From Bartonella sp. M0283 (GTDB taxonomy: Bacteria > Pseudomonadota > Alphaproteobacteria > Rhizobiales > Rhizobiaceae), in assembly GCF_016100455.1 (NCBI RefSeq), contig NZ_JACFSK010000001.1, forward strand, positions 248,001 to 312,000: a DNA stretch of 64,000 nucleotides, given 5' to 3'. Position 1 is the stretch's first letter; each line of letters starts with the position of its first letter. Of the stretch, positions 1-64,000 are shown in pieces. Under the pieces are notes generated by a model, which had not been told where the DNA came from, did no database searches, and was given only the letters and a program-made list of their open reading frames with translations. Position numbers and translations under genes: made by a program.

Positions 1-106
1 TTCCCCCGACCGCTTTCGTTTTCCGCTCTGAAACCTTTTGCCCCCGAGAGGCTTTCACCCGCACTGAATTCTTTCCCCCGACTGCTTTCGTTTTCCGCTC
101 TGAAGC
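1..106. repeat. Two-copy direct repeat, 72-bp period
   Basis: A 33-bp segment beginning TTCCCCCGAC at position 1 recurs at 73 with a single mismatch (C/T at the eleventh base). The spacing is 72 bp. The repeat continues to the window edge, so the true copy number to the left is unknown. No coding function is visible. Confidence 0.75.
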
Positions 107-1116
107 TTTGGGTAGCCATGTTTCGGTGGCTTTTCAAAATTTTCTTTTCCGTCATCACATTCTGACAAGCCGAAAATTCCTGATCGTCTGAAAAATGTTC
201 ACCCTCAACGCGTCCGGTCGACATACGCAATCCCTCGAATTTTTAAAGTTGATAAAAAAGGTATAGATTGAGAAACAGTTAAAAAAATATTTAAACCTAA
301 TGTCAACACTCAAGTTTTAGAATAGTTCAAAATTTCAGTAAAACGTGTTGAATAATAATCACTTAGAAACGAAAAAAAATAAAATTCTAAAATATAGAAT
401 GCAACTATCGGCATGTGGATAGTTTTTCATTTATCGTTCTACTATTTATTTATAGGGGTGAAATAAAATATATTTTCGAATCGAAACGGGAATCATCGTT
501 ATATTCCAGATAAGACACGAAATTCAGTCGACAGAATAACTGTTATCTTGTTGAAATATTATGAACGACAATCAGAAAAAATAGCAAAAAAGGGCGAGAA
601 AATCGGAGATAAATTTAAAGAAAGTCCATGAAAAGAGCCGAAGAATTTAAACCTCTATAATCCGGCATTATCCGTTCTTTTTCGTTCTTGTCGGTCAAAA
701 ATCAGGGCTTTGTGCGCTGCAAGTTTGCAACACGACAATTGATTGAACCGGTTACGATTTGGCTTTTAAAAAACAGGCGGGCAGAACAGAAAAATGGAGA
801 GCGGCTTTTCAAAGTTTGAATTTTCAAAAACCCCGAATTTTTAAAAAACCGGTTTTAAAAAACTGCTTTGGTTTTATGCACGCCACGTTGAAGGCAATAG
901 GCTCTCGATGGGTGATTTTCATTTCCGGCAAGAAACTTCGTAACAGTTTCCAAGGAAAACAAGAAACTTTGTCACACTTTTCAAGGAAACCTGCGTCATT
1001 TACCCCAAAGGAGTCTATTCAAGCGTCGTGCCGGTCTTTTTAGCATTTTATAATTTCAGCATTTTATGAAATGCAGAAGTGTGATGAAGTACAAAGTTTT
1101 GAAATTTCAGCTTTTT
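107..1116. other. Gene-free AT-rich region
   Basis: About 1 kb with no convincing gene on either strand. Short open frames exist (for example 759-1043) but are Lys/Phe-rich products of AT-rich DNA, lack a plausible ribosome binding site and look like no known protein. I see no RNA gene or mobile element here. Confidence 0.6.
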
Positions 1117-1515
1117 TTATTTTCCTTTATATTGCTTGTCGGTCACTTCTTCCATCCAGTTGGCACTTTTGCCATCAACTGTTTCCTGTATGGCATAATG
1201 TGACATTGCCGTGTCGGGGGCTGCACCATGCCAATGTTTTTCACCCGCTTCAAACCAGACAATATCTCCGGCAAAAACTTCTTTCACTTCGCCATTTTCA
1301 CGGCCGATAAACCCGCGCCCGAATGTGATAATCAAAGCCTGCCCCTTCGGGTGCGTGTGCCAATGCGTGCGTGCTCCGGGCTCGAAGGTGACATGACCGG
1401 CAAGAAGGTTTGACCCTTGATGCGGGTCGATTGCCGGATCAAGTCTCACCCGACCGGTAAAAAACTCGTCCGGAACTTTGCCGGAAGGGCGGCTGCCACT
1501 TCTTTTAATTTCCAT
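1117..1515 (-). CDS. Cupin-domain protein
   Basis: A 132-residue single-domain cupin. The two cupin motifs are visible: the His-rich H-W-H-T-H-P-K-G segment around residue 50 and the later E-x-x-W-H-G-A segment. These provide the usual His/Glu metal site of the barrel. Such small cupins are carboxymuconolactone-decarboxylase-associated or quercetinase-like proteins; the substrate cannot be told from sequence. The start is placed at the ATG whose complement ends at 1515, preceded by AGGGAAG; an upstream in-frame start would add about 31 residues without cupin character. It is soluble, with no signal peptide. Confidence 0.85.
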   Translation of the reverse strand: MEIKRSGSRPSGKVPDEFFTGRVRLDPAIDPHQGSNLLAGHVTFEPGARTHWHTHPKGQALIITFGRGFIGRENGEVKEVFAGDIVWFEAGEKHWHGAAPDTAMSHYAIQETVDGKSANWMEEVTDKQYKGK

Positions 1516-1625
1516 TGTTTTTCTTCCCTGAAATGTAGTTTGGTTATGAGTTCCGGCTTTGCTTTGGATTACAATATTTAAGCGCTGCCAACAAAAACAT
1601 TCTCCCAAACATTTTTCCCGAACGT

Positions 1626-1714
1626 TCTTTGAAAGCGCATGAACAGTACCCGCAAAAACACTTTTCCAAACAGTCTTTGAAAGCGCATGAATATTATTGG
1701 CTGAAAGCGCATGG
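1626..1714. repeat. Short degenerate direct repeats
   Basis: The motif CTTTGAAAGCGCATGAA occurs at about 1628 and 1675, with a shortened CTGAAAGCGCATGG at 1701. The spacing of about 47 bp and the similar flanks show a local duplication in non-coding DNA between two leftward genes. Confidence 0.6.
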
Positions 1715-1773
1715 GGCTTTGCCGGTTTGGGCTTTTGCTCGCTCGGTCAAGCCAAGCGCCAACAAGTTTTGTT

Positions 1774-1821
1774 GTGAGCGGGGCTTGTCGTGAGCGGGGC
1801 TTGTCGTGAGCGGGGCTTGTT
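1774..1821. repeat. 16-bp tandem repeat, three copies
   Basis: GTGAGCGGGGCTTGTC is repeated head to tail at 1774, 1790 and 1806, the last copy ending in TT instead of TC. It lies in the gap between the cupin gene and the alcohol dehydrogenase. It is a slippage-prone tract of no visible function. Confidence 0.85.
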
Positions 1822-1885
1822 GTGCGCCCCGCTTTCGAGTTTAAAACCTTTTTTCCGGAATGAAGTCTCCCGAACAATACGGCTT

Positions 1886-2935
1886 TCAGAATGAGGCCAT
1901 GTCGATGACAAAGCGGTATTTCACATCGCTTTTGAGCATGCGTTCATAAGCCTTGTCGATTTCCTGAGCTTTGATGAGCTCGATATCGGCGGTAATGTTG
2001 TGTTTGCCACAAAAATCCAGCATTTCCTGTGTTTCGGCAATGCCGCCAATGCAAGAGCCGGCAAACGAACGACGTGCCATAATGAGGTTGAAAACGCCAA
2101 CCGGCAAAGGTTCGGCCGGTGCACCAACCTGCACCAATGTGCCATTGACTTTAAGAAGGTCGAGATAAGCGTCGATATTGTGCTTGGCCGCAATGGTGTC
2201 GATAATAAGATCAAGCGTTTTTGCCGCTTTTGCTAGGTTTTCGCTGTCGCGTGTCAAAACCACATGATGGGCACCAAGACGACGCGCATCGGCTTCTTTG
2301 GAAGGCGAGGTGGTGAGCATCGTCACGTCAGCCCCCATAGCGTGGGCAAGTTTCACCGCCATATGACCCAAACCGCCAAGACCGGCAACGCCCACTTTCA
2401 TGCCTTTTCCCGCTTTCCAGTGGCGCAATGGCGAATAGGTGGTGATACCTGCGCAAAGGAGCGGTGCTGCTCCTGCAAGATCAAGATTTTCCGGTACCGA
2501 CAAAACAAAATTGTCGTTCACCACAATGCGTTTGGAATAGCCGCCGAACGTATAACGGTCTTTTCCGGTCTCAGGGTCTGGGCTGTTATAGGTAAGGGTG
2601 TTGCCTTTTTCGCAATATTGTTCAAGTCCCGCACGGCAGCAATCGCACGTTCCGCAGGAATTGACCATGCAGCCCACACCCACCGTGTCACCTTCTTTGA
2701 AACGGGTTACTTTTTTACCCACGCGGCGCACCTTACCGACAATTTCATGACCTGGCACACAAGGATAAAGTGTGCCCGCCCAGTCACTGCGCGCGGTGTG
2801 AAGGTCGGAATGGCAAACGCCGCAATAGCGAATTTCAATATCTACATCATGGTCAAGCGGGTCACGCCGCTCGAATGTGAAAGGATGGAATGTCTTATCA
2901 GGGCCGTCAACGGCAAATGCATCACATGTAAACAT
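1886..2935 (-). CDS. Zinc-dependent NAD(P) alcohol dehydrogenase (YahK/cinnamyl-ADH type)
   Basis: A 349-residue medium-chain dehydrogenase/reductase, full length for the family, that interconverts aldehydes and alcohols with NAD(P)H in the cytosol. The catalytic zinc motif C-G-V-C-H-S-D-L-H is near residue 38, followed by G-H-E at about 62. The structural-zinc cysteines lie in the C-G-T-C-D-C-C segment and a later cysteine near residues 95-109. The Rossmann glycine motif G-L-G-G-L-G-H is near residue 185. Family members such as E. coli YahK and AdhC prefer NADPH and reduce a broad range of aldehydes. The start has AAAGGAAA about 8 bases upstream. It appears to be monocistronic, followed by repeats and the cupin gene on the same strand. 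Confidence 0.93.
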   Translation of the reverse strand: MFTCDAFAVDGPDKTFHPFTFERRDPLDHDVDIEIRYCGVCHSDLHTARSDWAGTLYPCVPGHEIVGKVRRVGKKVTRFKEGDTVGVGCMVNSCGTCDCCRAGLEQYCEKGNTLTYNSPDPETGKDRYTFGGYSKRIVVNDNFVLSVPENLDLAGAAPLLCAGITTYSPLRHWKAGKGMKVGVAGLGGLGHMAVKLAHAMGADVTMLTTSPSKEADARRLGAHHVVLTRDSENLAKAAKTLDLIIDTIAAKHNIDAYLDLLKVNGTLVQVGAPAEPLPVGVFNLIMARRSFAGSCIGGIAETQEMLDFCGKHNITADIELIKAQEIDKAYERMLKSDVKYRFVIDMASF

Positions 2936-3420
2936 ATAGGAAATTTCCTTTGAATAGTTGTTTTACTATCGGTTTTGCTTCATTTTGCTTTTTTGTTTTT
3001 TTACTTTTTTGTTTTCCGGTTTTGAATACCGTTTTTATTTCTCCGGTTTTTTTAAAGCTCAAGCGGCGGTATTTCATCCGAAATTGAAATCATCCGGTTT
3101 CATCCTCTTTCCTTGCACAAGCAATCATTCGCTTTTTACCGGTTTTATAAGCGCAATTCTTGTTTAAAAAATTCCGCTCTTTTTAAAAAAATCCGGTTTC
3201 CCCAAGAAAATGACTGTCAAAAATGAAACGGTTTAACCGCAAATAGAAAGCGTCAATTCTATTTCCGGTTGTTTCGGGCTCAATTCTTTTTCCTGTTAAT
3301 AACAACTATATTCTTCAAGACGATTTTGATAAGCTCTATCAAGATCATTGGGCTTATGAATTTTTTTCATAAAAGCCGACAAGTAGAAAATAATCGTGCG
3401 GCAAAACAGAAAGTGGAAAA
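2936..3420. other. Divergent intergenic region
   Basis: About 485 bp of T-rich then A-rich DNA between two divergent oxidoreductase genes. Promoters for both should lie here, but I do not see a convincing -35/-10 pair, and there is no other gene. Confidence 0.5.
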
Positions 3421-4287
3421 ATGGCAAAAGTGGCTTTTATCGGTTTGGGTGTGATGGGCTATCCTATGGCAGGGCATTTGAAAAAAGCCGGCCATGATGT
3501 GACGGTTTATAACCGCACGGCAAAAAAGGCGGAAAAATGGGTAGAGGAGTTTCACGGCAAAAAAGCCGATACACCGGCAGAAGCGGCAAAGGGTCAGGAT
3601 ATTGTTTTTGCCTGTGTCGGCAATGACAATGATATAAGAGAAGTCACAACCGGCAAGGATGGCGCGTTCAAAACAATGGCAAGGGGAAGCGTTTTTGTCG
3701 ACCATACGACAGATTCGGCAAAGGTTGCCCGCGAGCTTGAAGGGGAAGCGGAAAAATGCGGCATCGGTTTTATCGACGCGCCGGTTTCAGGTGGTCAGGC
3801 CGGTGCCGAGAACGGCAAACTCACCATTATGTGCGGTGGTAAGAAGGACATATTTGAAAAAACTGCCGATGTCATGAAAGCCTATGGCATTTCGGTAAAG
3901 CGGCTGGGAAAAAGCGGCAGCGGGCAATTGTGCAAAATGGTCAACCAGATTTGTCTTGCCGGTGCTGTTCAAGGCCTTGCCGAAGGGCTTGCTTTCGGTA
4001 AAAAAGCCGGCCTTGATATGAACGAGGTTCTTGATGTCATTTCCAAGGGGGCGGCCGGTTCATGGCAAATGTCGAACCGCGGCACAACGATGGTTGAAGG
4101 CAAATTCGATTTCGGCTTTGCTGTTGACTGGATGAGAAAAGATCTCGGCATCTGCCTTGATGAAGCGCGCAGTAACGGCGCGGTTTTGCCGGTCACTGCT
4201 TTGATCGACCAGTTTTATGCCGATATTCAGGCAGAAAATGGCGGCCGGCTTGATACGTCAAGCCTTATCAAACGGCTCCCGCAATAG
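3421..4287 (+). CDS. NAD(P)-dependent beta-hydroxyacid dehydrogenase (HIBADH/GarR family)
   Basis: A 288-residue enzyme. The N-terminal Rossmann motif G-L-G-V-M-G-Y-P-M-A at residues 8-17 binds the dinucleotide, followed by the typical Y-N-R-T at about 31. The substrate segment D-A-P-V-S-G-G near residue 120 and the catalytic lysine in G-Q-L-C-K-M-V-N-Q near residue 170 are characteristic of 3-hydroxyisobutyrate and tartronate-semialdehyde reductases. The length is normal. The exact substrate (2-hydroxy-3-oxopropionate, 3-hydroxyisobutyrate or a succinic semialdehyde-like compound) cannot be decided. The gene stands alone. Confidence 0.92.
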   Translation: MAKVAFIGLGVMGYPMAGHLKKAGHDVTVYNRTAKKAEKWVEEFHGKKADTPAEAAKGQDIVFACVGNDNDIREVTTGKDGAFKTMARGSVFVDHTTDSAKVARELEGEAEKCGIGFIDAPVSGGQAGAENGKLTIMCGGKKDIFEKTADVMKAYGISVKRLGKSGSGQLCKMVNQICLAGAVQGLAEGLAFGKKAGLDMNEVLDVISKGAAGSWQMSNRGTTMVEGKFDFGFAVDWMRKDLGICLDEARSNGAVLPVTALIDQFYADIQAENGGRLDTSSLIKRLPQ

Positions 4288-4818
4288 TCGCGCGACAGTT
4301 ATTTATCCTGTTACAGTGATTTTTTGACTTTAGGGAACTTTTTGCAGCCTTTTCAGCCTTTTCGGCTTTACGGCTTTTTCGGCTTTTTGTGACCTTGTGA
4401 GTGATTTTCGCACGTTTTTTTCTACGCTTACATAAATACTCGTGTCATAAAAAGCCCGGCAAACTATCCGGTCAAGCTCCTGCCTGTTTGACAAGGCCGT
4501 CGTTTTACCAATCAGTTTTACCAATCGCTCTTCTTTTAAATCGACTTTATTGCGCTTTCATCTTCATTGGCGGAAAGCGCAATAGTGCCGAAAAGTTGTT
4601 ATTGCCAACATTTTTTTGAAGCGCGAAACCACGCCATCCGGTCGGAATTGCCCCCTTTATCTTCTGTTTTTAAAGGAATGCGGCTATTTCCGGCGTTTGG
4701 TTCTTTTCATTGACCAATATGTCCATTGAAAAATTGTGGAAAGAAAACATCGGAAAGCAAGTAGGGACAAAAAAATAGCGGGAGCTTTGTTATATCAAAT
4801 CGTGGAACGCGTTTTTGC
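4288..4818. other. Non-coding region before the 182-bp repeats
   Basis: Gene-free sequence with short internal repeats of the type TTCGGCTTT. The last 30 bases, ending in GTTTTTGC at 4818, resemble the end of one subunit of the tandem array that follows. No gene is visible. Confidence 0.5.
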
Positions 4819-5362
4819 GATAATGCCGCAAAAGCAGGAATGTGCGGCCTACAACATCAATTCCTGATGCAGGTTTTTGCAATACCGGAAAGGGATAAAA
4901 GGCAGCCTGGTCTATCAACTCGTGACGCAAGTTTTCTTCCGCAAGTCCGGAACGGGACAAAAGCCGACTTGCTGCATCGAACCGTCATGAAGTTTTTTGC
5001 GATAATGCCGCAAAAGCAGGAATGTGCGGCCTACTACATCAATTCCAGATGCTGGTTTTTGCAATACCGGAAAGGGATAAAAGGCAGCCTGGTCTATCAA
5101 CTCGTGACGCAAGTTTTCTTCCGCAAGTCCGGAAGGGGACAAAAGCCAACTTGCTGCATCGAACCGTGATGAAGTTTTTTGCGATAATGCCGCAAAAGCT
5201 GGAATGTGCGGCCTACTACATCAATTCCTGATGCAGGTTTTTGCAATACCGGAAAGGGATAAAAGGCAGCCTGGTCTATCAACTCGTGACGTAAGTTTTC
5301 TTCCGCAAGTCCGGAACGGGATAAAAGCCAACTTGCTGCATCGAACCGTGATGAAGTTTTTT
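4819..5362. repeat. 182-bp higher-order tandem repeat, three copies
   Basis: A 182-bp unit is repeated at 4819, 5001 and 5183 with only a few substitutions, and a partial fourth copy starts near 5363. Each unit contains three diverged subunits of 62, 62 and 58 bp, each opening with a variant of AATACCGGAAAGGGA and closing with a variant of GTTTTTTGC. The array is therefore a repeat of repeats. Open frames run through it because 182 bp is not a multiple of three and several frames are stop-poor; none looks like a real protein. Confidence 0.9.
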
Positions 5363-5444
5363 GCGGCAATACCGTAATAACAGTTTTTTGCTTGTTCGTT
5401 CCGCTTTGAAAAGTGGAGCAATAAATTACTTTTACGGAAAAATG

Positions 5445-5517
5445 TCCGGCATGTGACAGATAAATCCGGCATGTGACAGATAAATATGTGAAAAATGTCC
5501 GGCATGTGACAGATAAA
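5445..5517. repeat. 20-bp direct repeat, three copies
   Basis: TCCGGCATGTGACAGATAAA occurs at 5445-5464, 5465-5484 and 5498-5517. The first two copies are directly adjacent; the third is offset by 13 bp. No function is visible. Confidence 0.85.
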
Positions 5518-6705
5518 ACCCGATACGCTTCCGCCCAATCAAAGCCTGTTTTCACTCAGCCTATTCCATAAACCGCGATAGTTATCCGGCAAAGAAAATA
5601 AAAAAGAAAATAAATCAAATAGTTAGTTATTGAAACCAAGCGAATGATTATCATTTTCAAAGTTTTCCACAGGCTGAAAGCAGTTCAACAGCAGCTGAAA
5701 GGGGAAAAAAAGGCAAAAAACGTCCATCAAAAATCACCAAATCGTAAAACGAGAAGTAACAAATAGAAAAGGACAGTGTGTCAGCGTTTTGCATTTTCGA
5801 AACGTTCGCCAGTGCTCTTTATATCCGTCAACGTTCGTCTTTTGATCGTCCAAATTCATAATCGCAAACCGGTATCATGTTCGGCTTGCACCTTTAATTT
5901 TAAAATCCGGCCTGATCAGTCAAAAACAATTACAAACATAAGTTGTAATAAAGTCCAACCGGCTGCATTTGGTTGTGGCTCAATATTTTTCTCCGCCCGA
6001 ATTTCCGGTTTTAATTTTGCAACAATCTTGAAGAGGCTCGCCCAAAAACACGATAATTAGTCGGCAAAATAAAAAAACAATAATGAAATCAATATATTAT
6101 AAATTGAAAAATAAGACAAAATTGATAATTATCAGTTTTTCCACAGGCTGCAGGCTTCAATTCTGCCAAGAAACAGCCGAAAACAGTTCAAAATCGGGGT
6201 GTTTTTGAAGTGGAAACCACGGAAAAGAGAAAATAGCTGTCTGTTAAAGGATGTTTTTTAAAATCAGACCAAAAACGTTTCGACATCTGCCCGCTACCAA
6301 CAATTAAAACACAAGTCACAATGGAAGAATAAGCAACAATGGAAGGGCAAGGTATAATGGAAGAACAAGGCTAAGCTTCGCCTGTTAAAGCAGGTCACTA
6401 ATATATGCTCTTCTATTTGTCAGAAAATTTTTGACATTTTAACGCTCTATAACGCCCCGGTCGTGATCGAAAAATTGCTCTCGCGGGCGGCTTTTGTGAA
6501 TGCGGATGCCCCACGTCTTTTGCGAATGCATATGGTCATCGAATGCCCAATGCGTATGGGCATCGAATGCCCGTCAAAAGATGGACAACGTTTTGACCGG
6601 GCAGTTTTTTAGTCACGTTTTTTAAACAAAAAGTCTTGGAGGTTAAAAGAAGGTTCAGCTTTATAGAGGAAGCGGCAAGAAAATATTTTGTGCCGAAACG
6701 TTAAC
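5518..6705. other. Gene-free AT-rich region
   Basis: Almost 1.2 kb with no supportable gene. The sequence TTATCATTTTCAAAGTTTTCCACAGGCTG near 5645 has a diverged counterpart near 6125 (both contain TTTTCCACAGGCTG), marking an old internal duplication about 480 bp apart. GAATGC-containing short repeats occur around 6497-6570. Confidence 0.5.
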
Positions 6706-6877
6706 GTATCAGAAGCGCCAATCTATGAGAAGCGCACTGTATCAAAAGCACAATCTATGAGAAGCACATTGTATCAAAAGCACAATCTATGAGAAGCGCA
6801 CTGTATCAGAAGCGCCAATCTATGAGAAGCACAATGTATCAAAAGCACAATCTATGAGAAGCGCAATGTACCAAAAC
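6706..6877. repeat. 32/33-bp tandem repeat, about five copies
   Basis: A unit containing GTATCA(A/G)AAGC and CAATCTATGAGAAGC repeats at 6706, 6739, 6771, 6803, 6836 and partly 6868, giving periods of 33, 32, 32, 33 and 32 bp. Copies alternate between GCGC and GCAC in the middle. The array ends only about 35 bp beyond the 3' end of the leftward LacI-type regulator gene. Confidence 0.85.
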
Positions 6878-6912
6878 AAGAAAACTCGTGCCTTATTTTA
6901 TCGTGCCTGATT

Positions 6913-7929
6913 TCATATCTGTCTCGTACGGGCTTTCAAGGTTGAACCGCGAACAATCAATTTGCTTTTCAAAACGGTTTGCAGCACCGGTTTTAGCGGG
7001 TTTTCAAGCCTTTCCATCAAACAATGATAGGCTTCGCGGGCAATGTCGCCAACCGGCTGGGCAATGGTGGTAATGCCGTTAAAAACAAGGTCCATCCACG
7101 GTTCGTCATCAAAGGCGGCAAAAGCCAGTTGATCGGGCACAACAAGACCGGATTTTTTTAAAAATGCCGCCGCTTTTAAAGCGAGACCCCCATTGGTGAG
7201 GATGAGCGCATCGCTATCGGGATTTTTTGCAAGCGCATTTTTTAAAGATTTTGCCAAATTATCTTTTCCGTGCTTTACGGCTACACTTTCACCTGAAAGG
7301 TGAAGTGCCCTGATTGCTTCATCAAAGCCTTTTTGCCGTTCAAAACCGGTCCGGCTATCAGCTCCGTAAAGGCAAAGAATGTGTTTTCTGCCGTTTTCGT
7401 AAAGGTGTTGCACAAGTTTCTGGGCGGCAGCATGATTATCGATCAGCACTGAATCATAAATCATTTCATCGGGCGTGCGATCAACAAGAACAAGCGGGCG
7501 TTGGAGTTTTGCCGGCCTCGTTTTGCGGCTTGTTATGTGTTTGCCGCTTCTTAAAAGCGTGGGAGAAAGAATGATACCGGCAACATTTTCTTCCTCCATC
7601 AAGTCGAGATAGGCCTTTTCCTGCTCGAAATTTTCATCTGTGTTGCATAAGATCACATGCTGGTTGCGGGTTTTGGCAATATCGTCGATTGCGCGGGCAA
7701 AGCGGGTAAAAAACGGGTTCCTGATATCGGCAATGATAAGGCCTATCATATCATTGCTATGCCCGCGCAAACGGCGGGCGGCAAGGTTCGGCCGGTAACC
7801 GGTGGCAAGGATTGCCTTTTCCACTTTGCTTTTCAATTCATGGCTCACAACTTTGCCGGAAATCGCACGCGAAACGGTGGCAACCGAAACACCGGCAAGT
7901 TTTGCAACATCCTTAATTGTGGCAGCCAT
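6913..7929 (-). CDS. LacI-family regulator, probable fructose operon repressor
   Basis: A 338-residue LacI/GalR protein. Residues 1-50 form the helix-turn-helix and hinge (T-I-K-D-V-A-K-L-A-G-V-S-V-A-T-V-S-R-A), followed by a periplasmic-binding-protein-like effector domain starting near residue 60. The start at 7929 puts the helix-turn-helix at the N-terminus as in the family. The gene is divergent from the fructose PTS operon, and two LacI-type palindromes lie in the 168-bp gap. It therefore probably represses fruBKA and itself, responding to fructose 1-phosphate as FruR/Cra proteins do. That assignment rests on position and operators. Confidence 0.9.
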   Translation of the reverse strand: MAATIKDVAKLAGVSVATVSRAISGKVVSHELKSKVEKAILATGYRPNLAARRLRGHSNDMIGLIIADIRNPFFTRFARAIDDIAKTRNQHVILCNTDENFEQEKAYLDLMEEENVAGIILSPTLLRSGKHITSRKTRPAKLQRPLVLVDRTPDEMIYDSVLIDNHAAAQKLVQHLYENGRKHILCLYGADSRTGFERQKGFDEAIRALHLSGESVAVKHGKDNLAKSLKNALAKNPDSDALILTNGGLALKAAAFLKKSGLVVPDQLAFAAFDDEPWMDLVFNGITTIAQPVGDIAREAYHCLMERLENPLKPVLQTVLKSKLIVRGSTLKARTRQI

Positions 7930-7982
7930 TCGATATTTCTTTCTTTCTTCGTGCCTGAACACGATAAATAGGCGTTTTTTCC

Positions 7983-8013
7983 TTGAAAACGTTTCCAGAA
8001 TTTGCTGTAAAAT
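7983..8013 (+). promoter_or_regulatory. Possible fru operon promoter
   Basis: TTGAAA at 7983-7988 and TAAAAT at 8008-8013, separated by 19 bp, could form a promoter reading toward fruB. It would be overlapped by the first operator and followed by the second, a typical repression layout. The spacing is long, so the assignment is tentative. Confidence 0.35.
7985..7996. promoter_or_regulatory. LacI-type operator, proximal to the regulator
   Basis: GAAAACGTTTCC is a near-palindrome centred on ACGT and resembles the TGAAACGTTTCA core used by FruR/Cra proteins. It lies about 55 bp upstream of the regulator start, consistent with autoregulation. Confidence 0.7.
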
Positions 8014-8051
8014 TATATGACAGAATTAAACAGTTGCTTGATATTTTTCAA

Positions 8052-8063
8052 GAAAACGTTTTC
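8052..8063. promoter_or_regulatory. LacI-type operator, proximal to fruB
   Basis: GAAAACGTTTTC is a perfect 12-bp palindrome. It is 67 bp from the centre of the first operator and 35 bp upstream of the fruB start codon. Paired operators at this spacing could allow tetramer looping. Confidence 0.75.
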
Positions 8064-8097
8064 AATTCATTTTGAAAAAGCCCGAGGGAGGAAACCC

Positions 8098-10599
8098 GTG
8101 GCAGCAGCATCTGAAAAGACAGCAATTCTTTCCGAAAATGCAATTTTGTTGAATGCGGATTTTCCCGACAAGGAGTCGGCCATTCTTGCCGCAGCTCAAC
8201 TTCTCGTTGATGAAGGCGCAATTGAACCGGCTTATGGAAAAAGCATGTTGGCGCGTGAAAAGGTTGCCAATACGTGGCTTGGTTCGGGCGTTGTCATTCC
8301 CCATGGCATGGTGGAAGACCGCAACCTTGTCAATCGTGATGCGATTTCGGTTATTCAGGTTCCAAACGGGGTGGATTGGCAAAATGGCGAAAAGGCAAAA
8401 CTGATTTTTGCCATCGCCGCCAATTCCGACGGTCATATTGAAATTTTAAAGCGGCTCACTCGCCTTCTTAGTCATCCCGACGCGCTGCAAAAACTTGAAA
8501 CGACGGGCGACAAATCGGCCATTATGGCAGCCCTTGTCGAAAATGACGATGCACCAGAAAGTGAGGCCGCCGATCTTCGAGTAACCAAAGAATGGGTTCT
8601 TGATTATCCGTCGGGTCTTCATGCGCGTCCGGCGTCGATCTGGGTGGAATTTGCCAAAAAAAGCGGGCAGAAAATTCTGGTTCGTAATGGCAATAGTCAG
8701 GCCGATATGACAAGCCTTGCCGGCCTCTTGCAACTGGGCGGGAAAAATGGTGACACGCTCATTTTTTCAACCGATGCGGAAAATGGTGAACAGCTTCTGG
8801 GTGAAGCGGTTTTAATGGCAAGAAAAATCACCTTAAGCGAGCGGGAAGCGGCCGAAAAAGCGGACGTAAAACCGAAGAAAATCTATGGCTTCCGGCCACC
8901 ATCAGGAAAAGCGGGAATTGACGGCCTCTCGGCAAGCCCCGGTCTTTCACTTGGTACAATTTTCATTCTCGAAAACGGGGCAGGCGAAGTCGAAGATAAG
9001 CCGGAGAAACTTTCTGAAGATGCCGCACGGCTTGAAAACGCTTTGGGGCGCACCAAAGACAAGATGAAAGCGATTGTCGATGATGTGACCCGTCGTATCG
9101 GTGCGTCGGATGCTGCCATTTTCAAGGCACAAGCCACACTTCTTGATGATGATAATCTTATCTCTTCTGCCTGCCATTTGATGGCGGAAGGCCATGGCGT
9201 GGCATGGAGCTGGAACAAGGCGGTCGAAGAGGCGGCCAATGCCCTTCAACATATGGATAATCCTTTGCTTGCCGCCCGCGCGGTGGATTTGCGTGATGTC
9301 GGCGGGCGCGTTCTCGCCGAAATTGACCCGCTTTATGCCAAAGGTTCATTCGAGAATATCGGTGACGGGGCAATTATCGTTGCGGAAGATTTAACACCCT
9401 CCGACACGGCCAATCTGAACCCTGAAAAAGTCCACGGTCTCATCACGGCATCGGGCGGGCCAACCTCGCATACGGCCATTCTTGCGCGCACTTTGGGAAT
9501 TCCTGCGCTGGTTGCGGCGGGAAACAAGGTTTTTGAAGCAAAGAATGGCGAAAGCGCGATTGTCGACGGCTATAACGGCATTTTATATCTTTCGCCCACG
9601 AAAGAAGATGTCGAGGCTGCACAAAAACAAATCGTCAAATTGGCAGAAGAGCGTGAAAAAGAAGTTGCCGAACGGGCAAAGCCCGCAAAAACCACCGACG
9701 GACATGTGATCGACATTGCCGCCAATATCAACCGCCCCGATCAGGTTGCCTTTGCATTGGATGAAGGGGGTGAAGGTGTGGGGCTGATGCGCACGGAATT
9801 TTTGTTTCTGGAAAGCACCGAAACGCCCGACGAGGAGACGCAATATAAAGTCTATCGTGATATGCTTTCGGCATTAAATGGCAAATCGCTTATTATCAGG
9901 GCACTCGACATTGGTGGCGATAAACAGGTTGCCCATCTTGATTTACCGAAAGAAGATAATCCGTTTTTGGGGGTGAGAGGCGCGCGGCTCCTATTGCGCA
10001 GAAAAGACCTGCTGGTGCCGCAATTGCGCGCAATTTATCGCGCCGCCAAAGAAGGCGGGGACCCGTGGATTATGTTTCCGATGATTATGTCGGTCACCGA
10101 AATTAGAGCGTTGAAAACGCTTGCCGAAGAAATCCGCAAAGATCTTGCCGCACCGGTTTTAAAAATCGGCATTATGATCGAAGTTCCGGCGGCTGCCATT
10201 ATGGCCGATATTTTTGCTCCCCATGTCGATTTCTTTTCAATCGGCACCAATGATCTCACCCAATATACCATGGCGGTTGACCGGCAAAATCCCGATCTTG
10301 CGGCCGAGGCTGACAGCCTCGACCCTGCGGTTTTGCGGATGGTGGAAAGAACGGTTGCAGGGGCTGAAAAAGCAGGAAAATGGGTAGGCGTTTGCGGCGG
10401 CATTGCCGGCGACCCGTTTGGCGCGATGCTGCTTTCCGGCCTTGGTGTCAACGAATTGTCGATGACCCCGCGCGATATTGCAACCGTCAAGGCAAGGCTC
10501 AGGGCAAAAAGCCTTGCCGATATGCGCAAGCTTGCCAACAAGGCTTTGCAATGTGAAACCGCCGAAGAGGTTCGCGCCCTTGACGAGGCCAAGTCATGA
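8098..10599 (+). CDS. fruB: Fructose PTS multiphosphoryl protein EIIA-HPr-EI
   Basis: An 833-residue fusion that takes phosphate from PEP and passes it to the fructose permease. The EIIA domain spans about 1-145 with its phospho-histidine in V-I-P-H-G-M (His69). HPr spans about 165-250 with S-G-L-H-A-R-P-A (His175). Enzyme I occupies about 285-833 with G-G-P-T-S-H-T-A (His458) and the C-terminal cysteine in G-V-C-G-G (Cys766). The start is GTG 8098, which has GGGAGGA five bases upstream; an in-frame ATG 81 bp earlier would span the operator palindrome and is rejected. The gene overlaps fruK by four bases (ATGA). With its own EI and HPr the permease does not need other general PTS proteins. 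Confidence 0.95.
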   Translation: MAAASEKTAILSENAILLNADFPDKESAILAAAQLLVDEGAIEPAYGKSMLAREKVANTWLGSGVVIPHGMVEDRNLVNRDAISVIQVPNGVDWQNGEKAKLIFAIAANSDGHIEILKRLTRLLSHPDALQKLETTGDKSAIMAALVENDDAPESEAADLRVTKEWVLDYPSGLHARPASIWVEFAKKSGQKILVRNGNSQADMTSLAGLLQLGGKNGDTLIFSTDAENGEQLLGEAVLMARKITLSEREAAEKADVKPKKIYGFRPPSGKAGIDGLSASPGLSLGTIFILENGAGEVEDKPEKLSEDAARLENALGRTKDKMKAIVDDVTRRIGASDAAIFKAQATLLDDDNLISSACHLMAEGHGVAWSWNKAVEEAANALQHMDNPLLAARAVDLRDVGGRVLAEIDPLYAKGSFENIGDGAIIVAEDLTPSDTANLNPEKVHGLITASGGPTSHTAILARTLGIPALVAAGNKVFEAKNGESAIVDGYNGILYLSPTKEDVEAAQKQIVKLAEEREKEVAERAKPAKTTDGHVIDIAANINRPDQVAFALDEGGEGVGLMRTEFLFLESTETPDEETQYKVYRDMLSALNGKSLIIRALDIGGDKQVAHLDLPKEDNPFLGVRGARLLLRRKDLLVPQLRAIYRAAKEGGDPWIMFPMIMSVTEIRALKTLAEEIRKDLAAPVLKIGIMIEVPAAAIMADIFAPHVDFFSIGTNDLTQYTMAVDRQNPDLAAEADSLDPAVLRMVERTVAGAEKAGKWVGVCGGIAGDPFGAMLLSGLGVNELSMTPRDIATVKARLRAKSLADMRKLANKALQCETAEEVRALDEAKS

Positions 10600-11528
10600 A
10601 AATTGCAACACTCACCGTCAATCCGGCAATTGATGAAACAATCCATTTGAAAAAACTTGAACGCGGCCACGTCCACCGTGCCGAAGAGGCGCGTTTCAAT
10701 GCGGGCGGCAAGGGGATTAATGTGGCAGCCTGCCTTGCCGATTTTTCTGTTAAAACGGCGGTCACCGGTTTTCTCGGAAATGCCAATAGCCGGCTTTTTG
10801 AAGAGCTTTTTCAAAGCCATCATATCGAAGACCGCTTTATCCGCTATGAGGGGGAAACGCGCACCAATATCAAAATCGTTGACGAGGGCGAAACCACCGA
10901 CATCAATTTGCAAGGGGTCAGCCCGACGGTGGAAGAAATCGCAAAATTGCAAAATATTGTCGATGATTTTATTGCCGAAGGCGCGCTTATTGTCATGAGT
11001 GGCAGCCTTCCCCCGAAAATGGATCCGCGTTTTTATAGAAACGAAGTTGAAAGGGCGGGGAGAAACGCAAAAATCATTGTCGATTGCAGCGGAAAAGCGC
11101 TTCAGGAATTGTTGAAAGCGGAAAAACTTCCCCTTGCCATCAAACCCAATATTGACGAGCTTTCAGCCTTTTCAGGTCAAAAGCTTGAAAATGAAGGAGA
11201 GGTTTTAAACATTGCCCGCTCCTTGATTGACCGTGGAATGGCACTTGTTGCCGTCTCTATGGGCGAAAAAGGCGGGCTTTTTGTTTCGCGTGAAGGGGCA
11301 ATCCACGCGCAATATTTGCTTTCGGGCGTCAAAAGCACTGTCGGGGCGGGCGATGCCATGGTTGCAGGCATTTCAAAAAGCATTTCCGACAATGCAAATC
11401 TTGAAGATATTGCACGCCTTGGTACAGCCTTTGCGGTTGGCAAACTTCAAAAATTCGGACCGGCTTTGCCGGAAAAGACGATAATCGAAAATTTGGCTCA
11501 AAAGGTAGAATGTCGGCGCGTCGGTTGA
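10596..11528 (+). CDS. fruK: 1-phosphofructokinase
   Basis: A 310-residue PfkB-family kinase that phosphorylates fructose 1-phosphate to fructose 1,6-bisphosphate. The N-terminal T-V-N-P-A-I-D motif, the G-G-K-G-I-N-V-A substrate loop near residue 38 and the C-terminal G-A-G-D-A-M catalytic motif with its aspartate near residue 252 are all present. It is translationally coupled to fruB by an ATGA overlap and sits between fruB and fruA, the classical fruBKA order. Confidence 0.95.
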   Translation: MKIATLTVNPAIDETIHLKKLERGHVHRAEEARFNAGGKGINVAACLADFSVKTAVTGFLGNANSRLFEELFQSHHIEDRFIRYEGETRTNIKIVDEGETTDINLQGVSPTVEEIAKLQNIVDDFIAEGALIVMSGSLPPKMDPRFYRNEVERAGRNAKIIVDCSGKALQELLKAEKLPLAIKPNIDELSAFSGQKLENEGEVLNIARSLIDRGMALVAVSMGEKGGLFVSREGAIHAQYLLSGVKSTVGAGDAMVAGISKSISDNANLEDIARLGTAFAVGKLQKFGPALPEKTIIENLAQKVECRRVG

Positions 11529-11555
11529 CCGCCGCATTTGAACGAGGAGAACGAC

Positions 11556-13313
11556 ATGACTTTGATAGCCTTGATAGATGGTGCGGGCGGTGGTGTGCAT
11601 AGTTTGCTTGCTCGCGAAGTTCTTCAAAAAGCCGCAAGCGAAAGGGGCGCACTTTTAAGCCTTGAAATCGTCGAGCCGGGAAGTTTGCCGCGCATTCCCA
11701 AAGATGCCGGTGCCGACAGTTTGTTGCTTGTCAGCAACAATCATGATTGGCAAAGCGATCATGTGAAAAGCTTCAAAGGGCAATTGCAAAGGGTCACATT
11801 TGAAGAGCTTCTAAAAAACCCTTCTGCCATTATTTTCGGGGGTTCAAGCGAAAATCCGGCAAAAAACGGGACAGAAAAAACGGTCGCTTCTGATCAACTT
11901 CATCAGGATTTGAATGGCGCCAATCGCAGTCTTAAAATCGTTGCTGTGACATCCTGCCCGACCGGCATTGCCCACACATTCATGGCGGCCGAGGGGCTTA
12001 CAGAAGCGGCCAAAGCTTTGGGTCATGAAATCAGGGTTGAAACGCAAGGGTCGGTTGGTGCCGGCACACCTTTGACGGCGGCCGAAATAGCTGCGGCCGA
12101 TCTTGTTATTATTGCAGCCGACCGTGAGGTTGACCGCACCCGTTTTGCGGGAAAACGCGTTTATTCCTGCCCGACAAAACCGGCCATCAATAATGGCCAA
12201 GCTTTAATAAAAAAAGCCATTGAAAGCGCCGAAGTGCAAAAGCAGAAAGCGGCTCAGGACGGGGAAAGTGCTGAAATGAGCGAAACTGCCGGTGGTGTCT
12301 ACAAGCATTTGATGACCGGCGTCTCCTTCATGCTTCCCTTTGTTGTTGCCGGTGGCCTGTTGATTGCATTATCCTTTGCCATTGGCGGCGTCGGTGTCAC
12401 CAGTCAGGAAGGCACATTTGCCAATGTGCTTTTTGTCATCGGCTCCAAGGGCGGTTTTGCCTTGATGGTGCCCGCACTTGCCGGCTTTATTGCCTATTCG
12501 ATTGCCGACCGGCCGGGCATTGCACCAGGGATGATCGGCGGGTTATTGTCGCAAAATATCGGCGCCGGTTTCATTGGCGGCATTTTTGCCGGTTTCATTG
12601 CCGGTTATTCGGTTCGCCTTGCCATCAAATGGATCAAATTGCCCAAAAGCTTGCAAGGCTTGATGCCGGTTTTGGTCTTGCCACTCATTGCCACATTGAT
12701 AACCGGCCTGTTGATGATGTTTGCCATCGGAACGCCGGTCGCAGCACTCCTTAATTTCCTCACCGAATGGCTCAAAGGCTTGCAAGGCACCAATGCCTAT
12801 CTCCTTGGCGCCATTATCGGCGGCATGATGGCGGTTGATATGGGCGGGCCGGTCAACAAGGCAGCCTATGCAACTTCGGTTGCACTCATTTCATCTGGCG
12901 TTTACGGGCCGATTGCTGCAACTATGATTGCCGGTATGACACCGCCTATGGCCTTGGCACTTGCCGCATGGATTTTTCCCAACCGCTTTACAACCGACGA
13001 ACGCTCCTCGAAAGTTTCAACCTTCATTCTGGGGCTTGCTTTCATCAGCGAAGGGTCCATTCCTTTTGCCGCACGCGACCCGTTCCGTGTCATTCCCGCA
13101 CTTGTTGTGGGGTCTGCTGTTGCCGGTTCCATTGCTATGGGGCTCGGCACGGGTCTCCGCGCTCCCCATGGCGGCGTATTCCTTGCCTTTATTCCGGGTG
13201 TTGTTATCAATTATCTCGGCTATTTTGCAGCCCTTATTATTGGTACAATTGTCACCACAATTGTGCTCGGGCTTTTGAAACAACCGCTTGTTGCGGCAGA
13301 AAAAAAGGCCTGA
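11556..13313 (+). CDS. fruA: Fructose-specific PTS permease EIIB'BC
   Basis: A 585-residue inner-membrane transporter that phosphorylates fructose to fructose 1-phosphate on import. Residues 1-100 are a degenerate EIIB' domain without a cysteine in the active-site position. The functional EIIB follows with V-T-S-C-P-T-G-I-A-H-T (Cys134). The EIIC membrane domain runs from about 245 to the end with about nine hydrophobic segments and G-G-P-V-N-K-A-A. The ATG at 11556 is chosen because GAGGAG lies seven bases upstream; an upstream TTG at 11538 has no such site. It is the last gene of the operon. Confidence 0.95.
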   Translation: MTLIALIDGAGGGVHSLLAREVLQKAASERGALLSLEIVEPGSLPRIPKDAGADSLLLVSNNHDWQSDHVKSFKGQLQRVTFEELLKNPSAIIFGGSSENPAKNGTEKTVASDQLHQDLNGANRSLKIVAVTSCPTGIAHTFMAAEGLTEAAKALGHEIRVETQGSVGAGTPLTAAEIAAADLVIIAADREVDRTRFAGKRVYSCPTKPAINNGQALIKKAIESAEVQKQKAAQDGESAEMSETAGGVYKHLMTGVSFMLPFVVAGGLLIALSFAIGGVGVTSQEGTFANVLFVIGSKGGFALMVPALAGFIAYSIADRPGIAPGMIGGLLSQNIGAGFIGGIFAGFIAGYSVRLAIKWIKLPKSLQGLMPVLVLPLIATLITGLLMMFAIGTPVAALLNFLTEWLKGLQGTNAYLLGAIIGGMMAVDMGGPVNKAAYATSVALISSGVYGPIAATMIAGMTPPMALALAAWIFPNRFTTDERSSKVSTFILGLAFISEGSIPFAARDPFRVIPALVVGSAVAGSIAMGLGTGLRAPHGGVFLAFIPGVVINYLGYFAALIIGTIVTTIVLGLLKQPLVAAEKKA

Positions 13314-13327
13314 ACGGCACACCTTCC

Positions 13328-13355
13328 TTTCCGCCATAGGGTTTTATGGCGGAAA
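13328..13355 (+). terminator. Hairpin downstream of fruA
   Basis: TTTCCGCCATA and TATGGCGGAAA form a perfect 11-bp stem around a 6-nt loop, 15 bp after the fruA stop. A clear T-run does not follow, so it may be a weak terminator or an RNA-stabilising 3' hairpin. Confidence 0.55.
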
Positions 13356-13928
13356 GCGGTTTCATGCGGAAAATGTTTTCATGCAGAAAGCGATTTCATG
13401 CGGAAAGTGATTGACTAAAACGAGTTTTGCAAAATGAAGTGAGCTTTGCAAAATTTTGCTTGGCGCGCGAGGTCACAAAACCGGAACAGCTTTGTTGGGA
13501 AAAAACGCCTCGCCGGTGCGACGCTCATTGCCCTTGCCCCCTTCAAACTTGCTTTCAATTGGCCACAATGAAATCTGGCATTTCGGCGATAATCATTTAG
13601 AACAGCTTATCAGAAAAAAGTTTCAAAACTTTCATTTAGTAAGCCAAAAACACTCGCTCCCCCCAATTCATTTTGTTTTTTAAAAATGGGATGCGAGTTT
13701 AAGACCGGCATTAAAAATATCCGGTCTTTATCTTGAGCGGTGACAACGCTGTTGATTTTATAATCTTGAATTGTGAAAACGCTGTTGAATAAAGACGTGC
13801 AATAAATCCATTGCCTTTACTTGCTTTTTTTCCGGTGAGAGATTTTATTAATTGGCGCGCACCGTGGCGGGCTTTTTTAAAAGCTTCTCAAAACGCTAGC
13901 CATAAAGGCAATCTGAAAGGCAAGGTCG
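13356..13928. other. Intergenic region with short TTTCATGC repeats
   Basis: Immediately after the hairpin, GGTTTCATGCGGAAA, GTTTTCATGCAGAAA and GATTTCATGCGGAAA repeat with about 20-bp spacing (13359-13410). The rest of the gap has no gene I can support. Confidence 0.5.
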
Positions 13929-14810
13929 ATGACAAATAAAAACACAGAAATGGCAATCGCCTATGACTTTGATGGCACATTGGCCGACGGTAACATGCAG
14001 GAAGCGCAGTTTTTGCCCAATATCGGTATGAAACCGAAAGATTTCTGGAAAGAGGTCAATCAACTGGCAAAGGAAAATCAGGGCGATAACGTGCTCATCT
14101 ATATGAGCCGGATGCTCCGCAAAGCCGATGCCGCCGAAGTTCCGGTGCGGCGCGAAGATTTCAAGAAACTTGGCGAAGCAGTCAAATTGTTCAAAGGTGT
14201 CGAAAGCTGGTTTCAACGCATCAACATTTACGGAAAATCAAAAGGTGTGGATGTCAAACATTACCTGCTTTCTTCAGGAAATTATGAAATTATTGCCGGA
14301 ACGGCGATCGCAAAAGAGTTTACCGAAATTTACGCATCCAAATTCTTGTTCGACGCAAATGGTGTTGCTTTTTCACCGGCTTTGGCCGTCAATTATACAA
14401 CCAAAACACAATATCTTTTTCGCATCAACAAAGGCGCGTTCGATCTGAGCGACGATGTCAAGGTCAATCAATATGTGAAAAAGGCAGACCGTCCCGTACC
14501 CTTTGAAAACATGGTCTATATTGGCGACGGAACAACAGATGTTCCCTGTTTTCGCCTTGTCAAAGATCAGGGCGGGCTTTCTATTGCGGTTTATAAAGCC
14601 AATAAAAATGGTGCACACGAAACGGCATTGAAATATATTGATGATGGCCGTGTCCAATGTGTTTTACCGGCAAATTATTCGGAAGGAAGCAAGCTTGAAG
14701 AGGTCATCAAGGCCAATATCGATGTTGTTGCTGCACGCTCTGCCCTTAAAAATCTGCTCTATCATAAAAAACAGCCGCGAAAAACCCGTGCAAATAAGAG
14801 TAATCAATAG
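13929..14810 (+). CDS. HAD-superfamily hydrolase
   Basis: A 293-residue haloacid dehalogenase-like phosphatase. Motif I is D-F-D-G-T-L-A-D at residues 13-20, with the nucleophile Asp13. The serine motif II lies in Y-L-L-S-S-G near residue 115, and motif III/IV is Y-I-G-D-G-T-T-D-V-P near 198. A long helical cap between motifs I and II and the extra segment before motif IV fit a phosphoserine-phosphatase-like fold. The C-terminus is very basic (K-K-Q-P-R-K-T-R). AAGG lies seven bases before the start. The substrate is unknown and the gene is alone. Confidence 0.88.
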   Translation: MTNKNTEMAIAYDFDGTLADGNMQEAQFLPNIGMKPKDFWKEVNQLAKENQGDNVLIYMSRMLRKADAAEVPVRREDFKKLGEAVKLFKGVESWFQRINIYGKSKGVDVKHYLLSSGNYEIIAGTAIAKEFTEIYASKFLFDANGVAFSPALAVNYTTKTQYLFRINKGAFDLSDDVKVNQYVKKADRPVPFENMVYIGDGTTDVPCFRLVKDQGGLSIAVYKANKNGAHETALKYIDDGRVQCVLPANYSEGSKLEEVIKANIDVVAARSALKNLLYHKKQPRKTRANKSNQ

Positions 14811-15110
14811 TCACCTCTTTTCAAGAACCCGCAATTCTGCCAACCCCGCCAATTTTGAAAGCAGGAAATATTAGTCAGAACAATCCAATCTTTTTGATTG
14901 GGGGTGGGAAAAAATCTTTCCGGAAAAGCCACTGGAAAATTGCACTGCAAAAGTCTTTCAAACACTGTCAATTGTTTTGCGATTGTTTGTAGCTTGCCTG
15001 ATTTTCAAAAAACCGCACTAAATTAATGTGAGCAAAATCCGCTTCTTTTTGCCAAACGCGCAACACCTCTTTAAAAAAAATTGTAAAACTATCTTCAAAC
15101 CAATCAAGCC

Positions 15111-16601
15111 TCATTTGAATAGCGGAAGATTATCGGGAATATTGTCAAGTTTATCACGATAGAGGCTCACAAAAGTTTCAAGATCACAAAGCGTTCCAAG
15201 ATCAGAAGCACCACTTTTCGCGCTTTCGTTTTTTTGCGGTGTTTTGGCGTTCTCCTGTTTTTCCGGTGCGTTAACACCCTTTGCTTTTTCCGGCGTTTTA
15301 TCCCCTTTCTCGTCCCTTCTGCTGTTTTCGTCTTTTCCGGATAAACTGCATTCCGGATTGGTATAAATTTCGCGGGCAATCGGGTTTTTCTCTGAAAGCG
15401 GCGTTAAAAACCGCCATTCATCAAGTGTTCGCGCAGCAAATGACAATTGCACGGCCAAGCGGCCGGTTTTGTTATTTTTATAACGCTTGAATATCAACAT
15501 GCCACCGGGGGGAATATCGTCTGCCGGATAGGAAGCAAGTTTCCAATGAAAATCCAATATGGTTTTGATTTGTGAAATATTGGTGTCATGGCCAACAAAT
15601 ATAACAAGAGGGAACCTGAGTTCTGGATAGCTTTCTTCATTTTCCGCCACGCTACCGGCAATAAGGCTATTTGTTATTTCATGCATTAAAATATTGCCAC
15701 CGGTTCTTGCAATTTCCATTGTATTGTCGAGAAGGTCATATTTTGCTGCATGAAGGCTCATGAGCTTCAACACGTCGTCCGCATTTTTTACGTGCCCGAA
15801 TGCCACATCCTGAAGGGGCAATCCCTCACTATATTGCAAGCGGATGGTTTCGGAAATTGCACTGGCAGAAGAGACGGGGCCGGTCAATTTATATTTTCCG
15901 GATTTTGTTTTTTTGAAGCCCCATTTTTCATCCAGAAATTGGCAGTTTGTCACGCCTGTGCCACACACGGTTTGGCGCAATAGCGCCACATCATCGGCAT
16001 ATTTTTGTGCGGCTTTTTCAGGCGAGCCGCCCATAGCTTCCAGCACTTCATTGTCAACCTTTTTCGGGTCAGGGTGCGCCAGCCCCATTTCCACAGATTG
16101 AAAAAGCGGGTCTTTTTTTTGAAGCGGCAAATGGCTTGGCGTTATACCGCATCCGGGAAACATACCGTCGGTTAAAGCTTGCGCTGTTGCAACAGTCCGC
16201 TCGATAGGGCTTGCCCAGATGAAGACTTCATTTTTCTTCGGGCAAGGGGAGGAGAGTGCAAGGCCTTCGCTTTTCCAGTTTTCAAACATATAGCGGGATT
16301 GGTCAACAATTCCCGCATAGCCATGGCCGCTCAAATTGCCGTCGGGAACTAACCATTGCGGCCAATTCTTGCCGGTTGCGTGATCGAGTTTTGCGGTGTC
16401 GTTTTGCGGGCGCACGCCATGGCGCATCAAAACCACCACCTTGTCCAATGTGTAATCAGAAAAATCCTCACCGGCTATCGCCTCCGGCTTTGATATAGAC
16501 AAGCTCAACAGCAAAACGACAATGAAAACCGCCATCAAGCGGCATATTTTGGCCCGCAAAAAACGGATTGTCGCAATAGACATGTCGGTTGATTTTTTCA
16601 T
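15111..16601 (-). CDS. Periplasmic histidine-type acid phosphatase (AppA/Agp family)
   Basis: A 496-residue secreted phosphatase of the branch-2 histidine phosphatases, which hydrolyse phosphomonoesters such as phytate or glucose 1-phosphate. A signal anchor with the hydrophobic run V-F-I-V-V-L-L-L-S-L covers residues 24-43. The catalytic R-H-G-V-R-P is near residue 60 and the proton donor H-D in V-G-H-D-T-N near 338. Between about residues 425 and 475 there is an unusual Lys/Glu-rich, low-complexity insert (E-K-A-K-G-V-N-A-P-E-K-Q-E-N-A-K) not typical of the family. The start has GAAGGCG nine bases upstream. No operon partner. Confidence 0.9.
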   Translation of the reverse strand: MKKSTDMSIATIRFLRAKICRLMAVFIVVLLLSLSISKPEAIAGEDFSDYTLDKVVVLMRHGVRPQNDTAKLDHATGKNWPQWLVPDGNLSGHGYAGIVDQSRYMFENWKSEGLALSSPCPKKNEVFIWASPIERTVATAQALTDGMFPGCGITPSHLPLQKKDPLFQSVEMGLAHPDPKKVDNEVLEAMGGSPEKAAQKYADDVALLRQTVCGTGVTNCQFLDEKWGFKKTKSGKYKLTGPVSSASAISETIRLQYSEGLPLQDVAFGHVKNADDVLKLMSLHAAKYDLLDNTMEIARTGGNILMHEITNSLIAGSVAENEESYPELRFPLVIFVGHDTNISQIKTILDFHWKLASYPADDIPPGGMLIFKRYKNNKTGRLAVQLSFAARTLDEWRFLTPLSEKNPIAREIYTNPECSLSGKDENSRRDEKGDKTPEKAKGVNAPEKQENAKTPQKNESAKSGASDLGTLCDLETFVSLYRDKLDNIPDNLPLFK

Positions 16602-17387
16602 CTGCTAATCGCCTTCAAGCTCCGGCTTTAAAAAATCGTCGTTCCACTCGAAAGAATGTCGTTAATTTCACAAATAATCATTATCCGCTTTTTTGACAGG
16701 AAAAACGCAAAAAAAGCTGGATATTTCCCGCCGCTATTTCAGCAAAAACACATTATGCTTTTAAAAATAGAGATTGAAAAGAACGAGGTTCAAAACATGC
16801 GCTAGTTATAATCATAGGCAATAAGGTTGAATATTATAACTCTGGCAATGATTGAGGCGAGTAAATGAAAACTCTTCGAACATCTGCCGAATGTGATCGC
16901 TGAAGCGTTTTCTAAACATTTTCCATGTCGTCATGAAAATATCAAAAGCAATGCATATGAAAAGAAAACGACGCATAATGATTAGTGAGATAAATGGAGC
17001 AGCAAATTTTCGGCGTGCTTGAACCGACTTACCGGATTAGGTTGCATGAAGACGCCCTCCACAAAAATTGCTGATACCCATAAATCTATAGTTGTGTCGA
17101 TTTAATTATGTTGAATGTGTTCGTTCAATAAATCGCAATTCATAGGTATTTATAATATAATTTTCTTAAAAAGATAAAAATATGATGTAATTGCAATAAT
17201 AAAAAAATTTAAATTATTATTTACTATATTAATAAGAGAGGATTCAATATATATTTATTAACAAACTGAAAAATAGATATAAAATGATGAAAGAAGACAA
17301 ATCTATTTGAATTCCGAGAAATTTTTTCGATTGCGATGGGTGTAATTCTCCTTTATAGCCTTTGCAAACGAAACCAGATAAGGCGGT
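16602..17387. other. Gene-free AT-rich region
   Basis: About 785 bp, strongly AT-rich after 17090, with no gene, RNA or repeat that I can support. It marks the left boundary of the accessory stretch holding the acyltransferase and CRISPR locus. Confidence 0.5.
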
Positions 17388-18536
17388 ATGGCTGTGCGCA
17401 AAAGTTACCTTGACGGTTTAAGAGGATTAGCAGCTTTTTCAGTTCTCCTCTTCCATGCAAATGTCTATATTGCGATGGCACTGCCTTGGGAAGTGACCGG
17501 TCGCACACATCAATATCTGATGCGTTTTTTTAACGGTAATTTTGCGGTTTGTATTTTTTTCATATTGTCGGGCTACGTCCTTTCTTTTGCGGCAACAAAA
17601 AGTGATAAATATCACCATGCCGGTGAAATGATTATCAAACGGTATTTCCGTTTGACGCCGACGGTCTGCGTTTCGGTTATACTTGCCTATTTTTTATGGA
17701 AGACAATTGGTTTTTATACGTCCGAAATGGCAACTTATGCCTCGGTTTTCAATTGGATGGCTCATGAATATCAGTTCAAGCCTTCATTTTTATGGGCGCT
17801 CTATGAAGGTTTGATTGGTGTTTATAAGGGACAGAATAGTTATAATGGCGTTTTATGGACGATAAATATCGAAATGTTCGGTTCGATCATTGTCTATGTC
17901 ATGATAAGACTTTTTTGGGATTATAAGAATTTCATTCCGATTGTCATTGCAACTTTGGTATTGATGTTTGTCGTTGTTTATAATGGCAATACTTATTATT
18001 TTGCATTGTTTATTGTAGGAATGATGTTGTGCCGGCGCAGTCCACCATTACACTGGATTTTTATAATACCGGCAATTTATCTGGGGTCGGTTGACCAATG
18101 GGCAAAAGACGCGCTTTATTTATGTAATTTGGTCGGTATCCAAATTGACAGCTTTGAAAAAACTATACCATTTCATGCTGTCGGAGCGGTAATGCTTTTG
18201 ATGTGCGTATTATCGAATGAAAAACTAAAAGAATTTTTATCTTTGATGCCATTCCGCTTTTTGGGCAGAATTTCATATTCCTTGTATGCGGTTCATATTA
18301 TTACAATATTTTCGATGGGGAATTTCATTTTCATTAAATTGGCCGGAACATTTTCACACATTACATCTGGCATATTGTCACTTTTGGCCGTTATCATGAT
18401 CAGTTTTGTTATCGCTTATATATTTACGCGCGTCATTGATGAGCCAGCGCAAAAATATGCGGGTAGAATCGCGAGATTTATATTGAACGGCAGAACATCA
18501 GCCAAAGTGGCAGCGCCATCGGTCGAAAAAGATTAA
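17388..18536 (+). CDS. Acyltransferase 3 family membrane protein (OafA/YrhL-like)
   Basis: A 382-residue multi-pass protein. The N-terminal Y-L-D-G-L-R-G-L-A-A-F-S-V-L-L-F-H-A motif at residues 6-23, including Arg12 and His22, is diagnostic of acyltransferase-3 enzymes, which O-acetylate or acylate surface polysaccharides, Nod factors or lipids. About ten hydrophobic segments follow. The base composition is clearly more AT-rich than the metabolic genes to the left, suggesting acquisition by transfer. AAGGCGG lies close upstream. The acceptor molecule cannot be inferred, as there are no glycosyltransferase neighbours. Confidence 0.9.
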   Translation: MAVRKSYLDGLRGLAAFSVLLFHANVYIAMALPWEVTGRTHQYLMRFFNGNFAVCIFFILSGYVLSFAATKSDKYHHAGEMIIKRYFRLTPTVCVSVILAYFLWKTIGFYTSEMATYASVFNWMAHEYQFKPSFLWALYEGLIGVYKGQNSYNGVLWTINIEMFGSIIVYVMIRLFWDYKNFIPIVIATLVLMFVVVYNGNTYYFALFIVGMMLCRRSPPLHWIFIIPAIYLGSVDQWAKDALYLCNLVGIQIDSFEKTIPFHAVGAVMLLMCVLSNEKLKEFLSLMPFRFLGRISYSLYAVHIITIFSMGNFIFIKLAGTFSHITSGILSLLAVIMISFVIAYIFTRVIDEPAQKYAGRIARFILNGRTSAKVAAPSVEKD

Positions 18537-18902
18537 CAGTCTGACATAAAATATCATACGATTTTGTAAAAAATATCGATCAGAATGCAGCCTTTTTGAT
18601 CGAGATTGGCACTGTACCCGCCGCCAGAACGAAGTAAAAATATAATTATCGGGTAAATTGCGCGTGGAAAAATCAAACCGGTCAAAACCGTATGCGGTAA
18701 GAAATAACGCTGATATTCTATGTCGGAAATTATAAAAACTATCTCGCAAGTCGTGATCTGTCATAAAAGTTAAGTTCGGAAAGAGGCGTCATTTCAATCC
18801 GTTTGAATATGTTTCTGATTTATCTCATCCGCCAAACGAATAATACATCAATAAGCACGAAACCCGTGCGAGAAAAAATGTGCGAAAAATAAATGAAAGC
18901 GC
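18537..18902. other. Intergenic region, no gene
   Basis: About 365 bp between the acyltransferase stop and the 3' end of the leftward tracrRNA. I see no gene here. Confidence 0.5.
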
Positions 18903-18990
18903 AATAAAAAACAGCCCCCTGAGGGGCTGCCTTATTTGGTGCATATCTAGCTTGTTAACAGCCAGACCGCATTTTCTAATCTGTGAACAT
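18903..18990 (-). ncRNA. tracrRNA for type II-C Cas9
   Basis: On the minus strand the sequence carries an anti-repeat at 18954-18988 matching the CRISPR repeat: ACAGATTAGAAAATGCGGTC is identical over 20 nt, followed by a mismatch bulge and further partial pairing. It continues through a nexus-like segment to a terminator hairpin (CAGCCCC/GGGGCTG, loop of 4) and then TTTTTTATT at 18903-18911. This polarity fixes the tracrRNA as leftward, divergent from cas9. TATAAT and TTGACA elements lie upstream on the minus strand with a 14-bp gap, so the promoter is only tentative. Confidence 0.88.
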
Positions 18991-19090
18991 TAAATTATAT
19001 GAAAATAACCAGTTGTCAATAGTTTTTTATTCTTGCTTATTTTTTCCTCTTGTTTAAATTTTTCAACGATTTTGCGTGAGGGGAGCGGTT

Positions 19091-22000
19091 ATGACTGCAG
19101 AAAATTATTCCAATGTTCGTTTTTCTTTCGATATTGGCACGAATTCTATCGGCTGGGCGGTTTTTCAATTAAATAACAAGCAGGAAGCGGTAAAAATTCT
19201 CAATGCCGGTGCACGTATTTTTAGCGATGGTCGGGATCCGCAAAGTGGTGACCCGTTAGCGGTAAGGCGGCGTACCGTTCGTTCGGCTTCCCGCATGCGC
19301 GACCGCTATCTCCGTCGCAGGAAAAGAACATTGGATAAATTGGTAGGCTATGGTCTTTTGCCTGAAGATAAAGCCGAGCGGGATAAAATACTTCTTGAAA
19401 CGAATGACAAACCATCCGGTTCTAGAGATAAAAAGACCGACCCCTATTCGTTAAGAGCACGAGCACTTGAAGAAAAATTGCCTTTGGCCTATGTGGCACG
19501 CGCGCTTTTCCATATCGGGCAAAGGCGCGGCTTCAAATCCAACCGTAAAGCCGACCGTAAAAGCAATGAAAAAGGCAAAATTGCTGTCGGTATTGAAGAA
19601 TTGTCAGGCTTGATGCACCAAAGCCACGCGCCGACTTTGGGCGCTTATCTTGCCAAAAGGCGGGAAGAGGGGCATGTCGTGCGCCTTCGCGCCAATTCCG
19701 AAGCGTTGACAGATAAGGCTTACGCCTTTTATCCCGAACGCGCCATGCTTGAAGACGAGTTTCGCAAAATCTGGCAAGCACAGGCAGAATATTATCCCGA
19801 TGTTTTAACAAAAGAACGGGAAGAAGAACTGTTCCATGTCATGTTCTTCCAGCGCCCGCTTAAAGAACAGAAAGTGGGCTTCTGCACCTTGGTTGAAGGC
19901 GAATTGAGACTTCAAAAAGCCGACCCGCTTTTTCAACAATTCCGCCTTTATAAAGAAATCAATGAATTGGCGATTATCCTTCCCGATCTGTCGCAACGCA
20001 AATTGACCATGGAAGAGCGCGACACACTCATCACATTGATGCGCCCGGCCAAAACAAAAACATTTGCGGCACTTCGCAAAGCATTAAAAATTCCCGCTGG
20101 CGGGCGTTTCAATAAAGAAACCGAAAATCGCAAGCAGTTAACGGGCGACGAAGTCTATTCGGTCTTTTCAAAACCGGAACTTTTCGGGGCCGATTGGGGA
20201 AAATTTTCAACAGAGCAACAGCGCGAAATTATTGACCAACTCAATAATGAAGAAAATCCCGATAAACTCGAAGAATGGTTGAAGGGCAAATTCCCGAAAC
20301 TGTCGGATGAACAGCGGGCTGAAATCATCAATGCCAATCTGCCTGACGGTTATGGGCGTTTCGGGATTACAGCAACATCCAGAATTCTGGAACAAATGAA
20401 GAAGGATGTGATTAGCGAAGCCGAAGCGGCCCATCGTTGCGGTTTCGATCATTCATTGGCAAATCGCAATTGGAAGGGATTGGACGAGTTGCCACGCTAT
20501 CAGGAGGTTCTGGAACGCCATATCGTTCCGGGAACCGGCGACAAGAATGATATTTATGACATTTATAAAGGCAGGCTCACCAATCCGACCGTTCATATCG
20601 GGCTCAATCAGGTTCGTCGCCTCACCAACCGGCTCATCAAGGCTTATGGCAAGCCGTGGCAAATTGTGGTTGAACTTGCGCGCGATCTACCCTTGTCGCA
20701 AGAGCAAAAACGTAAAGTTAATAAAACGATCAAGAATAACACTGATGCAGCTATAAGACGGTCCGAACAACTTGGGGAAATCGGCAAAAGAGACAATGGT
20801 TATAACCGTCAATTGCTGAAACTTTGGGAAGAACTCGGGGATGACCCGAACGATAGAAAGTCCATTTATTCAGGAATACCTATAACCGAACCGATGCTGT
20901 TTTCCGGCGAAGTTGAAATCGATCATATATTGCCTTTTTCACGCACGCTTGATGATAGTAACGCCAATAAAATTCTCTGTCTGCGCGAAGAAAACAGAGT
21001 GAAACGCAATCGCGCACCGGATGAAGTTTCAGAATGGCAAGGCCGTTATGACGAACTTATCGAACGGGCAAAAATATTGCCAAAAAACAAGCAATGGCGT
21101 TTTACACGCGGTGCAATGAAAAAAGCCGAAGAAAATCGGGACTTTCTTGCCCGTCAATTGACAGATACCCAATATCTGGCAAAGCTTGCCCGCGAATATT
21201 TTGATAGCCTTTATCCGGGGGAAGAGGTGAATGCGGATGACGAGTTCAAAAAAGTTCAACATGTATGGGCAATTCCTGGCAAGTTAACAGAATTGCTTCG
21301 TCGCAATTGGGGGTTAAATTCTCTGCTTGCAGCTGAAGGTGATGAAAACGCAAATCATCCCAAAAACCGTAAGGATCACCGCCATCATGCCATTGATGCC
21401 ATGGTGATCGGCGTCACAACGCGCTCGCTTTTAAAACGTATTGCAACGGCTGCCGGAAGGTTCGAGGGCGAAGATTTCGAGAATTTTGTCAAAAAGGCAG
21501 TTTCCGAAATTTTGCCGTGGGAGAATTTCAGGAACGACGCGAAAGACGTTGTCGACAAAATCATTGTCAGCCATAAGCAAGATCATGGCACAATAAGCCG
21601 TGCCGGTTACGCTCAAGGCAAGGGTAAAACCGCCGGACAGTTGCACAATGAAACAGCCTATGGCCTAACCGATGAAAAGGATGACAAGGACAATAAACTT
21701 GTTGTCACGAGAGAGAATTTCTTGTCGCTCGAAAGTACAGATATTCCAAAAATTCGTGACGAGAATTTACAAGCCGAGCTTTATAGTGCAACGCAAGGTT
21801 TGGACAAAAAAGAATTTCAGGAAGCTTTGCTCCGTTTTGCACGTGACCATAAGCTTTATAAGGGTATCCGCCATGTCAGGGTGCTCCTGCCTCGAAATGT
21901 CATTGAAATAAAAGACAAAAATGGCAAAGCTTATAAAGGCTATATGGGAAATTCAAACTATCGCTATGATGTTTGGGAAACTTTGGATGGCAAATGGAAT

Positions 22001-22369
22001 AGCGAAGTTGTTTCAATGTTTGACGCGCACCAACCAAAATGGCGTTCGGAATTCCATAAGAAAAACCCCACAGCGCGCAAAGTGTTGAGCCTGCAACAAA
22101 ATGATACGGTCGCTTATAATGATCCGGAAAAAGGACATGTGATTGCCCGCATTGTCAAATTCGGTCAAAACGGTCAAATATTTTTTGCTCCCCATAATGA
22201 AGCGGATGTATCAGCGAGGGATTCCAACAAAAACGACCCCTTTAAATTGACTGTTAAAACAGCAACGGGGTTGAAAAAAATGCAATTCCGGCAAATTCGT
22301 GTGGATGAAATGGGGCGCGTTTTCGACCCCGGTGCGCAGGACAGAGAGTCAAAACAGGCAAGATCATAG
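19091..22369 (+). CDS. cas9: CRISPR-associated endonuclease Cas9, type II-C
   Basis: A 1092-residue Cas9, the compact size of II-C effectors. All catalytic residues are visible: RuvC-I Asp14 in F-D-I-G-T-N-S-I-G-W, RuvC-II Glu528 in V-V-E-L-A-R-D, HNH His612 in E-I-D-H-I-L-P, and RuvC-III His766/Asp769 in H-H-A-I-D-A-M. An arginine-rich bridge helix (R-D-R-Y-L-R-R-R-K-R) lies near residue 75. The frame is uninterrupted. ATG 19091 is chosen because GAGGGGAG lies six bases upstream; an in-frame GTG at 19076 lacks one. With the tracrRNA and repeats it should cut DNA matching spacers. The adaptation genes following it are broken. Confidence 0.97.
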   Translation: MTAENYSNVRFSFDIGTNSIGWAVFQLNNKQEAVKILNAGARIFSDGRDPQSGDPLAVRRRTVRSASRMRDRYLRRRKRTLDKLVGYGLLPEDKAERDKILLETNDKPSGSRDKKTDPYSLRARALEEKLPLAYVARALFHIGQRRGFKSNRKADRKSNEKGKIAVGIEELSGLMHQSHAPTLGAYLAKRREEGHVVRLRANSEALTDKAYAFYPERAMLEDEFRKIWQAQAEYYPDVLTKEREEELFHVMFFQRPLKEQKVGFCTLVEGELRLQKADPLFQQFRLYKEINELAIILPDLSQRKLTMEERDTLITLMRPAKTKTFAALRKALKIPAGGRFNKETENRKQLTGDEVYSVFSKPELFGADWGKFSTEQQREIIDQLNNEENPDKLEEWLKGKFPKLSDEQRAEIINANLPDGYGRFGITATSRILEQMKKDVISEAEAAHRCGFDHSLANRNWKGLDELPRYQEVLERHIVPGTGDKNDIYDIYKGRLTNPTVHIGLNQVRRLTNRLIKAYGKPWQIVVELARDLPLSQEQKRKVNKTIKNNTDAAIRRSEQLGEIGKRDNGYNRQLLKLWEELGDDPNDRKSIYSGIPITEPMLFSGEVEIDHILPFSRTLDDSNANKILCLREENRVKRNRAPDEVSEWQGRYDELIERAKILPKNKQWRFTRGAMKKAEENRDFLARQLTDTQYLAKLAREYFDSLYPGEEVNADDEFKKVQHVWAIPGKLTELLRRNWGLNSLLAAEGDENANHPKNRKDHRHHAIDAMVIGVTTRSLLKRIATAAGRFEGEDFENFVKKAVSEILPWENFRNDAKDVVDKIIVSHKQDHGTISRAGYAQGKGKTAGQLHNETAYGLTDEKDDKDNKLVVTRENFLSLESTDIPKIRDENLQAELYSATQGLDKKEFQEALLRFARDHKLYKGIRHVRVLLPRNVIEIKDKNGKAYKGYMGNSNYRYDVWETLDGKWNSEVVSMFDAHQPKWRSEFHKKNPTARKVLSLQQNDTVAYNDPEKGHVIARIVKFGQNGQIFFAPHNEADVSARDSNKNDPFKLTVKTATGLKKMQFRQIRVDEMGRVFDPGAQDRESKQARS

Positions 22370-22400
22370 GAAATGAACCCTGTTTATAAAAAACTGTTGA

Positions 22401-22425
22401 GAGCATGCCGTTTGGCGGCATGCTC
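22401..22425 (+). terminator. Hairpin between cas9 and cas1
   Basis: GAGCATGCCG and CGGCATGCTC form a perfect 10-bp GC-rich stem with a 5-nt loop, 31 bp after the cas9 stop and 6 bp before the original cas1 start. It is followed by TTCTC rather than a long T-run. It could terminate or attenuate transcription from cas9 into cas1. Confidence 0.55.
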
Positions 22426-22430
22426 TTCTC

Positions 22431-23400
22431 ATGGATAGAATAGTTGACATACCTGCTGATGGCTTACACCTTGCCATAAAAAGCACCTTGCCATAAAAAG
22501 AGGTTTTTTAACCATTTCCAGTCGAGAAGCGGAAGTGGGGCGGGTTGCGCTTGATGATATTGGAGCCTTAATTACTCATTCTTATGGTTTGAGCTCAACA
22601 AATCACGTCTTTATCGAATTGTCCGAACGCTCTATTCCAATCGTTTTATGTGGAAATAACCACCGTCCGGTTGCTATCGTTTGGCCAGTAGAAGGCCATT
22701 CTGTTCAAACTGTGCGGATGAAAGCGCAGGCATCGGCACCAAAGCCGATACAAAAACAGATTTGGGCAGAAATCGTTCGTTGTAAAATCAGGCTACAAGG
22801 CGCAGTGCTCAAAGCTTGTGGCAAAGAGGGTGCGGATTTTGTCGCCATTGCCCGTCAGGTGCGTAGCGGTGACCCGGAAAATAAGGAAGCACAGGCCGCC
22901 CGCAAATATTGGAAAACATTATTCGGAACCGCGTTCAAGCGTGACATAGCACATGAAGGCACCAACAGCCTTTTAAATTATGGTTACATCGTTCTACGTG
23001 CACTTGTTTCACGCGCTATTTGTGCTGTCATCCAACATTGGGCGTTTTTCATTCACATCGTGCCAACGCCTTCGCGCTTTCTGATGATTTGATGGAACCT
23101 TATCGTCCTTTCGTTGACCGCATGGTCTTCCACCTGCTTACCCAAGGAAAAACAAAAGTTGATGCCGAGGTAAAAACTTATCTTGCTTCACTTTCAACAC
23201 TTGATTTGAAAAGTCATGTGGGAACGTCGCCTGTCAGCCAGCAAGTTCAATACTTTGTACATTCGGTTGCGGAAAGTTTTGAAACGGGAAAGGTCAAGTT
23301 GGCTTTACCCGATGAACGTTCAATTTTTTCTTTGCAAAACGATCCGGTCCAAATTGATGACGCATGGGGAGAAAATGACAATTATGACAGCCTATCTTGA
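22431..23400 (+). pseudogene. cas1: Broken cas1 (two frameshifts)
   Basis: The original start is ATG 22431, reading M-D-R-I-V-D-I-P-A-D-G-L-H-L-A-I-K. A perfect 17-bp tandem duplication at 22467-22500 then shifts the frame and stops translation after 21 codons. The main frame resumes with R-G-F-L-T-I-S-S and continues through G-R-V-A-L-D-D-I-G. Near 23028 it is broken again: expected A-G-L before H-P-T-L-G-V-F-H is missing and the frame moves by one. A 7-nt loss fits best: removing 17 and adding 7 to 970 nt gives exactly 320 codons, a normal Cas1 length. Cas1 is the spacer integrase, so adaptation is probably lost. GTG 22535 could express only an internal fragment. Confidence 0.93.
22467..22500 (+). 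repeat. 17-bp tandem duplication inside cas1
   Basis: CACCTTGCCATAAAAAG occurs twice head to tail (22467-22483 and 22484-22500) with no mismatch. Seventeen is not a multiple of three, so it frameshifts cas1. The identity of the copies suggests a recent slippage event; a contraction would restore that part of the frame. Confidence 0.97.
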
Positions 23401-23443
23401 GCGTGCAACATCGGTTCCTAAACATTTAAGCGGGTATTGATTA

Positions 23444-23749
23444 ATGTGGATATGAGTTACTTTCGACTTACCGGTAGAGACAAGAAAACAGCGCCACGAC
23501 GCAACGAAATTCAGACAATTTTTGTTGGATATTGGCTTCGAGATGAGCCAGTTCTCGAATTATCTGCGTTTCTGTAACGGAAAAGAACAATTCGAATCTT
23601 ATGTCAGGAAGATCGAATCCTCCTTGCCTGAACGAGGGAACATCTATATTTTCCAATTTACCGACAAGCAATATGAAAATATCGTAAGATTTTCCGATCA
23701 AGCACGTAGGAAACGTCAAAAAAATCCCGCCCAACTGGTGTTATTTTAA
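23444..23749 (+). pseudogene. cas2: Broken cas2 (stop at codon 4)
   Basis: Frame 23444-23749 reads M-W-I-stop-V-T-F-D-L-P-V-E-T-R and then a normal Cas2: K-F-R-Q-F-L-L-D-I-G-F-E-M, Q-F-S-N-Y-L-R-F-C and S-L-P-E-R-G-N-I-Y-I-F. The F-D-L-P motif with the family's conserved Asp lies after the stop. TGA at 23453-23455 is the only defect; a TGG or CGA ancestor is one base away. The next in-frame candidate starts lie after the catalytic strand, so they would give a truncated product. Cas2 is the structural partner of Cas1 in spacer integration. The last codons run directly into the array terminator. Confidence 0.9.
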
Positions 23750-23760
23750 TGAAAAACAGC

Positions 23761-23815
23761 ATTTTTTTTAAAAAAATGTCCACTTAATCCTTATAAAACA
23801 AAGGGTTAAGTGGAC
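23761..23815 (-). terminator. Leftward terminator of CRISPR array 1
   Basis: On the minus strand a 10-bp stem (GTCCACTTAA with TTAAGTGGAC) is followed by a run of eight T. It sits between the last repeat of array 1 and the 3' end of cas2, so it ends leftward array transcription. Confidence 0.85.
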
Positions 23816-23819
23816 ATCG

Positions 23820-24119
23820 GTTGTAACAGATTAGAAAATGCGGTCAAGCCGCAACATTTCATCGACACGTGTGCAAATAGGGTCTGTTGTAACAGATTAG
23901 AAAATGCGGTCAAGCCGCAACAAAAATGTAAAGTGATGATACCGGCCAATGGTTGTAACAGATTAGAAAATGCGGTCAAGCCACAACATTAAAAACCTCA
24001 TCAAAACTGATTTCAGCGTTGTAACAGATTAGAAAATGCGGTCAAGCCGCAACCCGCCGGAATAGCCTTTCAAGCGGTTGTGCGTTGTAACAGATTAGAA
24101 AATGCGGTCAAGCCGCAAT
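23820..24119 (-). CRISPR. CRISPR array 1: 5 repeats, 4 spacers
   Basis: 36-bp repeats start at 23820, 23886, 23952, 24018 and 24084, with 30-bp spacers. On the plus strand each begins GTTGTAACAGATTAG and ends GGTCAAGCCGCAAC. The third repeat has one substitution and the rightmost ends in T instead of C. Comparison with the tracrRNA and the flanking terminator shows that crRNA is read leftward, so the right side is the leader side. Array 1 is adjacent to the cas genes. Confidence 0.97.
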
Positions 24120-24568
24120 AGAACGCGGGTAAAACGTCGATATACTCAATCTTTACTTACTTAATTATGTTATTCATTGATTTGTTCCTCTTATTCTGTT
24201 ATATTTAAGATGCGCCGAGTAAGGAACGCCATGGCTTTTAGCGATGTGGGGATTGCATTTCCGGCCCCCCGGCGTGTTACTTTCCTTTCTGTGATATACT
24301 TATTTTGCTTGCCTTTACCGTGATTTGTGCGTTTTATACTTCGTGAATTGTCGTGGCTTGCGGCAGGTTTCTTCTCTATCGAATATCGGTTACCCGTTTT
24401 TTGCTTTGATACTGGCTCATCATCGTCAATCTCCTGATTTCATCGGGAATATAAGTGGCTTCTGGAACAGCAGAGACGATAAGGCCTGATTATAGGTTGC
24501 TCGTTGTTAGCAAATGCTAATTTAGAAGGTGTTCCAAGCGGTGAGAGATTTAACCACCTTTCAGAATT
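24120..24568. other. Leader-side flank of array 1 and undetermined sequence
   Basis: The first about 75 bp (AGAACGC, GTAAAACGT, ACTCAATCTTTACTTAC) match the right flanks of arrays 3 and 4 and are probably the CRISPR leader. The remainder to 24568 has no counterpart there, and I see no convincing gene on either strand. Confidence 0.6.
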
Positions 24569-24655
24569 GCCAAGCAATGTGAAAATATGGTTAGATTTTT
24601 AGAGAAAACGTGGATGACACGTCAAAAAAATCGAAATTTACCGGTGTTATTTTAA
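24569..24655 (+). pseudogene. Decayed copy of the cas2 3' end (block 2)
   Basis: CAAGCAATGTGAAAATAT, then GTCAAAAAAATC, then GTGTTATTTTAA align with the 3' end of cas2 (about 23665-23749), including the position of the stop codon. It stands directly before the terminator of array 2, exactly as cas2 stands before array 1. It cannot encode a functional protein. Confidence 0.8.
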
Positions 24656-24666
24656 TGAAAAACAGC

Positions 24667-24722
24667 ATTTTTTTTAAAAAAAATGTCCACTTAAACCTTA
24701 TAAAACAAAGGGTTAAGTGGAC
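24667..24722 (-). terminator. Leftward terminator of CRISPR array 2
   Basis: Same hairpin as at array 1: GTCCACTTAA pairs with TTAAGTGGAC, with a T-run following on the minus strand. Confidence 0.85.
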
Positions 24723-24726
24723 ATCG

Positions 24727-25225
24727 GTTGTAACAGATTAGAAAATGCGGTCAAGCCGCAACCTCGTTGGTCATCTTTTTTCGCTGCTGCCTGTTGTAAC
24801 AGATTAGAAAATGCGGTCAAGCCGCAACCATTCATCTGGCTCGTATTTCTGCCCTCCGGTTGTAACAGATTAGAAAATGCGGTCAAGCCGCAACTGAAGC
24901 CGCCCCGGAACCGACCCCAAAAAAGGTTGTAACAGATTAGAAAATGCGGTCAAGCCGCAACGATAAAAACGCGAACCTTGCCGCCCTTAATGTTGTAACA
25001 GATTAGAAAATGCGGTCAAGCCGCAACGACAAGCTCAACGGGGTGACCGGTGGGTTGGTTGTAACAGATTAGAAAATGCGGTCAAGCCGCAACATATTTG
25101 CATCAGGCCACTTGTCGGTTCGGGTTGTAACAGATTAGAAAATGCGATCAGGCTGCAAGCATGGTCAAGAAAGCCATTATTGCAGCCTGAACACAACAGA
25201 TTAAAAAATGCGGTCAAGCCGCAAC
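24727..25225 (-). CRISPR. CRISPR array 2: 8 repeats, 7 spacers
   Basis: Repeats start at 24727, 24793, 24859, 24926, 24992, 25058, 25124 and 25190, with 30-31-bp spacers. The last two are degenerate: one has GCGATCAGGCTGCAAG at its 3' side and the other begins AACACAACAGATTAAAAA. No leader-like flank follows; instead the sequence runs within 120 bp into a tRNA-Ser gene. The rightmost copies have lost parts of the promoter-like motif seen in the intact repeats. Confidence 0.95.
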
Positions 25226-25341
25226 TAAAAGTGTCAATAAACTAACAGCTAATAGTCTATCAGATTGGAACAAGCGGTCAAGCGCGGCCATTCCGAACGG
25301 GCGCATAACTAAAGAAGTCGTTTCAAAGAAAAGGAAAATCA

Positions 25342-25431
25342 TGGCGGAGAGGGAGGGATTTGAACCCCCGATAGAGTTGCCCCTATGCCGCATTTCGAGT
25401 GCGGTGCTTTCAACCACTCAGCCACCTCTCC
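25342..25431 (-). tRNA. tRNA-Ser(CGA)
   Basis: The 90-nt minus-strand sequence folds as a class II tRNA. The acceptor arms are GGAGAGG and CCTCTCC with a G discriminator and an encoded CCA. The anticodon stem-loop CCGCA-CTCGAAA-TGCGG gives anticodon CGA. There is a long variable arm, and the T-arm contains GGTTCAAATCC. It belongs to the conserved chromosome and separates the left CRISPR arrays from rplU. Confidence 0.96.
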
Positions 25432-25950
25432 ATAAAAGGCGAACTTTATTTGTTAAACAAATATCCGAGCGCGTTAGCGGCTAAATAGCTGGCAATTGGC
25501 TTTGACACAAGCCCCTTTTTTGATTTTTTGGAAAATTCCGTTCACCATTTCAAATCTGTTTTGTTCATTTTTGCGCGGTGCCATAGGCGCATTTTAAAAA
25601 AAACGCATCAGAGTTTTTTCGGCCTATTGCTGTTTGCCCGACAAAAATGGTTGTTTGTCACATGCATCCGGTTTTTGCCATGATTGCCGGTTAATTCACA
25701 AAAAGCTTTCCGGTTTTTTAAAGCTGGTCGATTGACAAGTGAAGAAAACTTCTGCATAAATCGGCCAAAGGCGTAGTGTGTCTACATTTGTGTAAAAAAG
25801 TGTATCTGCACTTGTCTAAAATTATGCCGGTCGGTTTTTTAGGGCTGGCAAATTTTAAAAGACGGATAATTTTAACGACTGATAAAAAGACGGGCTGTCT
25901 CATCGCTTTGAAGTGTTGGACAAGATCCGGATGGAACGAAAGGGTAAAAA
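25432..25950. other. Intergenic region upstream of rplU
   Basis: About 520 bp without a gene; holds the probable rplU promoter (listed separately) in its right half. Confidence 0.5.
25732..25760 (+). promoter_or_regulatory. Probable rplU-rpmA promoter
   Basis: TTGACA at 25732-25737 and CATAAA at 25755-25760 with a TG just before the second element, separated by 17 bp. A start near 25767 would leave a 5' leader of roughly 185 nt before rplU, room for ribosomal-protein autoregulation, though no specific structure is recognised. Confidence 0.6.
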
Positions 25951-26436
25951 ATGTTCGCAGTCATCAAGACGGGTGGTAAACAATACCGTGTTTCCCCCAG
26001 CCAACTTGTGAAAGTTGAAAAGGTCTCTGGCAATGCCGGTGATATTGTGGAGTTCAATCAGGTTCTCGTTGTTGGCGAAGGTGAAACAGCAACAATCGGA
26101 ACTCCTGTGGTTGCCGATGCGTTGGTAACAGCAGAGGTTGTTGAACAGGCACGTGCACGCAAAGTTATTGCTTTCAAAAAGCGCCGTCGCCAGAATTCGA
26201 AGCGCATTCGTGGTCATCGTCAGGAATTCACCACAATTCGCATTTCCGAAATTCTTACAGGTGGTGCAAAGCCTTCCAAGGCTGCAACAAAGCCGGCTGA
26301 AAAAGCAGCAAAACCGGTAGCCGCCAAAGAGGCAGCACCAAAGGCTGAAAAACCGGCTGCAAAGAAAGCCAAAACAGAAACAACCGGAAAAAAAGCAGCG
26401 CCGAAAAAGGCAGCCGCTAAAAAGTCGGAAAAGTAA
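25951..26436 (+). CDS. rplU: 50S ribosomal protein L21
   Basis: A 161-residue L21. The first about 105 residues are the conserved domain, starting [14 protein letters not shown] and with the RNA-binding [10 protein letters not shown] segment near 75. The last about 55 residues are an Ala/Lys/Pro-rich tail, an extension common in Rhizobiales. AAAGGG precedes the start. It is followed 22 bp later by rpmA, the usual pair. Confidence 0.98.
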
Positions 26437-26458
26437 GAGAGATTAAAGGAGAACAACC

Positions 26459-26728
26459 ATGGCACACAAAAAAGCTGGTGGTTCCTCGCGTAACGGTCGC
26501 GATTCAGAATCAAAACGCCTAGGCGTTAAAAAATTTGGTGGTGAAGCAGTTATTCCGGGTAACATCATTATCCGGCAACGCGGCACACAATGGCACCCTG
26601 GCGAAAATGTCGGCATGGGTAAAGACCATACATTATTTGCCCTTAAAGCGGGCAAAGTATCTTTCTGCGTCAAAGCGAATGACCGCTCCTATGTGTCGGT
26701 GATTCCGATGGCGGAGGCAGCAGAGTAA
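26459..26728 (+). CDS. rpmA: 50S ribosomal protein L27
   Basis: 89 residues, starting [19 protein letters not shown], which matches the L27 N-terminus that reaches the peptidyl transferase centre. AAGGAGA lies seven bases upstream. Cotranscribed with rplU. Confidence 0.98.
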
Positions 26729-26789
26729 GCCGGAGCTCTTAAATAAAACCGGCGTCCCGTTGGACCCCGGTTAGCTTCCAAAGCAAATT

Positions 26790-26827
26790 AAAGGGAAAGA
26801 TGGGACACCATCCTTCCCTTTTTCTTT
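26790..26827 (+). terminator. Rho-independent terminator after rpmA
   Basis: AAAGGGAAAGATGG pairs with CCATCCTTCCCTTT (one bulge) around a short loop and is followed by TTCTTTT. It lies between rpmA and the GNAT gene, so it may reduce read-through into the latter. Confidence 0.75.
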
Positions 26828-26844
26828 TGCTCCAGGAGGTAACT

Positions 26845-27444
26845 ATGAGCACTGAATTATTAGAAGAAATAAGAAAGAGGCCGCCCAGAACCTTGGATTG
26901 CCCGGTTCTGGTAACTGAAAGGCTTGTTTTACGCGCACCCAATGTAGAAGACATGGACGCCATTGCCGATCTCGCCAACAACCGGAATGTATCTGCCATG
27001 CTTCAATCTGTGCCTTTTCCATTCACACGAAAACATGCAGCAGAATACATTCTTCGTTCAGTGGCGGGCGAGATGGGCTATTGCGCCTATGCCATTACAA
27101 AAGCCGAGGATGGCGCATTTATCGGAGCCTGTCATATAAAGGACCGCGAAGAGGGCGAAGGCTTGAGCCTGCGCTACTGGATTGGCAAACCCTATTGGAA
27201 TAAAGGCTATGCAACTGAAGCGGTTGGCAGCCTGATTGATGCCGCTTTCCGTGCAACCGATATTGATGCGCTCTATGTTTCGAATTTCGCGGCCAATAAA
27301 GCTTCCCGCCGCGTTATCGAAAAACAGGGCTTTGAATATATCGGAACATCCGAACAAAACTCGCTGGTTTCCGGTCTGGTTATCGCCGACAATTATGTCC
27401 TCGAACGCGAAAAATGGATCGGCCAGTTGAGCAAATGCGCCTGA
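26845..27444 (+). CDS. GNAT-family N-acetyltransferase (RimJ-like)
   Basis: A 199-residue acetyltransferase. The start at 26845 is set by AGGAGGT four bases upstream. The segment L-V-T-E-R-L-V-L-R-A-P near residue 28 and the acetyl-CoA-binding region Y-W-N-K-G-Y-A-T-E-A near 117 are typical of RimJ/RimL-type enzymes, which acetylate protein N-termini or small amines. The gene usually lies between rpmA and obgE in Bartonella and relatives; here CRISPR satellites follow instead of obgE. Confidence 0.92.
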   Translation: MSTELLEEIRKRPPRTLDCPVLVTERLVLRAPNVEDMDAIADLANNRNVSAMLQSVPFPFTRKHAAEYILRSVAGEMGYCAYAITKAEDGAFIGACHIKDREEGEGLSLRYWIGKPYWNKGYATEAVGSLIDAAFRATDIDALYVSNFAANKASRRVIEKQGFEYIGTSEQNSLVSGLVIADNYVLEREKWIGQLSKCA

Positions 27445-27461
27445 ACACGCCCGCTTCAATA

Positions 27462-27545
27462 ATGAGGCCTGAAAAGCTTGGCTGAACAAGCAGGCCTTAA
27501 AAGCTTGGCTGAACAATCAGGCCTTTTATAAAAAAGGCCTGATGA
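27462..27545. repeat. 27-bp direct repeat beside the GNAT gene
   Basis: AGGCCTGAAAAGCTTGGC and AGGCCTTAAAAGCTTGGC, each continuing TGAACAA, are repeated with a 27-bp period. They are followed by AGGCCTTTTATAAAAAAGGCCT, itself an inverted repeat that could act as a terminator for the GNAT gene. Confidence 0.7.
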
Positions 27546-27688
27546 GGCCGTTTTAATCGAGCCGATTGGGTGAAACTGGCCGAGTGGGGCAGGCGTGTTC
27601 GGCTTTAGCCACGCTCGAATTGAAAAAAGCAAACCGGATGTGCCAAACCGGTTTATCACGCTGTCTTACGGTTTATCACGCTGTCTTA

Positions 27689-27712
27689 AAGCCCGCTTTA
27701 TCAAAGCGGGCT
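27689..27712 (+). terminator. GC-rich hairpin
   Basis: AAGCCCGCTTT and AAAGCGGGCTT form a near-perfect stem with a short loop, followed by CTTG. It resembles a weak terminator, about 245 bp after the GNAT gene. Confidence 0.5.
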
Positions 27713-27863
27713 TCTTGTTAGGTAGCACGACGCATTCACCAGTATATTATCAACCGAAAGCTTTCCTAAAAAATGGAAACAGCGGTTCACTAAATTGCTT
27801 GAGGTCTTTGTAAAAAAAAGCCCGAACATGCCGGCTTATCCTGTTTTAAGAAGATCGCAACAA

Positions 27864-28009
27864 CCTTGCCCGAACGATGAAATTTCGATATTTTTTTGCC
27901 TTACAGATAAGCAAATTGATTGTGCACTTAAGTGAAAATATTGTCAGATTTTTAGGAAAAACGTGGATGACGCGCCAAAAAAAATCGAAATTTACGGGTG
28001 TTATTTTAA
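27864..28009 (+). pseudogene. Decayed copy of the cas2 3' end (block 3)
   Basis: The segment aligns with cas2 from the S-L-P-E-R-G-N-I-Y-I-F codons to the stop: CCTTGCCCGAACGATG, then AAGCAAATTG, GAAAATATTGTCAGATTTT and TTATTTTAA. An extra stretch of about 18 bp (shared with blocks 4 and 5) interrupts it, so blocks 3-5 descend from one decayed ancestor. Confidence 0.85.
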
Positions 28010-28020
28010 TGAAAAACGGC

Positions 28021-28075
28021 ATTTTTTTTAAAAAAATATCCACTTAAACCTTATAAAACAAAGGGTTAATTGGAT
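28021..28075 (-). terminator. Leftward terminator of CRISPR array 3
   Basis: The hairpin is ATCCACTTAA with TTAATTGGAT. The outer G-C pair of the other copies is A-T here on both sides, a compensatory change, with one internal mismatch. A T-run follows on the minus strand. Confidence 0.75.
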
Positions 28076-28079
28076 ATCG

Positions 28080-28181
28080 GTTGTAACAGATTAGAAAATG
28101 CGGTCAAGCCGCAACTTTGTCTTTCCCCACTTTTTGCCGGTCGCGGTTGTAACAGATTAGAAAATGTGGTCAAGCCGCAAT
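28080..28181 (-). CRISPR. CRISPR array 3: 2 repeats, 1 spacer
   Basis: Repeats at 28080-28115 and 28146-28181 around one 30-bp spacer. The second repeat carries GTGGTC instead of GCGGTC and ends in T like the rightmost repeat of arrays 1 and 4, showing that all three copied the same leader-side boundary. Confidence 0.9.
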
Positions 28182-28408
28182 AGAACGCTGGTAAAACGTT
28201 GCTATACTCAATCTTTACTTCCTTCATTATGTTATTCGTTGATTTTACTTTTCAATTCCAGCATATTTTTCTAGGACACCGAGCCATCCGGAGCGCCACC
28301 TTTTGGTGTTGGGGGTTTCCGACCCAACGGTGTCGTCAAATTTTTCTTTTTTCGCTTTCGCAAATTTTCCGGCAACGTTTGATGTAAATTTTCTGTAAAG
28401 TCGTTATA
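28182..28408 (-). repeat. CRISPR leader copy A
   Basis: About 225 bp that are strongly similar to 28722-28938, beginning AGAACGCTGGTAAAACG and ending AAAGTCGTTATA. It includes a GTTGGG/CCCAAC inverted repeat. On the minus strand it lies immediately upstream of array 3, as expected for a leader. Confidence 0.75.
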
Positions 28409-28547
28409 CCGAACGATAAAATTTCGCTATTTTTTGCCTTAAGGAACAAGCAAATTGATCGTGTGCTTATGTGAAAATATTGTTAGATTTTCAGACAAAA
28501 CGTGGAAGATACGTCAAAAAAATCGAAATTTACCGGTGTTATTTTAA
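28409..28547 (+). pseudogene. Decayed copy of the cas2 3' end (block 4)
   Basis: Starts CCGAACGATAAAATTTCGC or similar and ends GGTGTTATTTTAA, aligning with blocks 3 and 5 and with the end of cas2. It begins immediately after leader copy A, so the unit boundaries are visible. Confidence 0.85.
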
Positions 28548-28560
28548 TGAAAAACAGCAT

Positions 28561-28614
28561 TTTTTTTGAAAAAAATATCCACTTAAACCTTATAAAACAA
28601 AGGGTTAAGTGGAC
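28561..28614 (-). terminator. Leftward terminator of CRISPR array 4
   Basis: Same hairpin with one A-C mismatch at the outermost pair (ATCC against GGAC), followed on the minus strand by a T-rich tract interrupted by C. Confidence 0.7.
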
Positions 28615-28618
28615 ATCG

Positions 28619-28721
28619 GTTGTAACAGATTAGAAAATGCGGTCAAGCCGCAACCTTTTTAAGATAGATGAGCTTTTCTCTAGGTGTTGTAACAGATTAG
28701 AAAATGCGGTCAAGCCGCAAT
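28619..28721 (-). CRISPR. CRISPR array 4: 2 repeats, 1 spacer
   Basis: Repeats at 28619-28654 and 28686-28721 around one 31-bp spacer. The right repeat ends CCGCAAT and is followed by the leader-like AGAACGCCGGTAAAAC. Confidence 0.9.
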
Positions 28722-28938
28722 AGAACGCCGGTAAAACTTCGTCATAATCAATCTTTACTTACTTCTTGATACTGTTTGTTGAATTTATTTTTCAATTACA
28801 TTATATTTTTCTTGGACACCGAGCCATCCGGAACGCTACCTTTTTGGTGTTGGGGGTTTCCGACCCAACGGTGTCGTCAAATTTTGCTTTTTCCGCTTTC
28901 TCAAAATTTCCGGCATCGTTTGAAGTAAAGTCGTTATA
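28722..28938 (-). repeat. CRISPR leader copy B
   Basis: Second copy of the about 220-bp flank described for array 3, with scattered substitutions but the same block ACACCGAGCCATCCGGA and the same GTTGGGGG inverted repeat. The two copies together define the duplicated module. Confidence 0.75.
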
Positions 28939-29124
28939 AATATTACTTCCGAGCGTGTCTTTTGCAGATCGCTTAGCCAATGTTTACTGCCATAATAATT
29001 GAATGCGGAAACATAGCCATTTTGATTTTTAAAAAGTCGGCATCCGGAATTGCGTGTTCAGTGATTGACGAATAAATTTCCGATGTCGCTTTGATAGGAT
29101 GCTCACGTTTGCGGATTAAAACAC
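28939..29124. other. Undetermined sequence between leader B and block 5
   Basis: No gene or repeat recognised. It may be a remnant carried with the module. Confidence 0.4.
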
Positions 29125-29270
29125 CCTTGCCTGAACGATGAAAGTTCGATATTTTTTTGCCTTAAGGGACAAGCAAATTGATCGTGCGCTTATGTAAAAA
29201 TATTGTTAGATTTTCAGGAAAAACGTGAAAGACACGTCAAAAAAATCGAAAATTACCGGTGTTATTTTAA
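29125..29270 (+). pseudogene. Decayed copy of the cas2 3' end (block 5)
   Basis: Starts CCTTGCCTGAACGATG, nearest to intact cas2 among blocks 3-5, and ends GGTGTTATTTTAA. Same extra insert as blocks 3 and 4. Confidence 0.85.
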
Positions 29271-29281
29271 TGGAAAACAGC

Positions 29282-29337
29282 ATTTTTTTACAAAAAAATA
29301 TCCACTTAAACCTTATAAAACAAAGGGTTAAGTGGAC
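29282..29337 (-). terminator. Leftward terminator of CRISPR array 5
   Basis: ATCCACTTAA pairs with TTAAGTGGAC except at the outermost position; T-rich tracts follow on the minus strand. Confidence 0.75.
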
Positions 29338-29341
29338 ATCG

Positions 29342-30428
29342 GTTGTAACAGATTAGAAAATGGGGTCAAGCCGCAACGTTATTATCTGAATGGTGTTTGC
29401 TGGTGTGGGTTGTAACAGATTAGAAAATACGGTCAAGCCGCAACATTCAAAAGACGCGGGCGGTTATGTTGCTGGTTGTAACAGATTAGAAAATGCGGTC
29501 AAGCCGCAACCAAAAGCGGGGAAGCACATATCGTCTATAAAGTTGTAACAGATTAGAAAATGCGGTCAAGCTGCAACAACGACACAACAATCCTGACTGA
29601 TAAAAGTGTTGTAACAGATTAGAAAATGGGGTCAAGCCGCAACTAACAATGACATGGGCTGACATCGAAGGTTGTTGTAACAGATTAGAAAATGGGGTCA
29701 AGCCGCAACGGCGATCAAAAAGGGCTGTTTTTGGGATATGTTGTAACAGATTAGAAAATGGGGTCAAGCCGCAACTGTCCAAATAGACGTTTGGTCGCGT
29801 GAAGTGTTGTAACAGATTAGAAAATGCGGTCAAGCCGCAACTATCCCGCGCCCTCAACGCGTTCTCTGTGGGTTGTAACAGATTAGAAATGCGGTCAAGC
29901 CGCAACTCGGCCGCTGTCCGGGGCGAAGAGGTTATGGTTGTAACAGATTAGAAAATGCGGTCAAGCCGCAACCGATGAAACAGATTGCCGACCGGAAAAT
30001 TTGTTGTAACAGATTAGAAAATGCGGTCAAGCCGCAACGAATATATTCTCGCTTACAAGTTTATCAATGTTGTAACAGATTAGAAAATGCGGTCAAGCCG
30101 CAACGCCATAAGTAGCGGCAAGAATGACAACAATGTTGTAACAGATTAGAAAATGCGGTCAAGCCGCAACACCGCCGCTTTCTCTACGTTTTCAGCTTCG
30201 GTTGTAACAGATTAGAAAATGCGGTCAAGCCGCAACATGTATAAAAAGCTCCATAACAAAAAAGCCATTGTAACAGATTAGAAAATGCGGTCAAGCCGCA
30301 ACACTGTTTCCCAAATAAACGACGCGCTAGACGTTGTAACAGATTAGAAAATGCGGTCAAGCCGCAACTGAACAAGGGTTGAAGCCTCTCGATCCATGGT
30401 TGTAACAGATTAGAAAATGCGGTCAAGC
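29342..30428 (-). CRISPR. CRISPR array 5: 17 repeats, 16 spacers
   Basis: The largest array. Repeats start at 29342, 29409, 29475, 29542, 29608, 29674, 29740, 29806, 29872, 29937, then every 66 bp to 30399. Repeats 1, 5, 6 and 7 have GGGGTC in place of GCGGTC, repeat 2 has ACGGTC, and repeat 9 lacks one A. The last repeat is cut after GGTCAAGC and joins unrelated sequence just before an MFS gene, so its leader has been lost. Open frames through the array are artefacts of the repeats. Confidence 0.97.
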
Positions 30429-30453
30429 GGCTGTAGAATATGTTTCGGTTTCA

Positions 30454-31845
30454 TCAATGTTGTGCGGTGGGTTGTTTGCTTTTTTCGTTCAAAGCATGGC
30501 CTGCATCATGGGGCAATGTGCGGAAGATGAAGAAAGCAAGTGCCGAGATAAAGCCGACGACGAAAAAGCCCGTATGAAAATCGCCAAGTTTCAATATATT
30601 GTAGTGAAAGGAGCTCGCAATTTCCAGAACCGCGCCAGCAATTGCAATGCCGAGCGCCATTGAAGCCTGTTGGGCAACAGCGGCAATCGGCGTTGCCTGA
30701 CTGATGTCTTCTTTGGCAATATCGGAAAAGGCAAGCGCATTGACACCGGAGAAGAAAAGCGAGCGCAAAAAGCCGCCGAACAAAAGCACGATAATCATCA
30801 ACAAATAGGGTGTGGTGGGGTAAAACAAGCCATTGGAAGCGGTAAACATTGCCGAGACGAGGGAACCCGCCATCAATACTTTGCGAAAGCCGAAACGGGC
30901 ATAAACTTCCTTGGCGCCGAACTTCATGCCGAGCGAGCCGATGGCCGCGGCAAGAACCATAAGGCCGGATTCAATCGGCGAAAGGCCAAAGGCAAGTTGC
31001 AGCATCATGGGAAGCAGGAAAGGCACGGCTCCGATGCCAAGCCGGAAAACGCTGCCGCCGATAATGGCGCGTGCAAAAACCGGATCGGAAAAAAGCTTAA
31101 GGTCAAGAAGCGGTGCGGTGCGGTTTTTTGCGTGTTTGATGTAGATGGCGCCGAAAATTACACCCAAAATAGTGACACTGATGCCGACACTTTGCGGCAA
31201 GGCGGGAAGGCTCACAATCGAAAGGCCGAAAATAAAGCCGGAAAGGCTGATTGCCGAAAGGAGAAAGCCTGTCCAATCAAGCGGACGGATATATTTTTTT
31301 TCATTTTTTGGCAGATAGATTGATGACAGCACAAGCCCGATAAAACCGATCGGGATGTTGATGAGAAAAATCCAATGCCATGAAAAAAAGGTGGTGATGA
31401 AGCCGCCAAGCGGCGGGCCTACAAGCGGGCCGACAAGGGCGGGAATGGAAAACCATTGAAAGGCAATGACAAGCTGGTTTTTCGGGGTAGATTTAACGAG
31501 AAGAAGCCGGCCGACAGGTGTCATCATTGCCCCGCCTATGCCTTGCAAAAAACGCGACAAAACAAAGGAATGGAGCGAAAAGGAAAAAGCGCAGCAAACA
31601 GAGCCGGCAAGAAAAACCACGATGGCAACACGGAAGATAATGCGTGCGGTAAAACGGTCGGAGATCCACCCGCTTATGGGGATAAAAACCGAAAGTGCCA
31701 CGAGATAGGAAGTCATGGCGAGTTTGAGCGCGATGGGGCTTGTGTTCAAATCGGCGGCAATGGCGGGAAGGGATGTAGAAATCACATTGGAATCCACATG
31801 TTCCATAAACAAAGCGACAGCCAGAACCATAGGAAGAATGCGCAT
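30454..31845 (-). CDS. MFS drug efflux transporter, DHA2-like
   Basis: A 463-residue inner-membrane protein with about 13-14 hydrophobic segments. The motif G-W-I-S-D-R-F-T-A-R near residue 59 is the MFS loop 2-3 signature. A glycine/proline-rich motif C (G-P-L-V-G-P-P-L-G-G) near 140 marks drug:H+ antiporters. E. coli MdtD and EmrB-type proteins are similar. The substrate is not predictable. It lies 26 bp from the truncated end of CRISPR array 5, so the array insertion or deletion ended just past its stop codon. Confidence 0.9.
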   Translation of the reverse strand: MRILPMVLAVALFMEHVDSNVISTSLPAIAADLNTSPIALKLAMTSYLVALSVFIPISGWISDRFTARIIFRVAIVVFLAGSVCCAFSFSLHSFVLSRFLQGIGGAMMTPVGRLLLVKSTPKNQLVIAFQWFSIPALVGPLVGPPLGGFITTFFSWHWIFLINIPIGFIGLVLSSIYLPKNEKKYIRPLDWTGFLLSAISLSGFIFGLSIVSLPALPQSVGISVTILGVIFGAIYIKHAKNRTAPLLDLKLFSDPVFARAIIGGSVFRLGIGAVPFLLPMMLQLAFGLSPIESGLMVLAAAIGSLGMKFGAKEVYARFGFRKVLMAGSLVSAMFTASNGLFYPTTPYLLMIIVLLFGGFLRSLFFSGVNALAFSDIAKEDISQATPIAAVAQQASMALGIAIAGAVLEIASSFHYNILKLGDFHTGFFVVGFISALAFFIFRTLPHDAGHALNEKSKQPTAQH

Positions 31846-32286
31846 TAAATACCCCGAACCCGACTTTTGAACGATGGAACCTTTATAACCAGTGTGCCTA
31901 TATAGACTGAAAAACCTTTATGACTCTAAAACTTTTATAGCTGAAAAATCGTATATGCCAAAAAAACCGAGAGAACCTGAAAACTGTTTCTGACTGAAAA
32001 TCGCGACGAGCCTTATCCCCCATCATTTAGGCCGACACTATCTTGACCGGTTTCAACTGTGAAGAACAGTGAGAGCGACAAAAACCGGCTTCACTTTATC
32101 GTGGTTTTTCATTTCATTCTTGACCTTGAGAGAAAAATAAATTCTTCATCGTTAATGTTCATGGAAAGTCCGGAAGGGCTACACATAACATTTACGACAC
32201 CTATATGTTTTATATCATTATTTAAAAAACGAAGTTATATCCGCTTCGGGTCAATCATTTTAAAAAAGCGCTGATGGAGCGTCCAC
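31846..32286. other. Divergent intergenic region
   Basis: About 440 bp between the leftward MFS gene and the rightward MATE gene. No gene; no clear promoter pair recognised. Confidence 0.5.
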
Positions 32287-33663
32287 TTGCCGCATAAAAA
32301 AACAATTGTTCTCACTAATCTGACTGAAGGCCCGATCACCAGAACGTTGCTTCTCTTTGCCATTCCGACATTGCTTTCCAATGTTTTGCAATCGCTCAAC
32401 GGTTCGATCAACACAATCTGGGTGGGGCGGTTTTTGGGCGAAAGTGCACTTGCGGCAACGGCCAATGCCAATATCATAACCTTTCTTTTGTTTGCCCTTG
32501 TTTTCGGTTTCGGTATGGCGGCAACCATTATGGTTGGTCAATCCATAGGGCGCAAAGATTTGCACCGTGCGCGACAGGCTTTCGGCGCTTCTATCGGCTT
32601 TTGTCTGTTTCTCTCGGTGGTTCTGGCCGTTTTGGGCTGGTTTTTTTCGCCTGAAATCCTGCGCTTTCTTGAAACACCGGCTGATGCTTTTACGCTGGCT
32701 GAAGATTATTTGCGTGTTATCTTCCTTGCTGCACCCCCCGATCTTTTGATGGTCATGATTATGATGGGGCTTCGCGGGGCGGGCGATTCCATGACGCCGC
32801 TCATTTTCATGTGCGTCAATGTTGTGCTCGATATTATTTTCAACCCCGTGCTCATCTTGGGCTTGTGGATTTTTCCGGAAATGGGCATTGCGGGGGCTGC
32901 CGCCTCGACATCTGTTTCTGGCTATCTCGCGCTTTTTGCCATGATTATCTATATCTATGTGAAGAAATTGCCTTTGCGGCTTAAAGGGCGGGAACTCACC
33001 TATATCTGGCCGGATTTTAGCCTGATGCGCTTTATCGTGCTGAAAGGCTTCCCGATGAGTCTGCAAATGGTCATCATTGCGACATCCGGCCTTGTCATGA
33101 TCGGTCTTGTCAATCAGGAAGGTGTGACCACCATTGCCGCCTATAACATCATGCAGCAATTATGGACATATCTGCAAATGCCTTCCATGGCAGTGGGGGC
33201 GGCGGTTAGCGCAATGGTTGCGCAAAATATCGGCGCCGGTCGCTGGAACAGGATTTCAAAAACCACATTGATCGGCTGCGCTGCAACATTTGTCATGACA
33301 GCCATTCTGCTTGGCCTATTGCTCATTTTCGACCGTCCGGTCATTATCCTGTTTTTGGGCAATGACAGCGCGGCCGTGCCAATGGCACAGCATATTCAGG
33401 CAATTGCAAGCTGGAGCTTTCTGTTTTTCGGCCTCGCAATGGTGCTCTTTTCAACAGTTCGTGCCAACGGCGCGGTTCTTGTGCCGCTCATTTGCCTGTT
33501 CATTGCTGTCTATCCGGTGCGCCTTGGCTTCTATTACATGTTTTATGGTTCCATGAAGGCAGATGCCATCTGGTGGAGCTTCACCGTCGGTGCTTTTGCC
33601 TCACTCATTCTGGCGCTTTCCTATTATCTTTCGGGCACATGGAAAAAGCAAAAAGTGCTTTAG
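32287..33663 (+). CDS. MATE family efflux transporter
   Basis: A 458-residue multidrug and toxin extrusion protein with 12 hydrophobic segments in two homologous MatE halves. The N-terminal segment L-L-L-F-A-I-P-T-L-L-S-N near residue 21 and I-N-T-I-W-V-G-R-F-L-G near 42 are typical. It should export cationic or other compounds using Na+ or H+. The start is TTG at 32287: GGAG lies eight bases upstream, and no ATG or GTG in this frame is available before the first membrane helix. Confidence 0.9.
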   Translation: MPHKKTIVLTNLTEGPITRTLLLFAIPTLLSNVLQSLNGSINTIWVGRFLGESALAATANANIITFLLFALVFGFGMAATIMVGQSIGRKDLHRARQAFGASIGFCLFLSVVLAVLGWFFSPEILRFLETPADAFTLAEDYLRVIFLAAPPDLLMVMIMMGLRGAGDSMTPLIFMCVNVVLDIIFNPVLILGLWIFPEMGIAGAAASTSVSGYLALFAMIIYIYVKKLPLRLKGRELTYIWPDFSLMRFIVLKGFPMSLQMVIIATSGLVMIGLVNQEGVTTIAAYNIMQQLWTYLQMPSMAVGAAVSAMVAQNIGAGRWNRISKTTLIGCAATFVMTAILLGLLLIFDRPVIILFLGNDSAAVPMAQHIQAIASWSFLFFGLAMVLFSTVRANGAVLVPLICLFIAVYPVRLGFYYMFYGSMKADAIWWSFTVGAFASLILALSYYLSGTWKKQKVL

Positions 33664-33901
33664 CTTTCTATAAGGTGTGAAGCTGCGACAGCTTGATCGC
33701 GCTTGGCTCTTCAAGCAAATTTAACAGGAAAAACTTGCTTCAAAAGAGAGCAAAAAAGAGGGAGAAAAGTCCTTTTGTGGAAAGGGATAAAAAGCTGCTT
33801 GAGGGGAGGCTCAGGAATAAGCGGCTTAAGGCAAAATCTGCCAAAGCTGGTGGACTTTGAAGAGAGTGACGAAACAGCGAAAGGCCGGAAGCGTACACCG
33901 T

Positions 33902-35113
33902 TCAGGAATTTTCTAGAATGGTTTTCGGCTTTGGTGTTTTGGGTTTTAGATATTTTTGCCCGAACACCGTTAAAATTAGCGCAAGAAAGCCGCCGATAAT
34001 GGAAACATAAAAGCCGCTTTCGGGGTTAAAAGCATCAATCAGTTTTCCGGAAATGGCAGCTCCTGCAGCGACCCCCATTGCCATTCCGGTTATTCCCCAC
34101 GACATGCCTTCGGTGAGTTTTTCGGGCGGTACAATTGTGTCGATTAGCGACATGGCAATGATTATGGTGGGCGAACAGGCGGCACCGGCAATGAGAAGCA
34201 CAATGCTCAAATTCCATAAGTTTGTGACGAGCAAGAGCGGCAATGTTGTAACCGCTGCAATGGCTGTGGCAACGAGAAGCTGTTTTGACAATGTCATGCG
34301 GGCAGGCAGTGCACCATAAACAATTCCGGCAATGAAAGAGCCTGCCGCATAAAGCACAAGTGGCAGCGCAGTGTAATTTGACTGTTGCAGCGATTTGCCG
34401 ATGGCCACGGCCGAAATTTCCGCAGTGCCGAAAATGGTACCGACGCAAAACATAATCACTGTTAAAAGCTCGATAGAAAAAAGTCGGATAACCGAAGTAG
34501 AACCCTTTTGCCGCTTGCCATGGGCAACCGGTTCGGTCGATTTTTGCAAGGTAAAGATCAAGCCTGCAACAAGCATGATAAGACCGGCAGCAAGTGGCCC
34601 GGCAGCCGGAAACAGATGGTTTGTAAGCTCGATCGCAATAATGGGGCCGACCATGAAGATCAATTCATCAACAATCGATTCATAAGCAAAGGCCGAACGC
34701 AAAAGCGGCGAACCATGGTAGAGTTGCGACCAGCGTGTGCGCACGAAAGAACCGAAACTCGGCATAAAACCGATGAGAATTGCGGCAATAATCAAGATGA
34801 AAAGCGGCGCTTTATATTGTGCGGCAATCAACAAGCCGCAAAGCGACAGAAAAGAAATCAGAAGTGCCGGACGCGCCACACGGGCTTGCCCGTATTCATC
34901 GGCAAGTTTTGATATTTGCGGCGTAATAATGGCATTAGCAAGGACATAACTTGCCGAAACGAGACCGGCGGTGGCATAGTCCAAACCTTCAATGGCAAAC
35001 ATTGTCATAATGCCGATGGAAATCATCGATATCGGAATACGTGCGAATACCCCCGTTACCGAAAAGGCAACAGTGCCGGGTTTTTTGAATAATTCGCGAT
35101 ATATATTGGCCAT
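33902..35113 (-). CDS. MFS transporter
   Basis: A 403-residue major facilitator protein with 12 predicted membrane segments. The start at 35113 (M-A-N-I-Y-R-E-L-F) follows GAGGA; an upstream in-frame start adds 18 polar residues. It has the basic loop after helix 2 (S-K-L-A-D-E-Y-G-Q-A-R). No specific subfamily signature lets me name the substrate. It is a single gene convergent with the MATE gene. Confidence 0.88.
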   Translation of the reverse strand: MANIYRELFKKPGTVAFSVTGVFARIPISMISIGIMTMFAIEGLDYATAGLVSASYVLANAIITPQISKLADEYGQARVARPALLISFLSLCGLLIAAQYKAPLFILIIAAILIGFMPSFGSFVRTRWSQLYHGSPLLRSAFAYESIVDELIFMVGPIIAIELTNHLFPAAGPLAAGLIMLVAGLIFTLQKSTEPVAHGKRQKGSTSVIRLFSIELLTVIMFCVGTIFGTAEISAVAIGKSLQQSNYTALPLVLYAAGSFIAGIVYGALPARMTLSKQLLVATAIAAVTTLPLLLVTNLWNLSIVLLIAGAACSPTIIIAMSLIDTIVPPEKLTEGMSWGITGMAMGVAAGAAISGKLIDAFNPESGFYVSIIGGFLALILTVFGQKYLKPKTPKPKTILENS

Positions 35114-35823
35114 GACAAATGTCCTCAAGCGCCCTTCAAAGGCGTTTCCTTCATCTATTGACATCACGTGCTTATGTCAATTTCTGCAGCCTTTAAATGA
35201 ATGCCGTTTATTGTGGGATGAATAGCTGCTTGAAAAACTATTTATCCATTCTGCCTGATTAGCAGGGGAAAAGCAAAATTATCTCAAAAAAACACGAATG
35301 CAACGCAATCAGCTATTGTTCAAATGAAACGCGTGATCAATTCTGTTTAAAATATACTGATTATTTGTCTAAAACTTGATTGAAGGGGCAAAAAACTGAC
35401 ACTTGTTTGCAACAACACGGGAAGAATAAAAATCGCGCGAAGATCGTGTTTGAACGAAAAAAATGCTGGTGTGCTTGAGCGAATGAAAGAGACAGGCGTT
35501 TTACTCGAAAAACGGAAGTTTAACCGAAAAGATTTGCCACAATGGGCTTTGAAAGCCATAGCTGAAAAATTCTTTTTCTGAACGGGGCGGATGCCATGAG
35601 CCTCAAGATTGCTAAAGGAAAAACTGTCTTTGCCGGAACTTTGGTGAGACAAAAATATTCCCGTTAAAACTGTAGCGTTTTGATGCGCGGTGGTATTTCA
35701 ATGCAGGCAACGCCGGTTCACGTACCAGTGTTGTCTTTTGTCTTTTTCTTTATGCCGTAAATAGCACAAACATATTTAGCCAATGCAACCAACTAGCTGG
35801 ACGCATTGGCTTTTCAAAACGCT
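35114..35823. other. Gene-free region
   Basis: About 710 bp with no supportable gene, RNA or repeat. Confidence 0.5.
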
Positions 35824-36858
35824 TTATTCGCCCCAGGTGCGTTCCAGAACCGAGATCCAGTTTTTCGAGGTGATTTTCTCGATCTCGTCATGGTTGAAAC
35901 CGGATTTTTCCATTTCGGCGACGAGTTTCGGCAATTGTGAACAATCATGCAAGTCATTCGGAATTGTTGTGCCATCGAAATCAGAACCGAGGCCGACATG
36001 TTCCACACCGACAATATCAACAATATAGCGCATGTGGTTGATAATGGTTTTAAGCGGTGTGTCGCGGTTGCGTTCGCCATCTTCGCGCAGGAATTTGACA
36101 CCGAAATTGATGCCGACCAGCCCCTTGCTTTTTCCGATAGCGCGCAATTGCTCGTCTGTGAGGTTACGGCTTTGATGGCTCAAGTGATAGGCGTTGGAAT
36201 GGGAAGCAACAAGCGGCGCATCGCTCAATTTTGCAATGTCCCAGAAGCCTTTTTCATTCATATGCGAAAGATCAACCATAATTCCGAGCTTGTTACATTC
36301 GCGAACAAGTTTTTTGCCGGTTTCTGTCAAGCCCGGTCCGATGTCGCCGGTCGAACCATATTTAAACGGCACTCCGAAACCGAATATATTGGGTCTGCTC
36401 CAGACGGGCCCGAGGCTGCGCAATCCATCCTGATAGAGGCGGGCAAGCTCTTCCAGATTTTCGCCAATGGCTTCCGCACCTTCAATATGAAAAACCGCAG
36501 CAAATTGGTGCGCCTTGATTGCTTCTTTAATATCACGCGCGGTTTTGCAAATTTTGAAACGTTCGGGTTTCAGCTTTTCAATATCATGGAGAAGCTTTGC
36601 CATTTCCATGGTCGGCTTTGTTGCATCTTTTATGGTTAATTCGGGATAGACACCGTTTTTATCGGGCTGAAGATCAACCGATGGCGGATAAACCGCACAA
36701 AGCCCGCCAATAAGGCCGCCTTTTTCAGCCTTTGGCAGGTCAAGTTCTGCACTTTCAAAACCATTGATGAAAGCCGAAGGGTCAAGGTTTTTCTCGTCGC
36801 GGATTTTGGAGAGAATGTCATTGTGCCCGTCAAAACATTGGATGAGTGTTTCAGCCAT
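35824..36858 (-). CDS. Membrane dipeptidase (peptidase M19)
   Basis: A 344-residue zinc amidohydrolase that cleaves dipeptides. The metal ligands are visible: F-D-G-H-N-D near residue 8 (His-x-Asp), the bridging Glu in H-I-E-G-A-E near 125, D-L-S-H-M-N near 200, A-S-H-S-N near 220 with the following R-N-L-T, and G-S-D-F-D-G near 290. Start 36858 has AAGGCAA eight bases upstream; a longer form would add 17 unconserved residues. No signal peptide, so probably cytosolic. It sits beside the purine-degradation cluster but has no certain link to it. Confidence 0.93.
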   Translation of the reverse strand: MAETLIQCFDGHNDILSKIRDEKNLDPSAFINGFESAELDLPKAEKGGLIGGLCAVYPPSVDLQPDKNGVYPELTIKDATKPTMEMAKLLHDIEKLKPERFKICKTARDIKEAIKAHQFAAVFHIEGAEAIGENLEELARLYQDGLRSLGPVWSRPNIFGFGVPFKYGSTGDIGPGLTETGKKLVRECNKLGIMVDLSHMNEKGFWDIAKLSDAPLVASHSNAYHLSHQSRNLTDEQLRAIGKSKGLVGINFGVKFLREDGERNRDTPLKTIINHMRYIVDIVGVEHVGLGSDFDGTTIPNDLHDCSQLPKLVAEMEKSGFNHDEIEKITSKNWISVLERTWGE

Positions 36859-37306
36859 AAAAATTGCCTTATCAGAATGTGTTTTCAAATCATTATTCTT
36901 ATACGCCACTATTGAGCTTTAAAACAGCAACTGACAAAAGTTTGATTGTGGGGGAATTTTCATGTCTATTTTCTGCCCGTCCCAAACAAAGTTTTCCTTG
37001 TGTCGGGAGAGGTGCGTTTAACATTAAGGAAAACGCGAAGGAAAACTGAGTGGAGCAGGCTTAGTCCTGCCGCAAGAAGGGTGGCAGAATAAGCCAAAAG
37101 CTTGACGAACAAATGTGACAAAATCCTCACGACGACGATGCGCATTTTTAAAGCATGGATGGCTTTAACGGTTATTTTCTATTCAAAACTCGCAATTTCA
37201 AAACATGAGTAGAGTTTTGGCTTCGAAAATTTTCGCTTTACTAAAGTTTTGCCCCGCCAAAATTTTGCCTTCGCAAAGTCTCGCCTCGACAACCCGTAGT
37301 TTCGCT
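36859..37306. other. Gene-free region
   Basis: About 450 bp. Near 37213-37320 the phrase TTTCGCTTTACCAGAGTTTTG and similar TTTTGCC repeats recur imperfectly. No gene is seen. Confidence 0.5.
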
Positions 37307-38128
37307 TTACCAGAGTTTTGCGTGCCGGTTTATATCTTTATAGAGGAGATAACGGAATGGTTCCGGCCCGCCGGCATAGCAGGCTTGCGGACAAAATGCG
37401 CGCAACCACATAAAATCGCCTTTTTCGACTTCCACCCAATCATCATTCAGCCGATAAACGCCTTTGCCTTGCAAGACATAAAGCCCGTGTTCCATAACAT
37501 GGGTTTCCATGAAAGGAATATGAGCGCCCGGCATAAAGGTGACAATGGCAACATTCATGTCATGGCGCATGTCGTTCATATCCATGAAACGGCTTGTCAA
37601 CCATACACCCTCATGGCCTTTCATTTCGGCAGGCGTTATTTGTTGGTCGGAAGAAAAAATTGCATCGGGTTTATCAAGCCCTTCCACTTTTTCATAAGCC
37701 TTGCGGATCCAGTGAAAGCGCGCGGTGGTTTTTGCTTCATTCCATAATTGATAATCGTGCCCCGCTGGAAGATAAGCAAAACCACCTTTGTGAAGAACAT
37801 GTTTTTCGCCTTCTAGCACAATGGTGAGTGCACCATCGGTCACAAAAAAGACCGCTTCCGCACGCTTGTCGTTTTCCGGATGTGTGGAGCCACCTGAAGG
37901 TTCGATCTCGCCGATATATTGGGAAAATGTTTCTGAAAAGCCGGTCATCGGGCGCGCCAAAACCCAGAAGCGGGATTTTGTAAAAAACGGCAATTGGCTC
38001 GTGACAATATCCGTCATGACAGAAGCGGGCATCACCATATAGGCGTCTTTGAAGGTCGCTTTGCTGCTTAAAAGTTCGGAACGTGGTTGTAATCCGCCCA
38101 TCGGAAAATAATAGTCTTTCTCATTCAT
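37307..38128 (-). CDS. allE: (S)-ureidoglycine aminohydrolase
   Basis: A 273-residue bicupin that releases ammonia from (S)-ureidoglycine to give (S)-ureidoglycolate. The N-terminal cupin carries E-P-S-G-G-S near residue 74 and E-A-V-F-F-V-T-D-G near 90. The C-terminal Mn-binding cupin has H-I-P-F-M-E-T-H-V-M-E-H-G near residues 202-214 with its His/Glu/His ligands and G-K-G-V-Y-R-L near 222. Length and motifs agree with E. coli AllE (YlbA). AGGAG precedes the start. Its product is the substrate of the AllA encoded at 46 kb, so it belongs with that cluster functionally. Confidence 0.93.
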   Translation of the reverse strand: MNEKDYYFPMGGLQPRSELLSSKATFKDAYMVMPASVMTDIVTSQLPFFTKSRFWVLARPMTGFSETFSQYIGEIEPSGGSTHPENDKRAEAVFFVTDGALTIVLEGEKHVLHKGGFAYLPAGHDYQLWNEAKTTARFHWIRKAYEKVEGLDKPDAIFSSDQQITPAEMKGHEGVWLTSRFMDMNDMRHDMNVAIVTFMPGAHIPFMETHVMEHGLYVLQGKGVYRLNDDWVEVEKGDFMWLRAFCPQACYAGGPEPFRYLLYKDINRHAKLW

Positions 38129-38316
38129 GGAATTGTTATCTCCTCTTTTGTGAAAGCTTTTTTAAAAACTTTCTTTCGTCAAAAAGCTTTTAAAACCGCT
38201 AGGAAAATTTATTCTAATTTTTGCTGGCTTGCCGGTCTTATCGGCCGAGGTTTTTAAAAATTTGGCAGACAATCTTTGAACCTTTTTTAGGCGATCGCAG
38301 ACAGGTTTCATAATAT

Positions 38317-39264
38317 TTACTCTGCCTCTTTTGCTTCTCCTCCGGAAAAGTTTGGATTGCGTGGGCCAAGACGCTCTTTCATTTGTTCCATCAATACATG
38401 TTGAAACTGTTGTTCAACAGGTTTTAACGCGCGGTTTGTCTGGTGAAACAATGTCAAAATGCGATAGGCCGGATGGGTAATCACGGGAATGAAGAGAAAT
38501 TCATTGTCAAACCCTTCTGGCAATTCTGTGCGGCTTAAAATGGAAACATAGTTTCCCGTTGCAACGAGTTGAACAATCAATGGAATGGATGATGTTTCGA
38601 CAATCGGAACGGCGGTGACAAGCGGGGGCCCAAGCGTTTCGATGAGCGATTTCAATTTTGTGCCTTTTTCGGGAAGAACCAAAGCTTCGCCAATAATTTC
38701 GGCAAGATTGACTTTGGTTTTTCCTTGCAAACGTTTTTCGAGACGATGACCTTTGCGAAGAAAAAGCCCAAGCGGGCATTTCACCTCTTTATCAATCGTA
38801 AAACGGGGCTGCTTTTCAATGTCATAGGCCAAAGCAAGATCGGCTTTGCCATCAAGAAGCACATTCTCTACATCCTCGTTTTGCGCCGTCAATACGTTGA
38901 TTTTTGTGGATTTATGGTTTTGCTGGAAGTCGACAATTGCCGAAAAAAGAAGGGTGCTAGCGAGATTTTCTTCACACACAATTGTCAAATTCTGGCGGAT
39001 AACACCGTTTAAAGCCTTAATCTCGCTCATCATGCGTTCTTCATTGCGCATTGTTTCGCGGATATGTCCAAGCACCAGTTCGCCGGTGGCCGTGAGTTCC
39101 AGCCCCTTATGGCTGCGGGAAAAAACCGGTGTGCCGATTTCTTCTTCAAAGAGCTTTATTTGCCGCTGGATGGCAGAAGCGGCAACATGAAGCTTTTGTG
39201 CGGCACTCCGTATCGAGCCGGAACGCGCCACCTCGTCAAGATATTTCATCAAACGGTGTTGCAA
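38317..39264 (-). CDS. LysR-family transcriptional regulator
   Basis: A 315-residue LysR protein. The helix-turn-helix is S-I-R-S-A-A-Q-K-L-H-V-A-A-S-A-I-Q-R-Q near residues 16-34, followed by the linker helix and a substrate-binding-like effector domain. The start appears to be TTG 39264, because the first ATG (39249) would cut into the helix before the DNA-binding motif; a G-rich run lies about ten bases upstream. It lies between allE and the ABC importer genes, all leftward, so it probably controls purine/ureide use; the inducer is unknown. Confidence 0.9.
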   Translation of the reverse strand: MQHRLMKYLDEVARSGSIRSAAQKLHVAASAIQRQIKLFEEEIGTPVFSRSHKGLELTATGELVLGHIRETMRNEERMMSEIKALNGVIRQNLTIVCEENLASTLLFSAIVDFQQNHKSTKINVLTAQNEDVENVLLDGKADLALAYDIEKQPRFTIDKEVKCPLGLFLRKGHRLEKRLQGKTKVNLAEIIGEALVLPEKGTKLKSLIETLGPPLVTAVPIVETSSIPLIVQLVATGNYVSILSRTELPEGFDNEFLFIPVITHPAYRILTLFHQTNRALKPVEQQFQHVLMEQMKERLGPRNPNFSGGEAKEAE

Positions 39265-39315
39265 AATGTTTAATCCCCCCTTGTCCGTTTTTTATGTTTT
39301 GGAGCTTTTCTATTT

Positions 39316-40152
39316 TCAACCCTTTTTGATACTCCACGGGAAGAGAAGTTTCTGGGTAAAAATAACAAGTTGGAACAAGATAAGCGAAATGGCAGCCAGC
39401 ACAAAAAGCCCCGCCCAGGCTTGCGGTATTTTATAAATCGAGGTGGAAAGCTGGAGGAAGAAACCTATGCCCTTGTCGGCCGAAACAAATTCGGCAACAA
39501 CCGCACCGATAACGCATAAAGTAATGGAAATTTTCAAGGCCGAGAAAATATAAGGCACGGCATAGGGCAGGCGGATTTGCAATATTTCACGGCGAACCGG
39601 TGCGCGGAGCGATTTTGACAATTCGATAAGTTCGGGCGGTGTAGAAAGAAGCCCTGTCGAAGTGGCAATAACCAGCGGAAAAAACGAAATAAGAAAGGTG
39701 ATGAGAATGCGCGGAAAATCACCCGAACCGAAGGCGACAATGACAATCGGCGCAATGGCGACAACCGGTGTTGATTGGATAATGACCAATAACGGATAAA
39801 CCGTTTTTGATAAAAGCGGTGAGCGGATGAGGCAGACAGCAAGCGGCAAAGCAATCAGAATGGATACGAAAAAGCCGAGTAGTGCCACTCGCAAGGTTGC
39901 AAATATATGAACAGCCCAACGCGCCCCATCAATCACATGGAAAGCTTTGAAAATTTCTACCGGCGCCGGCAGGATGAAAGAGGGAACGGCAAAAATCGTC
40001 ACCGCTATTTGCCAGATCACAAGAATAGCGACAATCAATAACACTGCCGGTAAGCCAGAGAGCAGCGAGGAGAGGTGAAACAGCTTTATCTTCTTCCTCT
40101 TAAGCGAGCTTGGGCTTGATGAGGAGGTTTCTGAGGGTGTGAGCGAAGTCAT
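39316..40152 (-). CDS. ABC transporter permease (NitT/TauT type)
   Basis: A 278-residue inner-membrane permease with about six helices. The BPD transport signature near residues 185-215 ([15 protein letters not shown]) contacts the ATPase. It overlaps the ATPase gene by 53 bases. The start is retained at 40152 because AAGGTGG is six bases upstream. It forms an importer with the next two genes. Confidence 0.92.
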
Positions 40153-40921
40153 GGACCACCTTTTGGTTTGCAGTTTCGGCGTTGCGTGGCCGTCCGAGCG
40201 GCACGTCGAGTTCGGTTAAAACGGTTCCCGGCCGGCCGGCGAGAACCAGCACACGGTCGGCAAGAATGGCAGCTTCATTGACGGAATGGGTAATGAACAA
40301 TACGGTTTTAGGCCTGTCGGCAAAAATTCTTAAAAGCTCAAAACCCATTTCATCTCGGGTTAGCGCATCAAGGGCGGAAAACGGTTCATCCATCAACAAA
40401 ATATCGGGGTCGAGATGAAGCGCACGGGCAATGCCGACACGCTGCTGCATACCGCCCGACAATTCGTCCGGCATACGTTTTTCAAAACCGGTAAGCCCGA
40501 TCATGCGCACAAGTTCATGGGCTTTATCAATATCGGCGGAATTGACCTTGCCGAATTTGTGTTTGATCGGAAAAGTAATATTGTCCACAATATTGAGCCA
40601 TGGCAGCAATGTCGGACGCTGAAAAACAATGCCGACATCTTCGCGCGGCTCCGTAACCGGCATACCGAAAACTTCCACCTTGCCTTGTGTTGGTTTCAAG
40701 AGTCCGGCAATCAACCGCAAAAGCGTGGATTTGCCACAACCGGAAGGACCCAATACCGCAAGAAATTCGTGATAGCGGACATCGAAAGTAATATTGTGAA
40801 GCGCTTCTGTCCGCCCTGTTGATGTTGTGAAAAACTGGCTTAGCCCTTCAAAACGGATAGAGGGGGGAGAAATCGCATTGCCGGATTTCATTTCTACGGA
40901 TTGCAATTGGCTTGTTGTCAT
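40100..40921 (-). CDS. ABC transporter ATP-binding protein (NitT/TauT type)
   Basis: A 273-residue ATPase. Walker A is G-P-S-G-C-G-K-S-T near residue 57, the signature L-S-G-G-M-Q-Q-R near 150, Walker [12 protein letters not shown] near 170 and the switch histidine in F-I-T-H-S near 206. The start overlaps the stop of the substrate-binding protein gene (ATGA), showing translational coupling. It energises the importer. Confidence 0.95.
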
Positions 40922-42225
40922 TTGAAGCCCTCCAGATTTTCGGAAAAACCGGTTTTAACAGCACTTTCAGCAGTTATCGCATCGGGGTCGAGGTTTAAAG
41001 CTTCGGCAGTCTTTTGCCATGTGCGTTGAAGCTTGTCGCGGCGGTAAGTGCCAAGGCCATATTGATCTGTCTCGTCATTGTAAATGAGCTTCAATGTATC
41101 AAGAAGCGACCCTTTAACGCTCTGCCGATCAAGTTCGGGAACACTTTCCATCACTGCATCGACCGCTTCATCGGGATGTTCATGCATGAATATGATCGAC
41201 TGGCGATAGGCCTTGATAAAGCGGGTAAGAACCTCGGGGCGTTCAGAAATGAATTTGTCGGCGGCAATCAACGAACTGCCATAAAGATCAAGGCCACTTT
41301 CCACCCATGGAAAGGCTCTGATTTCTTTATGCGCAATTCTCGCCTGTTCTTCATAGCGCGTATAATCGGTGAGCCATGCAATAATCACATCGGTCTTTCC
41401 GGTTATCAACATCGGCCCCAAAGCACCGGAGTCGACCCGTGTGAGGGAAATATCATCCATGGATAAATTCTGCGTTTTCAGAAAAGGCGGCAAGAAAAGG
41501 TTGGAAGCGGTAAAAGGCGAGGTGGCTACGGCTTTGCCCTTTATGTCGGCTATCGAGTGAATGGGGCTATCAGAAAGCACATAAAACGCATGTGGCGTTT
41601 TGTTGAAGATCGCCATAACCGCGCTTACCTTCACATTTGCGCTTACACGCGCAGCCATCAGCGCAGTGATGTCGGCTGCTCCCACATCGCTCACTCCGGC
41701 AGCAATGCGGGTAATCGCGTCATTGCCGCCACGCCCGGGTTCAATGGCAACATCAAGCCCTTCGGATTTGCAAAAGCCTCTGTTCACACAAACATAAATC
41801 GCGGTTTTATCGCCACCGGGTAACCAGTCGAGTTGAAAACGCACTTTGTCAGGGGCTTTTTGAACCTCTTTGGCCTCAAGCGTTTGGGAAAACAAAAGAA
41901 GTGCCAGATTTGCCGAGATAAGACCGGTTGAGATAAGACTTGATGAAAGAAAACTGGCCGAAAGAAGACTTGTTTTAAAAAGACTTTTCAAAGCAAATTT
42001 CATGGCCTGAAAACTAGCAATCGGAAAAGCTTGTTTAAAAGTTGAAAAACCTTGTCTGAGCGTTTTCGGGATAAAGCTTTTGATATCCGCCCTTTCAAGG
42101 CGCAGTATTTTTGACGCTGCAATTTTCATTTTGCCTTTGAGGTAAGAAGTGAGGTCCCGTGAAAAGCCGGTGCAAGGGAGGGAATAAAAAGCACTGTCGC
42201 TATTGTTTCGACATTTGGCCTGCAT
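40918..42225 (-). CDS. ABC transporter substrate-binding protein (NMT1/THI5-like)
   Basis: A periplasmic binding protein of the NMT1/THI5 group. The mature domain starts around residue 123 of the 435-residue reading ([15 protein letters not shown]), with [10 protein letters not shown] near 175. The best signal peptide begins at an internal Met (42003), yet the best ribosome site, GAGAGGAAAA, stands before 42225, giving a 74-residue extension before the signal. The true start is therefore uncertain. The family binds pyrimidine precursors, sulfonates or nitrate-like ligands; by context a purine-degradation intermediate is possible, but this is inference. Confidence 0.88.
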
Positions 42226-42939
42226 GAACTTTTCCTCTCCCGCTTAAAAAAGCATTCCGGTTTTTTTAAAGAAACCCGAAAAACCGAACGGGCATTATGA
42301 ACAATTTTGAGTTATGCCATTTGTGCTGTCGGGTATTATCCGTTTTCAAAAAACCGGATAATCAGCACAAGAAAGGCGGCGTATAGATATTCAACTTACG
42401 AAACCAAGCGTATTTTTTAACCTATAGTGTCATCCTGTATTTGCCGGAAAACCCTATTCTCTCTCTTTGAAGATGTTTCTTTTCTTCTTTTAAAAAAGAA
42501 AACCGGTTTTATTTCCGACGACCCAAGACTTACACGAACAACAAGTGAAAACAAGAGAAAAAACCTAAAAAATAGGCGTTTTTATTTATTGATTAAATTT
42601 TATGCAATTTTACAAATAAGAAAATGAAAGAATAAAAAGATCAAATAAAATCAATGATTTGAAAAAACACTATTGACCGGCTCCGGTGCAACCTCTGCGC
42701 TTTTATTAAGCGTTCTTAAAATTCGCACGGGTTGCTCTAAATTCTCTTAATACTGCTTTCGACTTTCGAGCGGGGGAAGAGTGAAATCAGGGCCTAAACA
42801 ATCAAACATAAGAACAATAAAAATCGCGCCACAAGGGGCGCGATTCTAAATGATATTCAAAGAAAAATGAAAAAATTCAGTTGCTTTTCAAGCGAGCCGG
42901 TTTTGGCAATTGCCAATTATCCGGTCGTCCGAAGGGTTT
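42226..42939. other. Gene-free region
   Basis: About 710 bp between two leftward genes. GAAACCGGTTT-like and GGTTTT tracts recur, but nothing is clearly coding. Confidence 0.5.
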
Positions 42940-44382
42940 TTAACCTGCTTTTCCCATGGCGACCGGTTGGGGTGCTGTCAATTCCTTCTCGTCAAATGCT
43001 CTCAGAAGGTCATAATGATAATCGGCATCTTCGCAGAACAATTCACTGCTCACCCCATAGGCAAGTCTTCTCACGCCGAATTTCAAAGCCGAAATTCCGG
43101 CCGATGCGGCAAGGCTTGGCATACCGGCAAAAGTATAAGTGAAAATGTGTTTGAGATAAGGCGCTTCACCTTTCACCTTTTCCTGAAACTGGAAGTTTTT
43201 CCCAAGATAAGGACAGCTTGCAATCACCGCATGTTCTTCGCCCGCTGGCGGGGTAAAATGGTCGCCCCAGGTTTCGATTTTATCGGCAAAACGTGCAATT
43301 TCCGGCCGCGTTTTAAGGTCGATAATCAAGCCTGTGCCGACAATCAGAAAATCGAATTCATCACTTTCATGCGGTGTGACAAGAACAAGCTTTTCTCCAT
43401 CCATCCGGCAGCTTTTTATGGGGCTTGCAAGTTTCAATTCGTAATTGTCGAATTTTGTGCATCGTAAATAGGAATCCTGTGTTGGCGGCTGGTTGACATC
43501 GAAGAGATATTTCATGAACTGCCATTTCTTGTCGTCATCAAGATCGGCAAAATGGCGCAAAAACCCGCTATATTCCATAAAACGGTAAGGGTTGACTGTC
43601 GGCAAAACGGAACGTCTGACAAAATGCGTTACCGATTTAGCACCGTGTTCCAAGGCTGTGGCACTATTGTCGAAAGAAGACGAGCCACCACCCACAACGG
43701 CAACACGCTTACCGGCAAGTTTGTCAAAATTAATTGCTTCGGCCGTGTGGGCATAAACTTTCTTGTCAAGAGCATCCTTGAACATATCAGGCACAACCCA
43801 TTGGCCGCTGCCCTCGATACCGGTCGCTAAAACCACAAGGCGCGTGTAGATCATATCGGCTTTGCCGTTTCTTTCGATATGAACTGCAAAAACATCATCT
43901 TGCAGCGGCTCTATATCGGTGACAATTGTCCGGTTTGTGACCTCTATATGGGTAACTTTTTTCAACCAGTCGAGATATTCTGCCCAAAGATTGGTCGGTA
44001 TTTTATAAAGCTCTTCCCAGGATTTATGCCCGAAACGCGCTTCCCACCAGGCACGCACAGTCAAACTGCCAATGTCGAGATCGGGCCCCGTCACATATTT
44101 CGGCGTGCGCAATGTATGCATGCGGGCGTAAGTGCGCCATGGCCCTTCAAAACCGGCTTCATTTTTATCCAGAATGGCAATGTTTGTAACGCTTTCCCGC
44201 CGCAATTGTAGCGCCAATGTCAAACCGCTTTGTCCGCCGCCAATAATCACAACATCCTTCACCGGATTGCCGCGATAAGTCTTCGGCTTTACCCATTGGC
44301 GAGCAGGATAGTTCAAACATTCAAGATCATATTTTGCCTGCCGCTCAAGCTTGGCAAGATTTATTTCGCTATTTTCTGGCAT
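42940..44382 (-). CDS. FAD/NAD(P)-dependent monooxygenase-like oxidoreductase
   Basis: A 480-residue flavoprotein of the class B monooxygenase/thioredoxin-reductase-like superfamily. The FAD motif V-I-I-G-G-G-Q-S-G-L near residues 45-54 is followed by a second Rossmann motif for NADPH, V-A-V-V-G-G-G-S-S-S near 225. An A-T-G-I motif lies near 190. It has about 40 residues before the FAD domain. It sits within a urate-catabolic cluster that lacks a recognisable uricase, so a urate-oxidising role is a possible guess; the known flavin urate hydroxylase HpxO is of a different fold. GGGGA precedes the start. Confidence 0.85.
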   Translation of the reverse strand: MPENSEINLAKLERQAKYDLECLNYPARQWVKPKTYRGNPVKDVVIIGGGQSGLTLALQLRRESVTNIAILDKNEAGFEGPWRTYARMHTLRTPKYVTGPDLDIGSLTVRAWWEARFGHKSWEELYKIPTNLWAEYLDWLKKVTHIEVTNRTIVTDIEPLQDDVFAVHIERNGKADMIYTRLVVLATGIEGSGQWVVPDMFKDALDKKVYAHTAEAINFDKLAGKRVAVVGGGSSSFDNSATALEHGAKSVTHFVRRSVLPTVNPYRFMEYSGFLRHFADLDDDKKWQFMKYLFDVNQPPTQDSYLRCTKFDNYELKLASPIKSCRMDGEKLVLVTPHESDEFDFLIVGTGLIIDLKTRPEIARFADKIETWGDHFTPPAGEEHAVIASCPYLGKNFQFQEKVKGEAPYLKHIFTYTFAGMPSLAASAGISALKFGVRRLAYGVSSELFCEDADYHYDLLRAFDEKELTAPQPVAMGKAG

Positions 44383-45024
44383 GTCTATTCCCCATTATTG
44401 GCAGGCCAAGGAACAAGCTCCGGCTTTTAAAAGAACCTTGGCTGCCGGTTTAAAACGGGGATGACACTTTCTGTCCGGATCGACCCGATCGACCCGCAAT
44501 ACGCTTTATGCCGGTGGTTAAGAGGCTAAATATAAGGCAGAAAATTGTCAAGCTTAAAAATTAGGCAAAATCAAATATAATTTGCTGTTATTTCAAGCAT
44601 AACCCACTGGTTGGCACGTATAAATAGGTTTTTATTTTGCTTGTTTTCCGTTTTGGTTTTTTTTTCGCCAGTTCGTCACTCGTTCAATAGTATTGATTTC
44701 GTACGAGGTGAAATAAAGGAACGGAAACAATCAGTGCGGTGCGCCGCAATTAAGCGAGGCTCCGACAATCAAGTGAAACACCGGAAAGGCATTACGTTCT
44801 CATAAAAAGCACTGGCGGAATGGATGAAAGCGGACAGATAAAAAGCACTGCCGGAAAGGAAAATCACGCACAAAAATTTTTCCTGAAATATCGGCGCTAT
44901 TATGCCCCGAAAGTCAAGTGGCATGGCTCTTGCTTTTCATATTTTCAGCAACTGTTCAGATGCGGAAATTCCATTCGACTTCCGGACAGTGTTTTTCAAT
45001 TTTGTTCTTTAGGGAAGAAGAACC
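44383..45024. other. Divergent intergenic region upstream of puuE
   Basis: About 640 bp between the leftward flavoprotein gene and the rightward puuE operon. It must hold both promoters; no convincing boxes or operator could be picked out. Confidence 0.5.
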
Positions 45025-45945
45025 ATGCAATCGAAGAAAGATTATCGCACCCGCCAATTTTACGGTTATGGGCCGACCCCGCCAGACCCCGAATGGCCGG
45101 ACGGGGCAAAAATAGCGGTACAATTTGTCATCAATTATGAAGAAGGGGGAGAGAGCAATATTCTTCATGGCGACAAGGCCTCCGAACATTTATTATCCGA
45201 AATTGTCGGCGCCGTTCCTTGGGAAGGGCAGCGCAATCTCAATATTGAATCCTTGTATGAATATGGCGCGCGTGTCGGCTTCTGGCGGCTTTACCGGCTT
45301 TTTACCGAAAGAAATATGAAGCTTACAGTATTTGCCGTGGCCAAGGCTTTGGAGCTCAATCCGGCTGTTGCAAAAGCCATGGTCGAGGCCGATTGGGAAA
45401 TTGCCACCCATGGCTTTCGTTGGCTTGAGTATAAGGATGTTGACGAAGAGGAAGAGCGTTTTCACATTCGCGAGGCCGTACGCATCCAGAAAGCACTAAC
45501 GGGTGAACGCCCATACGGAATCTATCAGGGAAAACCCTCAATCAATACTTTGCGGCTTACCATGGAAGAGGGTGGCTTTATATACTCATCAGATAGTTAT
45601 GCCGATGAACTTCCCTATTGGGTGGAAGGCATTGAAAAGCCGTTTCTCATGATCCCTTATACATTGGATGTCAATGATATGCGCTTTGCAACCGCGCAAG
45701 GTTTTAACAGTGGCGAACAATTTTTTAACTATCTTAAAGACAGTTTCGATGTTCTTTATGAAGAGGGTGAAAAAGGTGCGCCGAAAATGTTGTCCATCGG
45801 TTTGCATTGCCGCCTGGTCGGCCATCCGGGGCGGGCAAAAGCGCTTGAAAAATTTCTCGATTATGTGGCAGCCAAAAAGTCGGTTTATATTGCGCGGCGT
45901 ATTGATATTGCCCGCCATTGGCAAAAAGTGCATCCGGCCAAATAA
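45025..45945 (+). CDS. puuE: Allantoinase PuuE (polysaccharide-deacetylase fold)
   Basis: A 306-residue NodB-fold hydrolase that opens allantoin to allantoate. The segment Y-G-Y-G-P-T-P-P-D-P-E-W-P near residue 14, N-Y-E-E-G-G-E near 38, W-E-I-A-T-H-G-F-R-W near 120 and the C-terminal H-C-R-L-V-G-H-P-G-R-A near 262 are the hallmarks of metal-independent PuuE allantoinases. GGGAAGAAG lies seven bases upstream. First gene of the rightward puuE-allA-uraD-uraH operon. Confidence 0.95.
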   Translation: MQSKKDYRTRQFYGYGPTPPDPEWPDGAKIAVQFVINYEEGGESNILHGDKASEHLLSEIVGAVPWEGQRNLNIESLYEYGARVGFWRLYRLFTERNMKLTVFAVAKALELNPAVAKAMVEADWEIATHGFRWLEYKDVDEEEERFHIREAVRIQKALTGERPYGIYQGKPSINTLRLTMEEGGFIYSSDSYADELPYWVEGIEKPFLMIPYTLDVNDMRFATAQGFNSGEQFFNYLKDSFDVLYEEGEKGAPKMLSIGLHCRLVGHPGRAKALEKFLDYVAAKKSVYIARRIDIARHWQKVHPAK

Positions 45946-45985
45946 GCCTGAAACAGAATAAAGAAAAACCGGAGAACACAAAACA

Positions 45986-46588
45986 ATGGTCGAGCAGGAA
46001 AATCATAAAAAACAATTGCACGAGCTTGCCGTTTTAAAAATCGGAAAAGCCGAATTTTCTCCTTTTGGCGATGTAATCGACGTGAGGGAAGAAACGATTT
46101 CGCCCGACCAAATTGGTAAAGATAATAAAACCGGCTCAATTCCCAAGAAAAATCCGGTTATGATCCCGATCAATCAGGGGCGGGCAATCCGCTTCCATGA
46201 TCTTGCAAAGGTTGAAGCGGAGGGGGAAAAGCCGCGCGTCCTCATCAATGTCTTCCGGTCTCTCCCGATCGACTTTCCTATTCAGATTAATATGATGGAG
46301 CGTCACCCTTATGGCTCGCAGGCATTTCTGCCGGTGGGCGACAATCCGTTTCTCGTTGTTGTGGCAAAGGATGAAGGGGGCAAACCTTCCGCCCCGCAAG
46401 CCTTTTATTGCCCGTCAGGTGTCGGCGTTAATTATCATAAAAATGTCTGGCATTTTCCGCTTCTGGCACTTTTCAAGACGAGCGATTTCTATGTGGTTGA
46501 TCGTGGTGGTGTCGAAAACAATCTGGAAGAATATTTTTATAAAAACGAGGCTTGGCAAATAAGCCGGTTGCCGGATTTTGGTAAATGA
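45986..46588 (+). CDS. allA: Ureidoglycolate lyase
   Basis: A 200-residue cupin enzyme splitting (S)-ureidoglycolate into glyoxylate and urea. F-S-P-F-G-D-V-I near residue 23, N-V-F-R-S near 88, M-M-E-R-H-P-Y-G-S-Q-A-F near 102 and the C-terminal G-V-N-Y-H-K-N-V-W-H-F-P near 149 match AllA. An insert of about 15 residues near 40 (G-K-D-N-K-T-G-S-I) is longer than usual. 40 bp after puuE, with GGAGAA upstream. Confidence 0.95.
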   Translation: MVEQENHKKQLHELAVLKIGKAEFSPFGDVIDVREETISPDQIGKDNKTGSIPKKNPVMIPINQGRAIRFHDLAKVEAEGEKPRVLINVFRSLPIDFPIQINMMERHPYGSQAFLPVGDNPFLVVVAKDEGGKPSAPQAFYCPSGVGVNYHKNVWHFPLLALFKTSDFYVVDRGGVENNLEEYFYKNEAWQISRLPDFGK

Positions 46589-46686
46589 CGGAAAGACTTC
46601 GCGAATTTGCGTTTTAAAGAACTTTAATAAGTGGAATATCAGAAGACACAAAAATACCGGCAAACAAATTAAGGAAAAAAGACCCC

Positions 46687-47214
46687 GTGAAAATTGAACA
46701 ATTGAACACTCTTAGAGCCGCCGCTTTTATTGATTGTTTAAGCGGTATTTTCGAGCATTCCCCTTGGGTGGGGGAAAGTGTTGCAGGAAAACGTCCGTTT
46801 GAAAATCTCGATGCGCTTTATGAGGCCATGGTCGAGGCGGTCAGACAAGCTCCGGAAGAGTTGAAAGACAGGTTGATTTTGGCTCACCCCGATCTTGCGG
46901 GTAAGCTTGCCCGTTCATCAAAATTGACGGCGCAATCGGAAAAAGAACAAAAAGGGGCTGGGCTTGATCGTTTGAGTGAAGATGAATTCGATCAATTTCA
47001 GAAATTGAATGAAGCCTATCGGGCAAAATTTTCTTTTCCCTTTATTATTGCGGTGCGGGGGCATGGCGGAAAAGCCCATGACAAATATTCCATTCTCGCC
47101 AATATGAAAAAGCGGCTGAACAATGATAAAGAGGAAGAAAAAGCCACGGCTTTGACGGAAATCTTCCGCATTGCGCGCTTGCGGCTTGAAGATCTCATCG
47201 ATAGCGAGGAATAA
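46687..47214 (+). CDS. uraD: 2-oxo-4-hydroxy-4-carboxy-5-ureidoimidazoline decarboxylase
   Basis: A 175-residue OHCU decarboxylase, producing (S)-allantoin from OHCU. The catalytic segment A-H-P-D-L-A-G-K near residue 60 (His/Asp), the E-x-x-x-F-x-x-L-N-E-A-Y-R near 104 and F-P-F-I-I-A-V-R-G near 117 are conserved. The start is GTG 46687 with AAGGAAAA upstream. It is followed three bases later by uraH. Confidence 0.95.
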   Translation: MKIEQLNTLRAAAFIDCLSGIFEHSPWVGESVAGKRPFENLDALYEAMVEAVRQAPEELKDRLILAHPDLAGKLARSSKLTAQSEKEQKGAGLDRLSEDEFDQFQKLNEAYRAKFSFPFIIAVRGHGGKAHDKYSILANMKKRLNNDKEEEKATALTEIFRIARLRLEDLIDSEE

Positions 47215-47217
47215 ATC

Positions 47218-47664
47218 ATGACCGGTTTGACAACCCATATTCTTGATACAGCATCCGGTAAACCGGCTTCCGGCATCAAAATTCAGCTCTACAAGCTTTG
47301 CCAAAAAAATGTTCCGGAAAACGAAAATAACAGGACAATAAACAAACCTCATGGGATGGATGAAAAAACGCATTTGGCGGGGGAAAAAACGCAATCCGTC
47401 GTCAAAAAATTACTTTTTGAAACAAAGAGCAATCAGGACGGGCGAACGGAAAAACCGCTTCTTGATGAAAAGGCAATGGAAAAAGGACAATATGAATTGC
47501 ATTTTTTCACGGCTGCCTATTTTGTAAGCCAAGGCGCAAAACTTGATAATCCGCCTTTTCTTGATGAAATCATCATCCGCTTTTCAATAGCCGATAACAC
47601 CGCCCATTATCATGTGCCGCTTCTTGTAAGCCCGTGGAGCTATTCGACCTATCGCGGCAGTTGA
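47218..47664 (+). CDS. uraH: 5-hydroxyisourate hydrolase (transthyretin-like)
   Basis: A 148-residue transthyretin-related hydrolase converting 5-hydroxyisourate to OHCU. It starts L-T-T-H-I-L-D-T-A-S-G-K-P-A and ends S-P-W-S-Y-S-T-Y-R-G-S, the diagnostic C-terminal tetrapeptide Y-R-G-S. Between the first strand and F-E-T-K-S-N near residue 65 there is a polar insert of about 35 residues (N-E-N-N-R-T-I-N-K-P) not usual in the family. Three bases after uraD, last gene of the operon. Confidence 0.93.
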   Translation: MTGLTTHILDTASGKPASGIKIQLYKLCQKNVPENENNRTINKPHGMDEKTHLAGEKTQSVVKKLLFETKSNQDGRTEKPLLDEKAMEKGQYELHFFTAAYFVSQGAKLDNPPFLDEIIIRFSIADNTAHYHVPLLVSPWSYSTYRGS

Positions 47665-47813
47665 AAAATGAGGCCGGATATGCAGTTAAAAAACGAGGCC
47701 GGATATTATGACCGGATATTATGAGACGCGCACATCATTCTCGCCGCACTTTCAGGCACAAGTTTGTGCGCACTTGTTCCAGGCTTGTTGAGTATTTTTT
47801 AGCGCTCTTGGGT

Positions 47814-49106
47814 TTAAAGTTCGTCGTAACGCTTGCCGATTTTCTTTCCCGAAATTGCCCAGAGACAGGATAAAATAAGTGCAAGCAGCATAATGACCGG
47901 CGGCTGGACGACGTTGCGGATAAGCGTATCAATCCAGCCCCAGAATGCATCCGACCCGCGATAGACAAAAGTATCAATAGCGTTTTTTGCACTGAAGCGC
48001 GAATTTTCATCAACTGCCGAAAAGAGCATTTCACGGGCAGGGCGGGCAAGTGCATATTCTCCCACACGCCGCAATATCATCGCGATTGCCAAAATCGGAA
48101 AACAATAGAATATGCCAAGCAGTCCAAACAGGATCACCATCATCACAGGCAAGCTCACAAGCAAGAATGTCACGCCGAATTTTTTTGCAATGCGGGCGGT
48201 AACGAACATCTGGATAAGAATGGACGAGGTTTGCACAACCGTATCCATAATGGAAAAAAACTGTGTCTGTTCATTGGGATTGGTAAAGGTCGCCTGAACA
48301 AGGCGTGCCTGCGCGTAATAAAGAAAAGTGGTTCCGGCCGAAGTGAAAATGGCATAAACGGCAATTTGGCGGAGATAAGGCGATTGCACGATAAGTTTCA
48401 AGCCAATCCATATGCCGGAATAGGTTTCACCGTTTTCTTTTTCCGTTTCGGTTCCCGTGTGCAGGTTTTGTTTCATGTCTTTGCCGCGGCCAAAATCACT
48501 TCGCCAGTGCACGAGAAAAAGCCAGAGAAAAAGTGTTGATAAAAACAGCGCTGTCGAAATTAAAAGCAGGCCGGCATAGCCCACTTTTTCAACCATAAAT
48601 GCACTTATCAGCGGGCCGGTTATGCCGCCAAGGCTTGCACCTGCCGATAGGGGGCCAAACAGGCGTTCTGCCTGTTCTTTGGTAAAAACCTCGGCCAAAA
48701 AGCTCCATGTCAGCGAAATAACAAACAGGTTATAAACCGACACCCAGACAAAGAATGCGCGCCCCACCCAAACATTGCCGCTATTATAATAAAGGCTTAT
48801 CGTAAAGCCGAGCATCACAAGGCTACAAAAGAGTGTTGAATAGATAAAGAGATTGGTCTTTTTAATTTTCTGGCTGATAAAGCCGAAAATGGGCACAACG
48901 AGAAACATGGCGCAAAAAGTGGCGGTAAAAAGCCATGAGAGATGATCGACACCACCGGCAATGCCGAATGTTTCACGCACCGGTCGCAACATGAAATAGC
49001 TGCAAAAGACGAGAAAAAGCGTGAAAAAGCCGCCTAGAAAAGCAACTGTTTCATGCGCTTTTAGCGCGAACAGACGTTCAAATATATGTTGCAGCTTGTT
49101 TGTCAT
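47814..49106 (-). CDS. Multi-pass transporter, MFS / NTP-NDP translocase-like
   Basis: A 430-residue protein with about 12 membrane helices. L-R-P-V-R-E-T-F-G-I near residue 40 and the loop F-I-S-Q-K-I-K-K-T-N near 75, plus R-L-F-G-P-L-S-A-G-A-S-L-G-G near 145, resemble MFS-like proteins often annotated as ATP:ADP antiporter-like. The substrate cannot be told. The start overlaps the stop of the upstream oxidoreductase gene by one base, so expression is coupled. Confidence 0.82.
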   Translation of the reverse strand: MTNKLQHIFERLFALKAHETVAFLGGFFTLFLVFCSYFMLRPVRETFGIAGGVDHLSWLFTATFCAMFLVVPIFGFISQKIKKTNLFIYSTLFCSLVMLGFTISLYYNSGNVWVGRAFFVWVSVYNLFVISLTWSFLAEVFTKEQAERLFGPLSAGASLGGITGPLISAFMVEKVGYAGLLLISTALFLSTLFLWLFLVHWRSDFGRGKDMKQNLHTGTETEKENGETYSGIWIGLKLIVQSPYLRQIAVYAIFTSAGTTFLYYAQARLVQATFTNPNEQTQFFSIMDTVVQTSSILIQMFVTARIAKKFGVTFLLVSLPVMMVILFGLLGIFYCFPILAIAMILRRVGEYALARPAREMLFSAVDENSRFSAKNAIDTFVYRGSDAFWGWIDTLIRNVVQPPVIMLLALILSCLWAISGKKIGKRYDEL

Positions 49107-49915
49107 TATAGGCCAAGGCGTTTACGCAATTTATCTGCCGGAAGGTGGGCACGAAAACCCGGCTCGCCGGGGGCGAAAATATGCGCTGTTTCAAGTTTGC
49201 CGGTGATGACAGGTTCGCAACCGGTTTCGCGCACGAGCTCGGCCACAACGGCCAACGCTTTTTCATCGTCACTAGCGATCGGCATACCAACAGCTTTTAT
49301 CTTTTTATTGAAACAATCTTCAATCACCGTAGCGTCAACTGCCGAAAAAGCACGGACAAGGCGCACATCCGGCACATATTTTTTTACCGTTTCGGCAATG
49401 CCGTTTTTCTTTGCTTCAATTGAAAGAGGCTCTAAAGTTCCTCCCCACAAAGGCGGGTTGGTAGCGTCAATAACAATTTTCCCCTTCATTTCGGCGGCAA
49501 AATCTTTGCCGATTTGAGGCCAGGCCGAAAACGGCACTGCAACAAGGATAACATCACCAAATTGTGCCGCCTGGCGCGGTGTACCGACTGAAGCTTTGTC
49601 TCCAAGCGGGTTTGTCAAGCGTCGCAACTCATCCGGATGGCGCGAAGAAAACATCACCGAATGGCCGGATTTCACAAGGAGGGTTGCAACGGTTCCGCCA
49701 AGCGAGCCGGCGCCAATGACCCCGATTTTAAGTTTTTTTTCATCAGCTTCCGTTTTTGTTGCAGGGCTATCGTCTACTGTTTCCGCTTTGGATGAATTTG
49801 AAGTCTTCCCCGCCGATTTTTCGGTATTTTGTGAAAAAGCTTTTGAAAGCGAAAAAATCTCGGCAAGAGACAGAGCCAAAGCGGATTTCAATATAAAACG
49901 ACGATCAAGAGACAT
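49106..49915 (-). CDS. NADPH-dependent F420 reductase-like oxidoreductase, Tat-like signal
   Basis: A 269-residue protein. The start at 49915 has AGAAGG six bases upstream. Residues 4-30 form R-R-F-I-L-K-S-A-L-A-L-S, a twin-arginine-type signal. After a Ser/Lys-rich linker the Rossmann motif G-V-I-G-A-G-S-L-G-G follows near residue 66, then S-S-R-H-P-D-E as in F420H2:NADP oxidoreductases. Tat export would allow secretion with a bound cofactor. Second gene of a three-gene leftward operon. Confidence 0.85.
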   Translation of the reverse strand: MSLDRRFILKSALALSLAEIFSLSKAFSQNTEKSAGKTSNSSKAETVDDSPATKTEADEKKLKIGVIGAGSLGGTVATLLVKSGHSVMFSSRHPDELRRLTNPLGDKASVGTPRQAAQFGDVILVAVPFSAWPQIGKDFAAEMKGKIVIDATNPPLWGGTLEPLSIEAKKNGIAETVKKYVPDVRLVRAFSAVDATVIEDCFNKKIKAVGMPIASDDEKALAVVAELVRETGCEPVITGKLETAHIFAPGEPGFRAHLPADKLRKRLGL

Positions 49916-49968
49916 GTTGAACCTTCTTGTCTTGAACCTTGTTCTCCAGAGGGGGAAAACTTTCTTGC

Positions 49969-50880
49969 TCAAATCGGGAAAGCCTTATCAAGTTTTGCAA
50001 GATCATCTTCATCAAGATGAAGAGAAAGTGCGGCGCTGTTTTCACGGCAATGTGCAGGCGAACCTGATTGGGGAATGGAAATGGTAAAATTGTTTCTGAT
50101 TGTCCAGCCGATTGCGATTGCCGCAGCAGTCATATGATGTTTTTGCGCAATGTCTTTTAACACCGCATTTTGCAAAAGCGGGGTTTTGCCGGAACCAAGC
50201 GGTGAATAGGCCATAATCGGCATAGCGTTATTTTTTGACCAATCGAGAAGGCCACCTTCGATAGAGCGGTCGACAAGTGAATATTCCACCTGATTGGTTG
50301 CGCATTGGTCGCCTTTCTCAAGGCTGAAAAGATCATTCATGTCGTTAACGGAAAAATTGGAAACGCCCCAATCGACAATGGCACCTTCGCTTTTTAATTC
50401 TTCAAATGTATCAACCACAGTTTTGAGGTTTGAAATTCCGCCACGCCAATGCAAAAGATAAAGATCCATTTGCTTTAATCCCAAGCGTTGAAGGCTGTTT
50501 TTGCAGGCATTGCGAATGTCTTCGGCTTTTGTTGCGTGCGAAGGCATGACTTTTGAAACCACGTATGGTTTCGTTCCGGCCTTTTTGATGACGCGGCCAA
50601 CCATTTCTTCAGCTTTACCGGAACTATAAAGCTCGGCGGTATCAATCAGATTCATGCCAAGATCAAGACCGGTTGCAAGCGCTTCCTCTTCTTGTTCTAG
50701 AGGGCGTTGACCGGCTGCAAGCGTCCATGTTCCCATGCCAAGCGTCGGGATCATCCGGCCGGTTTTAAGACGGATTGGAGGGTTTTTTATAGCTGTGGCT
50801 TGTGTAGTTGCCGAAATTGTCGGACCAAGCATGAAAGCTGCACCACAGGCGATAGCAAATTGTCGACGTGTTATGTCCAT
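49969..50880 (-). CDS. Aldo/keto reductase with Tat-like signal
   Basis: A 303-residue AKR. The first residues M-D-I-T-R-R-Q-F-A-I-A-C-G-A-A resemble a twin-arginine signal. The catalytic set of Asp/Tyr/Lys/His is visible: D-T-A-E-L-Y near residue 79, V-S-K-V-M near 110 and L-L-H-W-R near 140. N-Q-V-E-Y-S near 200 also fits. AAAGGCG lies close upstream of 50880. First gene of the operon with the reductase-like protein and the transporter. Confidence 0.9.
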   Translation of the reverse strand: MDITRRQFAIACGAAFMLGPTISATTQATAIKNPPIRLKTGRMIPTLGMGTWTLAAGQRPLEQEEEALATGLDLGMNLIDTAELYSSGKAEEMVGRVIKKAGTKPYVVSKVMPSHATKAEDIRNACKNSLQRLGLKQMDLYLLHWRGGISNLKTVVDTFEELKSEGAIVDWGVSNFSVNDMNDLFSLEKGDQCATNQVEYSLVDRSIEGGLLDWSKNNAMPIMAYSPLGSGKTPLLQNAVLKDIAQKHHMTAAAIAIGWTIRNNFTISIPQSGSPAHCRENSAALSLHLDEDDLAKLDKAFPI

Positions 50881-51189
50881 TCTAGCGCCTTTCCTGTTTT
50901 TGTAGAGAGCAAGTATAGCTGAGCTTTCAAAAACGAAAAAGGTATTATTGTTCATTCATGAAATGAATGAAAATCATGAATGATCGGGGAGAAACAGAAT
51001 TTTTATCAAGCCACGCTTTAGAGGCTGAAAAGCTTCTCATGAGGTCACAAGGTTCTCGAAAAAAAGCCGTTTCGACAGATGAAAGTCTCGAAATTCTGTT
51101 TAATTGCAGCGGCAATTTGACAAAACGTCACGCAGTATAACTTTTTTAAATAAATCAAAAATGGAGCATATGTTGAAATATAAAAATAT

Positions 51190-52653
51190 TTATTTGGAAG
51201 AAACATATGGTCTGATGACCTGATTAAAATCCGAGATAATTTTATACGCCTCTTCCTGTGTTTTCAAATTAGAAAAGGATAATATTAATCCGCTCAAATC
51301 TCTTCTTTCTATTTGACGGTTTGAAATGCATCCAATTCCAAAATTTTCTTTTTGTGCAATTGTCATTAATTCCAGATCGTCACACTCAACACGATTTTTG
51401 CATAGTAATAATGTATTAAGTCCGTGATTGAAATTTTTTACATGGAATATGTCGGAAACATATCTATTCAATGCAGTTTGTAAAAATATTTGCCTTTTTT
51501 TATAATTAAGCCTCATTTTGTTCAAATGTTTGGCAAAATTACCGGAATCCATAAATTCGGATAAAACAGATTGGGTTAATATTGGAAATCCATCTATCCA
51601 TTTTTGATAAAAATCGGTTATTTTCGGAACCATATACTTTGGAACAATAAAATAGCCCAATCGTAAGTCAGGATTAATTAATTTACTGAAACTACCAATA
51701 TAGATCATATTGGCTTTTCTATGATTATTGAGACTGGCAAGAGCCGGTAATGGTTTGTTATCATATCGGAATTCACTATCGTAATCATCTTCTATTATAA
51801 ATGTACCATTTTTCTCAGACCAATCTAATAATGTATTGCGATTATCATCTCCCAGAACATAGCCGAGAGGGCTTTGATGATTGGCTGTGACGATGATAAA
51901 TTTAACGTCAGGATGGTTTTTTAAAGCATCAGAAATTTGCATTCCGTTATGATCGACAGGAACAGCGACAATATGTGTACCCGAACTTTTAACAATATCC
52001 AAAGCGGGCGGAAAACACGGGTCTTCTAAAAATACTTTATCCTTCGGTTCACCCAGAGCTTTCATGAGGAGATTCAAGGCGCCGCGAAAGCCGCTACTGA
52101 TGAAAACCTGATCGGGTTCGCAAACGATTCCACGGGACAGCCCGACGTAACGCGTGATGCTTTCTTTTAATTTTTTTAGCCCTGTTGGAAGTGGGTAAAA
52201 CAACGCATTATGCGTTTCAGCAATCTTTCGCTTTGAAAGACTACTCCAGTATTTTGCGGGAAATAAATCAATGGCCGGTAAACCGATCTGGAGCTTTTTG
52301 AAGGTCGTTCCTTCGGCATAAATGGACTGATGTTTTGCGGAATTAGTCGCAGCCTTTTTTGACTGGCTTTCAGGGGCGAGGGAAAGGCTTGCAACATATG
52401 TGCCGGCAGGCCCTCTGGAGACGAGATAACCATCTCCAATAAGACGACTATATACGCTTTCGACGGTGTTTTTTCCAACCCCCAGTTCACGCGAAAGCGC
52501 CCTAATCGAGGGTACGCGCTGTCCTATTTGAAAAGTACCGCTATCGATTAATGCAATGATCTTTTGGTAGAGGCTATCACCAATTCCTGCGCGAGACGAT
52601 TTTGGCGAATAGTTTGTGTCCATCGCGTCTATGTTTATAAGCTCGTTTGACAT
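51190..52653 (-). CDS. MocR/PdxR-type regulator (GntR HTH plus aminotransferase domain)
   Basis: A 487-residue regulator. Residues about 20-90 form a GntR winged helix (I-R-A-L-S-R-E-L-G-V-G-K-N-T-V-E-S-V-Y). The rest is a fold-type I aminotransferase-like domain with the PLP lysine in Y-I-G-S-F-S-K near residue 325 and D-D-Y-D-S-E-F-R-Y near 295. The start at 52653 follows GAGGAAA. Such proteins sense PLP or PLP-amino-acid adducts. Its neighbours upstream are the ATP-grasp/MFS pair, a plausible target operon. Confidence 0.92.
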   Translation of the reverse strand: MSNELINIDAMDTNYSPKSSRAGIGDSLYQKIIALIDSGTFQIGQRVPSIRALSRELGVGKNTVESVYSRLIGDGYLVSRGPAGTYVASLSLAPESQSKKAATNSAKHQSIYAEGTTFKKLQIGLPAIDLFPAKYWSSLSKRKIAETHNALFYPLPTGLKKLKESITRYVGLSRGIVCEPDQVFISSGFRGALNLLMKALGEPKDKVFLEDPCFPPALDIVKSSGTHIVAVPVDHNGMQISDALKNHPDVKFIIVTANHQSPLGYVLGDDNRNTLLDWSEKNGTFIIEDDYDSEFRYDNKPLPALASLNNHRKANMIYIGSFSKLINPDLRLGYFIVPKYMVPKITDFYQKWIDGFPILTQSVLSEFMDSGNFAKHLNKMRLNYKKRQIFLQTALNRYVSDIFHVKNFNHGLNTLLLCKNRVECDDLELMTIAQKENFGIGCISNRQIERRDLSGLILSFSNLKTQEEAYKIISDFNQVIRPYVSSK

Positions 52654-53259
52654 TCGTTTCCTCGCCGTCAGAAACATATTCATTCATAACAATCAATGAC
52701 AGTAATCAATAGATATTTAGAATTGAATGGTCAAACCGGTGAGAAGTAGCTCGAAAACTCTACACATGAGCGAGAGCGGATTTTTCTGCCCGATTTTGAT
52801 TTTCGCCTCGAACAAAAGATAATCATGACAGGGTTCTCTACGGCTCATCAAAATCCGGTTTATTGATATCGGTTGGAAGAACAGGCGTTCTTCAAGAAGC
52901 CTGTATCACGACTTTGATGACTGGCAGGGGAGCACGGCGGAACTATATCTATTTCAAAAAAAGAATGAACGCATGTTTAATATTTTTCGCAACTGTTTTT
53001 CAAAAAAGAAAAACGAAATATGTCCGATTTATAACCCTTAGCCCCCCCCAAAAAAAGTGAGGCGAAAAAGTGAGGCAAAAAAGTGCCGCCAAAAAGTGCC
53101 GCCAAAAAGTGCCGCAAAAAAGGGCAGGGCAATGGGCGTTTTTTATTATTCGTTGCGGCATTAAACGCCATCAAGAGCACAGCCTACCGCGTGCCAGAGT
53201 GAACTTTCTTATTCAAGCGATCATTCTTGGACCATAGGTTTTTGGGCCAAAGAAGTGGT
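52654..53259. other. Intergenic region with a simple repeat
   Basis: About 600 bp between the MocR and ATP-grasp genes. It contains the short tandem repeat listed separately and no gene. Confidence 0.5.
53048..53123. repeat. 13-bp simple tandem repeat
   Basis: Units of the form AAAAAGTG(AGG or CCG)C repeat six times, beginning just after a run of nine C and eight A bases. Poly-C followed by such repeats is prone to slippage. It lies 140 bp beyond the 3' end of the ATP-grasp gene, outside any gene. Confidence 0.75.
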
Positions 53260-54471
53260 TCATGCAGCAAAGAGCGCTCTTATTTTATCCTTGATCACAT
53301 CCAAAGTCGCGGCATCTTTCGCAACGGTCGTGATGATACCGGGGCAGTTGGCCAAGTCGGTGGTCAAAGGGATTGGACTATTGTCACCGAAAAAAAGTTT
53401 TACAGTGGAAACACCCGGAATAGATTGGAAATCTCTGATCAAGCGCGACGTATCGCTGACATGTCTATCCGCTTTTTCATTTATCAAAAAGATGATACGC
53501 CCATTTGTTCCAAGAATTGCGGGTTTTGAATTGAAGTTATCCGAGCATACAGAAACGGCCGTCTCGAGCAATCCGTTGCTATAGCACTCGTTGAACAAAA
53601 GCGGGGCAATGCCGCCGTGTAATCTCGCTCCGACTTCAACCATCACCGGACCTGTCTTTGTCCATATAAGTTCCAGATGAGCCGGCCCATATTCGATCGC
53701 GACAGCTTTGATGCACTCAACAGCATAGGACAATAATGGCGCATAGTCCTTGATTGTCAGGTCCAGAACCTCCAGCGCTTCATAAACAAAATGGCTGTTA
53801 TTATGCGTTCCTTTTCTGTACCGGCATAAACTACAAACTTTTGTCACCCCTTTGAAGGAAACGAGATCAACCACATATTCATCGCCCGTCAGTCTTTCTT
53901 GCAGGAGAAATGACGTGTTTTTCTGGCCAACAGCATTTGTTCTATCCCAGTCGATTTCTTTGATGTGCTGCTTCACGTCATCAGGGTTTTCAAAAAACAG
54001 AACATCATCGGTTAAACAGGATTCGTTCGGTTTTAATACATATCCGGTTGGAGATGAAAATATAGGAAAATCCTTCATTTCCCGAGTAATCTCGATTGTC
54101 TTGATATGTTTTAGGCCATTGATTTTGAGGCGCTTTTGCATGTCAATCTTGCTACGGCGCCAATTTGTATGATGCACATCATTGCCTGGAACGCCGAAAT
54201 AATCGGCAAGCGCTTCTGTGCAGTAGACGCCCGTTTCAGCACCGCATAAGACCGCAAACACATCGTTAGAACCGAGCTTATTTTTAATTTCATCAGCCGA
54301 GTATAAATTTTGGTCAAAAAAACCTTCACCGGTAAAACTATTCGCAAATTTGGGGGGAAGATTTGGGTCAGACTGAACGCAATAACACAAATATCCAAGT
54401 TTCGATATTAAAGGGGCATAAAGAGCACCTGTTGACATCGGATCAACAATAATAACGCAATTTTTATTCAT
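53260..54471 (-). CDS. ATP-grasp ligase (amino-acid/dipeptide ligase-like)
   Basis: A 403-residue ATP-grasp enzyme, a fold that joins a carboxylate to an amine via acyl phosphate. The N-terminal Rossmann-like segment I-I-V-D-P-M-S-T-G is followed by K-P-N-E-S near residue 135, the flexible Q-E-R-L-T-G-D-E-Y-V-V-D near 195 and the Mg-binding M-V-E-V-G-A-R-L-H-G-G near 275. This resembles BacD-type L-amino acid ligases. The start overlaps the stop of the MFS gene (ATGA), so the two are coupled. The substrates are not predictable. Confidence 0.88.
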   Translation of the reverse strand: MNKNCVIIVDPMSTGALYAPLISKLGYLCYCVQSDPNLPPKFANSFTGEGFFDQNLYSADEIKNKLGSNDVFAVLCGAETGVYCTEALADYFGVPGNDVHHTNWRRSKIDMQKRLKINGLKHIKTIEITREMKDFPIFSSPTGYVLKPNESCLTDDVLFFENPDDVKQHIKEIDWDRTNAVGQKNTSFLLQERLTGDEYVVDLVSFKGVTKVCSLCRYRKGTHNNSHFVYEALEVLDLTIKDYAPLLSYAVECIKAVAIEYGPAHLELIWTKTGPVMVEVGARLHGGIAPLLFNECYSNGLLETAVSVCSDNFNSKPAILGTNGRIIFLINEKADRHVSDTSRLIRDFQSIPGVSTVKLFFGDNSPIPLTTDLANCPGIITTVAKDAATLDVIKDKIRALFAA

Positions 54472-55637
54472 TCCATTGCTCCCGATGAACTTCTGACTAA
54501 GACTATCCAAACGAACATGATCAGGGCGACAGCCGGAAAAAGATAAATTGCCGAATAAGCCCCAAGAACGGCCTTACCCGTTAGGATGCCAAAAACCATC
54601 GGCCCGATGGACTGCGCTAAAGTATACATCAGAGCGCTGAGGCTACTTACCTGATCGGCCTCGTTGTCACTGCTGGTCTTATCGATGACTGTTTTACGTG
54701 CGTGAATGCGTATGGTGTTTATTGAAAAGCCGATAAATAAACATGCGACGATCGCCATATAGGGATGCCAGGAGAGGGTAAAAATCAAATCCGCGAGAAG
54801 GAGAACTATTGCCGGTATTAAAAACCGGAACCAGCCAAGGTTTACAAATGCTGCCGAGAAAGCGCCTAATCCTGCGACGGCGCTGCATAAACCGAAATAT
54901 TCGCTGTTCAAATTTTTTACTTTTTGAAAAATGATCGGCGTAAGGACGTTGAATGCGCTGATATGAAGCCCCACCAAGGCAATAACGATACAAAGATAAA
55001 TCAAACTTCTGGGGAGAGGCTTTCCTGACAAATGAGCTGGTCGATTTGCTTCCCCGATTGTTGGTCCGGATTTTTCGGAAAAAATAAACCGTGCCGTTGC
55101 GCTAACGATGATGTCGAAAATACATATCAGCGCAATCAGCTTATTATAATTTAGAAACAATAACAGATATCCACTCGCCATCGCTCCGAAAAAGGAACCG
55201 AGCTGAACGATTGTCTGCATCGTTCTGGATGCCATTTGCGAGCTAATGTGTCCCTGAAGAACAAGCTTTGTGTTTGCCGCTTCCAATACCGTCAATGTCA
55301 ATAGGGAAAGATAACCAATGCAAAGCGATGTGATGATAAAACCAATCCACGTGTCGGCAATAGCAAATAGGCTTTCCACCAATATCACCGCGAATACAAT
55401 TATTCTTCGAAGATATAGGCCGGCTAAACTTATCGATTTCTGCTCGCGACCACGTGCCAATTTTTTCAAGATTAATGGAAATATCACCCCTATTGAGAGT
55501 ATGCACCCAAGGAATAATGGTGAATTTGTAACCCGAAGAGAGTTCCAGATATTGGCAAGTAACAGCACCATATCGGAAAAATAAAGAAGGACGAGCAGAG
55601 AATAAAATCTGTAGGCATGTGGATTCATAATTTCCAT
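54468..55637 (-). CDS. MFS exporter coupled to the ATP-grasp ligase
   Basis: About 389 residues with 11-12 membrane helices. The N-terminus is uncertain: ATG 55637 and ATG 55628 are both possible, and an in-frame TTG lies further upstream without a clear ribosome site. It is more divergent than the other MFS proteins here. Its coupling to an ATP-grasp gene resembles peptide-type metabolite export (as BacE with BacD). Base composition is like the neighbouring accessory genes. Confidence 0.82.
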   Translation of the reverse strand: MEIMNPHAYRFYSLLVLLYFSDMVLLLANIWNSLRVTNSPLFLGCILSIGVIFPLILKKLARGREQKSISLAGLYLRRIIVFAVILVESLFAIADTWIGFIITSLCIGYLSLLTLTVLEAANTKLVLQGHISSQMASRTMQTIVQLGSFFGAMASGYLLLFLNYNKLIALICIFDIIVSATARFIFSEKSGPTIGEANRPAHLSGKPLPRSLIYLCIVIALVGLHISAFNVLTPIIFQKVKNLNSEYFGLCSAVAGLGAFSAAFVNLGWFRFLIPAIVLLLADLIFTLSWHPYMAIVACLFIGFSINTIRIHARKTVIDKTSSDNEADQVSSLSALMYTLAQSIGPMVFGILTGKAVLGAYSAIYLFPAVALIMFVWIVLVRSSSGAME

Positions 55638-55826
55638 GACAGCGCTCGAGGTCAAAAAGACAAGAAACAGATTTTTAGATTTGTTCTGATGACATACCCC
55701 TACAATGCATTCTTTGTGTTCGAAACCAAAATTCGAATGTCACTATCAAATTGTCCCGATATGTCCCTATCGCAGTCAAAGGGTTTGCGACATTGTCTCA
55801 TTCACAGAATTTGAGAATGGTGACGC

Positions 55827-56291
55827 ATGTTTGACTTTGGCAAATCGTCTACGCAAAGGCGGGGCATATTTTTTGCTAAAGGGGGAATATATTTTGCTAA
55901 AGTAAGTTTAGCTATCAGCTATCTTTCGGCTGTATTTGACCGTTTCGGTTTTTGGGGTCATTTCGGTGAAACAGGTGTTTCATGGGGCTCGATGACCCAA
56001 TTTTTTAAACATGTCTCAATACTGTGTCCCTGGGCTCCGGAAAACATGATTCCTGTTATTGGCTGGGTGGTCACAGTTTTAGAGGCAGTTATAGCTTTAT
56101 CATATATTATTAACGCAAAGAACAAACTCATTAATAGTGCAAATATGTTTATATTAATATTATTTATTATAAGTATGTCTCTTTTTCAAAGTATAAAAAT
56201 GATGATTAATTTCAATGTTCTAGTTTGTTTTTCGCTTTCGTTATTAATATATTTTGCAGACAATAATGATCATAAGGAGAAGAGAATATGA
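55827..56291 (+). CDS. DoxX-like membrane protein
   Basis: A 154-residue protein with four hydrophobic segments. L-S-A-V-F-D-R-F-G-F-W-G near residue 33 and N-M-I-P-V-I-G-W near 74 fit DoxX-family proteins, often found beside AhpD-like genes. The first about 25 residues derive from a local duplication (ATATTTTTTGCTAAAG / ATATATTTTGCTAAAG at 55868-55902) and the true start may lie further in. It overlaps the next gene by four bases (ATGA). Confidence 0.75.
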   Translation: MFDFGKSSTQRRGIFFAKGGIYFAKVSLAISYLSAVFDRFGFWGHFGETGVSWGSMTQFFKHVSILCPWAPENMIPVIGWVVTVLEAVIALSYIINAKNKLINSANMFILILFIISMSLFQSIKMMINFNVLVCFSLSLLIYFADNNDHKEKRI

Positions 56292-56719
56292 AAAATCTCA
56301 GACTGAAATATTTTGACTTGTCACCGGAGCTCATGAGCGGTTTTAGAGCCGTGAAAGTCGGCCTTGAGAAAAGTGTTGTAGAACAAAAATTGATTGAACT
56401 GGTCTATCTCAGAGTTTCTCAAATCAATGGATGCGCATATTGCCTCAATCTTCATACAAATTCCCTGCTAAAAGATGGCGAAACACAGCGCCGCATATCC
56501 GAAGTGGCGGGATGGCGTGTGAGTGACCAATATTCTGAAAAAGAACGGGCAGCACTGAACTGGGCCGAGCAGTTAACAAACATATCGACAAGCCACGCCG
56601 ATGACGAATCTTACGAGGCATTAAAAAAGGTCTTTAGTGACAAGGAAATATCAGACCTTACATTTGCAATATCGCTGATGAATGGAATGAACAGACTTGC
56701 CATTTCTATGCGGCAGTGA
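56288..56719 (+). CDS. AhpD/carboxymuconolactone decarboxylase-family peroxidase-like protein
   Basis: A 143-residue protein of the AhpD-like fold. The redox motif C-A-Y-C-L-N-L-H lies at residues 49-56, with the usual two cysteines and a His. Such proteins reduce peroxides or dihydrolipoyl groups. Translational coupling to the DoxX gene suggests a shared role in thiol/oxidative stress. Overlapping ATGA start. Confidence 0.9.
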   Translation: MKNLRLKYFDLSPELMSGFRAVKVGLEKSVVEQKLIELVYLRVSQINGCAYCLNLHTNSLLKDGETQRRISEVAGWRVSDQYSEKERAALNWAEQLTNISTSHADDESYEALKKVFSDKEISDLTFAISLMNGMNRLAISMRQ

Positions 56720-57215
56720 GACGCATTAAGAACAATGTCGAACAGTTGAGTGAAGGTATTCGCAAGTTATTTTTAGGGGTCACAATTGAGGCACTGTTCA
56801 CTTCTTGTTTAAAGCTTTAAGCGCTTAATCCAAATCGGGATAGAGACGAGGTCAATCTTGGAAAAGAAATGACCGGTGCTTGAGCAAATAGTCGACGAAA
56901 GCTTTTCATGAAAGTCTATCGATGAAGTCGTAACATGTCGCGGCTTTCTATCAGGACGATAAGATTTCTCCAAAATCACTTGGTTATCTTTTGCTGATGT
57001 TTGTTTTGCAAGCTTTATCCATTTTTCAGGTCTCGATAAAACTCTATCGGGACCTGTTCTGATTCATAGGCAATGCATGACGGTATATTTGGAGAATAAG
57101 CCAGGAAGTACGAGTTTTCTTGAATTATCACGGATGGTCAGGCTTGATCTAAAAAACATTGCAAAATTTGAAATAGCAAAATTATTGACACCCCCGTCAC
57201 TTCTCATGTGGAAAT
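56720..57215. other. Gene-free region
   Basis: About 500 bp with no gene I can support; it precedes a truncated gene and may include its deleted 5' end. Confidence 0.5.
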
Positions 57216-57749
57216 AGAAGTTGGCCGAGTAAACGCATTGCCGCCTTCAAAGTCGGTAACGGTTTTAGCGAGAATGTGACGATCGGACCGCTCATTACAG
57301 ATAAAGCGCTGGAAAAAGTGGAAGAGCACCTCAAGGATGCTATGGGAAAAGGTGCTACTCTGGTTACGGGAGGAAACAGATTGGAGGAAACAGGTCACTT
57401 TTTTGCTCCCACACTTCTGACTGGCATCACATCAAACATGAAAGTCGCAAGGGAAGAAACCTTTGGTCCCTTGGCACCCATTTTCAAGTTTAACACAGTG
57501 GAAGAAGTCATTGCAGCCGCCAATAATACCGAATTCGGTCTTGCAGCCTACTTTTATTCCAGAGATTACTCGAAAATAATACGTGTCGCCGAAGCACTTG
57601 AATATGGCATGGTCGGAATTAATACCGGCGCTATTTCAACAGAAACGGCACCTTTCGGAGGCATTAAACAATCCGGCATAGGACGTGAAGGGTCACATTT
57701 CAGTCTGGATGACTATACCGAGCTTAAATATCTGTGTGTGGAAGTCTAG
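57216..57749 (+). pseudogene. Truncated aldehyde dehydrogenase (GabD-like C-terminal part)
   Basis: Only the last about 175 residues of a succinate-semialdehyde-type dehydrogenase remain, starting [28 protein letters not shown] near 57455 and [14 protein letters not shown] near 57655 are conserved. The Rossmann domain and catalytic cysteine region are missing, so it cannot be an active enzyme. A valine (GTG) start at 57276 could express a fragment. Confidence 0.9.
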
Positions 57750-57782
57750 GCTCGAATATCTATGTGTGGAAGTCTAGGCTCA
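57727..57782 (+). repeat. 28-bp duplication after the truncated dehydrogenase
   Basis: AATATCT(G/A)TGTGTGGAAG followed by TCTAGGCTC occurs at 57727 and 57755, differing by one base. The first copy includes the stop codon of the dehydrogenase remnant. Confidence 0.85.
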
Positions 57783-57931
57783 AGGTGGTCGAGCCGGAAT
57801 AGACCATAATGGTTCCGGGCAAAGCTCTTAACAGATAAGCATCAGTTTCCGCATCCCTCATTGCTTGGTGCGGGCCAGCCAATCATCAAGTTTTCCAAAT
57901 AAGCTCCATCGATGATCTTGAGCAATGATGA

Positions 57932-58129
57932 CCTGAAATATCCCCTTCCAAAAGTAGGCCCAATAATGAGCCTATTGTCGAGAGTCTGGGTAAAGCAATA
58001 AATTTTGGCAACAATGAAGCCGAAAAACTTATTACACAAAGCATCAGTCAACAGATTATCTTTAGTTTGGCAGGTAGTGTAGGTTTAGATATTGCCACTA
58101 AGTATGCCTATGAAAATGCCAGAAATTGA
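57932..58129 (+). pseudogene. Fragment of a larger protein
   Basis: An open segment of 65 codons without a start, ending at TGA 58127. It reads N-N-E-A-E-K-L-I-T-Q-S-I-S-Q-Q and S-L-A-G-S-V-G-L-D-I-A-T-K-Y-A. It looks protein-like and hydrophobic toward the end. I do not recognise the family; by position it may be the remnant of a large secreted protein ending just before the small lipoprotein genes. Confidence 0.4.
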
Positions 58130-58186
58130 ATGGTCAATAATCTCGAAGCTTCTATTTAAGGATCTTCAGAATAGATTGAGTGTATA

Positions 58187-58678
58187 ATGTATTATAAAAA
58201 CTTATTTATGAACCTACTGGCAATTGTTGTGCTGTATGGATGTGGAGCTCACCACAGCAGATTTGAGTCTCAATACCCGGATCGTCCTAGACCAGATAGC
58301 GAACGTGATATATTGCAAACTTTTGTGGGTAAACCTGCCTCAACCTTAAACCGCTACTTGGGTAGCCCGGATGACCAACGTTTAGGTATTTGGGTATGGG
58401 GAGAAGAAAAATGGGTTTATGCATCAGTTAATCAGAGCCATATAGGATCAACTGATATGAAAAGATCTAATAGAGATACATGTAGGGTTGTAGCAAAGAC
58501 GAATGAACAAGATATCATTCAAAGCATTTATTATGAGGAAAATATTCTTGAATCAGGAAGCGTTAGATGCCCGACTATAGGAAATTTGAACAAACTTACA
58601 TATATAGTAAATCCTGCGCTTTATGAATATGATAAGAAACATGGGATAAAAAGAGATAATTACTGGATACCTAACTGA
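58187..58678 (+). CDS. Lipoprotein with SmpA/OmlA-like domain
   Basis: A 163-residue protein. The N-terminal hydrophobic stretch ends in V-V-L-Y-G-C, a lipobox with Cys19, so it is probably an outer-membrane or periplasmic lipoprotein. F-V-G-K-P-A-S-T-L-N-R-Y-L-G near residue 49 and the following aromatic strand (W-V-W-G-E-E-K-W-V-Y) share a pattern with two other lipoproteins at 60866 and 62792, including a conserved later cysteine. The function is unknown. It may be an immunity-type protein or a surface lipoprotein. Confidence 0.75.
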   Translation: MYYKNLFMNLLAIVVLYGCGAHHSRFESQYPDRPRPDSERDILQTFVGKPASTLNRYLGSPDDQRLGIWVWGEEKWVYASVNQSHIGSTDMKRSNRDTCRVVAKTNEQDIIQSIYYEENILESGSVRCPTIGNLNKLTYIVNPALYEYDKKHGIKRDNYWIPN

Positions 58679-59002
58679 TGGGAAACCTCATTGAGTTTTT
58701 TAGTCAGGCGGGTTTTAGTTGGCCTCACTCACGTTTAACATATTCAATTAATTTCCTTTACCATCAATTGCGTTTCATAGCTGAGCGGAGATGCTGCAAT
58801 CAGCCTTCGGAATCAAAATAATTGTAACTTCATTTGTCAGCCAAATATGCTCATCAGCGTACTGGTGCTGTTGATGCTTCTATATATTTCCGTTTTTTCC
58901 AAAAAACCAATTCGTTTATCCCTGAAATGATGGTTTATGTTTATCAAAAAATACTTGAAAATGAATTTTGGGGTATGACAAATTCTAGTACCGCTTTGAT
59001 AG

Positions 59003-59164
59003 GTTGTGGTGAACAATAGGACTTGCAACGTCTGGAAAAATTATGCGCATAGCCGTGGTTCAATGACATGGTTTAATGCAATGGCAGCACATTATGCAGG
59101 TGGAGAGACAGGAGTCTTATCCAATACTTATGTTCATTATTATCGACCTGCTGCCAATGCGTGA
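59003..59164 (+). pseudogene. Fragment of unknown protein
   Basis: 54 codons without a start, reading T-W-F-N-A-M-A-A-H-Y-A-G-G and G-V-L-S-N-T-Y-V-H-Y-Y-R-P-A-A-N-A. It ends at TGA 59162, which overlaps the ATG (59157) of the next segment. It probably represents the interior of a larger protein left behind upstream of the toxin-tip-like unit. Confidence 0.35.
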
Positions 59165-59441
59165 AAAAACAGCAGATCTATTAAATAATGGAAACAAATA
59201 TAGTGTTGAGCTGCAACGTCATAAGTATGATTTTGTCGGTGGGCTCATTGGTGGCAATCCTGCAACAATGTATGAGGCACCCGAAGGTTATAACCAATTA
59301 AAAGCAATTGGCGGTATGTTTGATCTTGATGGCAAACACTATTCTGTTCATAGTTGTTATGGTCTTGGAAAGGGTGAGTGTGGAAGTACTTATGGTCCTG
59401 CAAAATCTAAAATTATCAAAGCTCAAGGACGCTCGTTTTAA
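59157..59441 (+). CDS. Toxin-tip-like segment, copy 1
   Basis: 94 residues; no signal peptide. The conserved part starts H-K-Y-D-F-V-G-G-L-I-G-G and contains Y-E-A-P-E-G-Y-N-Q-L-K-A-I-G-G-M-F-D-L-D-G and H-S-C-Y-G, with two cysteines. The start is weak and the first about 20 residues are unlike copy 2, so it may be a detached C-terminal tip rather than a complete gene. It is directly followed by a lipoprotein gene. I do not recognise the family. Copies 2 (59872) and 3 (61959) share the domain. Confidence 0.55.
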   Translation: MREKTADLLNNGNKYSVELQRHKYDFVGGLIGGNPATMYEAPEGYNQLKAIGGMFDLDGKHYSVHSCYGLGKGECGSTYGPAKSKIIKAQGRSF

Positions 59442-59456
59442 AATGTGGAAACAAAT

Positions 59457-59810
59457 ATGAAGAATAAAATTATTACATTACTATGCTTGTCTTCATTAAG
59501 TGTTTTTAGTGGTTGTGGTGTGTTTAAGCCTGGTTATATAGATCACGGCCCACCATCTGCTAGTCAATGGTATCAAAAGCCAGGTGCAACACCGAAAGAA
59601 ATAGCTGAAGCAAATGACAAATGTGAAAAACGCTATCCAGATGATATAAAGCTCGACCCAAATGTTAGACAGAATATCGCCTTTCAAACATTGTTTTGTA
59701 TGGAAGATCAAGGATATTTGCCTAAGGATGGAACCAGAGCGATAAAGTCTTGTAGAAACTTTCGTAATCCAAAAGTTCCCATTTGTGAGGCGAGGGGCGC
59801 TTATAATTAA
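59457..59810 (+). CDS. Small lipoprotein, copy 1 (candidate immunity protein)
   Basis: 117 residues: M-K-N-K-I-I-T-L-L-C-L-S-S-L-S then V-F-S-G-C, a lipobox with Cys20. The mature part has F-C-M-E-D-Q-G-Y near residue 80, P-K-D-G-T-R-A and a C-terminal P-I-C-E-A-R-G-A-Y. It starts 15 bases after the toxin-tip-like segment. It is nearly identical to the lipoprotein at 60157 except in the central 30 residues. Its position suggests an immunity partner; this is inference. Confidence 0.75.
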   Translation: MKNKIITLLCLSSLSVFSGCGVFKPGYIDHGPPSASQWYQKPGATPKEIAEANDKCEKRYPDDIKLDPNVRQNIAFQTLFCMEDQGYLPKDGTRAIKSCRNFRNPKVPICEARGAYN

Positions 59811-59871
59811 AATAATGGAGTAATTATTGAGCTCTGGCCCAGCAGCTCATGCACAATAAACTGTCAATTTA

Positions 59872-60135
59872 TTGAACAAATTGAGTGCTGGTAAAAAAGA
59901 CGAGATGATTTTGTATTTTCATAAGTATGATTTTGTCGGAGGGCTCATTGGTGGCAATTCGGCCACGATGTATGAGGCACCCGAAGGTTATAACCAATTA
60001 AAAGCAATTGGCGGTATGTTTGATCTTGATGGCAAACACTACTCTGTTCATAGTTGTTATGGTTCTGGAAAGCTTGAGTGTGGAAGTACTTATGGTCCTG
60101 CAAAATCTAAAATTATCAAAGCTCAAGCACGCTAG
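59872..60135 (+). CDS. Toxin-tip-like segment, copy 2
   Basis: About 87 residues, with an uncertain TTG start at 59872 (an ATG in frame lies at 59905). From H-K-Y-D-F onward it is almost identical to copy 1, 700 bp to the left, differing at a few positions such as G-S-G-K-L-E against G-L-G-K-G-E. Upstream residues are unrelated. It is followed by the second lipoprotein copy. Confidence 0.5.
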   Translation: MNKLSAGKKDEMILYFHKYDFVGGLIGGNSATMYEAPEGYNQLKAIGGMFDLDGKHYSVHSCYGSGKLECGSTYGPAKSKIIKAQAR

Positions 60136-60156
60136 TTTAAAAATGTGGAAACAAAA

Positions 60157-60507
60157 ATGAAGAATAAAATTATTACATTACTATGCTTGTCTTCATTAAG
60201 TGTTTTTAGTGGTTGTGGTGTGTTTAAGCCTGGTTATATAGATCACGGCCCACCATCTGCTAGTCAATGGTATCAAAAGCCAGGCGCAACACCGGAAGAA
60301 ATATCTGAAGCATATGACAAATGTGACGAACGTTATCGAGATGATCCAAAACTTGACATACATGTTAGAGAGAATATCGTCTTTCAAAAATTGTTTTGTA
60401 TGGAAGATCAAGGATATTTGCCTAAGGATGGAACCAGAGCGATAAAGTCTTGTAGAAACTTTCATAATCCAAAAGTTCCCATTTGTGAGGCGAGAGGCGC
60501 TTATTAA
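60157..60507 (+). CDS. Small lipoprotein, copy 2 (candidate immunity protein)
   Basis: 116 residues with the same lipobox and C-terminus as copy 1. The differences cluster in the middle: P-E-E-I-S-E-A-Y-D-K-C-D-E-R-Y-R-D against P-K-E-I-A-E-A-N-D-K-C-E-K-R-Y-P-D, then L-D-I-H-V-R-E against L-D-P-N-V-R-Q. The pair is a recent tandem duplication with local divergence. Confidence 0.75.
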   Translation: MKNKIITLLCLSSLSVFSGCGVFKPGYIDHGPPSASQWYQKPGATPEEISEAYDKCDERYRDDPKLDIHVRENIVFQKLFCMEDQGYLPKDGTRAIKSCRNFHNPKVPICEARGAY

Positions 60508-60557
60508 AAAAGTATAAATTGTATTTTACAATTCGTATATTTTTTGAGGAAATTGAA

Positions 60558-60858
60558 ATGAAAAACAAAACAACCGCTGATCATTCGGTTAGGGATAAAG
60601 GTTGGCGGTTGTTTGGCATTGAGCGTTAATTACTATTTTGAAGCTTATGACGCCAATTAACAAGAAATAACAAGTAGAATTCAGTATTCTGCCCACGGTT
60701 ATGGTATTTATCGAGTGTGTAATGCATTTTGCTCGAGCCATGAAGGTGAGGCTTCGCGCATTACTGATGCCGATAAGGGCAATGAGATAAAAAGTGAAAG
60801 TTCTTACAAGTGGCGTCCATGCATGAAAATGATATTATCAAAAAATAATTCAAGGTGA
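60558..60858 (+). pseudogene. Broken lipoprotein-like gene
   Basis: Starts ATG-AAA-AAC at 60558 but quickly loses frame. The downstream frame reads R-V-C-N-A-F-C-S-S-H and I-T-D-A-D-K-G-N-E-I-K-S-E-S-S-Y-K, matching the intact lipoprotein at 62514 (A-I-C-A-N-N and I-T-D-I-H-S-G-K-E-L-K-S-E-S-P-Y-K). At least one frameshift and one stop (TAA near 60657) interrupt it. Confidence 0.7.
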
Positions 60859-60865
60859 GGTTTCA

Positions 60866-61198
60866 ATGAGAAAATTTCTCTCTCTTTTATGTGTCGTCTT
60901 TATGCTAAGTGGCTGTTGGCTTTCTCTGAACTTTAGTCAGGAAATTCAAGATAAATGGCGTGGGCAACCTATTGAAAATATCATCAACCGGTTAGGCCCA
61001 TTCCATGCCGCACAAAATAAAAAGGGAGAAAAATATATATACTGGGAACAATCTTTTCAAAAAAGTACACCTACAGGATCTGAGTTAGCTTATTGTGAAA
61101 CCCGCGCGTTCTATGACGAGCACGGCAAAATTACAAGGCTGGATACTTATTCGAGAGGAGCTAATTGCGCTCTTAGTTTTAGAAACTCGCTAAAGTAA
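60866..61198 (+). CDS. Lipoprotein with SmpA/OmlA-like domain
   Basis: 110 residues with lipobox M-L-S-G-C (Cys17). W-R-G-Q-P-I-E-N-I-I-N-R-L-G-P near residue 31 and G-E-K-Y-I-Y-W near 55 are the SmpA-like pattern also found at 62792 and 58187. Two later cysteines may pair. AGGTGAGG precedes the start. Function unknown. Confidence 0.78.
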   Translation: MRKFLSLLCVVFMLSGCWLSLNFSQEIQDKWRGQPIENIINRLGPFHAAQNKKGEKYIYWEQSFQKSTPTGSELAYCETRAFYDEHGKITRLDTYSRGANCALSFRNSLK

Positions 61199-61271
61199 AA
61201 CAGTTGTTATCGGTTGGTTTTTAATTTATTCAGCATGTAGAAAAATTGTCTTTATTAGGAATGATGTTAAA

Positions 61272-61436
61272 ATGAAAAACTTTGCAATAACTATATTTGT
61301 TTTCATCGTTTCGGGTCTATTCCTCACCGCTTGTCAACAAACCACTGCGACGTCGTCTCAAGAAAAACCGGCTATGGTAAAAAAAAGCGAGAAGCTTTGT
61401 GAACGACTAGGGTGTCATGTGACATATCACCCATAA
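61272..61436 (+). CDS. Very small lipoprotein
   Basis: 54 residues: M-K-N-F-A-I-T-I-F-V-F-I-V then L-F-L-T-A-C-Q, a clear lipobox with Cys21. The remainder is polar and ends C-E-R-L-G-C-H-V-T-Y-H-P. It may be an intact small lipoprotein or the N-terminal piece of a broken one. No clear ribosome site. Confidence 0.5.
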   Translation: MKNFAITIFVFIVSGLFLTACQQTTATSSQEKPAMVKKSEKLCERLGCHVTYHP

Positions 61437-61578
61437 TCCTGACTTATTTTCATGGCCTTTAGAGGCGTTGTCAAAATAAAGTTGTACTTGGACAAAGACT
61501 TAACCCTTTAAAGACGAGATACATTCATGGTGGTGACTTTAGCGCGATGAAGTCACGTGACTGCATGTTGCCAAGCTT

Positions 61579-61821
61579 ATGAAGAAAAAGAGTATAGAAA
61601 CAATATATCGGCAAGCTATTACCTTGAAGCCGGCAATCCGCTCACAAAGTCTATCCCTATCTTCTGACGTCGGTATGAATTATGCACTGAGTAGTGATTT
61701 TTGCGTGGAAGATAAAGGCTGTAGAGGACAGGGTATATCTGCAAAAATTCCGTGTCAAAGCTATACAAAATATCATGGTTCCAAACTTCCAATATTTATA
61801 ACACGTGGTGCTTATAAATAA
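61579..61821 (+). pseudogene. Degenerate lipoprotein-family remnant
   Basis: The C-terminal part reads F-C-V-E-D-K-G then I-P-C-Q-S-Y and S-K-L-P-I-F-I-T-R-G-A-Y, matching the pattern F-C-M-E-D-Q-G, C-R-N-F and P-K-V-P-I-C-E-A-R-G-A-Y of the lipoproteins at 59457 and 60157. The signal peptide and first half are lost. Confidence 0.65.
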
Positions 61822-61958
61822 TATTATGGTTGATAAGGACAATCATCTTTTCCATTCGGCAAGCAATGCAAAGAAAAATGTTATTTTAATATTGTGGAAA
61901 TCCGGCCGTGACGTGTTAGGTGCCTTCCGGTAGTGATATGCTGTTGGGACGGGTAAAT

Positions 61959-62078
61959 ATGTTTGATGGTTTTGATGGAAAGCGTGGCTTTTCTATCCAT
62001 AGCTGTTAAGGCTCTGGTTAATCTGGTGGCGGCGCATTTGGTCCATCACAAGGCTTACACGTGCGAGCAGGGGGGATA
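61959..62078 (+). pseudogene. Toxin-tip-like segment, decayed copy 3
   Basis: Reads M-F-D-G-F-D-G-K-R-G-F-S-I-H-S-C, then a stop, G-S-G, another stop, and A-F-G-P-S-Q, aligning with M-F-D-L-D-G-K-H-Y-S-V-H-S-C-Y-G-S-G and Y-G-P-A-K-S of copies 1 and 2. Two in-frame TAA codons interrupt it. It stands directly before another lipoprotein gene, repeating the tip-then-lipoprotein order. Confidence 0.7.
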
Positions 62079-62082
62079 GGTT

Positions 62083-62501
62083 ATGATTCATAGAAAAATT
62101 ATCACTATTCTTCTGATATCTATTTTGCCAGGTTGTAGTCTTGGCCAGCTGGATCAGCCACCGGGGCCAATCCACGAAGTTTATGTTAAAAAAGGTGCTG
62201 ATGAATTAGAGGTCAAAAAAGCCCTCATGGAATGTGGGTATCCTGCACCTTATTATGTCACATGGCAAGGTTATGACTTAACAGATAACCAGGCGGTAGA
62301 GTACACATCATGTATGGAAAGTCTGGTTTTAGAGTCATAGAACATGTAGGCAGAGATGCCGCCTGTTATACATACAGGAACCAAAACCTACCTGCTTGTA
62401 AACCAAATGCGGTTATTCCCTCCCGCAGTGTTTCGAGAAGAGTGAATAGTGCTTATTGCAAAGAATGGAAAGACAAGCATCTGCCAGTATATGAGCCGTA
62501 A
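62083..62501 (+). pseudogene. Lipoprotein gene with one-base frameshift
   Basis: The first frame runs from ATG 62083 through the lipobox I-L-P-G-C (Cys18) to C-M-E-S-L-V-L and stops at 62340. The +1 frame overlaps from 62310 as S-G-F-R-V-I-E-H-V-G-R-D-A-A-C-Y and ends K-D-K-H-L-P-V-Y-E-P at 62501. Restoring one A in ATGGAAAG would give a continuous protein of about 139 residues with C-M-E-K-S-G-F, matching the C-M-E-D-Q-G-Y motif of its relatives. A read error is also possible. Confidence 0.75.
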
Positions 62502-62513
62502 TCAGGAACAAAC

Positions 62514-62786
62514 ATGATGAAAATGAAGACAATCGGTATCGCAGCAATATCTATGGCAACTATCTTCATAAGTGGTTGTTTGACAATGAGCGGTGACTAC
62601 AAAGTCACCGCAGTCGATCAAGCAGGTAAGCCGATTATGGAAAAGTCTGAAATTTATGCTGAAGGACGCATGATTTATACGATGAGAAATGCAATTTGCG
62701 CCAACAATCCCGGAGCCACCGTCCACATTACGGATATTCATAGCGGAAAAGAATTAAAGAGTGAAAGTCCTTATAAATGTAGATAA
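62514..62786 (+). CDS. Small lipoprotein
   Basis: 90 residues with lipobox I-F-I-S-G-C (Cys22). The mature part contains I-Y-A-E-G-R-M-I-Y and G-K-E-L-K-S-E-S-P-Y-K-C. It begins 12 bases after the previous gene, with AGGAAC upstream. A broken paralogue lies at 60558. Function unknown. Confidence 0.72.
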   Translation: MMKMKTIGIAAISMATIFISGCLTMSGDYKVTAVDQAGKPIMEKSEIYAEGRMIYTMRNAICANNPGATVHITDIHSGKELKSESPYKCR

Positions 62787-62791
62787 CCCCA

Positions 62792-63142
62792 CTATTTCAA
62801 ATCCGAACTATAATGGGCGCAATTCAGTCCTTTATTATAAGTGACAAATCTTGTGATCTTGTCCTCATTATCAACATACACACGCAATTCACATGATTTA
62901 GTAACATAGCCCCCGAGCGGACTGCCTGAACCAGTTACCAAGAAGTTGCCTTCTTTTTGTCGGTAATAATATTTTTCGCCCTTTTCATCCACGCTGAAAC
63001 CACCACCTGGCCCGATGGCTTGTTGTAAGTCACTGATTGGCCGACCTCGCCATGCTTCCTGTATTTTAGCAGGGATATTGGTTGAAAACCAACAGCCGCC
63101 CAAAAGTACGAAAAGCGGTGCCAGTATAAGCAACTTACGCAT
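62792..63142 (-). CDS. Lipoprotein with SmpA/OmlA-like domain (opposite strand)
   Basis: 116 residues with lipobox L-L-G-G-C (Cys17). W-R-G-R-P-I-S-D-L-Q-Q-A-I-G-P near residue 32 and G-E-K-Y-Y-Y near 57, plus L-R-V-Y-V-D and G-L-N-C-A-H, parallel the lipoprotein at 60866. GGAGAG lies ten bases upstream. It is the only gene of this group on the minus strand. Confidence 0.8.
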   Translation of the reverse strand: MRKLLILAPLFVLLGGCWFSTNIPAKIQEAWRGRPISDLQQAIGPGGGFSVDEKGEKYYYRQKEGNFLVTGSGSPLGGYVTKSCELRVYVDNEDKITRFVTYNKGLNCAHYSSDLK

Positions 63143-64000
63143 TGGCTTTTCTCTCCGTTGGATTGATAAGTTTAATCTTTATAGAGTGTAACATAGTCAA
63201 ACAACAATTTATTGCACCAAAATTTTAGAAACATCTTGGTATAACAAAAGAATAAATTAAATTGCTTTGGGAAGACGAAACTGGATTTCGTCCGTTTTTT
63301 CTACCGTTTTGTTGCAGAATTATAAACCAGTCGGGCTGCAACCAAAACAGATAATCTATTCCGACAACCCAATTCCCGCCGGATATGATCGGGTTTATTG
63401 TCGGTTTACCGTTGTTCTCTCCAACACTATCAGTTCTGCAAGGGAATTTGGTCTCAATGATTGATGTCCCCGCAAATTTATCACCGACCTTCATTTCTCC
63501 GCATACGTAAAGGACAGCCATTCTCGCTGAACAGCCGGTCATCTATATTTTTAACAGCGATTGCGGGTTTGCTTTAAGGAACCTGAATAATGGGGGATTT
63601 TCTTCTTGGGGGCAGACGAGAAAGGGCGCATCTTCGACCATATTTCATCAATAGTTATAAGCGCCACAGAAGGAAAAAACGGCTGGCATAAAAGCGCTAT
63701 CCTCAGAAACGCTGGCGAGACGTTATGGAAAAGGAAAAGAAGTTTATCCATTTTGAAAAAGGCGGTTAGAGCCTATTTCATAATGGCTTCTTCGTACGTC
63801 GCTTGGCAGAGAGTAATATGAGCAGTTTTTGAAATCATTTCACATTGATCAGGGGAGTAAGGCAAGGAAAAGGTGCCCATCACGACCATGAGCCGTCATA
63901 AAAAGGAAGAGGGAACATCCACTTAAAAGCGCTCATGATGAGTGTGATTGATCAGTCTCGCTTATTTTTAAATACAATAAACAAAATGCTGTTTTTCCAC
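63143..64000. other. Right end, no supportable gene
   Basis: About 860 bp. Short open frames at 63225-63542 (minus), 63267-63464 and 63606-63821 (plus) do not resemble known families, and I cannot decide whether any is real or a remnant. Confidence 0.4.

Follow-up and report, generated by a model that had tools for sequence, protein, structure and literature searches.

The type II-C locus and its five arrays

The window, i.e. the whole stretch of 64,000 nucleotides of Bartonella sp. M0283 analysed here, contains a type II-C CRISPR-Cas9 locus of bee-gut-type Bartonella with five CRISPR arrays, one adjacent to cas2 and four satellites. Its features are, in order:

18896..18990, minus strand: predicted tracrRNA gene (anti-repeat at 18955-18990, then a nexus-like part and a T-run terminator hairpin)
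19076..22369, plus strand: cas9 (type II; TIGR01865, 615 bits, cut-off 100)
22460..23400, plus strand: cas1, split over two frames (type II cas1 family TIGR03639 in two pieces)
23444..23749, plus strand: cas2, with an in-frame TGA at codon 4 and its final 35 bp within the leader core
23715..23819, minus strand: putative leader core of array 1, from the conservation profile and the minus-strand fold
23820..24119, minus strand: array 1, 5 repeats
24120..24621, no strand: alpha cassette (array 1 right flank, then the decayed cas2 tail of block 2, with homology from 24571)
24622..24726, minus strand: putative leader core of array 2
24727..25289, minus strand: array 2, 9 repeats, the last three degenerate
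27838..28079, no strand: block 3 (cas2 tail from 27838, leader core 27975-28079)
28080..28181, minus strand: array 3, 2 repeats
28182..28618, no strand: beta cassette (right flank of ~219 bp, cas2 tail, leader core 28514-28618)
28619..28721, minus strand: array 4, 2 repeats
28722..29341, no strand: longer beta cassette (right flank of ~398 bp, cas2 tail from 29114, leader core 29237-29341)
29342..30434, minus strand: array 5, 17 repeats, the final one truncated

Cas9 is the effector, cas1 and cas2 are the sole other cas genes of the locus, with cas2 directly before array 1, and at the locus itself no room is left for a further gene between cas9, cas1, cas2, and array 1; a family search found no second copy of cas1 in the genome. 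The TGA at codon 4 of cas2 recurs in five of the six bee loci that retain the gene, and the M0177 locus is without both cas1 and cas2; bee Bartonella of the L013 type, in contrast, have a naturally intact set of cas9, tracrRNA, cas1, and cas2. Since both genes are broken in the window genome, acquisition is probably off there, and its array bank would probably now be read-only. The five arrays share repeat and leader; as to spacers shared within the genome, a sign of recent duplication, the window arrays have none in common at 75% identity.

Arrays 1, 2, and 5 contain spacers that match phage genes: spacer 3 of array 1 matches a major-head gene, spacer 3 of array 2 a tape-measure gene, and spacer 5 of array 5, exactly, a neck/tail-completion gene; all ten of the ORFs given from the three target contigs match phage families. 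Among cultured phages, the two array stretches searched gave no convincing match (best E 0.7 and 0.01), and in IMG/VR neither exact 22-mers of three spacers nor the whole repeat was matched.

Orientation of the arrays

The tracrRNA, a terminator-like hairpin, and the side of the PAM together place the crRNAs, as well as the tracrRNA, on the minus strand, an assignment supported by sequence. The tracrRNA pairs with the repeat, the predicted crRNA:tracrRNA duplex reaching -46.1 kcal/mol, and its terminator, GGCAGCCCCTCAGGGGGCTGTTTTTT on the minus strand, is also read in six bee relatives and in G013, where changes in the anti-repeat follow those in the G013 repeat. A tracrRNA on the plus strand was rejected: the opposite-strand pair also forms, but more weakly (-37.4 kcal/mol), no terminator was seen, and when 18950-19075 was shuffled 200 times, 158 of the shuffled sequences equalled or bettered the fold of the candidate. 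Rfam, searched over positions 16000-33000 with E up to 1, returned no CRISPR-related RNA; a RalA match on the block 5 leader (33.8 bits against a gathering score of 170) was taken as chance.

At all five arrays, a minus-strand hairpin is followed by 7-8 T, and its stem shows paired changes across 31 leaders (in the stem table, the row of L013_A4 is out of register by one base, which lowers the counts). Because the T-run comes after the hairpin on that strand, the hairpin reads as a putative terminator of minus-strand crRNA transcripts; this reading rests on folds, the stems holding a mismatch and the leader hairpins being absent from the listing of the terminator scan. On the same strand, the repeat contains TTGACC-16-TACAAC, readable as a promoter, and only two variant repeats pass the scan; promoters within repeats are reported for the type II-C family in the excerpts of PMC12080349, PMC12638026, and PMC12814883. 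On the side that fits minus-strand crRNAs, all twelve of the distinct protospacers carry R at position 3 and nine carry G at position 2, with no comparable motif on the other side. Left out of this count are matches that fall within arrays or relic spacers, together with two duplicates, one a second copy of one target (L059), the other a second genome's identical spacer (L015b A1.6).

The polarity of the arrays can be read from spacer sharing. Among 224 bee spacers from seven genomes there are 12 cross-genome shared pairs, and of the 15 spacers in these pairs seven are the right-most of their array, while the first spacer of the 26 leader-bearing arrays is never among them; not all of the shared spacers lie at the old end, three being in mid-array and two standing first in leaderless arrays. 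In the leader-bearing arrays, moreover, the first repeat is perfect in 23 of 26 and the last in 5 of 26. It is thus supported by sequence that new spacers would enter at the cas2/hairpin side, and we infer that the cas2 tail with its hairpin is the acquisition-side leader and the right flank the old end. This matches, indirectly (through spacer sharing, degenerate repeats, and the crRNA strand), the type II-C habit of adding new spacers to the 3' end of the array as transcribed. The initial annotation had called the right flanks leader-like, which is contradicted by spacer sharing, the degenerate right-hand repeats, the PAM side, and the tracrRNA strand alike; they form the leader-distal end.

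Remnants of cas2 before the satellite arrays

The annotation's central observation, that a decayed cas2 3' end and the hairpin that follows cas2 recur before arrays 2 to 5, is borne out by alignment. The cas2 coding sequence alone, without the hairpin, aligns locally to the DNA upstream of these arrays with scores of 43, 43, 40, and 45, none of which is reached by any of 1000 dinucleotide shuffles, so that the upstream segments are indeed related to cas2; for five intergenic stretches used as controls, the scores are on a level with those of their shuffled versions. In the relative L013, a cas2 tail of ~270 bp survives before a satellite (21198-21488, E 9e-29; 0/1000 shuffles). As had been noted, the TTATTTTAA stop region stands in register with the same hairpin in all five blocks. 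The 18-bp change said to unite blocks 3-5 against cas2 also stands, as a common insertion against which cas2 shows an 18-column gap; blocks 2-5 additionally share a run of substitutions, TCCCGCCCAACTGG in cas2 being replaced by TCGAAATTTACCGG or a sequence near it. In the module phylogeny, the satellites group apart from the cas2-adjacent modules (100/100). As proposed, arrays 1, 3, and 4 have related right flanks, and those of arrays 3 and 4 have ~220 bp in common. These results support the proposal that arrays were multiplied together with a cas2 tail. An assembly artefact behind the array set is unlikely, judging from the sequences of relatives, because arrays recur at the same two sites, mostly with the same leading module, in six related Bartonella records, two of them titled complete genomes.

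A putative leader core that reaches into cas2

The leader core of array 1 consists of the last 35 bp of cas2 and a further 70 bp, which hold the terminator-like hairpin and a T/A tract. Across 20 bee satellites, identity per 15-bp bin is 93-99% from -1 to -105, falls to 74-89% from -106 to -210, and is ~50% thereafter; the cas2-derived bases -71..-105, at ~95-96%, equal the hairpin bins. Likewise, in nine beta cassettes 12 of 105 columns vary in the core, compared with 42/105 in the adjoining cas2 tail (p 3e-6) and 54/215 in the right flank (p 0.005). Outside the bee group, four G013 leaders at separate places resemble one another as far as about -120; conservation is weak at -61..-90 (0.54-0.66) and returns in a block at -91..-105. 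The G013/G011 leaders (n=5) carry no clear cas2 tail: their match to cas2 itself has p 0.002-0.124, and against the satellite block two of them beat all 500 shuffles, the other three giving p 0.014-0.026.

The ~105 bp would accordingly form the leader, serving as Cas1-Cas2 docking site and crRNA terminator; what the copies conserve points to a probable II-C leader of ~105-120 bp. A copied leader would have to carry the cas2 tail, because the outer end of the core overlaps the last ~35 bp of the gene; the tail thus appears to be more than a passenger in these ~35 bp, and the rest of it decays like one. Recent spread or gene conversion could account for part of the high identity in the core, and since cas1 is split in the window, cas2 has its early TGA in most bee loci that keep it, and the M0177 locus has lost both genes, selection on the leaders may be past.

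The same profile bears on a passive tandem segmental duplication of cas2 tail, hairpin, and array, in which any function would reside in the ~70 bp that separate cas2 from the repeat and the cas2-derived part would have none. In its favour, the satellite tails are non-coding, differ in length, and decay outward, and on the other side an MFS gene tail has similarly been carried along. Yet -71..-105 is ~95-96% identical among the 20 satellites with a drop only past -105, and the G013 leaders at separate sites conserve -91..-105, though -61..-90 is weaker; we therefore regard passive duplication as unlikely, if deserving of attention. An inverted repeat arising from two satellite-specific changes is uneven across the 31 modules scored.

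Probable movement of cassettes between two clusters

The alpha and beta cassettes occur in both array clusters, the one at cas2 and the one at a GNAT gene. In the four genomes compared, the second module of the cas2 cluster, defined by position, does not form a single clade (AU p 1.3e-4). In the beta-cassette tree, copies from the cas2 cluster and from the GNAT cluster are not separated with support (50/65). The test does not reject a clade uniting every bee copy (AU p 0.098), and the first copy may accordingly be older or younger. The cassettes run from repeat to repeat, some flanks ending outside repeats, as in the MFS tail: a right flank of L015/L016 includes the 3' end of an MFS transporter gene, so that hitchhiking of gene tails does not appear special to cas2. 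PEB0122 shows a single unbroken array bounded by the cas2 leader and the old tRNA-Ser end; at the corresponding place, the window and L013 carry an intervening cassette. Cassettes of right flank, cas2 tail, and leader have probably moved between the two clusters, the likely route being recombination between repeats.

The best overall explanation, which we hold with reasonable confidence, is copying of a leader that overlaps cas2, combined with recombination of cassettes through repeats and one cas locus acting in trans. The GNAT-MFS site would first have received an early copy of most of cas2, the leader, and an array; thereafter, different arrays would have recombined with one another through their identical 36-bp repeats, which would have duplicated, moved, and deleted cassettes, each comprising right flank, cas2 tail, and leader, with the cas2 overlap retained in the copies and the remaining tail left to decay. 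All arrays would depend on a single Cas9 and a single tracrRNA and, in genomes that keep the pair intact, on a single Cas1-Cas2 acting in trans. Recombination between repeats cannot account for the initial insertion, which went into a site free of repeats.

The uninterrupted PEB0122 array also fits a long array cut up by an inserted leader-carrying cassette, rather than copying of whole arrays, and insertion via recombination with a repeat would look identical; for arrays 1 and 2 this shades into the best explanation. As a general account it is rather improbable, leaving unexplained the GNAT-MFS arrays, whose site is empty in G006 and G007 (aligned GNAT and MFS ends <60 bp apart; no Cas9 or leader match in either). 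That the module is a self-moving, transposon-like element is suggested by dispersed copies at several sites of G013 contig C2; the cassettes, however, run from repeat to repeat, the three window cassettes contain no ORF of at least 80 aa, and the inverted repeats found in three of the blocks correspond to the terminator hairpin or to pairs within the module, none pairing the module ends. With neither transposase nor terminal inverted repeats found in the window cassettes and blocks, such an element is very doubtful. New arrays can in principle be born by off-target integration of spacers by Cas1-Cas2, but these would lack leader and cas2 homology, and all 20 leader-bearing bee satellites outside the cas2 position have both; this origin, contradicted for the leader-bearing arrays by the very leader homology that it should lack, is the least credible of all.

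Returning to copying of the overlapping leader with repeat recombination, a broader reading, tentative and held with somewhat less than even confidence, is that the II-C leader may be partly written in cas2, whose last ~35 bp would serve as codons and leader at once, and that the repeat-bounded cassettes may behave in the style of integrons, being excised, duplicated, and re-inserted by repeat-to-repeat recombination, so that one cas locus would feed a shuffling bank of arrays. Such exchange would give CRISPR memory banks a concrete means of growing and being reshuffled, and if a II-C leader can reach into cas2, trimming the leader or editing cas2 may break both.

Relation to known systems

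The type II-C systems of the Neisseria and Campylobacter type, in the excerpts of PMC12080349, PMC12638026, and PMC12814883, have the order cas9-cas1-cas2-array, a tracrRNA, acquisition at the 3' end, and a mutated extra 5' repeat; the window locus resembles them in gene order, tracrRNA, apparent 3'-end acquisition, and degenerate repeats at the opposite end, and departs from the description there in having several same-repeat arrays with copied leaders and a conserved leader that overlaps the coding end of cas2. The ant-gut Rhizobiales Bhsal, a Bartonella relative, has the same II-C order with one array of nine repeats; unlike the window, no satellites are described for it in the part of PMC5156944 consulted. 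The titles and abstract openings searched, with subscription papers mostly outside this scope, mention no leader overlapping cas2, no cas2-tail satellites, and no such Bartonella array cluster.

How a single cas locus came to serve several arrays is usually deduced from nothing more than shared repeats; in the present locus, the copies can be followed by the tag of a fossil cas2 tail. Multiple identical-repeat arrays served by one cas locus are attributed to duplication, transfer, or splitting in the excerpt of PMC12814883; the consensus repeat is the same throughout in both cases, and here the copied unit, the fossil gene tail, and the exchange between two clusters can be traced across seven genomes. 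Repeats have been proposed as recombination sites through which an array loses or duplicates spacer-repeat units of its own (review PMC8047081, as excerpted), whereas here it is leader-bearing cassettes between arrays that appear to be lost or duplicated.

Locus organization and relatives

The locus consists of duplicated CRISPR arrays served by a single II-C locus, with a traceable fossil of a gene tail. Along the window, a minus-strand tracrRNA is followed by cas9, cas1 (split over two frames), cas2 (TGA at codon 4) and array 1, and then by array 2, tRNA-Ser, rplU, rpmA, a GNAT gene, arrays 3-5 and an MFS transporter (forward-strand coordinates):

18955-18990, anti-repeat, followed by a T-run terminator on the minus strand
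23820-24119, array 1
24727-25289, array 2
28080-28181, array 3
28619-28721, array 4
29342-30434, array 5

Six Bartonella records, honey-bee gut bacteria that include B. apis PEB0122, B. choladocola BBC0122 and B. apihabitans BBC0178, carry a Cas9 whose best segment is 87-96% identical to the one in the window. Among the matches listed for the window genome (13 of 26 candidates scored), all five of leader length lie inside the window. Duplicated arrays under one II-C locus are known already; what is added here is the gene-tail fossil, a likely overlap of leader and cas2, and evidence for cassette exchange between arrays. Among the titles and abstract openings listed by our literature search, none describes leaders that overlap cas2, satellites with a cas2 tail or this Bartonella array cluster. 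Elsewhere in the window (59076-60507), adjoining small ORFs resemble tandem near-duplicates by eye, with two pairs of similar proteins (121/87 and 121/120 aa).

cas2 tails before the satellite arrays

The initial annotation had proposed a decayed cas2 3' end with a hairpin before each of the satellites, arrays 2-5; these tails are real, and better supported than a reading of the sequence alone could show. The cas2 coding sequence aligns to the DNA upstream of arrays 2-5 with scores of 40-45, matched by 0 of 1000 dinucleotide shuffles in each case; five control intergenic stretches score no differently from their own shuffles. The stop region and the hairpin are in register with cas2 in these blocks. 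The aligned tail reaches 179 bp in block 3 (the block before array 3) and in L054, a locus of a relative, and 293 bp (E 9e-29) in a satellite of another, L013. The 18-bp change proposed for blocks 3-5 appears in the alignment as a common 18-column insertion relative to cas2, and blocks 2-5 have a second substitution run in common. Two satellite-specific changes (27880-27899 and 27974-27993) relative to cas2 are complementary and make up an inverted repeat with about 74 nt between its arms, as a template switch might have left it; it occurs in many modules of the beta type (see below) and first after GNAT, and in none of the six cas2-adjacent or the alpha modules.

Orientation of the arrays

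That a module of cas2 tail, terminator, repeats and leader was copied still stands, with the leader moved to the opposite, cas2-tail side; the right flank is the old end. This orientation is supported by the tracrRNA strand, the hairpin T-run, the protospacer motif, spacer sharing and repeat perfection. The T-run terminator of the tracrRNA is found in all loci examined (six bee relatives and the related genome G013). Repeat:anti-repeat pairing is stronger on the minus strand than on the opposite one (-46.1 vs -37.4 kcal/mol), and alone would permit either. The hairpin left of each window array has 7-8 T behind it on the minus strand; across 31 leaders its stem keeps pairing despite changes on both sides (for example in G013b_A2), although two of its 16 tabulated positions, 2 and 12, are mostly unpaired and a simple terminator scan did not list it. 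For minus-strand crRNAs the motif should lie on one particular side of the protospacer; there, 12 distinct protospacers (0 to 5 mismatches to their spacers) have R at position 3 in 12/12 and G at position 2 in 9/12, and the opposite side has nothing comparable. Among 224 spacers, 12 pairs involving 15 spacers are shared across genomes. Seven of these spacers are last in their array, three are mid-array and two open a leaderless array; none opens any of the 26 leader-bearing arrays. In these 26, the first repeat is perfect in 23, the last in five. A G+C-rich hairpin in the right flank of array 3 (28260-28400) is repeated in that of array 4 and may have a relative in that of array 1.

Probable extent of the leader

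Counting back from the first repeat, 20 bee-clade satellite modules have identities per 15-bp bin of 0.93-0.99 from -1 to -105 (the core), 0.74-0.89 to -210, and about 0.5 thereafter. Across nine beta cassettes the core varies in 12/105 columns, the cas2 tail next to it in 42/105 (Fisher p 3e-6) and the right flank in 54/215 (p 0.005). In the window genome 70 bp separate the cas2 stop from the repeat, so the core includes the final ~35 bp of the gene. Four G013 leaders at different places are alike at -1 to -60 (0.80-0.88) and -91 to -120 (0.72-0.83), less so in between (0.54-0.66) and past -120 (~0.3-0.5). We infer that the leader extends into cas2 and that there is a reason why the copies retain this stretch. 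Identity could also be raised by recent spread or by gene conversion, so the leader function of the core is a proposed one.

Movement of cassettes between arrays

Two cassette types, each comprising the right flank of one array and the cas2 tail and leader of the next, recur between arrays. The alpha cassette (block 2 together with the right flank of array 1) belongs to the cas2-tRNA cluster in both the window and L013, but to the GNAT-side cluster in PEB0122. Five genomes have the beta cassette in the GNAT-side cluster, and L015 (another relative's locus) and BBC0122 have it in the cas2 cluster. The remaining inter-array gaps of relatives hold unrelated DNA. A tree of 26 modules, its bootstrap not fully settled, groups all six cas2-adjacent ones (100/100); the second module of the cas2 cluster, compared in four genomes, requires 4 changes on it, and an AU test rejects a single clade for these four (p 1.3e-4); the tree of the nine beta cassettes alone does not separate the two clusters. 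Where others show array 1, cassette, array 2, the array of PEB0122 runs uninterrupted. The simplest account of these positions would be one or a few ectopic copies first and recombination between repeats thereafter. Repeat recombination does not account for how a site free of repeats was first occupied. The related genomes G006 and G007, which gave neither a Cas9 nor a leader match, have <60 bp between the aligned ends of GNAT and MFS; in L015 and L016, the right flank of one array holds 105 bp of MFS downstream DNA plus the last ~86 bp of the MFS gene.

Instead, the GNAT-MFS gap of G013 (L090:7457-7648) contains a degraded duplicate of the GNAT 3' end, ~64 codons long, which is a further gene-tail fossil at the position of the arrays in bee species. 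Accessory genes lie in inter-array gaps of relatives (L054:1355-7005, L013:20021-21058, L017:15126-15578): one resembling SocA/Panacea antitoxins, one for an acyltransferase, one with a WYL domain, and a weak HTH match below the cut-off. A fragment between arrays in L016 (16895-18307) matches the telomere resolvase family ResT/TelK (PF16684).

The leaders of G013 and of a further relative, G011, group with the bee satellites against all cas2 ends (100/100), so the first copy would predate the split between these relatives and the bee clade; an AU test does not reject all bee copies as one group (p 0.098).

Decay of the adaptation genes

Judged by their reading frames, the adaptation genes are failing. 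A comparison of window positions 22460-23749 with L015, L016, L017 and L018 shows a broken cas1 in four loci (window, L015, L016, L017), three of which (window, L015, L017) owe the break to a 7-bp gap at one site; the sole cas1 matches in the window genome are two halves of one split gene. The same TGA at cas2 codon 4 occurs in five of the six bee loci having cas2, with downstream codons almost unchanged; cas2 is open in L013, G013 and G011. Neither gene was seen in the 23-kb locus of M0177.

Spacer targets

Spacers of arrays 1, 2 and 5 match sequences of other Bartonella genomes, in a major head gene (array 1), a tape-measure gene (array 2) and a tail-completion/neck gene (array 5). Searches of 61 genomes with 25 of the 30 window spacers (all of array 1, all but two at the end of array 2, and all but the final one of array 5) gave at least 3 matches to phage-like genes. 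All 10 ORFs chosen from the three target contigs match phage families (two from L056, four of the six of 170 aa or more in L058, four of 14 in L059). Like array 1, the satellites therefore preserve a record of phages, as the matches of arrays 2 and 5 indicate.
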